A DNA stretch of 39,303 nucleotides. Source: Flavobacterium sp. GTDB taxonomy: Bacteria; Bacteroidota; Bacteroidia; Flavobacteriales; Flavobacteriaceae. Below the pieces are notes generated by a model that made no database searches, was not told the origin of the DNA, and worked only from the letters and a program-made list of their open reading frames with translations. Where the stretch lies: NCBI GenBank assembly GCA_020048955.1, contig JAIFLT010000195.1, positions 1 to 39,303 of the forward strand, given 5' to 3'. Positions within the stretch are counted from its first letter, which is position 1. Each line of letters opens with the position of its first letter. Below are positions 1 through 39,303 of this stretch, in pieces. A program made the translations under genes and the position numbers.

Positions 1-424
1 CTTGTACAGGAAAATTTACAACCATGTGTTTTACACGAGCATCATTATAGAAAAGATCATTGTCTTTATAAAATTCATCTACTACATAACTTCCTACACT
101 TTTGTCATTTCGGTATTTTAGATTGAACGTTTCTATTTTAGATTCGCTATCATAAAATTCATATTTCTGAATTGCGGCTCTGTGATTGATGTTCATCAAA
201 CGTTCATTTATAGAATGATTTACAATAACTTTTGATTCGTTTTTGTTTAAATCGAAAGTTACGTTTTCAGTGCTTTCTATGATGGCTACATCGTCTTTAT
301 CGTAGGTGGTTCTAATTTTTTTTGCTAAAACAACATCTTCCGGAGTAGGGTCAATATTTTTTTGAGCAACTATTATTGATGGGATAATAAAAGATAGAAG
401 AGCAAATCGAGTAATGATTTTCAT
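1..424 (-). CDS. DUF3857-type secreted protein, N-terminal part only
   Basis: This gene is cut by the left edge of the window and is absent from the ORF track. Reading the minus strand from the ATG at 424 gives an open frame of about 141 codons. It starts with a signal peptide (MKIITRFALLSFIIPSIIVAQ) and continues into NINHRAAIQKYEFYD and DLFYNDARVKHMVVNFPVQ. This resembles the start of Bacteroidetes DUF3857/transglutaminase-like exported proteins, where such strands form the first beta domain; I am moderately sure of that family. The start is preceded by a TATATTTC stretch that could be a weak -7 element, just after the terminator of the upstream gene. Function is unknown. Confidence 0.75.
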   Translation of the reverse strand, partial: MKIITRFALLSFIIPSIIVAQKNIDPTPEDVVLAKKIRTTYDKDDVAIIESTENVTFDLNKNESKVIVNHSINERLMNINHRAAIQKYEFYDSESKIETFNLKYRNDKSVGSYVVDEFYKDNDLFYNDARVKHMVVNFPVQ

Positions 425-457
425 CGAATATAAAATTTTTTCGAAATATACAAAAAA

Positions 458-493
458 AAACTTCTGTTATATTCTTATTTATAACAGAAGTTT
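458..493 (-). terminator. Rho-independent terminator of the FG-GAP gene
   Basis: A perfect 14-bp inverted repeat (AAACTTCTGTTATA / TATAACAGAAGTTT) with an 8-nt loop. On the minus strand it is followed by a run of nine T. It lies just past the stop codon of the secreted FG-GAP protein gene and before the next minus-strand gene, so it separates the two transcripts. Confidence 0.85.
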
Positions 494-515
494 CTAGGTT
501 AAATATTTAGAAGTT

Positions 516-2564
516 CTATTCTTTTAAGAATTTTTGAGTGTACTCTTTTTCGTTACTATCTTTCAAAATTAAAATATAGGAACCAGTTGAGAGTGAATCT
601 ACATTGATGCTATCATTTACTAAGGAACTTGATAAAATTAGTTTACCATTTAAGTCGTATACAAAAGCATTCTTCATTATGATAGAATCATTTGATTTAA
701 TGTTTAATACATTTTTAGCAGGATTAGGGTAAATGCTAAACTCTGAGTTAGCAAATGTACCAACGGCTAAAGTTGACCCTTCAACTACATTAATTCTTGA
801 ATTAATAGCTGGATTGTTTATAGTATCAACTGTACCTGAAGGCCATTTGATGATGATTTGTGTAATTGCGGTTGCAGCACCAATACCAAAATGAGCATTT
901 AATGAACTCATGTATTTGAATCCGTCACCACTATGAATTTCTCTAATTTGTTTACCCCAAGCACCGTATATTTCTACTCTTGCTCCAATACCATAGCTGT
1001 TACTAGCAATGCCTTGAAGTGATACTTTTATCCAATTGTTTGAATTTGGTACGGCATACCGAATTGTGCTTCCGTTTAAGAAATCTAGAAATCCGTCATC
1101 GTTTAAGTCTCCAATTCCGCCAACAGCAATACCAGTGTAGTTGGCTGGAGCAAAAGTTTCGTTACCCATATTAAACATGATTTTGTTTCCTCCACCCAAA
1201 ACGTCAACAAAACCATCATTATCAAAATCGTGAGCTACGTGTTCTATACTTGTACTTGTATTGGTGTCCCATCCAGATCCAGATGTTATATCTGTAAATG
1301 TTGAGTTGCCATTGTTTCTCATATATTTATGACTTCCATCTGTAGTTGAACTTGCTCCTACAATTATATCTAAGTCCCCATCATTATCATAATCTGCCCA
1401 AGCAGAAGACCATGTTTGAACTGGATCATAAAGATTTGCTGCTACAGATACATCACTAAATGTTCCATTTCCGTTATTTCTGTGCATTTCATTAAATTTT
1501 GCAGTTCCAGCACCACCACGACATTTAGCAATAAATAAATCTTGGTCTCCATCATTGTCATAATCAACAAAAATAGAACCATAATTTCCGCCTTCTGAAT
1601 GAATTCCCATTGTTGTAGCTCCAGGTGTTATACCAGATTGATAAAATGTTAATACACCAGATCCATTATTGATGAAATAGACATTAGGATCAACATCATG
1701 ACAAGAAAAAGCGTCTAGATTTCCGTCATTATTTAAATCAACAAAGTTTGTTCTTTGACAAAAGACATATTGTGAGAATGATTCGTTGGTATAAGCAGTG
1801 CCTGTGCTGTTTGATTTCCAAAAAGTAACAGCCTGTTGCCCACCCAATATTAAATCGTTATAACCGTCTTTGTTGTAGTCACCTGCTGCTAGGCTCCAAG
1901 AAGGCATATTGCTTGTTCCAGTAATTGGGAAATCACTATTTGTAAATGTTCCGCCTGCTCCTTGATAATGTATTCTAAGGTTGCTAGCGCTTACTCCTGC
2001 AATGTCATCTTTTCTGTCTCCATTCATGTCTACTACACACAAATTGTAAGTGCTATTAACAGTGGCTATATTTTGGGTAGTGTAAGTAATTCTTTGAGGT
2101 GTTGTCGGTATAAATGGTCCCTCTATAAGTTGGAATGTAAATCCATTAGACGACCACCTATTGTCAAATGCAATTATATAAGTTGTACCAGCAGTAACGT
2201 TAAATTCATCAACAGAAGAGTAGTTTGTGCCTAAGTCATCATCTCCTGCATAACATGTTAGATTTCCACAAATTCCAGTATACACATGAAATCTTGTATC
2301 TACTCTTGGTGTATTTTGTGTGATATCCGTTGTAATTGTTACCGTATAATTTTGCGTTGGTGTGTATGTGTACCATTCTCCTTTACCATTTGTTCCTGCT
2401 ATAACTCCATTGTCTGCACAAATAGGTGAAGGAATATCTGTTCCATTTACAGCTGCAACAACATGTAATCCTGATGTAATAGGTATTGCAGAGGAACACG
2501 TGTCTTGGGCATTGGAAAATAAGGTTGCCAAAAACAAAGTAAAATATAAAGTAATTTTTTTCAT
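516..2564 (-). CDS. Secreted FG-GAP/VCBS repeat protein with ASPIC/UnbV domain and T9SS type A sorting signal
   Basis: A 682-residue exported protein. Residues 1-19 are a signal peptide ending in SNAQ. Residues 20-150 form a cysteine-containing beta domain. From about 175 to 500 there are seven or more FG-GAP/VCBS calcium-loop repeats such as DYDNDGDLDIIVGA and DLNNDGNLDAF, expected to fold as a beta-propeller. An ASPIC/UnbV segment follows (GIGARVEIYGAWGKQIREIHSG, then IIIKWPSGTVDTI). The last 75 residues are a type A sorting domain (FSIYPNPAKNVLNIKS to KEYTQKFLKE), so the protein should leave through the type IX secretion system and be anchored or released at the surface. The family is linked to surface binding, but the ligand cannot be read from sequence. 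It is 30 nt downstream of the di-haem lipoprotein gene and may be co-transcribed with it. Confidence 0.9.
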   Translation of the reverse strand: MKKITLYFTLFLATLFSNAQDTCSSAIPITSGLHVVAAVNGTDIPSPICADNGVIAGTNGKGEWYTYTPTQNYTVTITTDITQNTPRVDTRFHVYTGICGNLTCYAGDDDLGTNYSSVDEFNVTAGTTYIIAFDNRWSSNGFTFQLIEGPFIPTTPQRITYTTQNIATVNSTYNLCVVDMNGDRKDDIAGVSASNLRIHYQGAGGTFTNSDFPITGTSNMPSWSLAAGDYNKDGYNDLILGGQQAVTFWKSNSTGTAYTNESFSQYVFCQRTNFVDLNNDGNLDAFSCHDVDPNVYFINNGSGVLTFYQSGITPGATTMGIHSEGGNYGSIFVDYDNDGDQDLFIAKCRGGAGTAKFNEMHRNNGNGTFSDVSVAANLYDPVQTWSSAWADYDNDGDLDIIVGASSTTDGSHKYMRNNGNSTFTDITSGSGWDTNTSTSIEHVAHDFDNDGFVDVLGGGNKIMFNMGNETFAPANYTGIAVGGIGDLNDDGFLDFLNGSTIRYAVPNSNNWIKVSLQGIASNSYGIGARVEIYGAWGKQIREIHSGDGFKYMSSLNAHFGIGAATAITQIIIKWPSGTVDTINNPAINSRINVVEGSTLAVGTFANSEFSIYPNPAKNVLNIKSNDSIIMKNAFVYDLNGKLILSSSLVNDSINVDSLSTGSYILILKDSNEKEYTQKFLKE

Positions 2565-2594
2565 TTATTTATAGTTTAGGTAGTTTAAAAAAAA

Positions 2595-3695
2595 TTATGG
2601 ACATGGTGAGAGGGAGTTAATCCACTGCTCGATTAATGCTACACCTTCGGAATGGATTTCTGTTCTACCAATTAAAGGCATTCTATAACTTTCATTATCA
2701 GTATTTAATCTGAAATGCAACATCGATCTATTGATGTTTGCTGGGTTTACTATCTTGCTTAACGCAGGAGGAAAATCTGCCATATCTTGAGTGTTTACGC
2801 AAACACCCATATTAGCTAAATTAGATGTTTCACTATAAGCAAAACGCATTGGTCTATAATCACAATGACTATTGGTTTGATGGCAATGTGCACAATTTAT
2901 ATCTAAGTATGATCTTACTCTGAGTTCTAAAGGTTGAGTGGTATCATTGTAGTTTACGGTAGAACTGATTGATTGTGGTAAATTATTTTCAAGATATCCT
3001 ACTTCTATCCATTTTGATAATTGATTTTTTAATCCTGTAGTAAATGTAAAAATAGTATTAAGATTTTGAGGTTTAATTCCAATTGGAATGGGTTGTTCGT
3101 TATATTTATGACAAGTCATGCATTGTTGATCAGAAGGTATTCTGTAACTATCAACCACACGAGTTATGTTGTTTTCATCTTTCCATTCAACTGTTGTGTT
3201 GCTTCCTGCCATATCAAGATAGGCTTCGGTTTGGGCGGCATTCCAAACATATTCAGCGAATATCCAACCAGATGCTTTACGAATCATAATTCTGGTTTCG
3301 ATGATTCTTGTTGAACCAACTGGAGTTATATTTTGAACATTGTCGTAATAAAAATTTTTGATAAGTGCAGAACCAACAGGTAGATTTAGAACTTTACCAT
3401 CACCTTCATAGACGGCTTTTGTTCCTTTTGGCATCCAAACAAATCTTTTTTTGTGAGCATAATCCGTAAAAAGTGAGGAAGCAGGTTCATAAATCAAAAC
3501 ATCCAATGCAGGTTTTTGATCTTTCATTGGACCATCAAAAAAATGATAATCTGATAATTTTGCATAAGGAACTTGAGTCAAATCTACTCTAACAGGTGAA
3601 ACTTCTATGTATTTTTCATCGTCAGATTTAGAACATGAGATCGTAATTGTAGTAAATGTGATAAGGGATATTGCGAAAGCGTAATATTTTTTCAT
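2595..3695 (-). CDS. Di-haem cytochrome-like lipoprotein, TIGR03806-type
   Basis: A 366-residue protein with a lipoprotein signal and lipobox cysteine at residue 21 (TISCSKSD). Two haem c attachment motifs are present: CMTCH at residues 192-196 and CAHCH at 268-272. The flanking text (IPIGIKPQNLNTIF and WIEVGYLENNLP) is typical of the TIGR03806 family of Bacteroidetes and planctomycete secreted proteins. It probably sits in the outer membrane or periplasm and binds two covalent haems; its redox partner is unknown. The ATG at 3695 is chosen because it gives the signal peptide directly. A TATTTTTG -7-like box lies at 3722-3715 without a well-spaced -33 element. The FG-GAP gene follows 30 nt later, so the two may act together at the cell surface. 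Confidence 0.82.
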   Translation of the reverse strand: MKKYYAFAISLITFTTITISCSKSDDEKYIEVSPVRVDLTQVPYAKLSDYHFFDGPMKDQKPALDVLIYEPASSLFTDYAHKKRFVWMPKGTKAVYEGDGKVLNLPVGSALIKNFYYDNVQNITPVGSTRIIETRIMIRKASGWIFAEYVWNAAQTEAYLDMAGSNTTVEWKDENNITRVVDSYRIPSDQQCMTCHKYNEQPIPIGIKPQNLNTIFTFTTGLKNQLSKWIEVGYLENNLPQSISSTVNYNDTTQPLELRVRSYLDINCAHCHQTNSHCDYRPMRFAYSETSNLANMGVCVNTQDMADFPPALSKIVNPANINRSMLHFRLNTDNESYRMPLIGRTEIHSEGVALIEQWINSLSPCP

Positions 3696-3804
3696 ATTTG
3701 AGGTTTGTTCATTCCAAAAATATAAAAAAAATCACAACTTTCTAATAATTATTATATAAACTTAAATTATTGTGGATAAATAAAAGAAATATGAAATAAT
3801 AATC

Positions 3805-4350
3805 TTAATTTAGTTCAAGTTTCACATTGAAGTTTTTCAATGTTAATAATGCTTCTTCTGATTTATAATCAAAAATCTCTTCGTGAAGGTTTCTTTCCTT
3901 TTTTAATGCAATTTGTTTTATACAATTATAAAAGCGTCTAATCTCTTCATAGTTTGATAATAGTAATCCTGGAACTTTGGTATTTTTGCCTTCTTCATCT
4001 TTAGCAACCATAGTAAAATAAGAAGAATTACAATGTTTTACTTTGCCTGTTTGAATGTTTTCTGCTTCTACTCGAATACCAACTATCATAGAGCTGTTTC
4101 CAACATAATTCACACTTGCTTTTAGTGTAACTAATTCGCCAACTTCTATTGGGTTTAAGAAGTCTACGGTATCAACAGAAGCAGTAACGCAATAGTTTCC
4201 AGAGTATTTAGAGGCACAAGCAAATGCAATTTGATCTAATAATGACAACAAATATCCACCATGAATTTTACCACTAAAATTGGTGTGTGAAGGCAGCATT
4301 AATTGTGAAATAGTTACTCTAGAAGACCTAACAGATTTGAATTCACTCAT
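3805..4350 (-). CDS. Acyl-CoA thioesterase, hotdog fold
   Basis: A 181-residue cytoplasmic protein with a single hotdog domain. The segment THTNFSGKIHGGYLLSLLDQ-like (here SHTNFSGKIHGGYLLSLLDQ) is the conserved N-terminal helix region of YciA/BFIT-type thioesterases, with the HGG turn and the acidic residue on the hotdog helix. The strands VTASVDTVDFLNPIEVGE and MIVGIRVEAENIQTG follow. The family hydrolyses acyl-CoA to free acid and CoA; chain-length preference cannot be told. A C-terminal extension of about 40 residues (NYEEIRRFYNCIKQ onward) is helical and not part of the core. The start lies 4 nt after the stop of the small membrane protein, so it is the last gene of an rmuC operon. Confidence 0.88.
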   Translation of the reverse strand: MSEFKSVRSSRVTISQLMLPSHTNFSGKIHGGYLLSLLDQIAFACASKYSGNYCVTASVDTVDFLNPIEVGELVTLKASVNYVGNSSMIVGIRVEAENIQTGKVKHCNSSYFTMVAKDEEGKNTKVPGLLLSNYEEIRRFYNCIKQIALKKERNLHEEIFDYKSEEALLTLKNFNVKLELN

Positions 4351-4354
4351 AGTA

Positions 4355-4723
4355 TCATTTCATTTTAAAAGGCGATTGATCTTGCTGCACTTCGGTTACA
4401 AAATAATTAGTATCACCCCACCACGGAAAAGTTCTGTAACGTTCAACATAAGTAACTTTTACATATTTTCCCTGATATTCCTTTAATTGTTCAATAACTT
4501 TTTCATCTTTATCTAAAATAGAAAATTTGAAAATTTGAGCACCAGAAATTCCTTGACTAATCTCGCCTTCCCAAGTTTTGAATAACATTCCTTTATTACT
4601 TATTTTAATTAATTCTCCAGAACGAACACCTTCGCTATAGGTAGCATAATAGATAAATGAAAAATAAGCAGTTGTAAAAATTGCTATAGAAACTACTAGG
4701 TAAATAATAATTTTACGTAACAT
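4355..4723 (-). CDS. Small membrane protein, often mislabelled 6-phosphogluconate dehydrogenase
   Basis: A 122-residue protein with one N-terminal membrane segment (residues 5-28) followed by a soluble beta-rich domain containing LIKISNKGMLFKTWEGEISQG and YVKVTYVERYRTFPWWGD. From memory, Flavobacteriaceae homologues are often annotated as 6-phosphogluconate dehydrogenase. Nothing here supports that: there is no NADP-binding glycine motif and the protein is a quarter of the enzyme's length. The role is unknown; the domain probably faces the periplasm. It lies between rmuC (12 nt) and the thioesterase (4 nt), which implies one transcript. Confidence 0.8.
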   Translation of the reverse strand: MLRKIIIYLVVSIAIFTTAYFSFIYYATYSEGVRSGELIKISNKGMLFKTWEGEISQGISGAQIFKFSILDKDEKVIEQLKEYQGKYVKVTYVERYRTFPWWGDTNYFVTEVQQDQSPFKMK

Positions 4724-4735
4724 AATTTTTTTGAT

Positions 4736-6118
4736 TTAATTTATTTCTGATTCTGTTAATGAATTGTCGGAGCTACTTGCTCTGTTAATAATATTCTCTG
4801 GAAGTGATTTTTTTGCTTTTGCTCCCATTTTTTTCAACTTTTCAACGCTTGTTATCAAGTTTCCTTTGCCATCAACAAGTTTATTCATGGCTCCTTGATA
4901 TTCCACTTTAGCTTCGTCCATTTTTTTACCAATTTTTACCAAATCAGTTACAAAACCTTCAAATTTGTCATACAATGCTCCTGCTTGACGGGCAATTTCT
5001 AAAGCATTTTCTTGTTGCTTTTGGTTGGCCCACATACTATCAATAGTTCGTAAAGTTGCTAATAGCGTTGAAGGTGTAACAATCACAATATTTTTTTCAA
5101 ATGCTTTATTATATAAACTAGTATCTTCATTTAAGGCTAAAGCAAAAGCTGATTCGATAGGTATGAATAACAATACAAAATCAGGACTTTCCATTTGATA
5201 CAAATCGTGGTAATTTTTGTTGCCCAATTGTTCTACATGGCGATTTATAGAAATAACATGTTCTTTTAGAAATTGAGTTTTCAAATTATCGTCTTCTTCA
5301 TTAATGTAGCGCTCATAAGCCGTTAGTGTTACTTTGGAGTCAACAATCATTTTCTTTCCGTCAGGAAGATTGATGATAACATCAGGGAAAACTCGATTAC
5401 CTTCTTCAGTGACAAAACTTTGTTGCACAAAATATTCTCTATCCTTTTCTAAACCAGATTTTTCTAAAACACGCTCTAATACCAATTCACCCCAATTACC
5501 TTGCATTTTACTATCCCCTTTTAAAGCTTTAGTTAAATTTAGAGTTTCTTTACTCATTTGCTCATTCATTTCGCGTAAACCCAATATTTGCTGACGTAAA
5601 GCGGCATGATAATCTATACTTTCTTTATGAGTATCTTCCACTTTCTTTTCAAAGAGTTGAATTTTATCTTGCAACGGCGAAAGAATATTTTTTAGGTTTT
5701 CTTTGTTTTGTTCTGTAAATTTGGTTGTTTTTTCTTCTAATATTTTATTGGCTAAATTTTCAAATTCTTTAGTAAATTTCTCTTGAAGTTGTTCTACTTC
5801 TTGTTTTTGCTCTTTGTTGCGTTCCCAAAGATTTTCAAAATCGGTTTCTTTTTTAGACAATTGAATAGCTAAAGCGTCTTTTTCTGAACGGATGGTTTCT
5901 TTTTCTTGATTGGAAGTAATTAATTGTTTTTCAAATTGATTTCGTTCTAAGATAGTTTGCTCTTTTTGTTGATTGATTTGTGAAATTAATCCATTAATTT
6001 TTTCATCTAACGAAGCTTTTTCTGATTTAGAATTGGCTGAAAATAATTGTTTACCAAGGAAAAGTCCAATGGCTAAGGCGATAATAAATACTAATAAAAA
6101 AGGTAAAACTGCGTTCAT
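4736..6118 (-). CDS. rmuC: DNA recombination protein RmuC
   Basis: A 460-residue protein with the usual RmuC layout. There is an N-terminal membrane anchor (residues 4-24), then about 150 residues of coiled coil rich in Glu, Lys and Gln, then the conserved RmuC domain. The domain shows MQGNWGELVLERVLEKSGLEKDREY, VFPDVIINLPDGKKMIVDSKVTLTAYERY and FIPIESAFALAL. RmuC is a nuclease-like protein that limits DNA inversions and repeat recombination; the DVIINLPDGKKMIVDSK strand is its putative PD-(D/E)xK core. Length is normal. It heads a three-gene operon and is divergent from the pseudouridine synthase gene, with about 90 nt between their start codons. A near-match TACATTTA lies upstream, but I do not claim it as a promoter. 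Confidence 0.93.
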   Translation of the reverse strand: MNAVLPFLLVFIIALAIGLFLGKQLFSANSKSEKASLDEKINGLISQINQQKEQTILERNQFEKQLITSNQEKETIRSEKDALAIQLSKKETDFENLWERNKEQKQEVEQLQEKFTKEFENLANKILEEKTTKFTEQNKENLKNILSPLQDKIQLFEKKVEDTHKESIDYHAALRQQILGLREMNEQMSKETLNLTKALKGDSKMQGNWGELVLERVLEKSGLEKDREYFVQQSFVTEEGNRVFPDVIINLPDGKKMIVDSKVTLTAYERYINEEDDNLKTQFLKEHVISINRHVEQLGNKNYHDLYQMESPDFVLLFIPIESAFALALNEDTSLYNKAFEKNIVIVTPSTLLATLRTIDSMWANQKQQENALEIARQAGALYDKFEGFVTDLVKIGKKMDEAKVEYQGAMNKLVDGKGNLITSVEKLKKMGAKAKKSLPENIINRASSSDNSLTESEIN

Positions 6119-6164
6119 GGTATTGAATATTATAAGAATGTAAATGTACTAAAAAATGTAATAG

Positions 6165-6192
6165 TTGTTTATCAGATTAAATAGTATTTTTG
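6165..6192 (+). promoter_or_regulatory. Bacteroidetes-type promoter of the RluE-like gene
   Basis: A TTG at 6165-6167 is followed after 17 nt by TATTTTTG at 6185-6192, an exact TAnnTTTG element. Transcription should start a few bases later, near 6197. This decides the gene start: the TTG at 6190 used by the ORF track lies inside the -7 element, so translation must begin at the ATG at 6208. Confidence 0.7.
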
Positions 6193-6207
6193 CCACAAAA
6201 TAAATTC

Positions 6208-6780
6208 ATGTCCAATCATCAACATTTCTTAATTTACAAACCTTATGGCTATTTGAGTCAGTTTGTTTACGAACTCAAAAGACCAAAAAAGTTACTTGGA
6301 GAGTTGTTTCATTTTCCAAATAACACCATGGCTATTGGCAGATTAGACGAAGATTCAGAAGGACTACTTTTGTTGACTACTGATGGAATGATGAGCGAAA
6401 TTGTTCGCAGTAAAAAAGTAGAAAAAGAATATTATGTTCAAGTAGATGGAATTATTACTCAACTGGCGATTGAAGAATTAAAAAATGGAGTTTTGATTGG
6501 TTTTAACGGAAAAAAATATGTAACCAAAAAATGTACAGCTCATATTTTGAACGAAGTTCCTATTTTTCCTGAGCGTGCTAAAAAAATTCGTGATGAGCGT
6601 CACGGACCAACTTCTTGGCTTTCAATAACCATTAACGAAGGTAAATTTAGACAAGTTAGAAAAATGACTTCTGCCGTTGGGTTTCCTACTTTAAGATTAG
6701 TTAGAGTTCGTGTGGGAAACATCTTCTTGAACGATTTACAACCAGGAGAAGTTTTAGAAGTAAATAATTTTGAAGTTTAA
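6208..6780 (+). CDS. rluE: RluE-like 23S rRNA pseudouridine synthase
   Basis: A 190-residue enzyme of the RsuA/RluB/E/F group that isomerises a uridine of 23S rRNA; E. coli RluE acts on U2457. The catalytic motif GRLDEDSEGLLLLTTDG is present, with the nucleophilic aspartate in RLDxDSEG. KPYGYLSQF opens the domain and EGKFRQVRKMTSAVGFPTLRLVRVRVG closes it. There is no N-terminal S4 domain, as expected for RluE. The ATG at 6208 is preferred to the TTG at 6190 because the latter overlaps the promoter and adds residues not seen in the family. The next plus-strand gene, trmL, is separated by a 21-bp tandem repeat, and both products modify RNA of the translation apparatus. Confidence 0.9.
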   Translation: MSNHQHFLIYKPYGYLSQFVYELKRPKKLLGELFHFPNNTMAIGRLDEDSEGLLLLTTDGMMSEIVRSKKVEKEYYVQVDGIITQLAIEELKNGVLIGFNGKKYVTKKCTAHILNEVPIFPERAKKIRDERHGPTSWLSITINEGKFRQVRKMTSAVGFPTLRLVRVRVGNIFLNDLQPGEVLEVNNFEV

Positions 6781-6789
6781 ATACAATAT

Positions 6790-6894
6790 ACCGTTTACAA
6801 TATAAATTATACAGTTTACAATATACATTATACAGTTTACAATATACATTATACAGTTTACAATATACATTATACAGTTTACAATATACATTAT
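6790..6894. repeat. 21-bp tandem repeat, five units
   Basis: Five consecutive 21-bp units of consensus ACAGTTTACAATATACATTAT fill the gap between the pseudouridine synthase and trmL. The first unit (6790-6810) has two changes, the next four are identical, and a partial sixth unit runs to about 6901. There are no spacers, so it is not CRISPR. Because 21 is a multiple of three, the minus strand shows an artefact ORF with a KLYNVYC heptapeptide repeat. Identical units point to recent slippage-type expansion. Confidence 0.95.
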
Positions 6895-6906
6895 ACAATT
6901 TAAAAA

Positions 6907-7359
6907 ATGTTAAACATAGTTTTAGTAGCACCAGAAATTCCGAATAATACAGGAAATATCGGACGATTGAGCGTTGGAACCGAAAGTCGATTGCATTTAA
7001 TTCATCCTTTTGGATTTGTTATTAACGACAAAAATTTGAAGCGTTCCGGATTAGATTATTGGGTACATTTGGATGTTACAGAATACCAAAACGTGGAGGA
7101 ATGGATAACTCAAATAAAAGATAAATCGAGAGTTTTTTTAATGAGTTCACACGCTTCAAAATCTATTTATGAAGCCGAATTTCAGGATGAAGATTGGTTA
7201 GTATTTGGAAAGGAAAGTGTTGGTTTATCTCAAGAAATTTTAGCTAAATTTGAAAATCATTTAACGATTCCTATGTCTAATTTAATTAGAAGTTATAACA
7301 TTGCTAATTCGGTAGCATTTGTAGTTGGTGAAGCGAAAAGACAAATTAATTTGAAATAA
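6907..7359 (+). CDS. trmL: tRNA (cytidine(34)-2'-O)-methyltransferase TrmL
   Basis: A 150-residue SPOUT-class methyltransferase, full length for TrmL. It 2'-O-methylates the wobble base of certain tRNA-Leu species using S-adenosylmethionine. Characteristic motifs are PEIPNNTGNIGRLSVGT at the N terminus, WLVFGKESVGLSQEIL in the middle and IPMSNLIRSYNIANSVAFVVGEAKRQ at the end, which form the trefoil-knot cofactor site. It begins right after the tandem repeat, so its promoter or leader, if it has its own, must lie in or before the repeat. The downstream membrane protein starts one base after its stop, which implies co-transcription. Confidence 0.92.
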   Translation: MLNIVLVAPEIPNNTGNIGRLSVGTESRLHLIHPFGFVINDKNLKRSGLDYWVHLDVTEYQNVEEWITQIKDKSRVFLMSSHASKSIYEAEFQDEDWLVFGKESVGLSQEILAKFENHLTIPMSNLIRSYNIANSVAFVVGEAKRQINLK

Positions 7360-7360
7360 T

Positions 7361-8188
7361 ATGAGAGAAAATGTAACTGTTAATGAAGCGATAAGTAAAG
7401 GAAAAATCAAGTTGGTTTACCTTCCTTTATTTCTTATTTTAATTTTTATTGGCGTAGGAGTTTATCTAAAAACTATCGAATTAATTGAAGACTGGTTGAT
7501 GGCAGTTTTTGTTGTTGGAGGATTTGTATTAGCTTGGCTAGCTTGGAGTTATTTTGTTGTTGAATGGAAAATTTGGGCTTTTGAGAATGTTAGAAATGTT
7601 CACGAGTTAAAACGAAAAGCCATTCAAAATAATTTGATTTGGAAAGATGATAGTTGGTTTAATAAAACCGAAATTATCAATTATGAACAAAAGCAAAAAT
7701 TAAAACTTCTTGAAAGAAAATTTCTTGAAAAAGATGTATATCATGATGATATAACTGTTCCGAAAGAAACGCTCATTCATTATTCTAAAGCTTCGATTGC
7801 TTTCGGAATTGGTTTTGGAGTTCTATTTTTAACTGTTGGTGTTTATGTTTTAATGGAGAATATAAAAGATTATTATTACTTGTTTTTTCTAGGATTAGGT
7901 ATCTACTTTTTCTACACTTCAATTCCTAAATTGATTAACAATCAACCTCAAATTACTATCAACTCTAGAGGAATTCAATTCTATAAATCAAGTTTAATGG
8001 AATGGGAATTTATTGACAGTGACTATGTTGATAGGAGACGAAGTGGTAAACACATAAACTATTATTTGGTTTTCAAATACCGCAATAAACATCAAGAATA
8101 TCTCATTGATGAATTGGCTATTACTCCAGAAAAATTAGAGCAACTTATACAAGTGTATCGTGTTAGATTTGAAAAAAGCAACTTCTAA
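7361..8188 (+). CDS. Hypothetical four-helix membrane protein
   Basis: A 275-residue protein of no family I recognise. There are two predicted membrane segments near the N terminus (about residues 17-36 and 45-66), a charged segment, then two more (about 145-165 and 170-186). The soluble C-terminal domain contains QITINSRGIQFYKSSLMEWEFIDSDYVDRRRSG, which resembles the PH-like beta domains found in bacterial membrane proteins. That similarity is an inference from the alternating strand pattern. The gene starts one nucleotide after the trmL stop. Its stop codon abuts the stop of the convergent dienelactone hydrolase gene with no visible terminator between them. Confidence 0.75.
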   Translation: MRENVTVNEAISKGKIKLVYLPLFLILIFIGVGVYLKTIELIEDWLMAVFVVGGFVLAWLAWSYFVVEWKIWAFENVRNVHELKRKAIQNNLIWKDDSWFNKTEIINYEQKQKLKLLERKFLEKDVYHDDITVPKETLIHYSKASIAFGIGFGVLFLTVGVYVLMENIKDYYYLFFLGLGIYFFYTSIPKLINNQPQITINSRGIQFYKSSLMEWEFIDSDYVDRRRSGKHINYYLVFKYRNKHQEYLIDELAITPEKLEQLIQVYRVRFEKSNF

Positions 8189-8950
8189 TTATCTGAATAT
8201 TTCTTCAAAAAATACTTTCATTGCTTCCCAAGAACGCATTGCTGCTTTTTCGTTGTAAGCAGCGCCTTTGCTATTGTCATTTCCGGCATCTTTGTGAGTG
8301 AATGCGTGAACAGAATTAGCATAATAAACCATTTGCCAATCGGCTTTTGCAGTTCTCATTTCGTCTTGAAAAGCTTTGATTTCAGTTTCAGGAACATAAA
8401 AATCATCGGCACCATGAAGAACTAAAACTTTGGTTTTGATGGGTTCAATTGTTCTTGACGCATCTCTGCCTAATCCTCCATGAAAAGATACAACACCTCT
8501 AACATTCATGTTTGTTCTTGCAGCTTCAATAGCTCCTGTTCCTCCAAAGCAATAACCAATAACTGCAATTTTATCAGGGTTTGCACCTTGTTTTATTAGT
8601 TCGCTCAAAGCTAATTGAATTCTTTTTTGGTATTCTTTGATATTTGATTTGTAAAAACCAGCCAATTTTCCGGCCTCACTTGGATTTGTTGGTCTTTTAT
8701 CAACTCCGTATAGGTCTGCAACGAATGTTAGATATCCTAGTTTTGCTAATTCAGCAGCATTCTCTTTTGCATTATTATCAATTCCCATCCAAGCTGGCAG
8801 AAGTAAAACGGCATTACCATTAGCAATTTTCTTTTCAGGAACTGAAACTATGCCTTCTAATTTTTGATTTTCATCGTTGTAAGAAACAGTTTGTTGGGCT
8901 TGTGAACTAATCATTGTAAGAGCAAAAAGAAATAGAGATAGATTTTTCAT
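8189..8950 (-). CDS. Exported dienelactone hydrolase family protein
   Basis: A 253-residue alpha/beta hydrolase with a signal peptide (MKNLSLFLFALTMISSQAQQ). The nucleophile elbow is GYCFGG with Cys134, as in dienelactone hydrolases, which use Cys-Asp-His instead of Ser. The acid is in LHGADDFYVP and the histidine in NSVHAFTHKDAGND, in the right order. The signal peptide suggests a periplasmic enzyme, unlike the cytoplasmic enzymes of chloroaromatic breakdown, so the substrate is probably different and unknown. It is followed convergently by the membrane protein gene. A TACTTTTG -7 box lies at 8975-8968, just upstream of the start. Confidence 0.88.
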   Translation of the reverse strand: MKNLSLFLFALTMISSQAQQTVSYNDENQKLEGIVSVPEKKIANGNAVLLLPAWMGIDNNAKENAAELAKLGYLTFVADLYGVDKRPTNPSEAGKLAGFYKSNIKEYQKRIQLALSELIKQGANPDKIAVIGYCFGGTGAIEAARTNMNVRGVVSFHGGLGRDASRTIEPIKTKVLVLHGADDFYVPETEIKAFQDEMRTAKADWQMVYYANSVHAFTHKDAGNDNSKGAAYNEKAAMRSWEAMKVFFEEIFR

Positions 8951-8967
8951 GGTTGATTATTTTTATA

Positions 8968-8975
8968 CAAAAGTA
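8968..8975 (-). promoter_or_regulatory. Putative -7 element of the dienelactone hydrolase gene
   Basis: On the minus strand this reads TACTTTTG, an exact TAnnTTTG match, 17 nt upstream of the start codon. No TTG at standard spacing is present, so support is partial. Confidence 0.4.
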
Positions 8976-9013
8976 ATTTTTTGAATTAGTTTATGAATTA
9001 AAACAAATCATAA

Positions 9014-9811
9014 TTATTTAATAATAAATTTACCTCGTTCACTATCAAATTGTATGTTTTCATCCTTAAAAAGGGTATTAAAAACTCCTTTTGAAATTAA
9101 ATTACAAGGTTCATCTTGAACTACAAAATCCTCTGTCATAACTATCATTTCATCAGATAATTGAATCGCTAAATCGATATCATGAGTTGAAAATAAAATA
9201 CATTTATTCGATTCAAAAGCAAGTTTTTTTAATAATTTGAACAACGATACTTTATGAAACAAATCTAAGTGTGTTGAAGGTTCATCAAGAATAATTAAAG
9301 GTGTATCTTGGGCTAAAGCTCTTGCTACAAGTACATTTTGAAATTGTCCGTCACTTATTTCGTAATATTTTTTAGTAGCTAAATGTTCAATTTGAGTTAA
9401 ATGAATAGCCTCATTTACTTTCTCAAAGTCTTCAGAAGTTAATTTTCCTATCCAGTTGGTGTAAGGTTGTCTTCCTAGAGCAATTAGTTCAAAAACAGTC
9501 AAGTTGCTTGGAGGTAATTTTTCTGTTAAAACTAAACTCAAACTTTTTGCTAAATCTGCTTGATTAGTGTTTTTAAGGTCTATATCATTTAAATAAATTG
9601 TACCCTCTAATGGTTTTTTAAGTCCAGAAAGCGTTCTTAAAAGGGTTGATTTACCAATTCCATTTTCGCCAATTAAAGCAATTAGTTTTCCTTCTTGTAG
9701 TTTCAAGTTGAGATTTATAGCAATAACATGTTCTGTCGATTTAGAGTGATATCCAATCGAAAGATTTTTGGTAGTAATTATGTTTTTGTTATTGCTCATT
9801 TTTTCTATCAT
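9014..9811 (-). CDS. btuD: ABC transporter ATPase, vitamin B12 importer
   Basis: A 265-residue ATPase of the FecE/BtuD type. The Walker A motif is GENGIGKSTLLRT, the signature sequence is altered to EISDGQFQNVLVARALAQDTP, Walker B is LIILDEPSTHLDL, and the switch histidine is in LFSTHDIDLA. It couples ATP hydrolysis to import through the permease encoded 1 nt upstream. Iron-siderophore, haem and cobalamin importers share this fold. I favour B12 because the operon also encodes a BtuF-like binding protein and faces a riboswitch-controlled B12 receptor gene. The start at 9811 is as given; M5 (MSNNKN) is an alternative. It is the last gene of btuF-btuC-btuD. Confidence 0.85.
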   Translation of the reverse strand: MIEKMSNNKNIITTKNLSIGYHSKSTEHVIAINLNLKLQEGKLIALIGENGIGKSTLLRTLSGLKKPLEGTIYLNDIDLKNTNQADLAKSLSLVLTEKLPPSNLTVFELIALGRQPYTNWIGKLTSEDFEKVNEAIHLTQIEHLATKKYYEISDGQFQNVLVARALAQDTPLIILDEPSTHLDLFHKVSLFKLLKKLAFESNKCILFSTHDIDLAIQLSDEMIVMTEDFVVQDEPCNLISKGVFNTLFKDENIQFDSERGKFIIK

Positions 9812-9812
9812 T

Positions 9813-10841
9813 TTAAACCAGTCGATTCTTTCTAACCAACAACCAAATTACAATTGGAGCGCCAACGATTGAAGTTATTGCATTTATAGGCAATGTGAAA
9901 TCAAATCCGGGCATTTGTGAAACCATATCACAAAAAAGCATAATAATGGCTCCAATTAGTATAGTACTCCAAAATAAAACTAAATGATTACTTGTTTGAA
10001 AAATTAATTTTGATAAGTGTGGCACTGCTAGTCCTATAAAAGCAATTGGTCCTGCAAAAGCTGTGATGCTTCCGGCTAAAATACTTGTGGCAAGAATAAT
10101 CATTCTTCTTGATTTTTTAATATTTAAACCCAAACTCTTGGCGTAATTTTCACCCAATAGTAAACCATCTAAAGATTTTATTGAAAATAAACTTATTAAC
10201 AGTCCAATTGTAACAGCAATAAATAATATAAGTATGTTTTGCCATGAAATATTGCCAATGCTTCCCATGCTCCAAAAAGTAAATTTTTGCAATTTTTCTG
10301 CTGAACTAAAATAGGTTAAAACAGAAACTATGGCGCTTGCAAAACTACTAAACATCAAACCTGCAATCAAAATGGTCATGGTGTCGCGCAAGAATTTTGA
10401 GATAGATAACACCAAGAGTAATACCATAAAACTGCCCAAACACGAAGCCAAAATAATTCCGTAGGAAGACAATAAAAAATCGGCTAATGATAGTGGCAAT
10501 ATTCCAGCACCAAGAATTACAAAAGCTACACCCAAACTCGAACCCGAACTCAATCCCAAAACATAAGGTCCAGCTAATGGATTTCTAAATAAGGTTTGCA
10601 TCAATAAACCCGAAATGGATAATCCAATTCCAACTAAAATGGCAGTTATTGCTTTAGGAAGTCTAAAGTTTATGATGATGTATTCCCAAGTTTCTTTGCT
10701 AGCAGGTGAGCCAAAAAGACTTTTGATTACTTCTTTAAAAGGAATGGCAACTTGTCCTAAACTGATGTTCAATAACAGTGCTAAAACCAATAGCAATGTG
10801 AGAGATAAAAAGAGTAAAGAATTTCGTTTTTGTGTTTTCAA
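9813..10841 (-). CDS. btuC: FecCD-family permease of the B12 importer
   Basis: A 342-residue integral membrane protein with about ten hydrophobic segments, the normal size and layout of BtuC/FecCD permeases. Family motifs include FRLPKAITAILVGIGLSISGLLMQTLFRNPLAGPYVLG in the first third and AGPIAFIGLAVPHLSKLIF near the ATPase-coupling loop. It should form a homodimeric channel with the ATPase and receive substrate from the binding lipoprotein. It is separated by 2 nt from the upstream btuF stop and by 1 nt from btuD. The cobalamin substrate is inferred from context; the sequence alone would also fit an iron-chelate importer. Confidence 0.87.
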   Translation of the reverse strand: MKTQKRNSLLFLSLTLLLVLALLLNISLGQVAIPFKEVIKSLFGSPASKETWEYIIINFRLPKAITAILVGIGLSISGLLMQTLFRNPLAGPYVLGLSSGSSLGVAFVILGAGILPLSLADFLLSSYGIILASCLGSFMVLLLVLSISKFLRDTMTILIAGLMFSSFASAIVSVLTYFSSAEKLQKFTFWSMGSIGNISWQNILILFIAVTIGLLISLFSIKSLDGLLLGENYAKSLGLNIKKSRRMIILATSILAGSITAFAGPIAFIGLAVPHLSKLIFQTSNHLVLFWSTILIGAIIMLFCDMVSQMPGFDFTLPINAITSIVGAPIVIWLLVRKNRLV

Positions 10842-10843
10842 AT

Positions 10844-11980
10844 TTACCTTAATTTTTCAAAAAAGAACGGTTTGTAACCAGTCAATAATTCGGGATGTAC
10901 TATTTTAACGATATCTTTTAGGACAATATCGGGACGATTTGGCGCCAATTCATAGTATAAAACACCGCCTGTTTTCCCTTTTCTTCCACTAAACGAATAT
11001 ACCTTTTTATTTTTAAATGCACTAAATTGTGCATAATGTGGATTAGCATCTGTCATTTCCTTCAAAGAAGCAAATTGTCCTGATGTTATCCATAAATCGG
11101 CTTCTTTTGCTTTTTCTAAAACAGTTTCAAATGATAACGATAAACTTCCTGTGCCAGTTGTCTCTGCCCACAAATAGTTGCCTTTAGCCTCTTTTAATAA
11201 TTGACAACCCCAACTCGTACCTTGTGGTAAATACCATTTATCTTCAAACATATCACCAGCTAATATTGTTGGATTTGTGGTTGCTCTTTTTGCAATTTCT
11301 AATGTTTTTAAATAGTCTTTTTCTATTTTAGTGAATATTTTATTAGCCAATTCTTGTTTGCCATATAATGCTCCAAAAAACTTAATCCATTCTGCTTTTC
11401 CCAGAGGAGTTTGCTCGTTCCAATCGCCATTTAGCAAGACTTTTAAACCATTTTTTTCAAAATTATCTAAGGTCGGATTGCTATTGTCTAATCCATACCC
11501 TATGATAACCTCAGGTTGTAAATCAATAAGAACTTCGGTGTTCAAGGATTGATTGGTTCCTAATTCTTTTATCTTTTTAGCATCGATTAAGGCACGAACT
11601 TTTTCAGATGAAATATAATTCAAATTTGGAAATCCAAGTAATGATTTTTCTTCTCCAAGCATTTCCAAGGAAGGAATGTGAGTGGTAGAAGTAACCACAA
11701 TATTTTTTATAGGAACATTTATTGTGAGGTTGTTTTTTAGAGAATCTGGAACAATTCCGTTTCTCTCTTTAAGAATGTAAGTATAAGTTTTATTTGCTTC
11801 TGGCCAAGGATTAGAAACCTTTACAATTGAAAAACCGTCATAGTTTATAATCGAAAACCCTTTGGCATATTTAACTTCGTTTACTGGAATTATTATTTCA
11901 GAATTGTTAACTTCTTTTTTGCATTGCACAAAGCCTAAAACAAATAGTAATGAAAAGAAAGATTTTAAATAACGTAACAT
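10844..11980 (-). CDS. btuF: Substrate-binding lipoprotein of the B12 importer
   Basis: A 378-residue lipoprotein with lipobox cysteine near residue 20 (FVQCKKE) and a class III periplasmic binding protein fold. The N-lobe contains KNIVVTSTTHIPSLEMLGEEKSLLGFPN and TEVLIDLQPEVIIGYG, the hinge helix follows, and the C-lobe includes ADLWITSGQFASLKEM. Such proteins bind cobalamin or iron chelates; the neighbouring riboswitch-controlled receptor makes cobalamin the better guess. It heads the btuFCD operon. A TACTTTTG box at 12000-11993 lies 13 nt upstream of the start, but there is no room for a cobalamin riboswitch, so this operon is apparently not under the same RNA control as btuB. Confidence 0.83.
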   Translation of the reverse strand: MLRYLKSFFSLLFVLGFVQCKKEVNNSEIIIPVNEVKYAKGFSIINYDGFSIVKVSNPWPEANKTYTYILKERNGIVPDSLKNNLTINVPIKNIVVTSTTHIPSLEMLGEEKSLLGFPNLNYISSEKVRALIDAKKIKELGTNQSLNTEVLIDLQPEVIIGYGLDNSNPTLDNFEKNGLKVLLNGDWNEQTPLGKAEWIKFFGALYGKQELANKIFTKIEKDYLKTLEIAKRATTNPTILAGDMFEDKWYLPQGTSWGCQLLKEAKGNYLWAETTGTGSLSLSFETVLEKAKEADLWITSGQFASLKEMTDANPHYAQFSAFKNKKVYSFSGRKGKTGGVLYYELAPNRPDIVLKDIVKIVHPELLTGYKPFFFEKLR

Positions 11981-11992
11981 GAATTTTTTTTA

Positions 11993-12000
11993 CAAAAGTA
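11993..12000 (-). promoter_or_regulatory. Putative -7 element of the btuFCD operon
   Basis: The minus strand reads TACTTTTG, an exact TAnnTTTG match, directly upstream of btuF. A TTTG lies 14 nt further upstream, shorter than the usual 17-20, so the promoter is only moderately supported. Confidence 0.4.
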
Positions 12001-12065
12001 AAACAATGTTTTTACAAATTGACTTTTGTGTAACATTTGATGCAAAATCAGATTGTAAAGCATAG

Positions 12066-12073
12066 TAACTTTG
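12066..12073 (+). promoter_or_regulatory. Putative -7 element of the small membrane protein gene
   Basis: TAACTTTG matches TAnnTTTG and lies 15 nt before the ATG of the 38-residue ORF, divergent from the btuF promoter. No well-spaced TTG is visible. Confidence 0.4.
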
Positions 12074-12088
12074 ACAAAAATTAAAATC

Positions 12089-12205
12089 ATGAGAGATAAT
12101 TCAAATACTTTTATGTACCTAGTTGGTGGAATTATTCTACTTCACTTTGTAGTTGGATTTGTTTGGTTGATATTCAAATTTTCTAAAAAGAAAGACGATA
12201 AATAA
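12089..12205 (+). CDS. Small single-pass membrane protein, 38 aa
   Basis: A short ORF missed by the track. It encodes 38 residues beginning MRDNSNTFMYLVGG. One hydrophobic segment (about residues 9-28, ending GFVWLIF) is followed by a basic and acidic tail KFSKKKDDK. This matches a genuine small membrane protein with the positive end inside. A TAACTTTG box stands just upstream, and a hairpin lies about 60 nt downstream. No family is recognised. It is the only gene candidate in the 330-nt interval between btuF and the next T9SS protein gene. Confidence 0.6.
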   Translation: MRDNSNTFMYLVGGIILLHFVVGFVWLIFKFSKKKDDK

Positions 12206-12221
12206 TACCATTAATATTTAT

Positions 12222-12309
12222 AAAATAGTCCAATAGCATGAGGTATAATGCCGATATAGTATGAAAATAGTCCAATTTTATTGGACTATATTGAATACAT
12301 AATCGGTAT
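12222..12309. repeat. ATAGTCCAAT repeat cluster with hairpin, weak terminator
   Basis: The 13-mer AAAATAGTCCAAT occurs at 12222-12234 and 12264-12276. The second copy pairs with ATTGGACTAT at 12280-12289 as a perfect 10-bp stem with a TTT loop. An outer pairing of CCGAT with ATCGG near 12251 and 12302 could extend it. The hairpin lies between convergent genes and probably ends the T9SS protein transcript, although the T-run is short. Confidence 0.6.
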
Positions 12310-12313
12310 AAAC

Positions 12314-13207
12314 TTACTTTTTAATTAATTTAATAGTTCCACTTTGACCATTTTCTAATTGAAGGTTTAAAAAATAAATTCCTGAATTTAATTGTGATGC
12401 AATAGTATCAAGTTCATTTTTGGAAGTTGTTGCAATTACAAGTTTTCCAGAAATATCAACAAGAGAATAGTTCAAAATTGTTTCTTCAGTAGGAATATCA
12501 AAATTACTTGAAAATGGATTTGGAGAAACAACCATTTTTTCAGAACTAAAACTAGGATTATGCAACAAGTGTGCAACTCCAGTGTAAAAATAATTGGAAT
12601 TCATTGTAGCATTAGGTTGTATAAAATTGTTAATTAACAAAGCATTAGTCAATTCTCCAATATTACAATCACAAAATAAATCATAATACCATGCTTGAGA
12701 AGTATTGTTTACGAAATTTTCGTAATGATATACATTATAGGTTTGAAATAACTGATTTAAAATAGCGCTGTTTGTCGTAATAACATTATTAGATATTCCT
12801 GTCGGAATTCCAATTGTTGGATCGGTTAATTTAAAACTTACAATATCTGAAAATTTCTGCTGCTCAGGACTAATATTTACTTTTTCAATTACACTTGAAT
12901 AGTTTGATAAATCAGAAACTAATTGTGAAATATTGCAGTTTAAACAATCTATCATCTTATATTTATAATAATTTTGTTGTCCATTTATAATCGGTCTTCC
13001 AAGTCCATCATAATATTCAATTACATTATAATTTGATAAAATTTGGTTTAAACCTGCATCATTTGAATTTATGCCAGAACTACCCAATGGCGTAGTATAA
13101 TAATTAACACTGCCAATATTTGCATCAACTAATTTAATTTGTATGGTTTGAGGTTGAGCAAAACTGAAATTGTAGAGAAATAATAATAAAAGTAATAGTT
13201 TTTTCAT
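12314..13207 (-). CDS. Secreted protein with T9SS type A sorting domain and internal duplication
   Basis: The track begins at 13237, but the ATG at 13207 gives a clean signal peptide (MKKLLLLLLFLYNFSFAQ), so I take 297 residues. The last 75 residues (VVSPNPFSSNFDIPTEE to SGTIKLIKK) are a type A sorting domain for type IX secretion. The body contains two related units, each with YNVxxYxx, then a YY pair, then a Cys-x-Cys or CxxC segment (MIDCLNCNISQL and LFCDCNIGEL). No known domain is recognised and the function is open. An inverted repeat GTTTG-N6-CAAAC lies about 60 nt upstream. The gene is divergent from the riboswitch-controlled btuB. Confidence 0.8.
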   Translation of the reverse strand: MKKLLLLLLFLYNFSFAQPQTIQIKLVDANIGSVNYYTTPLGSSGINSNDAGLNQILSNYNVIEYYDGLGRPIINGQQNYYKYKMIDCLNCNISQLVSDLSNYSSVIEKVNISPEQQKFSDIVSFKLTDPTIGIPTGISNNVITTNSAILNQLFQTYNVYHYENFVNNTSQAWYYDLFCDCNIGELTNALLINNFIQPNATMNSNYFYTGVAHLLHNPSFSSEKMVVSPNPFSSNFDIPTEETILNYSLVDISGKLVIATTSKNELDTIASQLNSGIYFLNLQLENGQSGTIKLIKK

Positions 13208-13356
13208 ATAGGTAAAATTAGATTTGTTAGCGGTCATATATGGTATCGCATTTATTTATTTGTGTTTGTTTACACAAACGTTTTGTTGGTTGCGATTTCA
13301 TAATCAGAGGTTTAAATCAATTACGAAGTTACAATAATTTATTTGTAATTAATTAG

Positions 13357-13388
13357 TTTGTCAAATGGTTTTTAAAAAATTACCTTTG
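13357..13388 (+). promoter_or_regulatory. Promoter of the riboswitch-btuB transcript
   Basis: TTTG at 13357-13360, then 20 nt, then TACCTTTG at 13381-13388: both elements of a Bacteroidetes housekeeping promoter at standard spacing. The predicted start, near 13393, falls just before the first conserved part of the cobalamin riboswitch. Confidence 0.75.
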
Positions 13389-13394
13389 CACTCG

Positions 13395-13695
13395 TATTTC
13401 GGTTGTGACTTTGATTTTTTTCAGAGAAACATTAAAAGGGAATTTGGTAACAGATTTCAGATTTTCAGTTAGCCGATTAAAAATCTAATAGCTAAATCTA
13501 ATATCTAAAATCCAAAGCTGTACCCGCAACTGTATGCTATAAAGCTTGTTGTTATCTACAAAGCCATTGTTTGAATATTTTGGAACGAAGAATTTTTGAT
13601 TAAGACTTTAAAATCCTAAATCTAAAAAATCCTAAATCCTTAATCTAAAATGAGAAGGCAAACAACAAGACGCAAGCCAGGAGACCTGCCCTATA
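13395..13695 (+). ncRNA. Cobalamin riboswitch controlling btuB
   Basis: The conserved core of the AdoCbl/cobalamin aptamer is readable in order: TTAAAAGGGAATTTGGT near 13432, CCAAAGCTGTACCCGCAACTGTATG near 13512-13536, and the B12 box AGCCAGGAGACCTGCC at 13675-13690. CTTGTTGTT (13545-13553) pairs perfectly with AACAACAAG (13661-13669), closing a long variable arm. Two arms are enlarged by A+T-rich micro-repeats built on ATCTAA. High cobalamin should lower expression of the receptor gene. A hairpin CAAAC/GTTTG lies downstream at 13706-13729, but I see no clear terminator with a T-run, so control may be translational. Ends are approximate. Confidence 0.93.
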
Positions 13696-13788
13696 CATTG
13701 AGTATCAAACTTTCGGGAAAAAAGGTTTGGGTATGGGTAATTCTGTGCTTTTCTCCCATTATTATTAAGTTATTTTTATAACAAAAAA

Positions 13789-15741
13789 ATGAACAAAAAT
13801 TTCTTTCGTATCAGTGCAATTATTGCATTGGTTACAACTTGTGGCTATGCCCAAGAAAAAGATTCTATTAAAGTGAATCAACTTCAAGAAGTAGTAATTT
13901 CGGATACCAAGTTTGCACAAAGCAAAGAAAAATCTGGAAAAGTAATCACAAAAATTACTGCCGAAGAGCTTCAAAAAAAATCGGGACAATCACTCGCAAC
14001 TGTTTTAAGTTCGGTTGCAGGTGTTGAAATTAACGGAAATCAATCAGCCAACGGAAAGAACTTAGGTTATTACATCCGGGGTGGAAAAAATCAACAAGTT
14101 TTAGTTTTAATTGACGGAAATCCTGTAACAGACGCTTCAGGAATTAGTTTTGAATATGACTTGCGTTTGCTTCCTGTAGATCAAGTAGAAAGTATCGAAA
14201 TTATGAAAGGAGCCGCTAGCACACTTTATGGAACAGGCGCTGCTACTGCTGTTATCAATATTGTTCTAAAAAAATCGAGTAAAAAACCACTTCAAGCCAA
14301 TGCTTATGTAACTATTGGTTCCAATAATACTGCGGCTAATAGTAAATATAATGGTCAAGATTTTAATCAAGGTTTTTCTGTAAACGGAACAATAAAAAAA
14401 GTGAATTATTTAGCTTCCATCAACAGCTCTGAATCTGATGGAATGTCTCAAATTGCAGCTCCAGAAAATCAAACCTATGAAAATGACCGATTTTCAAGAG
14501 TTAATTACAGGTCCAAAATTGGTTTTAAAGCTTCAGAAAAATTGACGTTAGATTTTTTTGGAAATTATGATGTGCTAAAAAACGATTATGATTTTTCGTT
14601 TGATAATACAGGTTTCAACGATACTAATTTGAATAAAAGTAAAACAGAACAATTTCGTTTCGGATTTTCACCAAAGTACAAATACAATCGAGGTGAGTTT
14701 ATAGTTAATTCAAGTTTTACAAAGCTGCAACGTGATTACACAGAGTTTAATTCGTGGACAAGTGTTATTGAAAATTCACTTTACGAATCAAGAAGTGTTA
14801 ATTTAGATGCTTTCAATAAATATAAAGTATCCACCGATTTCTTTTTAGTAACCGGAGTAAATTATCAATTTTATGATATGTTGAGTCAAACTCCTTATGC
14901 TACTATTACAAAAGAGGCAACAAAATTCAACATGATTGATCCTTATTTAACAGGAGTTTATACTTCTAATTTTGGATTAAACATTAATGTTGGTACACGA
15001 TTAAACGTTCATAGTGAATATGGAAATCAAGTAGTTTATAACATCAATCCATCATTTAATTTTGGAAAAGAAATTCCGTTAAAATTATTAGTTTCTTATA
15101 GTACAGCTTATGTAACTCCAAGTTTGTATCAATTGTATTCTGAATATGGAAACGCAAAATTAACACCAGAAAAAAATGCAACCGTTGAAGCTGGATTTGA
15201 AGTTGGGTTGTTGGATAAAAAATTGATTTTTAACGCAGTTGCTTTTCACAGAGAACAAGATAATAGTTTCGGATTTTATTTTGACAATGTAACATTTGAT
15301 TCGTATTATATTAATATAGAAGGAATTAATAAAGCAAAAGGTATTGAAACTGAGTTGAGTTATGTTTTAAACAATAAGTTTAAACTAAACGCCAACTATA
15401 CCTTTACGCAAGTAGATAAAAATTTAGATCGATTAATTCCAAAACATAAAGCTAATGCTTCTTTAGATTATTTTGCTTCAAATAGATTATTTTTCAATAT
15501 AAATTATCAATTCTTAGATGGCAGAAAAGATGTTTATTTTGACGGAACTACATTTGGAACAGCATCTGTAAAATTAGGTTCTTATCAATTGGTTAATGCT
15601 CTTGTAAAGTATGAATTGGTAAAAAACAGATTGTCCATTTTTGGAGCAGCAACTAATATTTTAAATGAAGACTTTACAGAAAATATTGGATATGCAACTC
15701 GTGGAAGAAACTTTAGATTAGGATTGAATATTAATTTATAA
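13789..15741 (+). CDS. btuB: TonB-dependent outer membrane receptor for vitamin B12
   Basis: A 650-residue outer membrane receptor. After the signal peptide (MNKNFFRISAIIALVTTCGYAQ) comes the plug domain: QLQEVVISDTKFAQ, SLATVLSSVAGVEINGN, YYIRGGKNQQVLVLIDGNPV and VESIEIMKGAASTLYGTGAATAVINIVLKK. The rest is a 22-strand barrel ending in RNFRLGLNINL, with a terminal hydrophobic residue as expected. About 600 residues is the BtuB size, smaller than SusC-type receptors. The cobalamin substrate is strongly supported by the upstream riboswitch. With btuFCD encoded divergently 1.8 kb away, it forms a complete uptake route. A terminator follows. Confidence 0.92.
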   Translation: MNKNFFRISAIIALVTTCGYAQEKDSIKVNQLQEVVISDTKFAQSKEKSGKVITKITAEELQKKSGQSLATVLSSVAGVEINGNQSANGKNLGYYIRGGKNQQVLVLIDGNPVTDASGISFEYDLRLLPVDQVESIEIMKGAASTLYGTGAATAVINIVLKKSSKKPLQANAYVTIGSNNTAANSKYNGQDFNQGFSVNGTIKKVNYLASINSSESDGMSQIAAPENQTYENDRFSRVNYRSKIGFKASEKLTLDFFGNYDVLKNDYDFSFDNTGFNDTNLNKSKTEQFRFGFSPKYKYNRGEFIVNSSFTKLQRDYTEFNSWTSVIENSLYESRSVNLDAFNKYKVSTDFFLVTGVNYQFYDMLSQTPYATITKEATKFNMIDPYLTGVYTSNFGLNINVGTRLNVHSEYGNQVVYNINPSFNFGKEIPLKLLVSYSTAYVTPSLYQLYSEYGNAKLTPEKNATVEAGFEVGLLDKKLIFNAVAFHREQDNSFGFYFDNVTFDSYYINIEGINKAKGIETELSYVLNNKFKLNANYTFTQVDKNLDRLIPKHKANASLDYFASNRLFFNINYQFLDGRKDVYFDGTTFGTASVKLGSYQLVNALVKYELVKNRLSIFGAATNILNEDFTENIGYATRGRNFRLGLNINL

Positions 15742-15766
15742 GATTTTTTTATGGTTTTGTTTGTAG

Positions 15767-15806
15767 CGCTTTCAGAGGTTTTTTCTTTGAGAGCGTTATT
15801 TTTTTT
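15767..15806 (+). terminator. Terminator of btuB
   Basis: An 11-bp stem, CGCTTTCAGAG with CTTTGAGAGCG including two G-U pairs, a 7-nt loop of mostly T, then TTATTTTTTTT. It ends the riboswitch-btuB transcript before the sigma factor operon. Confidence 0.85.
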
Positions 15807-15874
15807 AAAAAAATTAAAGTATCTTGTAACAAAATAAATAATGACTCGTCTTCACTATATAACCAACCAAACAA

Positions 15875-16384
15875 ATGCAACAAAACGAGTTTATAAAGAT
15901 AGTTTCACCATTTAAAGACAAACTCTTTAGATTGGCAAAACGACTACTCGTTAGCACAGAAGAAGCAGAAGATGCAACTCAAGAAGTTCTTGTAAAATTG
16001 TGGATAAAAAACGAAACTCTTTCCCAACTGAAAAGTGTTGAAGCTATGGCAATGACTATGACAAAGAATTATTGTCTAGATCAATTAAAGTCAAAACGAG
16101 CAAGCAACATGACGATTGTTCACAATAATTACACTGACAGTCAGGCGAGTTTGCAACAAAAGTTGGAAGATGAAGATAGTTTGAGTTGGGTTGAAAAAAT
16201 AATTAATGATTTGCCAGAACAGCAAAAGTTAATTATTCAAATGAGAGATATTGAACAATACGAATTTGAAGATATTGCAAAAATTCTTGATATGAGTGAG
16301 GCAACTATTAGAGTAGCACTTTCACGAGCTAGAAAAACGATTAGAGAAATAATGACCAAAACACATAATTATGGCATTGGATAG
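15875..16384 (+). CDS. ECF-type RNA polymerase sigma factor
   Basis: A 169-residue sigma-70 family protein with region 2 (residues 5-75: LFRLAKRLLVSTEEAEDATQEVLVKLW) and region 4 (residues 105-160: DLPEQQKLIIQMRDIEQYEFEDIAKILDMSEATIRVALSRARKTIRE). Regions 1 and 3 are absent, as in extracytoplasmic-function sigma factors. It should recruit RNA polymerase to a small stress or envelope regulon. The next gene overlaps its end by 14 nt and looks like its anti-sigma factor, followed by two DUF4252 genes, all probably in one autoregulated operon. The sensed signal is unknown. Confidence 0.9.
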   Translation: MQQNEFIKIVSPFKDKLFRLAKRLLVSTEEAEDATQEVLVKLWIKNETLSQLKSVEAMAMTMTKNYCLDQLKSKRASNMTIVHNNYTDSQASLQQKLEDEDSLSWVEKIINDLPEQQKLIIQMRDIEQYEFEDIAKILDMSEATIRVALSRARKTIREIMTKTHNYGIG

Positions 16385-16823
16385 AATAGAAAATTTAATA
16401 GACAAATACTTTGAAGGAGAAACAAGTATTGCCGAAGAAAATGAATTAAAAGTTTATTTTTCTTCTACAGATGTTGCGCAGCATTTAAAACAATACCAAA
16501 CCATTTTTGGTTATTTCTCTAAAGCAAAAGAACAACAGTTTACGCAAGAAATTCCACTACAAACTAAGAAGCGAAATATCGTAGGGTGGTTATCCATTGC
16601 AGCCACAGTTGTTATAATGCTAGGTGTTGGTTCGATGATGTACTTAAATAATGATAAAGCAGCACAATTTGTAGCCTGTTCTCCAGAAGACAACCCAGAG
16701 TTGGCACTTCAACAAACAGAGAAAGCTTTAGCATTAGTTTCAGCACATTTGAATACTGGCATAGAAAGTGTAAGTTATATTAATGAATATGAACAATCAA
16801 AAAATAGAATTTTTAAAAAATAA
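16371..16823 (+). CDS. Probable anti-sigma factor, single-pass membrane protein
   Basis: A 150-residue protein. The N-terminal 60 residues (IENLIDKYFEGETSIAEENELKVYFSS) look like the helical sigma-binding part of Bacteroidetes anti-sigma factors but lack the zinc-binding His-Cys-Cys. One membrane segment follows (about residues 66-88, IVGWLSIAATVVIMLGVGSMMYL), then a periplasmic tail of about 60 residues. Overlap with the sigma factor gene by 14 nt implies translational coupling. The anti-sigma role is an inference from position, size and topology. Confidence 0.7.
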   Translation: MALDRIENLIDKYFEGETSIAEENELKVYFSSTDVAQHLKQYQTIFGYFSKAKEQQFTQEIPLQTKKRNIVGWLSIAATVVIMLGVGSMMYLNNDKAAQFVACSPEDNPELALQQTEKALALVSAHLNTGIESVSYINEYEQSKNRIFKK

Positions 16824-16847
16824 TCAATCAAAAAACGAATAGAAATC

Positions 16848-17411
16848 ATGAAATCAACGATTCACGAATACCAAAAAAGTAATTTTAAAACCATGAGTAA
16901 AAAAATAATTTTAATTCTCGGATTAGTATTAGTATCTAATACCTTATTTGCACAATCAGTCTTTGATAAATTTGATAATCAAGACGATATCACTGCTGTT
17001 GTTGTAAATAAAAAAATGTTTTCAATGTTGAGTAAAGTTGATGCAAAAGACAAACAATCGCAACAATACATTAACTTAATAAAGAAGTTAGACAACCTAA
17101 AAGTGTTTGCAACAGCCAATGACAAAAAGAGTGATGATATGAAAGCTGTAGCGGACAAATATATAAAAACGGCTGGATTAGAAGAGTTAATGAGAATTAA
17201 TGAAAAAGGTAAAACCGTAAAAATTTATGTAAAATCGGGTGCTACTGATTCTCAAGTAAAAGAACTTTTAATGTTTATTGAAGGTTCGGGAAAAGAAGAA
17301 TCTGTATTGATGTCTTTAACAGGAAACTTTGATTTAGATGAGCTTTCTGCACTTACAGACAAAATGAATTTACCCGGTGGAGATGAGTTGAAAAAAGCTG
17401 GTAAAAAATAA
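16848..17411 (+). CDS. Exported DUF4252 protein
   Basis: A 187-residue reading frame; the ATG at 16893 is a likely better start because it gives a standard signal peptide (MSKKIILILGLVLVSNTLFAQ) and a 172-residue protein. The mature part (SVFDKFDNQDDITAVVVNKKMFSMLSKV, then ELMRINEKGKTVKIYVKSG) is typical of DUF4252, a small envelope protein family of Bacteroidetes with no known activity. It commonly follows an ECF sigma factor, as here. It lies 24 nt after the probable anti-sigma gene and 4 nt before a second DUF4252 gene. Confidence 0.85.
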   Translation: MKSTIHEYQKSNFKTMSKKIILILGLVLVSNTLFAQSVFDKFDNQDDITAVVVNKKMFSMLSKVDAKDKQSQQYINLIKKLDNLKVFATANDKKSDDMKAVADKYIKTAGLEELMRINEKGKTVKIYVKSGATDSQVKELLMFIEGSGKEESVLMSLTGNFDLDELSALTDKMNLPGGDELKKAGKK

Positions 17412-17415
17412 GATC

Positions 17416-17952
17416 ATGAGAGTTATCACTTTTTTAGCAATTGCATTGAGTTTACTGTTATTCAGTTGCAATTCGGAGCCTAGTTTACAAAAATATTTTG
17501 TTGACAATCAAGAAAAACCAGGTTTTGTGGTTGTAGATGTTTCTCCAAGTATATTGAATTTAGATAAAACTAAGTTAACAGCAGATCAAAGTAAAGCATT
17601 GTCATCTTTTGAAAAAATGAATATTTTGGCTTATCGAATTAACGATAAAAACAAATCGGAGTTTGATGTAGAAAGAAAGAAAATCAATGAAATTTTGAAA
17701 GACACTACCAATTATCAGCAATTAATGAAGTTTGGTTCAGGAAAAGATGGAGCGTCAATTAGTTTTATTGGTGATGAAGATCATATAGATGAATTCATTC
17801 TTTATGGAAGTAAAAGCGATAACGGATTTGCGGTAGTAAGAATTATAGGAAAAGATATGAATCCAGCAGATGCAATGACTTTTCTTTCGGTATTGAAAGA
17901 ATCTAACATTGATATGAAACAGTTAGAATCATTAAAAGGATTAATGAAATAG
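17416..17952 (+). CDS. DUF4252 lipoprotein
   Basis: A 178-residue paralogue of the preceding protein with a lipoprotein signal (LLLFSCNSEPS, cysteine at residue 18). The domain includes ISFIGDEDHIDEFILYGSKSDNGFAVVRIIGKDMNP. The pairing of a soluble and a lipid-anchored DUF4252 protein behind the same sigma factor suggests both belong to its regulon. The final 11 codons and stop lie inside a perfect 85-bp tandem duplication, so a second copy of the 3' end of the gene follows downstream; the reading frame is not changed. Confidence 0.87.
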   Translation: MRVITFLAIALSLLLFSCNSEPSLQKYFVDNQEKPGFVVVDVSPSILNLDKTKLTADQSKALSSFEKMNILAYRINDKNKSEFDVERKKINEILKDTTNYQQLMKFGSGKDGASISFIGDEDHIDEFILYGSKSDNGFAVVRIIGKDMNPADAMTFLSVLKESNIDMKQLESLKGLMK

Positions 17953-18086
17953 CCATTTAGTATTAGTTTAATAATTATAAAATTTGGGTTAGTTGTAAAA
18001 CAAACAGTTAGAATCATTAAAAGGATTAATGAAATAGCCATTTAGTATTAGTTTAATAATTATAAAATTTGGGTTAGTTGTAAAAC
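17917..18086. repeat. Perfect 85-bp tandem duplication at a gene end
   Basis: Bases 17917-18001 and 18002-18086 are identical. The unit starts AAACAGTTAGAATC, covers the last 11 codons and stop of the DUF4252 lipoprotein gene, and ends GTTGTAAAAC. Both copies are followed by AAA, so short homology may have mediated the event. Complete identity indicates recent origin. Confidence 0.97.
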
Positions 18087-18119
18087 AAAAATTCCGATTC
18101 ATTACGAATCGGAATTTTT
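18087..18119. terminator. Bidirectional terminator between the DUF4252 operon and crtZ
   Basis: A perfect 14-bp stem (AAAAATTCCGATTC-type arms at 18087-18100 and 18106-18119) with loop ATTAC. T-runs follow on both strands. It serves the plus-strand sigma factor operon and the minus-strand carotenoid operon; the crtZ stop is at its right edge. Confidence 0.9.
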
Positions 18120-18565
18120 TATTTTTGTTTGAAATATTTTAACGGAACAAACAACATTCCAAAACATTCACCATCACCTTTACCAATATGTTTGTGGTGC
18201 ATTTTGTGCGCTCTTCTTACACCTTTTGCATAGATATTGTTGGCATTTCTAAATAACTTAAAACGTTGGTGAATAAAAATATCATGTACAATAAAATACG
18301 CTAAACCATAGGCAAAAATTCCTAATCCAATAGAAATTCCTATTTCTAAAATTCCTTTTTGCCATAATAAAAAACAGCCAATACTTACCACTGCATAAAA
18401 AATAAAAAACGCATCATTTCTTTCAAACCAAGAATCGTGATCTTTTTTGTGATGGTCGGCATGAAGACTCCAAAGAAATCCGTGCATGATATACTTATGA
18501 GTAAACCAAGCCATAAATTCCATTATAACAAACGTTAAAACAAAGACCAATACATGTAGACACAT
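18119..18565 (-). CDS. crtZ: Beta-carotene hydroxylase CrtZ
   Basis: A 148-residue integral membrane di-iron hydroxylase of the fatty acid hydroxylase superfamily. The histidine clusters HKYIMHG, HADHHKK, HDIFIHQRF and HKMHHKH are all present and in the family order. Hydrophobic segments lie near residues 4-20 and 50-90. It adds hydroxyls to the rings of beta-carotene to give zeaxanthin. It starts 3 nt after the crtB stop and is last in carH-crtI-crtB-crtZ. A lycopene cyclase gene, needed between phytoene desaturase and this step, is not in the window. Confidence 0.93.
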   Translation of the reverse strand: MCLHVLVFVLTFVIMEFMAWFTHKYIMHGFLWSLHADHHKKDHDSWFERNDAFFIFYAVVSIGCFLLWQKGILEIGISIGLGIFAYGLAYFIVHDIFIHQRFKLFRNANNIYAKGVRRAHKMHHKHIGKGDGECFGMLFVPLKYFKQK

Positions 18566-18568
18566 AAT

Positions 18569-19408
18569 TTATATAATATTTAATTTATAAGAAAAATAAC
18601 ATTTGGCAAAAAGCCCATATTTTTGATAATCAGAAACTCTAATTCTAGTATTTTTTATTTCAGTTGATGGTGTTTTCTTTAATTTAGAAAGCAATTTTTT
18701 GTAATAAATGTAAGAGGTATAAACACCAAACTTAGCTTCTAGTGGTAAACCAACTATTCCTTGATAACCAGCTTCAAAATCGGCTTCTATTTCTCTAATG
18801 ATTTCATTTTTTGAAGCTTCATCTAATTTTGTTAAATCGGTATTTGGGAAATAAGTGCGACTTAAATCTTCAAAATCGGCTTTCAAATCTCTAAGAAAAT
18901 TCACTTTTTGAAATGCCGAGCCCAATCGCATGGCAGCATGTTTCAGCTCTTCATATTTTGCTTCGTTTCCGTTTACAAAAACTTTAAGGCACATCAATCC
19001 AACTACATCTGCCGAACCGTAAATATATTCGTTATATTCTTCTTTAGTTTTGTATTCTGATTTTACCAAATCAAGTTTCATACTTTTCATAAAAGCATCA
19101 ATCAATTCACTAGGAATTTGATATTTATGAACCGTGTGTTGAAACGAATTTAATATTGGATTTAAACTAATTTTGCTTTGTAGAGCGGCTTCCAAATCTT
19201 TTTCAAATAAATTGAACAACTCTTCTTTGTTGTAATCGTGAAAGGAATCAACAATTTCGTCAGCAAAACGCACAAATCCATAAATATTATAAACATCTTG
19301 TCGGATGCTAGGAGCCAACATTCTTACAGCAGAGGAGAACGAAGTGCTGTATGACTTGGTTACATTCTTGCTACATTCAAAAGATACGGTGTCAAAAAGT
19401 GATTTCAT
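18569..19408 (-). CDS. crtB: Phytoene synthase CrtB
   Basis: A 279-residue squalene/phytoene synthase that condenses two geranylgeranyl diphosphates to phytoene. The first aspartate-rich motif is GFVRFADEIVDSF and the second is FQKVNFLRDLKADFEDLSRTYFP. The substrate-binding YSTSFSSAVRML segment is at the N terminus. Length is normal. The start lies 11 nt downstream of the crtI stop and the product feeds CrtI, so the gene order fits one pathway and one transcript. Confidence 0.94.
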   Translation of the reverse strand: MKSLFDTVSFECSKNVTKSYSTSFSSAVRMLAPSIRQDVYNIYGFVRFADEIVDSFHDYNKEELFNLFEKDLEAALQSKISLNPILNSFQHTVHKYQIPSELIDAFMKSMKLDLVKSEYKTKEEYNEYIYGSADVVGLMCLKVFVNGNEAKYEELKHAAMRLGSAFQKVNFLRDLKADFEDLSRTYFPNTDLTKLDEASKNEIIREIEADFEAGYQGIVGLPLEAKFGVYTSYIYYKKLLSKLKKTPSTEIKNTRIRVSDYQKYGLFAKCYFSYKLNII

Positions 19409-19419
19409 CTATTTAAATT

Positions 19420-20880
19420 TTAGCGGTGTTTTTTTATTAAATCGGCAACAAGCTTCCCTGAAATTAATGCAGGTGGAACTCCTGGTCCTGGAACTGTTAA
19501 TTGTCCTGTAAAATACAAACTTTTAACTTTTTTACTCTTCAATTTAGGTCTTAAAAAGGCTGTTTGCAATAACGTGTTTGCCATTCCGTAAGCATTACCT
19601 TTGTATGAATTGTATTCTTTTATAAAATCCTTTACGCAGAAAGATTCTCTAAAGATAATATTATTTTCTACATCTTGTTGCGTAATTTTTTCAAATCTAG
19701 AAATTATTTTTTTAAAATATTTTTCTCTTAGCTCCTCTGTATCCTCAATTCCTGGCGCAATTGGAATAAGGAAAAACCCGTTTTCACAATTTGTAGGTGC
19801 TAAATCAGTGTTAGTTACTGAGGTGAAATTAGCGTAAAATAAAGGTTCTTTGGGCCATTTAGGAGTGTCATATATTTCTGAAGCATGTACATCAAAATCT
19901 ACATCAAAAAACAGATTGTGATGTTCAACATTTTTTAACTTTTTATCGAAACCAACATAAAATAGTAGAGAAGAAGGCGCAAATATCTTTTTATCCCAAT
20001 ATTTTTCAGAATATTGTCTGTATTCTCTATCTAGCAGAGTTTCAGTATGATGATAATCTGCACCTGATAAAATAATATCGGCAGAAACCTCTTCACCATT
20101 TACTACTATTGCTGTAGCTTTTTTATCATTAACTATTATTTTATCTATGTTTGCATTGGTATAAATAGTTACACCTAGTTCTTTAGCCAGTTTTTCTATT
20201 CCTAGTATTACACTATACATGCCGCCAGTTGGTTGCCAAGTACCTAGTCCGAAATCAGCATAATTCATAAAACTGTAAAATGAGGGGGTATCCGATGGTT
20301 TTGCTCCTAAAAACAAAACAGGAAATTCAAGAATTTGTATAAGCTTTTTGTTCTTAAATTTTTTTCTTACATCTTTGCTTATATTAGAAAAAAACTGATT
20401 TACTCTGGTTGCAGTTTCTAAAGTAATAAGTTCTAAAGGTGATTCACCCGGACGATATACTAGGTCTTTTATAGCAATATTATAATTGCTTTGGGCTTCC
20501 TTCATAAACGATTCTAACTTTGCACCGCTACCACTTTCAATTTTTTCAAACGTTGCTGTAATTTCTTTCAGATTATCGGCAATCGTTACAAAGTCATTTA
20601 TTCCAAAAAAAACTTTGTAGGCAGGTGATAACTTTGTAAGAGTGTAATAATCTGAAGGTTTCTTGTCAAAATCATTAAAGAATTTTTCAAACACATCGGG
20701 CATCCAGTACCATGATGGTCCAATGTCAAAAGTAAAACCGTCTTTTTTTAATTGTCTGGCTCTTCCACCAATGGTGCTGTTTTTTTCGTAAATAGTTACT
20801 TTGTTACCCTCTTTTGCCAAATAGCAAGCAGCAGCCAAAGCTGAAAATCCTGAACCTATTATTTTTATATTTTTTCTCAT
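19420..20880 (-). CDS. crtI: Phytoene desaturase CrtI
   Basis: The track starts at 20913, but the ATG at 20880 (MRKNIKIIGSGF) matches the family start and keeps the upstream promoter box outside the gene. That gives 486 residues. The FAD-binding motif is IIGSGFSALAAACYLAKEGNKVTIYEKN, followed by GGRARQLKKDGFTFDIGPSWYWMPDVFE; the C-terminal flavin motif is LYFTGQLTVPGPGVPPALISGKL. The enzyme desaturates phytoene to lycopene in the membrane. It is 54 nt downstream of the carH-like gene. The TACTTTTG box at 20897-20890 ends only 9 nt before the ATG, implying a very short leader if used. Confidence 0.94.
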   Translation of the reverse strand: MRKNIKIIGSGFSALAAACYLAKEGNKVTIYEKNSTIGGRARQLKKDGFTFDIGPSWYWMPDVFEKFFNDFDKKPSDYYTLTKLSPAYKVFFGINDFVTIADNLKEITATFEKIESGSGAKLESFMKEAQSNYNIAIKDLVYRPGESPLELITLETATRVNQFFSNISKDVRKKFKNKKLIQILEFPVLFLGAKPSDTPSFYSFMNYADFGLGTWQPTGGMYSVILGIEKLAKELGVTIYTNANIDKIIVNDKKATAIVVNGEEVSADIILSGADYHHTETLLDREYRQYSEKYWDKKIFAPSSLLFYVGFDKKLKNVEHHNLFFDVDFDVHASEIYDTPKWPKEPLFYANFTSVTNTDLAPTNCENGFFLIPIAPGIEDTEELREKYFKKIISRFEKITQQDVENNIIFRESFCVKDFIKEYNSYKGNAYGMANTLLQTAFLRPKLKSKKVKSLYFTGQLTVPGPGVPPALISGKLVADLIKKHR

Positions 20881-20881
20881 A

Positions 20882-20897
20882 TTGTTTAACAAAAGTA
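20882..20897 (-). promoter_or_regulatory. Promoter and candidate CarH operator before crtI
   Basis: The plus strand reads TTGTTTAACAAAAGTA. It combines TTGTTTAACAA, a perfect 5+1+5 palindrome, with TACTTTTG (TAnnTTTG on the minus strand). The same 16-mer, differing only at the central base, precedes the carH-like gene. A second TTGTTTA lies about 21 nt upstream on the minus strand. Confidence 0.55.
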
Positions 20898-20934
20898 GCA
20901 AAAAGCTAAACAATAAAAAAGTTTTATGAAAATT

Positions 20935-21831
20935 TTATAAGTTTTCAATTAGTTCGTTTATTGTTTTAAAAGGTCTTATCTTATCATTTAAGATCTTTTG
21001 GTCAACGTATTCTGTCATTCTTCCAATGAGCCATAGCTCCGATGTATCGTCTAGAATTTGATCTTTTAGTTCTTTTATATAGTTATTTACATTAGCTTTT
21101 TCTGGCTCAACGGTCATGTAACAAATGTAAGTGATATTATCGAAATATTTTTTTAAATCTTTTAGACTTTCCATAGGAACGCTTTCACCCAGATAAATGG
21201 TTTTGTAACCGTTTAAAAGAATGTCATAATTCAAATACATCAATCCCAATTCATGAATTTCATTCATGGGCAAATAAAGTACGAATAATCTGTTGTTTTT
21301 GGTTGGTTGTTGGGTCTGGATTTTCTCAGTATTTGTTAGTAATTTCAATTTTATGAGATAACTAATAAAATGTTCGTGAGCAGGCGTAATCGTATCAGAT
21401 TGCCAAAGAAACCCAATTTCTTCCATCAATGGAATAAAGACTTCAAAGAAAACTTCTCTAAATGATTTTTCAGAAAGTAAAGCGTCATAAGTGTTAAAAA
21501 ATAGCGTTTGGTCAAAATTCATCATTGCCAATTTAAAAGAACTTATGGCATGACTTTTTGCACTTTTAGCAGAAACAATATCGCGAACTAATTCGGGAAT
21601 TTTTTCATGAGGCATTTTCGAAATTTTCGAAATTTTATAGCCATAATCATGCAACAATGTAATATTTAAAAGTTTTTGCAACGCATTCAAATCATAAAAA
21701 CGAATGTTGGTATCCGTGCGCATTGGTTCCAAAACATTGTATCGTTTTTCCCATATTCTAATGGTGTGTGCCTTGATTCCTGAAAGGTTTTCTAAGTCTT
21801 TTATGCTGAAAGTATTTTTAACACTGTTCAT
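20935..21831 (-). CDS. carH: MerR-family regulator with B12-binding domain, CarH-like photoreceptor
   Basis: The ATG at 21831 (MNSVKNTFSIKDL) gives 298 residues; the track start at 21855 overlaps the promoter box. Residues 5-75 are a MerR winged helix (FSIKDLENLSGIKAHTIRIWEKRY). Then follow a helical bundle and a cobalamin-binding Rossmann domain. The light-sensor signature W-x9-EH is present: W143, E153, H154 in LWQSDTITPAHEH. The axial-histidine motif E-x-H-x-x-G is also present: E191-I-H193-E-L-G196. These match the positions W131, E141, H142 and H177 known in Thermus CarH. With adenosylcobalamin in the dark, CarH proteins repress carotenoid genes; light breaks the tetramer and relieves repression. 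It lies directly before crtI-crtB-crtZ, as expected. Confidence 0.85.
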   Translation of the reverse strand: MNSVKNTFSIKDLENLSGIKAHTIRIWEKRYNVLEPMRTDTNIRFYDLNALQKLLNITLLHDYGYKISKISKMPHEKIPELVRDIVSAKSAKSHAISSFKLAMMNFDQTLFFNTYDALLSEKSFREVFFEVFIPLMEEIGFLWQSDTITPAHEHFISYLIKLKLLTNTEKIQTQQPTKNNRLFVLYLPMNEIHELGLMYLNYDILLNGYKTIYLGESVPMESLKDLKKYFDNITYICYMTVEPEKANVNNYIKELKDQILDDTSELWLIGRMTEYVDQKILNDKIRPFKTINELIENL

Positions 21832-21844
21832 TGTTTTACTATTT

Positions 21845-21860
21845 TTGTTAAACAAAAGTA
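21845..21860 (-). promoter_or_regulatory. Promoter and candidate CarH operator before carH
   Basis: The plus strand reads TTGTTAAACAAAAGTA: palindrome TTGTTAAACAA overlapping the minus-strand -7 element TACTTTTG at 21860-21853. It is shared, apart from one central base, with the crtI upstream region. A second TTTGTTTA lies 22 nt further upstream. This suggests autoregulation. Confidence 0.55.
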
Positions 21861-22090
21861 CTAAAAAAAATAAACAAATGCTAAAATTTAGGAAATTTTT
21901 AGATTAGAGGAAATTGAACTGAAATAAATATTTATTATAAATAATACCTATTAGATTTATATATTAGTCAATTGTTAGAAAAAATAACTTGAATATTATC
22001 AGGCTATTTTATAAACCAAATTGGTGTAAGTTGATCAAAAAATACAAGTCGAATAATTAAATATTAAAAAAGATAATATAACTAAAATAG

Positions 22091-23593
22091 TTACTTCAAT
22101 CCCTCAATAATTGCTCTAAAACTAGCCAATCCAGCTTCAATGTTTTCTACAATATCCAATGCTAAAACATCAGGGTCGGGCAAATTATCTAAATCGGCTA
22201 ATGATTTATCTTTTAGCCATGTAATATCCAAACTGGTTTTATCCCTTGCCATAATTTCATCATACGTAAACTTTCTCCATCGTCCTTCTGGTCCTGAGCC
22301 TGTCGAAGGGTCGGCGTTGTAAGTTTCGGCTCTTTTGTTGATATTTTCAGCGTTGTATAAAGTAATAAAATCACGCAAGTCTTCCAACTTCAACGGATTC
22401 TTTTTCAACGTATGATGAATGTTAGTTCTATAATCATACACCCAAACTTCTTTTGTCCAAGGGTCTTTGCTTGAAGGTTTACCATCAAAGAATAGTACGT
22501 TTGCTTTTACACCATTAGCATAGAAAATACCTGTTGGTAAACGTAAAATGGTATGCAAATTGGTAGTATCTAATAACTTTTTACGTACCGTTTCTCCCAC
22601 ACCACCTTCAAACAAAACATTATCAGGCAATACGACTGCTGCTTGTCCTGTGGTTTTAAGCATGGTGCGAATGTGTTGCACAAAGTTCAATTGCTTATTA
22701 CTTGTGGTTACCCAAAAGTCTTGACGATTATAGGTCAAATCTTCTTTTTCTTGTTCGCCTGCTTCATTGGTAAAGGTCATGCTACTTTTTTTACCAAATG
22801 GCGGATTAGCTAAAATATAATCATAGGTTGTACTTGAAGTTGTAATTAGTGAATCATTAGGCGAAATAAAATTATCTGAATCAATATCGCCTATGTTGTG
22901 CAAAAACAAATTCATTAAAGCCAAACGTCTTGTACTAGCAACAATTTCGTTACCGAAAAATGTTTCATATTTCAAGAACTGTCTAGCTTCTTTATCTAAT
23001 TCTCTGTTGTCAACTATCCAATCATAAGCTGCTAAAAAGAAACCACCTGTTCCACAAGCTGGATCGGCTATAGTTTTGTTGGGTTCTGGGCGCAAACACT
23101 CTACCATCGCTTTGATTAATGGTCGAGGCGTGAAGTACTGACCAGCTCCGCTTTTAGTATCCTCGGCGTTTTTTTCTAAAATTCCTTCATAGATGTCGCC
23201 TTTATCTTTTACGCCCATCAATATCCAGTTCTCGGCATTGATAAGCGCGATGAGTTTGTACAACTTGGCTGGGTCTTGTATTTTGTTTTGACTCTTGACA
23301 AAGATTTGCCCCAAGATGCCTTTTTCTTTGGCTAACTCTCGCAACATAATGTTGTAATGCGTTTCTAACTCCGTACCACTTTTACTCGTTAGAGTCTCCC
23401 AAGCAAATTCGCTCGGTATAGGCATCGTTCTATTGTGTGGCGGTTTGGTATATTCGTCTGCCATTTTTAGGAATAACAAATACGTTAGTTGCTCCAAGTA
23501 GTCGCCATAACCCACGCCATCGTCTCTCAAGGTTTGGCAAAATGCCCATACTTTGGATACTATACTAGAGGTGTTTGTGTTTTCTTTACTCAT
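22091..23593 (-). CDS. hsdM: Type I restriction-modification methyltransferase subunit HsdM
   Basis: A 500-residue N6-adenine methyltransferase. The N-terminal helical domain (VWAFCQTLRDDGVGYGDYLEQLTYLLFLKMADE) is followed by the S-adenosylmethionine motif IADPACGTGGFFLAA and the catalytic NPPFG in DYILANPPFGKKSS. It pairs with HsdS to methylate the recognition site and with HsdR for cleavage. Its ATG overlaps the stop of the antitoxin gene as TAATG, so its translation is probably coupled to the antitoxin. Near the C terminus the segment DPSTGSGPEG is encoded by a G+C-rich repeat also found in hsdR. It is the last gene of the operon, an unusual position for hsdM. Confidence 0.95.
   Translation of the reverse strand: MSKENTNTSSIVSKVWAFCQTLRDDGVGYGDYLEQLTYLLFLKMADEYTKPPHNRTMPIPSEFAWETLTSKSGTELETHYNIMLRELAKEKGILGQIFVKSQNKIQDPAKLYKLIALINAENWILMGVKDKGDIYEGILEKNAEDTKSGAGQYFTPRPLIKAMVECLRPEPNKTIADPACGTGGFFLAAYDWIVDNRELDKEARQFLKYETFFGNEIVASTRRLALMNLFLHNIGDIDSDNFISPNDSLITTSSTTYDYILANPPFGKKSSMTFTNEAGEQEKEDLTYNRQDFWVTTSNKQLNFVQHIRTMLKTTGQAAVVLPDNVLFEGGVGETVRKKLLDTTNLHTILRLPTGIFYANGVKANVLFFDGKPSSKDPWTKEVWVYDYRTNIHHTLKKNPLKLEDLRDFITLYNAENINKRAETYNADPSTGSGPEGRWRKFTYDEIMARDKTSLDITWLKDKSLADLDNLPDPDVLALDIVENIEAGLASFRAIIEGLK
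22284..22310. repeat. Short G+C-rich repeat inside hsdM
   Basis: CCTTC and GAAGG flank the core CTGAGCCTGTCGAAG (22294-22308). The core occurs again in hsdR at 29047-29061 with one change. Its base composition differs from the A+T-rich surroundings, and it is read in frame as STGSGPEG. Confidence 0.7.
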
Positions 23594-24597
23594 TATAGTT
23601 GTTTTAGTTCAAAGGCATATTCGTAACTAATTACATTCTTGGTCTGTTCATTTTCTTTCCAAGCTTTTTCTAAATGACTTATTTCAATAATATCATTTGT
23701 AGTTGTTGTTTTGAAAGTAGCAACTATTTTTTTTAGAACATCTAATTCCATTTCAGTAAAAAGACTACTGTTAAATGGTCGGTCAGCTCTTGCTATAAAT
23801 TGTTCTCCAAAACCACCATTAGAAAATTCAGAATAATTAATATCTATTTCGTCCCTATTGGCTAAATACTCAAATATGCTTTGAAAATTATGAGGAACTG
23901 GTCCCATATTGATGGCATTATAGCGCATACCACTTATAGAGAAACAAGTTTCTTTAAACATTAAGAAATCAGCATAAAACAATAGCTTATTCATTTTGGT
24001 TTTATACGGCTTTATATGCTCAGAAAAATAAACTACCATTTCAGTAAACTTTTCAAAATTAGGATTTCGATACCCCGAATAAATATCTGCCAAATGATTA
24101 CCTAACAAGTAGTCTTTTAAATTAAAAGAAAAACTATTTCGCTTTCTTTGTTCTTCTAGCTGTTGACCTTTATGTATATATTTTTCCTTTGTTTTATCAT
24201 CTAATGAACCACACAACGCAACCATTTCTACAAATTTAGTGGGATCAGCAATCATTTGTATCAATCGTGCATTGGAAACACTAGGCATTTCACCTGCTTC
24301 ATATTGTCGATAACTATTGGTGCCAAACGCTAATATAGCAGCCATTTTTGTAGCTGATACATTATATTGTTCGCGTATAGCTGTGATTTCATCTGGGAAC
24401 GGGATATTGAATTTATCTCTATATTGATTATAAATCTGATTCATATTTACCTCATCCAATGCTGTGGTGGTAAACTGTTCACCACTATCCTCGCATTTAT
24501 AAAAATGAAACACTACCTGAAATATTTCTTTTCTAAAATCCATGGTTCTTTTTTCTTTAACCAAGGTCATTTCTTTACCTGTAATGGGACTTTTCAT
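23593..24597 (-). CDS. Panacea-domain antitoxin with MqsA-like N terminus
   Basis: A 334-residue protein with three parts. Residues 1-50 (KSPITGKEMTLVKEKRTMDFR to FYKCEDSGEQFTT) correspond to the MqsA zinc-binding module, but the first CxxC has become SPIT and only one cysteine of the second pair remains, so zinc is probably not bound. Residues 65-120 form an MqsA-like helix-turn-helix (AAILAFGTNSYRQYEAGEMPSVSNARL). Residues 185-275 match the Panacea/SocA domain (KPYKTKMNKLLFYADFLMFKE, then MRYNAINMGPVPHNF), known in antitoxins against many toxin types. The upstream gene, 6 nt away, is an MqsR-like toxin. It probably neutralises the toxin and represses the promoter palindrome. Its stop overlaps the hsdM start. 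Confidence 0.82.
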   Translation of the reverse strand: MKSPITGKEMTLVKEKRTMDFRKEIFQVVFHFYKCEDSGEQFTTTALDEVNMNQIYNQYRDKFNIPFPDEITAIREQYNVSATKMAAILAFGTNSYRQYEAGEMPSVSNARLIQMIADPTKFVEMVALCGSLDDKTKEKYIHKGQQLEEQRKRNSFSFNLKDYLLGNHLADIYSGYRNPNFEKFTEMVVYFSEHIKPYKTKMNKLLFYADFLMFKETCFSISGMRYNAINMGPVPHNFQSIFEYLANRDEIDINYSEFSNGGFGEQFIARADRPFNSSLFTEMELDVLKKIVATFKTTTTNDIIEISHLEKAWKENEQTKNVISYEYAFELKQL

Positions 24598-24603
24598 AAT
24601 TTT

Positions 24604-24951
24604 CTATTTTAAAGGATAAAGCATTTTGTGTTCTGCCAAGTGAAAAGAAATGCAAATTACAGAACTACCCATAGCTCCTAGAGTTATTTTAATATAGACT
24701 TCTTTTTTCTTTATCGTTTTACCAAAAACCCACATAGCCGAACCTCCATATAGCTTTTCTTCAATTGGTCCTTCGCTGTAATCAATAGTTTGTAAGTTTT
24801 CTAAAATACTCTTTCTGTCATTTGGTCGTAGTTCTAAATCTACTAATGCTTGGGCGTTTTTGCCTCGTTCATCTCTAAAAAGCACTTCCCAAATGGTCAT
24901 TTTCTGTTTGAACTCTTTCAAAAAGTCACTTACTTCTTTTTCGGTACTCAT
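24604..24951 (-). CDS. MqsR-like mRNA interferase toxin
   Basis: A 115-residue protein. The C-terminal half, YSEGPIEEKLYGGSAMWVFGKTI and then EVYIKITLGAMGSSVICISFH, follows the MqsR pattern, in which a tyrosine and the lysine of the VYxKIT strand lie in the ribonuclease site. MqsR toxins fold like RelE and cut mRNA, typically at GCU. The fit is by pattern, not alignment, so the exact substrate is open. The toxin-first order with the antitoxin 6 nt downstream is the order of E. coli mqsRA. A promoter with a perfect palindrome precedes it, and an R-M operon surrounds it. Confidence 0.75.
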   Translation of the reverse strand: MSTEKEVSDFLKEFKQKMTIWEVLFRDERGKNAQALVDLELRPNDRKSILENLQTIDYSEGPIEEKLYGGSAMWVFGKTIKKKEVYIKITLGAMGSSVICISFHLAEHKMLYPLK

Positions 24952-24964
24952 ACGTTTGACGGTG

Positions 24965-25005
24965 CTAAAGTATATATTTATTTTTTAAAAACAACTTTAA
25001 AGTTG
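24965..25005 (-). promoter_or_regulatory. Toxin-antitoxin promoter with operator palindrome
   Basis: CAACTTTAAAGTTG at 24992-25005 is a perfect 14-bp palindrome. On the minus strand its end supplies the TTG, followed after 19 nt by TACTTTAG (one change from TAnnTTTG). A repressor bound there would cover the -33 element. The layout recalls the AACCT-N-AGGTT site bound by E. coli MqsA. Confidence 0.6.
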
Positions 25006-25099
25006 ATTATTTATAATTTTTATAACAATATAATTATTTAAAAGTTGAATTACTAATTTCTAAGAAACTTTCCACAAAGCGAAATTTTGAATATGTAAA

Positions 25100-25771
25100 C
25101 TATTTACTTTTACTAATAATATCATAGGGTCTAGTTATAAAATATTCCATATCAAAAGGGTTTTGAAATCCTCTTTTTTGATAATAGTTAAATAATTGGT
25201 ATTGTGCTTTTTCAAAATCTAATTCCATTTTTGAGTATTCCATTTTTATATTCCAATCACTCCTGTTTTGTTCCTTTTCACTTTTAATTGTAATATCATG
25301 TTGCATTGGAAATGCTTTTAACACCCATAATCCGCATGAAGAATAAAATCGCTCAATCAAATTATTGATTATTTTTTCACCCAAACCTATACCTCTGTAT
25401 TTTGCGATTACTTCTAATGTTTCTAGAAAAAAGACATCATAATTTTCAAGAGGTTCATATTCAAAATAGGTTTCAATTTTATCCCAAAAGTCTTTGTCCT
25501 CGTCCCATTCAAATAAGACTCCTGACATTTGGCAAATAGAATGTGTAGCATCCATAACATCACTTAGTGGAAACCCATAATCCATTGCCAAAGAAAAAAG
25601 GATTTGACTAATTTTCCCTTTTCCTACTTGCTCCTGTAAATGTCCTGTTTCGTCTGTAAGATATACTTCAAAGTCTATCTCATTAACAAACTCCGTAGGG
25701 TCTTCACCAACAGGACAATCTTTTAAAAAGGTTGTAAACGAATATTTTATGATAAAATCCAAATCTTCCAT
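25100..25771 (-). CDS. GNAT-like acetyltransferase domain protein in the R-M operon
   Basis: A 223-residue protein. Residues 1-105 are acidic and match nothing I know. Residues 105-215 resemble a GNAT fold: the acetyl-CoA loop appears as LETLEVIAKYRGIGLGEKIINNLI (R-G-x-G-x-G) and the terminal motif as YYQKRGFQNPF. It lies 23 nt after hsdS and upstream of the toxin promoter, so it is probably transcribed with the restriction genes. A GNAT toxin is possible, but no ribbon-helix-helix antitoxin is next to it. The function is unknown; a role in defence is inferred only from position. Confidence 0.65.
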   Translation of the reverse strand: MEDLDFIIKYSFTTFLKDCPVGEDPTEFVNEIDFEVYLTDETGHLQEQVGKGKISQILFSLAMDYGFPLSDVMDATHSICQMSGVLFEWDEDKDFWDKIETYFEYEPLENYDVFFLETLEVIAKYRGIGLGEKIINNLIERFYSSCGLWVLKAFPMQHDITIKSEKEQNRSDWNIKMEYSKMELDFEKAQYQLFNYYQKRGFQNPFDMEYFITRPYDIISKSK

Positions 25772-25794
25772 AATACTATCAAATTAATTCGCTA

Positions 25795-27102
25795 CTATGG
25801 TTCAACAAGCTCCCCACTAAACGCTTTTTTCAGTATACTCTGCCGCAATGCCTCGGCTTGTTGCAAGCTTTGCGCAATACTTTCCTCCATTTTATCCGCC
25901 ACACTTAAACGGCTTTCTATTTCTTGAACGATTTGGTGTTGTTCTTCAATAGGAGAAAGTGGAAAAACAAAACTTTTTATAGATGCAATTCCAATATTTG
26001 CTTGTGTAGTTTCAACAACATATTTTCTAATTTCATCAGTTACTTTTGGTGATAATGAATATAAATAAATGTATTTTGAAAGAACTATATCATGGTTAGG
26101 TTTTACTACTGCGCATGAATATGAAACAAGAAATTCTTTATCAAAATCCACTAAAATATTTTTTCCTATTGTGCCATAACGAGGAAAAATAATATCCCCT
26201 TTTTCAGGTTTTATTTTTCTTGATAAGTTTATATAATCTTCCTTAGAAATATATTTAGCATTATCAAATGAAATTTTTAAATCATTTGTAAAATCTTTTG
26301 TTGAAACATAAGGATACCCTTTTTCTAATTGTTTAGGCATCTTATGGTCTATATCTCCAATCTTTACACAAACTTTTTGAAAAGTTGTCCATTCCCAACC
26401 CTTTGGCAACTCACCCTCTTTAATTCCCCTTTTGGGGGTTAGGGGGCTTAACTTTCCTTCAAAAGCCCATTTCAATACACTTTGTCTATAAGTTTTGAGT
26501 TGCTGTTGTGCGGTTTTTAAATCTTCTATGCCTTTATCTAACTCGCTAAATAGTTCCTCTATTTTGGAGACTATAACTTGTTGGGTTTCTATAGGAGGTA
26601 TAGGAAAATCTAATGGAGCAATGTTTTTATTGTTTATTTGAGGAATATTTGAACCATCACATATTTTTCCCAAATCTAGATTAATAAACCAATAAAAGAG
26701 AAAGCTACTATTAACATTTTCATTAGGTAAAACTCCCATTAAATTTAAGTCGAAAGTTGAATCTTTTGATAGAACTCTTTTTTTGTTTGTTAAAATTGCT
26801 CCACCTCTTTTAGGAAAAATTATTGTTCCTTTAGGGTAAAGCTTTAGTTTTAACTTTACAACTTCCTCATTTGATAAATTATAATTGGAGTGAGTCATTT
26901 TAACTTCATTCCCTAAAGAGTTCATGTCGCTTACCTTGTAGAATTGGTAGTTTCCGGTGTTAGAAATATTTTCTATGCCTTTCGGAGTATTTCCACTTAC
27001 AATTTTACAAACTTCTCCAAGAGGTTTTATTTGCCAATCTTTTGGTAATTTATTTTGTGTATTCAAAATCAAAATGTTAATAAGTTTGGGCGGTTTAGTC
27101 AA
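25795..27102 (-). CDS. hsdS: Type I restriction-modification specificity subunit HsdS
   Basis: A 435-residue frame with two target-recognition domains. Each starts with a LPKxW motif: KLPKDWQIKPLGEVCKIVSGNTP and ELPKGWEWTTFQKVCVKIGDI. Each ends in a conserved helix: PPIETQQVIVSKIEELFSELDKG and SPIEEQHQIVQEIESRLSVADKM. No ATG exists before the first domain, so the start is a TTG: the track uses 27102, but the TTG at 27072 (giving MILNTQNKLPKDW) better matches the related leader copy upstream. Between the domains lies SPLTPKRGIKEG, encoded by a G-rich repeat. HsdS sets the DNA sequence recognised by HsdM and HsdR. Confidence 0.92.
   Translation of the reverse strand: MTKPPKLINILILNTQNKLPKDWQIKPLGEVCKIVSGNTPKGIENISNTGNYQFYKVSDMNSLGNEVKMTHSNYNLSNEEVVKLKLKLYPKGTIIFPKRGGAILTNKKRVLSKDSTFDLNLMGVLPNENVNSSFLFYWFINLDLGKICDGSNIPQINNKNIAPLDFPIPPIETQQVIVSKIEELFSELDKGIEDLKTAQQQLKTYRQSVLKWAFEGKLSPLTPKRGIKEGELPKGWEWTTFQKVCVKIGDIDHKMPKQLEKGYPYVSTKDFTNDLKISFDNAKYISKEDYINLSRKIKPEKGDIIFPRYGTIGKNILVDFDKEFLVSYSCAVVKPNHDIVLSKYIYLYSLSPKVTDEIRKYVVETTQANIGIASIKSFVFPLSPIEEQHQIVQEIESRLSVADKMEESIAQSLQQAEALRQSILKKAFSGELVEP
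26422..26450. repeat. C/G-tract repeat inside hsdS
   Basis: The plus strand reads AATTCCCCTTTTGGGGGTTAGG and continues GGGC, with CCCC-TTTT-GGGG as a small hairpin. It sits at the junction between the two HsdS target domains and is read in frame. Composition is sharply unlike its A+T-rich surroundings. Confidence 0.65.
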
Positions 27103-27250
27103 ATAACAGTCAAATAAAAAACTGTTGGGATAATTGGGGTTAAAACACCTTTTGTGTTGATATATAAGCTATTGCCAAGCAACGGTTTTAGTATTTAAAA
27201 TCATAATTGTTAATAACTTTGGTTTTCAGTCAAATAACCGTCAAATAAAA
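27063..27250. repeat. Imperfect direct repeat covering the hsdS leader
   Basis: About 55 bp at 27063-27118 (ending AGTCAAATAACAGTCAAATAAAA) recur at about 27196-27250 (AGTCAAATAACCGTCAAATAAAA) with a few changes and a 2-bp gap. Each copy contains two TATTTGAC 11-bp repeats on the minus strand. The upstream copy continues into an 11-codon frame (MILNTKTVAWQ) similar to the hsdS start, then a stop. Confidence 0.85.
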
Positions 27251-27251
27251 C

Positions 27252-28703
27252 TTATGCCCAATGGGGAATATATTTGGCGAACTTCTTTGACTTATTTTCT
27301 GGATCTTCTTCTTTAATAAAACCTCCTTCAAAGGTATCTTTAATAATTCGTGATACCATGGCCGCATTCTCTTGTGCAATATTAAAACGATCTCTTAGAC
27401 TTTGATTAGTCATTTTATCATTGGTAACATATTTCAAAACACAGTGCTGATAGCACGCACGTACTCTGTCTTTTTTATCCATATCCGAAAATTTTTGGTA
27501 GGCATATAAAACTACTTTGGTATGCTTTTCCTGAATTTGAACTTCTAACGGCGGCAACTGAAAGATTTCAATGTTTAAGATTACTTTGTCAATGCCACTG
27601 CCTTTTTCTTCACACATTCTAAACCGTCTCATGATGGATGCTAAATCTTCATTGCGAGATTGGTATTCATCTATAAATCGTTCGGGTGTGATTAAGGGTA
27701 GTCCGGGATTTGAAATTTCAATCCTATCGGAATATATTTCAATCAAAGGTCCGGTACCCGTTTCGGTTAAATCCTGATGTATTAACGCATTAGCCACAAG
27801 TTCTCTTATTGCAATTTCGGGATACATCAAAACGGTTTCTCTGAGAGCTTGCCCAATTACTTCATTACTGGGTAAAATATCATTGATGTATTTTATAAGC
27901 CCTTGAAAACCTATAGCGTAACCCAAAGCGCCAAATTGGTCTTTTATTGTAGTGATTTTATTTTTTCCTTGATATTGTACAACTCTAACTGCTTTGCGTT
28001 TCAGATTGTCAAATTCATTTAAGTTTTTGGCAAATAACAGCGCTCCCAAATTAGTTATTTGATAGTTCCCACTTTTGAATGAAATAAACTTTTCAGAAAT
28101 AAATTTATCAATTACAGTATCTCTATTAGTAGGATATGGCAATTCTAATAAATCGAAATAAGCTTGAGTATCAAGTAATTTAACTATTTCATCGGTTGTT
28201 TCAACTTCTAAGGAAACAATTCTTTCAAACTTTTGTCTGCTTGACTTTGTCCATATCTTTTTCTCTTTCGCAGGAAAATCTTTTAAGGTTCGAGTAATGC
28301 TTCCCACTCTAATATAATCAACATGATTAAAACTTACGGGTTGCCCAATAGTGGCTTCTATTTTGAAAATGGAAATTAATTTATCCTGATAGATAATTTC
28401 ATAAATAGATACTTCAACTCTGGGTGAAATACGCTGTAACAACCAATGTTCCAATTCATCATTTCCGACTTTTTTTAGAGTAGGTCTGAAAGATGTTCCT
28501 TCAACTTTCAAAGTTTTGTCAGAAATACCAAAAACTAAATAACCGAAAGGTTCATTTTGCAAACAGGCACCATTACTCAAAGCTGAAATGTATTTACCTA
28601 TTTCCTCTTCCGATTTAAAATTCATCTTAAATTCAACCCATTCACATTCCTTGGGAAGTTTTAATAACCTGTCTATTAGCTTATGTATTTCTATTTCTTT
28701 CAT
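27252..28703 (-). CDS. AlbA_2/Schlafen-type ATP-binding regulator
   Basis: A 483-residue protein. Residues 1-130 are an AlbA_2 (Schlafen-like) domain: ECEWVEFKMNFKSEEEIGKYISALSNGA and FGYLVFGISD. The middle (about 280-375) is a HATPase_c_4 domain: IRELVANALIHQDLTETGTGPLIEIYSDRIEISNPGLP and RRFRMCEEKGSGIDKV. The C terminus (about 415-475) looks like a winged helix. Such proteins are commonly called ATP-dependent transcriptional regulators and often sit in type I R-M loci. It lies 2 nt after hsdR and before the duplicated hsdS leader, whose TATTTGAC repeats are possible binding sites, though this is speculation. Confidence 0.85.
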   Translation of the reverse strand: MKEIEIHKLIDRLLKLPKECEWVEFKMNFKSEEEIGKYISALSNGACLQNEPFGYLVFGISDKTLKVEGTSFRPTLKKVGNDELEHWLLQRISPRVEVSIYEIIYQDKLISIFKIEATIGQPVSFNHVDYIRVGSITRTLKDFPAKEKKIWTKSSRQKFERIVSLEVETTDEIVKLLDTQAYFDLLELPYPTNRDTVIDKFISEKFISFKSGNYQITNLGALLFAKNLNEFDNLKRKAVRVVQYQGKNKITTIKDQFGALGYAIGFQGLIKYINDILPSNEVIGQALRETVLMYPEIAIRELVANALIHQDLTETGTGPLIEIYSDRIEISNPGLPLITPERFIDEYQSRNEDLASIMRRFRMCEEKGSGIDKVILNIEIFQLPPLEVQIQEKHTKVVLYAYQKFSDMDKKDRVRACYQHCVLKYVTNDKMTNQSLRDRFNIAQENAAMVSRIIKDTFEGGFIKEEDPENKSKKFAKYIPHWA

Positions 28704-28705
28704 TT

Positions 28706-31507
28706 TTAAGCCGCTAAAACCTCATTTAATTCATTAATAATTGCATCCGTTTCATCTCCAAACAATTGCCACATTTTACTCAAACCACCTTCGGCATTAA
28801 AAGGGCTAAGGTCAAAGTCGTCTTTGTCTATGCTAAAACTGTTGGCTACATAGTCTTTCATCATGCGTAGCCATTGCATTTGGGCTTCGGTAAAGGCATT
28901 GTGTTGCCCAGCATTTTTTTCAAAAATCCATTTTTTAAAATTCGCATCTACCGTTTTATCGTAAGAAGTTAAGTTGTTGTCAATGCCTGCCACTTTGCGT
29001 ATCAAACTCACCAAAGCAATCAATTCGTTTTTTACCGATCCTCGGGCTGAGCTTGTCGAAGTCTCTAGTTGCTCATAGGCTCTCCAAACGGTTAAAGGAG
29101 CTAATAGTGGTTTTTCGGTTTTTAGTTTTTCGCACAAGTCTTTAATCATTTTGTAAGTAAACGTGCGGTGTCTATAATCTTGGGCATAAAAAATCTGCAA
29201 AGCCGTAATTTCGTCTTTATGGCTTTCTATCCATGCAGTAAAATCAGCAATGGTTGCTGAGCTTGCCGCAGCATGGTCTTTTACCCAACCTATATTGGTA
29301 ATAGCGTCAATGTTGCTAGTATCAATAATTTGGTCTAACTTTTTGCGAATATCTACAATAAAATCACGTAAATCAGGGTTATGAAATACGGCAACTGCTT
29401 CTTCAATTAGTTTTTTCTTTTCGGCATCAATGGCTTTTTCAATCTCCATAGGAGCAAAACCACGCAGGTTTCCTTTTACACTGGTTTCAATTTGTTGATT
29501 AGTATCAGGGTCGTAAGCATTCAACAATTGTTTTACTACATGGTTAATGGTAAATCCATTGGCTTGTTCGGCAAAAGTTGCTTTGTCTTTATCCGTTAAT
29601 TGTCTATCTAAACGAATCAATCGGTTGGCTAAAGTAGTCAGCATATCTTCGCTAGTGTTACCCATAGCCACGCTTTGCAACACATCTTTTAACGAAACAC
29701 CTGGCGCTTTTTCCAAAGGTCGGCTGTCCGTTTTTTGCGATTGCTCCACACCAATAGCATCAATAATTACAAAATGGTCTTTACTGAATTTTGCTGTGGG
29801 TGTACCTTTGGCTTTCAATTCTTCTATTGAGCAAGTACGTGTTCCACGACCTTTCATTTGTTCGTAATAAGAACGGCTTTTTACATCACGCATAAACAAC
29901 AATACTTCCAGTGGTCGAATGTCGGTTCCTGTGGCAATCATATCTACCGTAACGGCAATTCGTGGGTAATAATCGTTTCTAAATTGTTGCAAGACACTTT
30001 TTGGGTCTTCCTCACTGCGGTAGGTTATCTTTTTGCAAAACTTGTTTTCTTCGCCAAATTCTTCACGAACAATTTCAATAATATCTTCGGCATGGCTGTC
30101 GGTTTTTGCAAATATCAAAAGCTTTGGTACTTCAAAATTACCATTAGCATCCATTCGGTCAGGAAACATGGCTGGCAAGTTGTCTTTGGTGGCTCTTATA
30201 ATAGTGCGTATTGTACTTGGGTTTACAATGTCTTTGTCCAATTGCTTACCGCTATATTCAACATCTTCGTCTAAATGTTCCCAAAAGCGTTTACGAGTCA
30301 AGCGTTCACGTCTATCAACAGGTTCGCCAAAACTTTTTAAAACACTACCGTTTTTGGTGATTTCGGTTTCAATGGTAAAGACATTATAAGGCACTAAAAC
30401 CCCATCAATAACCGCTTTTTCATAACCATAATCAGAAACCAAATTCTGATTGAAATATCCAAAAGTTCTATTGTCAGGAGTAGCAGTCAAGCCAATTTGA
30501 AACACATCAAAATAATCCAATACTTGTTTCCACAGATTGTATATACTTCTGTGGCATTCGTCAATCACCACAAAATCAAAAAACTCAATCGGCACTTTTT
30601 CGTTATAGCCCACAGGAATCGCTTCCTTAGGTTCAAAACGCGTTTCATTTGGGTTTTCTTCTTCGGCACTTTCATCCAATTCGGTTTCTTTCAAAATCGA
30701 ATACATCCGTTGAATAGTGCTAATATATACTTGTGAATCGTCAGGAATAAAGGAACTACTCAAACGTGTAACACCATACAATTCGGTAAACAAACGGTTG
30801 TCTTCTTGTGCGGTAAACGCTCTAAATTCGCCTTCGGCTTGTTCGCCTAAGTTTTTAGTATCTACCAAAAACAAAATGCGTTTGGCTTTTGCATATTTCA
30901 ACAAACGATAGACAAACGTAATAGCAGTAAAAGTCTTTCCCGAACCAGTAGCCATTTGGATTAACGCTTTTGGCTTTTGGTCTTTAAACGATTTTTCAAG
31001 ATTGTTAATTGCCGTAATTTGACAATCGCGCAAACCATCTTCAGGTAGCGTTGGAATATCATGCAAACGACCTCGTAAAGTTTTAGATTGTGATAACCAT
31101 TGCACAAAAGTTTCGGGTCTATGAAAAGTAAACACGTTTCGAGAACGCGGTTTTGGGTCTCTGTAATCGGTGAAACGAGTCACTTCACCTGTACTTTCAT
31201 AAACAAACGGTAAAGGGTCGTTGTTTAACAAACGCAATTTAGCATTGGCATATTGAGAAGATTGTTCTTCTACTGTAGTCAGCCGAACACCTTCTTCTTC
31301 GCGTTTGGCTTCGATAATACCCACTGCTTTTTTATCTACAAACAAAACGTAATCCGCTGGACCAATATCCGTTTGGTATTCACGTATGGCAATTCCCAAA
31401 CCAGCCGCAAGATTGAATTTCTTCTTATCTTGAATAATCCAGCCACAAGCAATAAGTTGCTTGTCGATATGATCTCTGGCTATTTGTTCAGGGTTTTGGT
31501 TGGTCAT
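28706..31507 (-). CDS. hsdR: Type I restriction endonuclease subunit HsdR
   Basis: A 933-residue EcoEI-like restriction subunit. The N-terminal nuclease motif is GPADYVLFVDKKAVGIIEAK (PD-(D/E)xK). The superfamily 2 translocase follows: Walker A ALIQMATGSGKTFTAITF, DECH box FVVIDECHRSIYNLWK, motif III GLTATPDN, and motifs V/VI near VTVDMIATGTDIRPLE and MKGRGTRT. The C-terminal EcoEI-type helical domain binds the methyltransferase. Short G+C-rich segments in its C-terminal third encode ETSTSSARGS and AAASSAT. It is the first gene of the operon; a TATTTTTG box stands 35 nt upstream. Confidence 0.95.
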   Translation of the reverse strand: MTNQNPEQIARDHIDKQLIACGWIIQDKKKFNLAAGLGIAIREYQTDIGPADYVLFVDKKAVGIIEAKREEEGVRLTTVEEQSSQYANAKLRLLNNDPLPFVYESTGEVTRFTDYRDPKPRSRNVFTFHRPETFVQWLSQSKTLRGRLHDIPTLPEDGLRDCQITAINNLEKSFKDQKPKALIQMATGSGKTFTAITFVYRLLKYAKAKRILFLVDTKNLGEQAEGEFRAFTAQEDNRLFTELYGVTRLSSSFIPDDSQVYISTIQRMYSILKETELDESAEEENPNETRFEPKEAIPVGYNEKVPIEFFDFVVIDECHRSIYNLWKQVLDYFDVFQIGLTATPDNRTFGYFNQNLVSDYGYEKAVIDGVLVPYNVFTIETEITKNGSVLKSFGEPVDRRERLTRKRFWEHLDEDVEYSGKQLDKDIVNPSTIRTIIRATKDNLPAMFPDRMDANGNFEVPKLLIFAKTDSHAEDIIEIVREEFGEENKFCKKITYRSEEDPKSVLQQFRNDYYPRIAVTVDMIATGTDIRPLEVLLFMRDVKSRSYYEQMKGRGTRTCSIEELKAKGTPTAKFSKDHFVIIDAIGVEQSQKTDSRPLEKAPGVSLKDVLQSVAMGNTSEDMLTTLANRLIRLDRQLTDKDKATFAEQANGFTINHVVKQLLNAYDPDTNQQIETSVKGNLRGFAPMEIEKAIDAEKKKLIEEAVAVFHNPDLRDFIVDIRKKLDQIIDTSNIDAITNIGWVKDHAAASSATIADFTAWIESHKDEITALQIFYAQDYRHRTFTYKMIKDLCEKLKTEKPLLAPLTVWRAYEQLETSTSSARGSVKNELIALVSLIRKVAGIDNNLTSYDKTVDANFKKWIFEKNAGQHNAFTEAQMQWLRMMKDYVANSFSIDKDDFDLSPFNAEGGLSKMWQLFGDETDAIINELNEVLAA
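29037..29065. repeat. Short G+C-rich repeat inside hsdR
   Basis: The core CTGAGCTTGTCGAAG (29047-29061) matches 14 of 15 bases of the hsdM copy. A degenerate third copy, CTGAGCTTGCCGCAG, lies at 29257-29271. All three are read in the same frame (Ser-Thr/Ala-Ser/Gly-Ser). Confidence 0.65.
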
Positions 31508-31749
31508 TTATTTTGTTTATGTAAGTCGATTTCAAACCTACCAAAAATAAATCATTTTAACAAGAATTTACTAGGTAGTTTTTACGTGATTTTTCAAAGG
31601 TAATGCGAGTTGTTAAAACAATTTTACGGTTTTCCGCATTTTAGAATAAAATATATAAATTACTATGGTATTAATACAATCAAAAAGTGATTAATTTCAC
31701 AAGTAACAAAATTAGTTAAATATAAAATAGTTCTTGACTATTAAAAATA
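31508..31749. other. Non-coding interval upstream of hsdR
   Basis: A+T-rich gap of about 240 nt between hsdR and the tRNA terminator. The only element I can support is TATTTTTG on the minus strand at 31549-31542, an exact TAnnTTTG box that could drive hsdR; no TTG at normal spacing is present. No copy of the tRNA 3' end and no ORF with coding character are seen. Confidence 0.45.
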
Positions 31750-31803
31750 AAATTCCAAATCAAAAACTTGAAAGCGAGCTTTCATCTTTTTAACTTGGAA
31801 TTT
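31750..31803 (-). terminator. Compound terminator of the tRNA operon
   Basis: An outer stem AAATTCCAA/TTGGAATTT (31750-31758 with 31795-31803) encloses an inner stem TGAAAG-CGAG-CTTTCA (31769-31784). On the minus strand it is followed by TTATTTTTAA. It lies 10 nt past the tRNA-Leu 3' end. Confidence 0.75.
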
Positions 31804-31813
31804 CATTCATCCG

Positions 31814-31895
31814 TGACTTCGATGGGATTCGAACCCACACGCCTTTCAGCACTACCACCTCAAAGTAGCAAGTCTACCAATTTCTCCACGAAGCC
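31814..31895 (-). tRNA. tRNA-Leu (GAG)
   Basis: On the minus strand an 82-nt class II tRNA: acceptor GGCTTCG pairs with CGAAGTC (one G-U), the anticodon loop is TTGAGGT within stem CTACT/GGTAG, a long variable arm follows, and the T-loop is GGTTCGAATCC. The CCA end is not encoded. It is third in the Lys-Lys-Leu operon. Confidence 0.93.
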
Positions 31896-31939
31896 TTAAA
31901 TAAAAAAAGCCATTCACTGTAGCGAACGACTTTATTTTG

Positions 31940-32012
31940 TGACCTGGCTGGGGCTCGAACCCAGGACCCCATCATTAAAAGTGATGTGCTCTACCAACTG
32001 AGCTACCAAGTC
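31940..32012 (-). tRNA. tRNA-Lys (TTT), copy 2
   Basis: A 73-nt tRNA on the minus strand. The acceptor GACTTGG pairs with CCAGGTC, the anticodon arm is CATCA-CTTTTAA-TGATG, the T-loop is GGTTCGAGCCC, and the discriminator base is A. It is identical to the copy 102 bp upstream. Confidence 0.95.
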
Positions 32013-32041
32013 ATTGCTTGAAGAAAATTTAAAAAAAAAAG

Positions 32042-32114
32042 TGACCTGGCTGGGGCTCGAACCCAGGACCCCATCATTAAAAGTGATGTGCTCTACCAAC
32101 TGAGCTACCAAGTC
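32042..32114 (-). tRNA. tRNA-Lys (TTT), copy 1
   Basis: Identical in all 73 nt to the following copy. It is the first gene of the tRNA operon, about 25 nt downstream of a perfectly spaced promoter. The 198-nt ORF in the track here is an artefact of the duplicated tRNA. Confidence 0.95.
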
Positions 32115-32137
32115 ATTACATTTCTTCAACGCGGGTG

Positions 32138-32169
32138 CAAATATAAGACGATATTATTTATTTTTCAAA
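32138..32169 (-). promoter_or_regulatory. Promoter of the tRNA-Lys/Lys/Leu operon
   Basis: On the minus strand, TTTG (32169-32166), 20 nt, then TATATTTG (32145-32138): both elements of the Bacteroidetes housekeeping promoter at ideal spacing. Confidence 0.75.
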
Positions 32170-32239
32170 GCAATTTTGTTTTAAATTTACCTTTTTTTAA
32201 TAATATCTGTTAACGCCTTAATATATAAGGTTTTATTTT

Positions 32240-32758
32240 ATGGTAAAAGTTGTTTTAATAGGTTATATGGGAAGTGGAAAGTCGGTTGTGTCTAACAAAT
32301 TAGCACAACAGATTGAAATTCCTTTAGTAGAATTGGATGAAAGAATTGAAGAAAAATGCAAAATGACTATAGAAAAAATTTTTGCTTCTAAAGGCGAACT
32401 TTTTTTTAGAAAGCAAGAACACCAACTTTTTGAAGAACTATTAAATAATAAAGAGCAATTGGTGATAAGCACTGGTGGCGGAACACCTTGTTATTTCAAT
32501 AATCATGAGTTGCTTAATAATAAAAACGTGGTTTCTATTTACTTAAAAGCCTCTATTGATACTTTATACAATCGTCTATTGAAAGAAAAACAAAAACGTC
32601 CTTTACTTGCAAATTTGCCCAATGATGAAATTAAAGATTTCATAGCAAAACATCTTTTTGATAGAAGTTTTTACTACAATCAAGCAACTTTTAAAGTAAC
32701 TGTAGATGATAAAAATAGTGATGAAATCGTTGCCGAAATTGTAAGTTTATTAGCTTAA
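32240..32758 (+). CDS. aroK: Shikimate kinase
   Basis: A 172-residue P-loop kinase that phosphorylates shikimate at the 3-hydroxyl in the chorismate pathway. The Walker A motif is GYMGSGKS, the shikimate-binding aspartate is in VELDERIEEKCKMTIEKIF, FRKQEHQLFEEL carries the substrate arginine, and STGGGTPC is the conserved glycine-rich loop. The lid arginine is in KEKQKRPLL. Full length. It is monocistronic on this strand, divergent from the tRNA operon, and its 3' end overlaps the convergent phosphoribosyltransferase gene by 9 nt. Confidence 0.95.
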   Translation: MVKVVLIGYMGSGKSVVSNKLAQQIEIPLVELDERIEEKCKMTIEKIFASKGELFFRKQEHQLFEELLNNKEQLVISTGGGTPCYFNNHELLNNKNVVSIYLKASIDTLYNRLLKEKQKRPLLANLPNDEIKDFIAKHLFDRSFYYNQATFKVTVDDKNSDEIVAEIVSLLA

Positions 32759-33247
32759 TTCGGCAAAACTATTATTGTTTTCAAATACAACAGAAACGTG
32801 TTCGTGTGAAGAGGTTGAAAGTGAAATTCCTTTAAAATCAACTTTAATGGGATATTTTTTGTGATTTCTATCCACTAAAACCGCCGTTTTAAATTTCTTT
32901 AACGGAACATCCAAGAAATGCTTCACGCCATACATCAACGTTGAACCAGAATTCAAAACGTCGTCAACTAAAACAATACCCTTATTTTGATATTCTTCTT
33001 TTGAGATAGAAGTAGTTATTTCTGAATTCAAATTTGTTTTATCGATTTTTACTTCACATAAAACTACTTTTATAGGCGAAATTGATTGTAAAGAAACCGC
33101 CAATTTTTCAGCCAAAAAATAACCATTAGAGGTTATTCCTGCCAAAACAATGCTTTCTTCCTCTACGAAAGTTTCATAAATTTGATAAGCAATTCTCTTA
33201 ATTTTATGTTCAATTTCTTGATGTGTAAGAATGATATTTTGGCTCAT
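32750..33247 (-). CDS. PyrR-like phosphoribosyltransferase
   Basis: A 165-residue type I phosphoribosyltransferase. The PRPP-binding motif is GIVLVDDVLNSGSTLMYG, and the N-terminal strand IVLAGITSNGYFLAEKLA carries the pyrophosphate loop. It resembles PyrR/uracil phosphoribosyltransferase proteins of Bacteroidetes, but the base specificity cannot be read and an RNA-binding role like that of PyrR is unproven. It lies 4 nt downstream of the methyltransferase gene and is last in an apparent three-gene operon with the S4-domain protein. Confidence 0.85.
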   Translation of the reverse strand: MSQNIILTHQEIEHKIKRIAYQIYETFVEEESIVLAGITSNGYFLAEKLAVSLQSISPIKVVLCEVKIDKTNLNSEITTSISKEEYQNKGIVLVDDVLNSGSTLMYGVKHFLDVPLKKFKTAVLVDRNHKKYPIKVDFKGISLSTSSHEHVSVVFENNNSFAELS

Positions 33248-33251
33248 GACT

Positions 33252-33836
33252 TTATTTTTTTGTAAATATAAAAAAGAGTTCGTTTCCTTCTCTAGGTTTT
33301 ATAGAATTATGTGCAGTTTCTAATGTTTTTAAATTAAAATCATTTTCAAATAAAGAACTATATTCTTCCTTAGAGCCACCAAAAGGCGGACCAACTTTGG
33401 TTAAGGGAAATTGAAACAATAATCCTGCTAATTTTCCATTGGGTAATAATAATTCGTTCATTTTTTGAACATACTCTTTTCTTAAAGAGGGTTCTAAGGC
33501 GCAAAAGAACGTTTGCTCAATAATTAAATCATACTTGTTCTCATGTTCAAAAAAATCGGATTGTATCAATTGATTTGGATTACAATTTGGAACTCTTTTT
33601 ATGATGTTTTCTAAAGGCGATTGAGCAAAATCTAATACAAAAACATTTTGAAAACCTAGTGCCATCAGATACTCAAATTCATGACTATTTCCGGCTCCAG
33701 GAATTAAAATCTTGATGGTTTTATCTTCAATTTGGTCGATGTATTCTTTTAAAGGAGTTGAAATGGCACCAATATCCCAACCAATTTCGTTTTTTTGGTA
33801 ACGTTCTTCCCAATAATTACTATTCAGCTTCATCAA
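33252..33836 (-). CDS. TPMT-family class I methyltransferase
   Basis: A 194-residue S-adenosylmethionine-dependent methyltransferase. The N terminus YWEERYQKNEIGWDIGAISTPLKEY is characteristic of the thiopurine/thiol methyltransferase family. The cofactor motif is IKILIPGAGNSHEFEYLMALGFQNVFVLDFA, followed by DLIIEQTFFCALEPSLR. The substrate is unknown; family members methylate thiols, halides or metalloids. Its start overlaps the end of the S4-domain gene by 17 nt, a sign of coupling. MM at the start leaves 33836 or 33833 open. Confidence 0.88.
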   Translation of the reverse strand: MMKLNSNYWEERYQKNEIGWDIGAISTPLKEYIDQIEDKTIKILIPGAGNSHEFEYLMALGFQNVFVLDFAQSPLENIIKRVPNCNPNQLIQSDFFEHENKYDLIIEQTFFCALEPSLRKEYVQKMNELLLPNGKLAGLLFQFPLTKVGPPFGGSKEEYSSLFENDFNLKTLETAHNSIKPREGNELFFIFTKK

Positions 33837-34206
33837 TATCAGTGTTAAATTCTATATCGTCTAAGTCGCGTCGGTCTTTTTTGGTTGGTCTACCTGTACC
33901 CGTTTTTCGGTAATGCTCTTTAGATAGTTTAAGCAATTCTAAATGGGCAAAAGATTCGGCTGGCGTTTCGTCTTTTCGGTAAACATCAACAAGCTTGGCT
34001 CCCACTCGATTGGCAGGAACATCTAAAACCGAAATGATATGAGTAATTTGGTCTTTTCTAAAGGTAATTTTATCACTCGGAAAAACCTCTTTAGATGCTT
34101 TAGCCACTTGACCATTTACAGTAATATGGTTTTTTTTACAAGCTTCTGTAACCATATTTCGGGTTTTGTAATATCGAACACACCATAAGTATTTATCTAC
34201 TCTCAT
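33820..34206 (-). CDS. S4-domain RNA-binding protein, Hsp15-like
   Basis: The track starts at 34224; the ATG at 34206 (MRVDKYLWCVRYYKTR) is the family start and gives 128 residues. The S4 domain occupies residues 1-60 (MVTEACKKNHITVNGQVAKASKEVFPSDKI). The tail is basic then acidic, as in Hsp15, which binds stalled 50S subunits carrying peptidyl-tRNA and helps recycle them. The downstream methyltransferase gene overlaps it by 17 nt. Confidence 0.87.
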   Translation of the reverse strand: MRVDKYLWCVRYYKTRNMVTEACKKNHITVNGQVAKASKEVFPSDKITFRKDQITHIISVLDVPANRVGAKLVDVYRKDETPAESFAHLELLKLSKEHYRKTGTGRPTKKDRRDLDDIEFNTDIDEAE

Positions 34207-34285
34207 AAAATTATCTAAAATCAACGTTAAATAGTTTACAAAAATAAATCAATATTGTATCTTGCGCACTTAAAATTGATTAATA

Positions 34286-35368
34286 ATGAAAAATATTTTT
34301 AAAATACTTTCTGTTGTAGTATTTTGTAGTTTAATCACTTCTTGTGGTGGTGATGACGACCCTGCGGTTACACCGTTAAGAGATTATGCGGAGCAATATG
34401 CCGCTGATATTGACTCGATTGATGAATACATCGATACGCATTACATGACGGTTGATGCAACAAATTTTGATGTAACTTTTACCGAAATTCCAACTGGTGG
34501 AACGCAACAATCTATTAGAACGCAAACACAATATCCTATTAAGGATACTCTTGTAAAAGAAGATGGTATTGAATATAAAATTTATTATATTAAATTTAGA
34601 GAAGGTGATGCAGTAAATGGTAGAAGACCAACACAAGTTGACTCTGTTTACGTTTCTTACAAAGGACTTAGATTAACCGATGATCAATTTGATGAAGCAA
34701 CAAACCCTGTTTGGTTTGGTTTGCAAGATGTTATAACTGGTTGGACGCATATTATGCCCAATTTTAAAACAGGAACTTATACCACAGCTTCTGGTTCAAA
34801 CCCAATTACATTTAACAATTTTGGTGCGGGTGTTATGTTTTTGCCCTCAGGTTTAGCCTATTATAATAATGGTGCAGGTTCTATTCCTGCTTACGCTCCC
34901 ATTATATTTAATTTTAAATTGTATGAATTACGCTATCGTGACCATGATAGAGATGGGATTTTATCTAAAGATGAAAGAAGATTAAATCCAGCAATTCCTG
35001 CAGCTTTGAGATGGAGAGAAAATCCTTTTTTAGGATATGATATTAATGGAGATGGAACTATTGATACCTCAGGTAAACTATATGATTCTGACGGAAATGG
35101 TACATTAGATTCAACTGAATATTATGATACCGATGGCGATGGCACACCAAATATGTTAGATATTGATGATGACGGAGATGGATTTTTAACAAAGATAGAA
35201 AGAAAGTATGTAGTGGGAACTACAACGTATTATTATCCATTTAATGGTGCTGCAGTTGATAATGCTTCAACACCAGATGTTAATGAAACACATGGAATTC
35301 CAGATTGTTCTGGAAATTTTACTCTCTCAACAAGAGTCAGAAAGCATTTGGATAAAAATTGCCACTAA
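34286..35368 (+). CDS. FKBP-type lipoprotein with calcium-loop repeats
   Basis: A 360-residue lipoprotein (lipobox cysteine at about residue 20, LITSCGGDDD). Residues 110-230 follow the FKBP prolyl-isomerase pattern: DSVYVSYKGLRLTDDQFDEA, VWFGLQDVITGWTHIMPNF, VMFLPSGLAYYN, then IPAYAPIIFNFKLYEL. Several active-site aromatics of classical FKBPs appear changed, so activity is uncertain. From residue 230 there are five calcium-binding DxDxDG loops (DHDRDGILSKDE, DINGDGTIDTSG, DTDGDGTPNMLD, DIDDDGDGFLTKIE). Related lipoproteins in gliding Bacteroidetes assist secretion or motility. A bidirectional terminator follows. Confidence 0.85.
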   Translation: MKNIFKILSVVVFCSLITSCGGDDDPAVTPLRDYAEQYAADIDSIDEYIDTHYMTVDATNFDVTFTEIPTGGTQQSIRTQTQYPIKDTLVKEDGIEYKIYYIKFREGDAVNGRRPTQVDSVYVSYKGLRLTDDQFDEATNPVWFGLQDVITGWTHIMPNFKTGTYTTASGSNPITFNNFGAGVMFLPSGLAYYNNGAGSIPAYAPIIFNFKLYELRYRDHDRDGILSKDERRLNPAIPAALRWRENPFLGYDINGDGTIDTSGKLYDSDGNGTLDSTEYYDTDGDGTPNMLDIDDDGDGFLTKIERKYVVGTTTYYYPFNGAAVDNASTPDVNETHGIPDCSGNFTLSTRVRKHLDKNCH

Positions 35369-35374
35369 AAAAAA

Positions 35375-35410
35375 CGGTCACATTAATTAAGAAGTGACCG
35401 TTTTTTTTTT
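35375..35410. terminator. Bidirectional terminator after the FKBP gene
   Basis: Stem CGGTCAC/GTGACCG (35375-35381 with 35394-35400), extended by A-T pairs, with ten T on the plus strand and eight on the minus strand. It serves the FKBP gene and the convergent DUF4369 gene, whose restored frame would end at its right edge. Confidence 0.88.
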
Positions 35411-36058
35411 ATTTTGTTTCTAACTTCTTTCTTTCTTCAATTAATTGTTTTAATTGTTTTCCGTAGAGCGATTTTGAGATTTCTGGAGTAAGCGATTTTT
35501 GAATGGTACATGGTTAACAGCAAAATTGGTTGTATAAAGATATTTCCTTTTTAAGATATTATCTTGTTCTACTTGAATTTTATCCAATTCTGTGTTATTT
35601 TTATTTTTAAGTGCAGTAAATCTTTTTGTAATTAATTCTAAATTTTCATCTACATAACGTGATACTACTTTTTTATATTCGTCATATAATTCTTGGTTTT
35701 TAGAACCCGTTATTTTGGCGTCAGCAGTAAAAAATTCTAAAGAAGATTCAATAGTAATTTTTCCAGGTTCAGCAAAGAAAGGTAAATTGTTATCAACAGA
35801 ATTAGAAACTCCTCTGTCTAAGAAAAGATAGAACATTTCTGGTGAATCAATAGTCATTTCACTTGTAAAATGAGAATCGCCATTGATTTGAATGGTATCA
35901 ATGGCTACCAATGTCGTGTCTTTGATTCTTTGAATGTATAAGGTTCCTTTTTTTAAACCTTTTATATTACCTGTTATTTGAAGGTTTTTGTCTGATTTTT
36001 TTTCAGAACAAGAGGTGATTACTACCAGTGATAGTAAAGCAATAACTATTTTTTGCAT
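35409..36058 (-). pseudogene. DUF4369 lipoprotein, probably frameshifted near its C terminus
   Basis: The track ORF (35450-36058, 202 residues) starts as a lipoprotein (VVITSCSEKKSDK) with a DUF4369 domain (LQITGNIKGLKKGTLYIQRIKDTTLVAIDTI). It is normal up to TTNFAVNHVPFK and then becomes a basic, unlike tail NRLLQKSQNRSTENN. In another frame the same DNA encodes SLTPEISKSLYGKQLKQLIEERKKLETK and a stop at 35409, which is the expected family ending. A frameshift near 35505-35515, perhaps with an internal deletion of about 30 codons, explains this. DUF4369 proteins are thought to be envelope proteins, often joined to thioredoxin-like domains. A sequencing error cannot be excluded. Confidence 0.72.
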
Positions 36059-36089
36059 GGTTTATTTTATTTTTGGCAAAATAATAAAA

Positions 36090-36122
36090 AAATCCTCAAT
36101 CTATGGCATAAATTGAGGATTT
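36090..36122 (-). terminator. Terminator downstream of the structured interval
   Basis: AAATCCTCAAT/ATTGAGGATTT, 11 bp with an 11-nt loop, followed on the minus strand by TTTTATTATTTT. It would end the M61 peptidase transcript or a separate small RNA from 36123-36360. Confidence 0.82.
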
Positions 36123-36369
36123 AAAAAATGGGTTACTATTCAGCTACGCAAATCAATGTCGTTTTAAACGTCACTTAGAGTGATTTAGAACATTAATGCG
36201 ACAGCTTTACTGTTCTGAATTGTATTGATAAGCCAGAATTTATAGTGTTCTTGATACATTTTCTTAAAAAAAGCTATCGCATTTTTTTAAGAAAACACTC
36301 GAACTTACGAACTACATCATCAAATTTTTTTGTCAGGCTAAATAGTTACAAAAATGGATATATTCAAGT
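36123..36369 (-). other. Structured non-coding interval, possible small RNA
   Basis: A 247-nt stretch with no long ORF but dense pairing. A perfect 14-bp inverted repeat TTTTCTTAAAAAAA/TTTTTTTAAGAAAA lies at 36259-36295 with a 9-nt loop. Further small hairpins are TCACTTAGAGTGA, ACAGCTTTACTGT and TTCTG-N16-CAGAA, and GTCG/CGAC ends enclose 36151-36192. It ends in a good terminator. A weak TAAGTTCG box is near its 5' side. It does not match tmRNA, RNase P RNA, SRP RNA or a riboswitch that I know. Confidence 0.4.
36185..36259 (-). CDS. Possible 24-residue small ORF
   Basis: An ATG directly after the 14-bp hairpin opens a 24-codon frame starting MYQEHYKFWLINTIQNSK, with a normal amino-acid mix. 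AAGA precedes the ATG. Length is too short for coding statistics; it may be chance within a structured RNA. Confidence 0.25.
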   Translation of the reverse strand: MYQEHYKFWLINTIQNSKAVALMF

Positions 36370-38229
36370 TTATCCTTTTAACCAAGCCTCTTTCAAAGTT
36401 TGTTTTGATGGTTCCACTACTTGATAACCTTCAGATTCTTGGTAAGACAAGATGGCTTTACCCGTCAATATTTGCTCTTTACCATTTCGTTTTACCTTTA
36501 TTGTAACATTGTCGCCTTCTTTCCAGTTTTGAGATTCAGTCATCATTTCAGACAAAGTATCAAGATTATAGTTTGTAGCATTTAAAGAAAGAATAACATC
36601 ATCTGCTTTCAATCCGATGTTGGTCATAAAACTACTTAATTCGGTATTGTTTCTAACGATAATTTCTTTGGTTGAAGGGTTTCCAGAAATCCCAGCCGAT
36701 TTTGAAGCGTTTAAAAAGGGATTAACCGCTTTCTTAACTTTTCCTTTTGCAATTCCAACTTTTGCAAAATATACTTCATACGGAATTGGAGTAGGACCAG
36801 CTACATAGGTATTTAAAAATTCGCCTACTTCTGGATAAGTCATTTCGGTTATTTTTGCAAAAAGTTCGTTGTCATTAAATGGTTTTGTAGGACCAAATTC
36901 ATTGGTAAGTTTTTGCATCATATCTAAAATGCCTCTTTGTCCATTACTTTTTTCACGAATGATGATATCAATACACATTCCGATTAATGCCCCTTTTCCG
37001 TAAACGTTCAAATACTGACTTTTGTAGGGTTCAACAAGCACATTTTGGCTCATGGTTGTAAAAGGCATCGTATCATTCATACGTTTGGCATCTTTAATTT
37101 TATCATCCATTCTTTTGTAAAATGCTTCTTCGTTGATTAAACCTTGGTTTACCTGAAATAAATTTGCAAAATATTCGGTTACGCCTTCATACATCCATAA
37201 ATGTTGCGACATTTTTGGGGAATTAAAATCGAAATAATGAATTTCATTAGAATGTACTCCAAGTGGTGTTACAATATGAAAGAACTCGTGTGAAACTACA
37301 TCAATGATTTGTTTCCCTAAGGTGCCAGTAGGCATCATTTCTGGAAAAACTACTGTTGTAGAACTGTTGTGTTCTAAAGCTCCAAAACCTTTTGCATCGG
37401 TCTTTTTCATTTCTGATAAATACAGAAGAACAGAATATTTTTTATTGCTGTTCACTGCTCCTAAAAATTTCTTTTGAGCGCGCATACATTTTTCTAAATC
37501 TGCAGAAAGTGCTTTAGCTGTATGTTTATCATTTGGTGAATAAACACTTAAAAGTATGTCCATTCCATCAACGTTAAAAGTAACATAATCTGGTTTAGAA
37601 TACATTATAGGGTTGTCAACCAAATCATTATATCTCGAAACCACAAAAGTATCTGATAAATTACTGCTGTCAGAATCGACCAATGAAGTAGCTCCAAAAA
37701 GATTTTCAGAATGGGTAATGTTTAATTTGTAGGTCAAATCTTTTTTATCTTCAAAATAGCCAACAAACCCATGATTGTTTAGCATGAAATTTTTACCTTC
37801 TAAGATATTTGTTCCAGCTGGTGAGAAGATACCACTACCAAATCCACCTCCGCCTTCAACATCATAAGTATCATTAACTAAATAGGTAATTTTATCTAGT
37901 TTTTTAGCTTCTTTGATAGTCCAAGAATTAGTGCTTAGTTTTTCAACTGGCAAGGCATTTCCTTTGGCATCAAAAGCTTTAACCTCATCAATAAATTTAC
38001 CATAATCGTCCTCAGAATAAGTTCCTGGAATTATTTTTGGTAGGTGATATACAACTTCATCGGTTGTAATAGTTGGTGCATTAATAGAGACTAAAAGTTT
38101 ATCATCTTTTACATCGTTTAAGTTGATGTTTACTACAACTTCAGATTTTGTAGAAGAAACGGCTGTCGAAGTTGGTTTACAACCAAAAAGTAAAGTAACA
38201 ACTGCTATGGATAGGATTATTTTTTTCAT
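36370..38229 (-). CDS. M61-family metallopeptidase lipoprotein with PDZ domain
   Basis: A 619-residue lipoprotein (lipobox VVTLLFGCKPTS). An N-terminal beta-sandwich domain is followed by a thermolysin-like catalytic domain with the zinc motif HEFFH at residues 314-318 and the third ligand in MYEGVTEYFA. A PDZ domain covers about residues 500-600 (GISGNPSTKEIIVRNNTELSSFMTNIGLKADDVILSLN). This is the usual glycyl-aminopeptidase family M61 layout. It probably trims peptides at the periplasmic face. The structured interval and a terminator lie downstream. The hydrolase gene upstream is 52 nt away and may be separate. Confidence 0.92.
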   Translation of the reverse strand: MKKIILSIAVVTLLFGCKPTSTAVSSTKSEVVVNINLNDVKDDKLLVSINAPTITTDEVVYHLPKIIPGTYSEDDYGKFIDEVKAFDAKGNALPVEKLSTNSWTIKEAKKLDKITYLVNDTYDVEGGGGFGSGIFSPAGTNILEGKNFMLNNHGFVGYFEDKKDLTYKLNITHSENLFGATSLVDSDSSNLSDTFVVSRYNDLVDNPIMYSKPDYVTFNVDGMDILLSVYSPNDKHTAKALSADLEKCMRAQKKFLGAVNSNKKYSVLLYLSEMKKTDAKGFGALEHNSSTTVVFPEMMPTGTLGKQIIDVVSHEFFHIVTPLGVHSNEIHYFDFNSPKMSQHLWMYEGVTEYFANLFQVNQGLINEEAFYKRMDDKIKDAKRMNDTMPFTTMSQNVLVEPYKSQYLNVYGKGALIGMCIDIIIREKSNGQRGILDMMQKLTNEFGPTKPFNDNELFAKITEMTYPEVGEFLNTYVAGPTPIPYEVYFAKVGIAKGKVKKAVNPFLNASKSAGISGNPSTKEIIVRNNTELSSFMTNIGLKADDVILSLNATNYNLDTLSEMMTESQNWKEGDNVTIKVKRNGKEQILTGKAILSYQESEGYQVVEPSKQTLKEAWLKG

Positions 38230-38281
38230 TAAAAATATATTTTATGATATGAGTAGTTCAAAAATTAATTTTGTTACAAAT

Positions 38282-39220
38282 TTAAATTGAATTTGAAAAT
38301 TTAGAAATGCTATCAATTAATTCGGGCACAACAGGCAATTTTGGATTGGAATAGGATTTTAAATTTTCTGCATCAATTTTTATTTCCTTAAAAACGTGAT
38401 TCATATTTTGAATAATCTTTATTTTAGATTTTGGATTTGCTTTATGTAATGATTCAGCATCTGATTGAAGCACTTGCAAATCTTTTGTCCCATTAATGAT
38501 TAATATTGGAATTTTTAATTTTTTAATTTCATCTCTCGGATTGTATTTTATCCAAGAAATCATGTATGGTTGAATACTTTCTCTAAATAAAGATTCTAAC
38601 ATTGGATTTTTATTTTCAAATGTTTTTCCTTCTTTTAAAATAGCTAAACTTTTATCTACTTTTTCTTTAAGAAATGGTGAATTTTTTTCAACTTGTTCAG
38701 AAATTATTTCATCAATAGGTCTTCCAGCACCAGCAATTGAGATATATCCATCAGCATTTCCATTGGCAGCAACCATTCCTATTAATGAACCTTCACTATG
38801 ACCGGCAATAATTATTTTTTTATATATTTTTATTGTTTTAAAATAGTTAACAACATCTTTAGCATCATTTATAAAATCATCAATAACTACTGATTTTTCA
38901 TCTTCAGATTTGATATTATTTTTATTTAAACCTCTTTTGTCATAACTAAAAACAGCGATTCCATTTTTAGTTAATCCTTCAGCTAAATATTTTAGGGAAT
39001 TATTTACTCCAGTTAGTATGCTATTTCCATTCCTATTTGTTGGTCCTGAACCTGCAATTAAAATTACAAGTTTGGTTTTTTTAGTTTCTTTTTTTGGCAA
39101 GAAAAGTGTTCCTTTAATAATTGCATTCACTTCAATTTCTTGACTTGCTACCTCGTCTTTTTCTTGTGAAAACGAAAAAGAGTTGACAAAGAATAGGGTC
39201 AATAAGATAATGTTTTTCAT
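38282..39220 (-). CDS. Exported alpha/beta hydrolase
   Basis: A 312-residue hydrolase with a signal peptide (MKNIILLTLFFVNSFSFSQ). The oxyanion region is LIAGSGPTNRNGNS, the nucleophile elbow is IIAGHSEGSLIG with the catalytic serine, the acid is in IINGTKDLQV, and the histidine is in NMNHVFKEI. It is similar to the serine aminopeptidase/S9-like periplasmic hydrolases of Bacteroidetes; the substrate is unknown. A terminator from the next gene upstream lies just beyond its start, so it opens a new transcript. Confidence 0.88.
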   Translation of the reverse strand: MKNIILLTLFFVNSFSFSQEKDEVASQEIEVNAIIKGTLFLPKKETKKTKLVILIAGSGPTNRNGNSILTGVNNSLKYLAEGLTKNGIAVFSYDKRGLNKNNIKSEDEKSVVIDDFINDAKDVVNYFKTIKIYKKIIIAGHSEGSLIGMVAANGNADGYISIAGAGRPIDEIISEQVEKNSPFLKEKVDKSLAILKEGKTFENKNPMLESLFRESIQPYMISWIKYNPRDEIKKLKIPILIINGTKDLQVLQSDAESLHKANPKSKIKIIQNMNHVFKEIKIDAENLKSYSNPKLPVVPELIDSISKFSNSI

Positions 39221-39247
39221 TTGTTTGTTTTATTTTTGAAATAAAAA

Positions 39248-39270
39248 AAACTCTTGCTTAACAAGAGTTT
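39248..39270 (-). terminator. Terminator of a gene beyond the right edge
   Basis: AAACTCTTG/CAAGAGTTT, 9 bp with loop CTTAA, followed on the minus strand by eight T. It belongs to a minus-strand gene outside the window and lies just upstream of the hydrolase start. Confidence 0.8.
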
Positions 39271-39303
39271 CGCTATTAATCAAATTTATTTTTCATATAA
39301 TAT

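Follow-up and report, generated by a model that had tools for sequence, protein, structure and literature searches.

A CarH-like MerR protein predicted to place carotenoid and photoprotection genes of Flavobacterium under B12-dependent light control

Background

A window of 39,303 nt from a Flavobacterium sp. (the whole of the stretch analysed; contig JAIFLT010000195.1 of assembly GCA_020048955.1) encodes a MerR-type protein beside a set of carotenoid genes, which raises the question of whether the protein senses light through adenosylcobalamin (AdoCbl) and, if so, which genes it controls. Flavobacteria are among the abundant heterotrophs of surface waters; their light responses are known, and no sensor is named for them in the literature that we found.

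The regulator and its signature residues

The regulator is a protein of 298 aa encoded on the minus strand at 20935-21831, with its ATG at 21831, and comprises a MerR DNA-binding domain (residues 8-73), a four-helix B12 cap with W143-x9-E153-H154 and a Rossmann domain with E191-x-H193-x-x-G196 and G215xxxP219. An earlier note on this DNA had singled out the first two of these motifs, and its numbering is exact. The gene is the sole copy found in the source genome (2.93 Mb in 211 contigs, 88% complete), and the nearest relatives of the protein, at 84-90% identity, are from Flavobacterium and Flavobacteriaceae records; the protein of Flavobacterium aquatile LMG 4008 (L036) is 84% identical. In Pfam both MerR_1 and B12-binding_2 match above cut-off and PF02310 gives no match; in NCBIfam the best model is the CarH equivalog NF052513, but at 61.5 bits against a cut-off of 400, and this model matches all 35 aligned members. 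Searched by sequence, PDB gives Thermus CarH entries as the best matches. The recognition helix, R25-I-W27-E28-K29-R30-Y31, fits RxWERRY with Lys replacing one Arg (PF13411 is matched), and R25, W27, E28, R30 and Y31 are invariant in the 35-sequence alignment.

Residues G140, W143, E153, H154, E191, H193, G196, G215 and P219 are identical in 109 of 109 aligned relatives, made up of 80 genus loci and 29 family loci, with the window's own copy (L001) not counted. A further 33 homologues, most of them at 30-54% identity, were compared, and 32 retain the Trp, the EH pair and ExH with its ligand His; the clear exception is a homologue beside crtI (L260, at G039:C52) in which EH has become ES and G196 has become Ser. 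From its sequence L260 would be a natural candidate for lost AdoCbl photochemistry; a different homologue, L273, has Ala at the G196 position. Over residues 100-298 the 35-sequence alignment (27-90% identity) has 12 invariant columns, eight of which are published CarH signature positions, with a probability of 1e-11 under a random draw of columns that ignores the frequent conservation of structural glycines anyway.

The CarH-type signature that had been claimed for the protein stands for Wx9EH and ExHxxG in all 109 relatives, and does not extend to the SxT/V...GG part of the motif or to the bis-His residue. Wx9EH of the cap domain is thus present and invariant, as is the D/ExHx2G/P motif with the lower axial His, here E191-I-H193-E-L-G196. 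The SxT/V...GG remainder of the classic B12 motif is absent, with C237-Y-M239 and I269-G270 in its place, the position of C237 being Ser in 68 aligned relatives. Three of the four elements of the SignatureFinder set, which consists of GxxW, EH, GxxH and GxxxP (PMC11796333), are present (G140xxW143, EH and G215xxxP219), and the fourth reads N190xxH193, Asn190 replacing the Gly of GxxH in nearly all relatives. Trp143 is followed by Gln144; in Thermus CarH this position holds a His, which acts as a second ligand of Co once the protein has been exposed to light (PMC9304148, PMC11796333). Because of the altered SxT/V...GG, Asn190 and Gln144 we call the regulator CarH-like, from its sequence, rather than a strict member of CarH.

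The loss of the distal B12 motif and of the bis-His residue would also suit a CarA-like or otherwise drifted MerR repressor of crt genes, from which B12 light sensing has gone and in which redox state, singlet oxygen or an antirepressor provides the input, with induction by photo-oxidative stress. Myxococcus xanthus CarA indeed keeps much of the B12 motif, yet functions without B12 (PMC9304148). Such a repressor seems to us unlikely here, as what marks CarA is a B12 motif kept with the Trp of Wx9EH lost, and Trp143 is invariant; in myxobacteria it is the intact Wx9EH that distinguishes CarH from CarA (PMC9304148).

Comparison with known regulators

An AF2 model of the regulator (pLDDT 88.9) has as its best structural match Thermus CarH with AdoCbl and DNA (5c8e, E 1e-13), with a TM score (target) of about 0.8 to the CarH B12 domain, and the best 50 matches listed are all CarH or CtMerR, the latter ranking after CarH. 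Thermus thermophilus CarH (class I LitR; PDB 5c8d/5c8e/5c8f, 3whp) is therefore the closest known protein in both sequence and structure; the MerR domain, four-helix B12 cap and Rossmann domain are common to the two, as are W-x9-EH, ExHxxG, GxxxP and, by prediction for the regulator, the control of carotenoid genes. The differences are an identity of about 22%, Gln for the His after Trp, Asn for Gly in GxxH and a degenerate SxV...GG. CtMerR of Chloracidobacterium thermophilum (8jbs/8jbt), a divergent MerR-B12 photoreceptor for which AdoCbl binding and a passage from tetramer to monomer in green light have been demonstrated (PMC11796333), has a B12 domain structurally like that of the regulator, but with about 16% identity there. 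M. xanthus CarH and CarA share with the Flavobacterium system the repression of carotenoid genes, predicted for the latter, and a TnnACA core, and CarA has an operator with inverted repeats; CarA differs in having no Trp, in its B12-independence and in its other operator sequence and gene context (PMC9304148).

Within the order but outside the family, Chryseobacterium lacus (Flavobacteriales) has light-induced crt transcription, as predicted here, and the authors reportedly found no CarA/LitR in its genome (PMC7064467), which points to a different switch, so that light induction can also arise otherwise.

The locus and its candidate operator

The regulator was said to lie directly upstream of crtI-crtB-crtZ, and so it does: the genes are on the same strand, and crtI starts no more than 60 nt from the merR stop codon. 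The phytoene desaturase gene crtI (19420-20880, minus strand; CrtID equivalog above cut-off) is followed by crtB of the phytoene synthase family (18569-19408, minus strand; SQS_PSY) and a crtZ-like carotenoid hydroxylase gene (18119-18565, minus strand; FA_hydroxylase family), and merR and crtI are adjacent in 106 of 109 relatives. At 22091-31507, also on the minus strand, a type I restriction-modification-like locus, with HsdM-, HsdS- and HsdR-like ORFs and others interspersed, separates merR from a row of three tRNA genes (31814-32114, minus strand), two of which have identical scores; in several related loci no more than about 1 kb separates merR from the tRNA genes, so that the restriction-modification-like locus looks like an insertion.

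The promoters of both merR and crtI carry a conserved candidate operator, TTGTTTA-N17/18-TTWAACA. The predicted operator-promoter of merR (21845-21877, minus strand) reads TTGTTTATTTTTTTTAGTACTTTTGTTTAACAA, an N18 variant with the -7 box TACTTTTG, and that of crtI (20882-20913, minus strand) reads TTGTTTAGCTTTTTGCTACTTTTGTTAAACAA and ends 1 nt before the crtI ATG. Of 78 genus loci, 67 have a merR promoter of the form TAnnTTTGTTWAA, as do 27 of the 29 other loci of the family. We take this form to be the Bacteroidota -7 box fused to TGTTTAA, and the gap between merR and crtI often carries TTGTTTAAC...TAnnTTTG-TTAAACAA directly at the crtI ATG. Over 1.12 Mb of genus sequence around merR the strict TTGTTTA-N17/18-TTAAACA gives 78 strand-hits, every one of them in a merR or crtI promoter.

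The start of crtI (window 20878-20892) follows the operator by 1 nt and the -7 box by 9 nt, a layout that recurs across the genus, and crtI mRNA from the predicted promoter should therefore be nearly leaderless. In many family members outside Flavobacterium (L003-L031) another box, AAATTTTAACG-like, recurs some 45-50 nt upstream of TAnnTTTGTTTAA; this box, which precedes the merR promoter, is possibly the site of another regulator.

The 11-mer TTGTTWAACAA fits, on both strands, the 11-bp repeat consensus nnnnTnnACAn of CarH operators (PMC9304148). The tandem 11-bp direct repeats that make up the Thermus CarH operator are absent; the TnnACA core and the overlap with the promoter are present, in the form of an inverted repeat, TTGTTTAA-N16-TTAAACAA, with a 16-bp spacer. 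Since the arms straddle and adjoin the -7 box, a protein bound there should prevent transcription, and we would anticipate repression as in CarH. On its own the 11-mer TTGTTWAACAA shows no enrichment in the source genome (16 matches against 19 for the reversed pattern) and was dropped as a definition of the site; specificity comes only with arms at a fixed spacing or with arms plus the -7 box.

The predicted regulon

A composite pattern of operator and -7 box was found in 170 of 300 Flavobacterium genomes, with 1 match for the reversed control, and in the source genome it marks exactly merR, crtI and folE. The 114 composite matches that were read, from 110 loci chosen non-randomly (a large number of near-identical sites were omitted and a few places taken twice), lie before crtI (60), folE (12), merR (6) and other genes (36), the last mostly encoding MsrA, an SRPBCC protein, a flavin-reductase domain protein or a TetR-like protein. 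The operons so headed include SRPBCC-(SDR)-photolyase, flavin reductase-cryptochrome-DPRP photolyase and TetR-AarF-cryptochrome-photolyase-TIGR03643-SDR-folE, where gene names in other species come from reading the sequence against scanned proteins of the source genome. Genes that appear msrA-like from the motif GGCFWCTEAV lie under the operator at L186, L193, L201, L205, L221, L226, L228, L236 and L237, and their occurrence in several Flavobacterium species would make photo-oxidative repair part of the regulon. A few sites (L150/L253, L238, L241 and L192/L301) precede lipoprotein-, fasciclin- and CIA30-like genes, which have no obvious link to light.

In the source genome the arms at exactly N17 occur at five places, all light-related, compared to an estimated expectation of about 0.2 from base composition. 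These are crtI, folE, an SRPBCC-SDR-photolyase operon (C155), a TIGR03643-flavin reductase-photolyase-DPRP-DASH cryptochrome operon (C188) and tspO (C69); sites with one mismatch are near chance overall in the source genome (14/13 against 11/10). At the two photolyase operons the arm spacing is kept and the sequence of the -7 box is lost, which argues that the arms are not merely a promoter element. The tspO/crtK-like gene (PF03073) has its exact operator (L304) at G000:C69:5360-5390, 2 nt before the ATG, and for the flavobacterium Dokdonia it has been proposed that TSPO takes part in the regulation of expression by light (PMC8243069).

A similar set of genes is known from Pseudomonas, where light induces PhrB, FolE and CryB under the control of LitR-family regulators; PplR/PmlR (class II LitR) are MerR-type regulators of phrB, folE and cryB, with SDR and other genes in the operons, a set much like the regulon predicted in Flavobacterium (PMC9758184). 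These class II proteins keep the 4-helix domain alone, are thought not to bind B12 and are driven by a LOV protein, and carotenoid genes are not named among their targets (PMC9758184). An operator common to photolyase and folE operons fits light better than any other signal, and a reading limited to the crt genes, as in the earlier note, is too narrow, the regulon predicted from these sites being larger. The presence of msrA among the predicted targets would also be expected of a repressor that answers to photo-oxidative stress with B12 sensing gone; the photolyase, FolE and cryptochrome targets, typical of light regulons, speak against it.

The motif might instead belong to a different regulator, such as a TetR-like protein or a sigma factor, with merR merely one of the genes that carry it. 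We think this improbable, a shade more so than the drifted repressor. The central box TAnnTTTG is a general -7 element of Bacteroidota, and a TetR-like gene heads some of the target operons; however, two photolyase operons of the source genome have the exact arm spacing without a kept -7 sequence, the promoters of merR and the adjacent crtI are the only sites in the 1.12 Mb around merR, and the 11-mer matches the CarH consensus on both strands.

A rhodopsin gene

Two tandem operator sites, each with one mismatch, precede a gene with a Bac_rhodopsin domain (PF01036) at G000:C13:1332-1406 and downstream (L310-L313), and the gene reads as a proton-pumping type. The nearer site has perfect 8-bp inverted arms, TTGTTTAT-N16-ATAAACAA, around the -7-like TAATTTTG, and its arms score 19.4 bits, a value that in a set of 906 upstream regions from genus loci no promoters other than those of crtI and merR attain. 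These degenerate copies suggest a light-regulated rhodopsin, as a lead rather than a result; we grade them as weaker sites because those with one mismatch are near chance and the analysis covered a single rhodopsin promoter. A literature search of titles and abstracts for a B12-MerR regulator of proteorhodopsin returned nothing relevant.

Supply of adenosylcobalamin

A CarH-type sensor depends on AdoCbl, and the genome has the means to obtain it. A cobalamin riboswitch (RF00174; 13383-13707, plus strand; 57.3 bits), the sole one found in the source genome, lies 5' of a gene for a BtuB-like TonB-dependent receptor (13789-15741, plus strand), whose best family is TonB-B12, below the equivalog cut-off, and a BtuD/BtuC/BtuF-like ABC transporter is encoded at 9014-11980 on the minus strand by genes for an ATPase (9014-9811), a permease (9813-10841; best family BtuC, below cut-off) and a binding protein (10844-11980). 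A PduO-type adenosyltransferase (PF01923) is encoded at G000:C181, no CobA-type adenosyltransferase was found in the source genome, and further proteins with a B12-binding domain are present. Of 8 related loci that were examined, 5 have the riboswitch at a distance of about 6-8 kb from merR.

Among 251 genomes of the family a homologue of the regulator is present in 205 and PduO in 234, and the two co-occur (Fisher p 8e-8, or 4e-6 at >= 90% completeness), partly through genome reduction, as small genomes tend to miss both. This co-occurrence, too, counts against a repressor that has lost B12 light sensing. It had been expected that genomes without the adenosyltransferase would have lost the signature, and this failed: the signature is kept in L136-L139, and a few genomes where PduO is not detectable (G008, G065) retain it, which leaves room for another role of the residues in those genomes.

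That an AdoCbl-binding protein might mainly report B12 status instead of light, with crt and repair genes derepressed at B12 scarcity, would suit the riboswitch and uptake genes near merR and the recurrence of the riboswitch, but is very improbable given that the targets are photolyases, cryptochromes, carotenoid genes, folE and tspO, that 0 of the 5 exact operator places in the source genome are at a B12 gene, and that derepression of this kind is a side effect common to any CarH, so that the readings overlap.

Proposed mechanism and implications

We consider that the MerR protein is probably, at about 0.8, a light sensor of CarH-like, AdoCbl-dependent type that acts as a repressor in the dark and runs a light-protection regulon. 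This is supported by the set of Trp, Glu-His and His ligand, the CarH fold match, B12 uptake with an adenosyltransferase, and the operator at photolyase and folE operons, and from these we infer AdoCbl binding, operator binding, repression and a response to light. B12 would be imported through the riboswitch-linked BtuB and the nearby BtuFCD and adenosylated by the PduO-type enzyme. In the dark AdoCbl would sit on His193 with its adenosyl group against Trp143, Glu153 and His154, and the holo-protein would form an oligomer on TTGTTTA-N17/18-TTWAACA across the -7 region, blocking transcription of merR itself, crtI-B-Z, folE, the two photolyase/cryptochrome operons and tspO. Light would break the Co-C bond, the oligomer would disassemble and the photoprotection regulon would be switched on. 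The kind of protein is known; its operator architecture, predicted regulon and residue changes set this one apart as a variant.

An AdoCbl photoreceptor with a photoprotection regulon is the most likely reading of these sequences for Flavobacterium and, by the spread of the protein, for most Flavobacteriaceae. More tentatively, with the odds slightly against it, the B12 photoreceptor may be the master light switch of the Flavobacteriaceae, acting through a family-specific inverted-repeat operator on carotenoids, photolyases, TspO and proteorhodopsin. Were this true, B12-importing, light-exposed bacteria would need imported B12 for dark repression of their light programme, and light sensing by rhodopsin-bearing flavobacteria would be explained.

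If a single B12 photoreceptor governed such a regulon across the genus, this would account for the induction by light of carotenoids, photolyases, folE and tspO, would lead one to expect the same of rhodopsin, and would link light physiology to the supply of B12. The variant residues offer a probe of which parts of the CarH signature photochemistry needs, and the shared operator motif makes flavobacterial light sensing directly testable.
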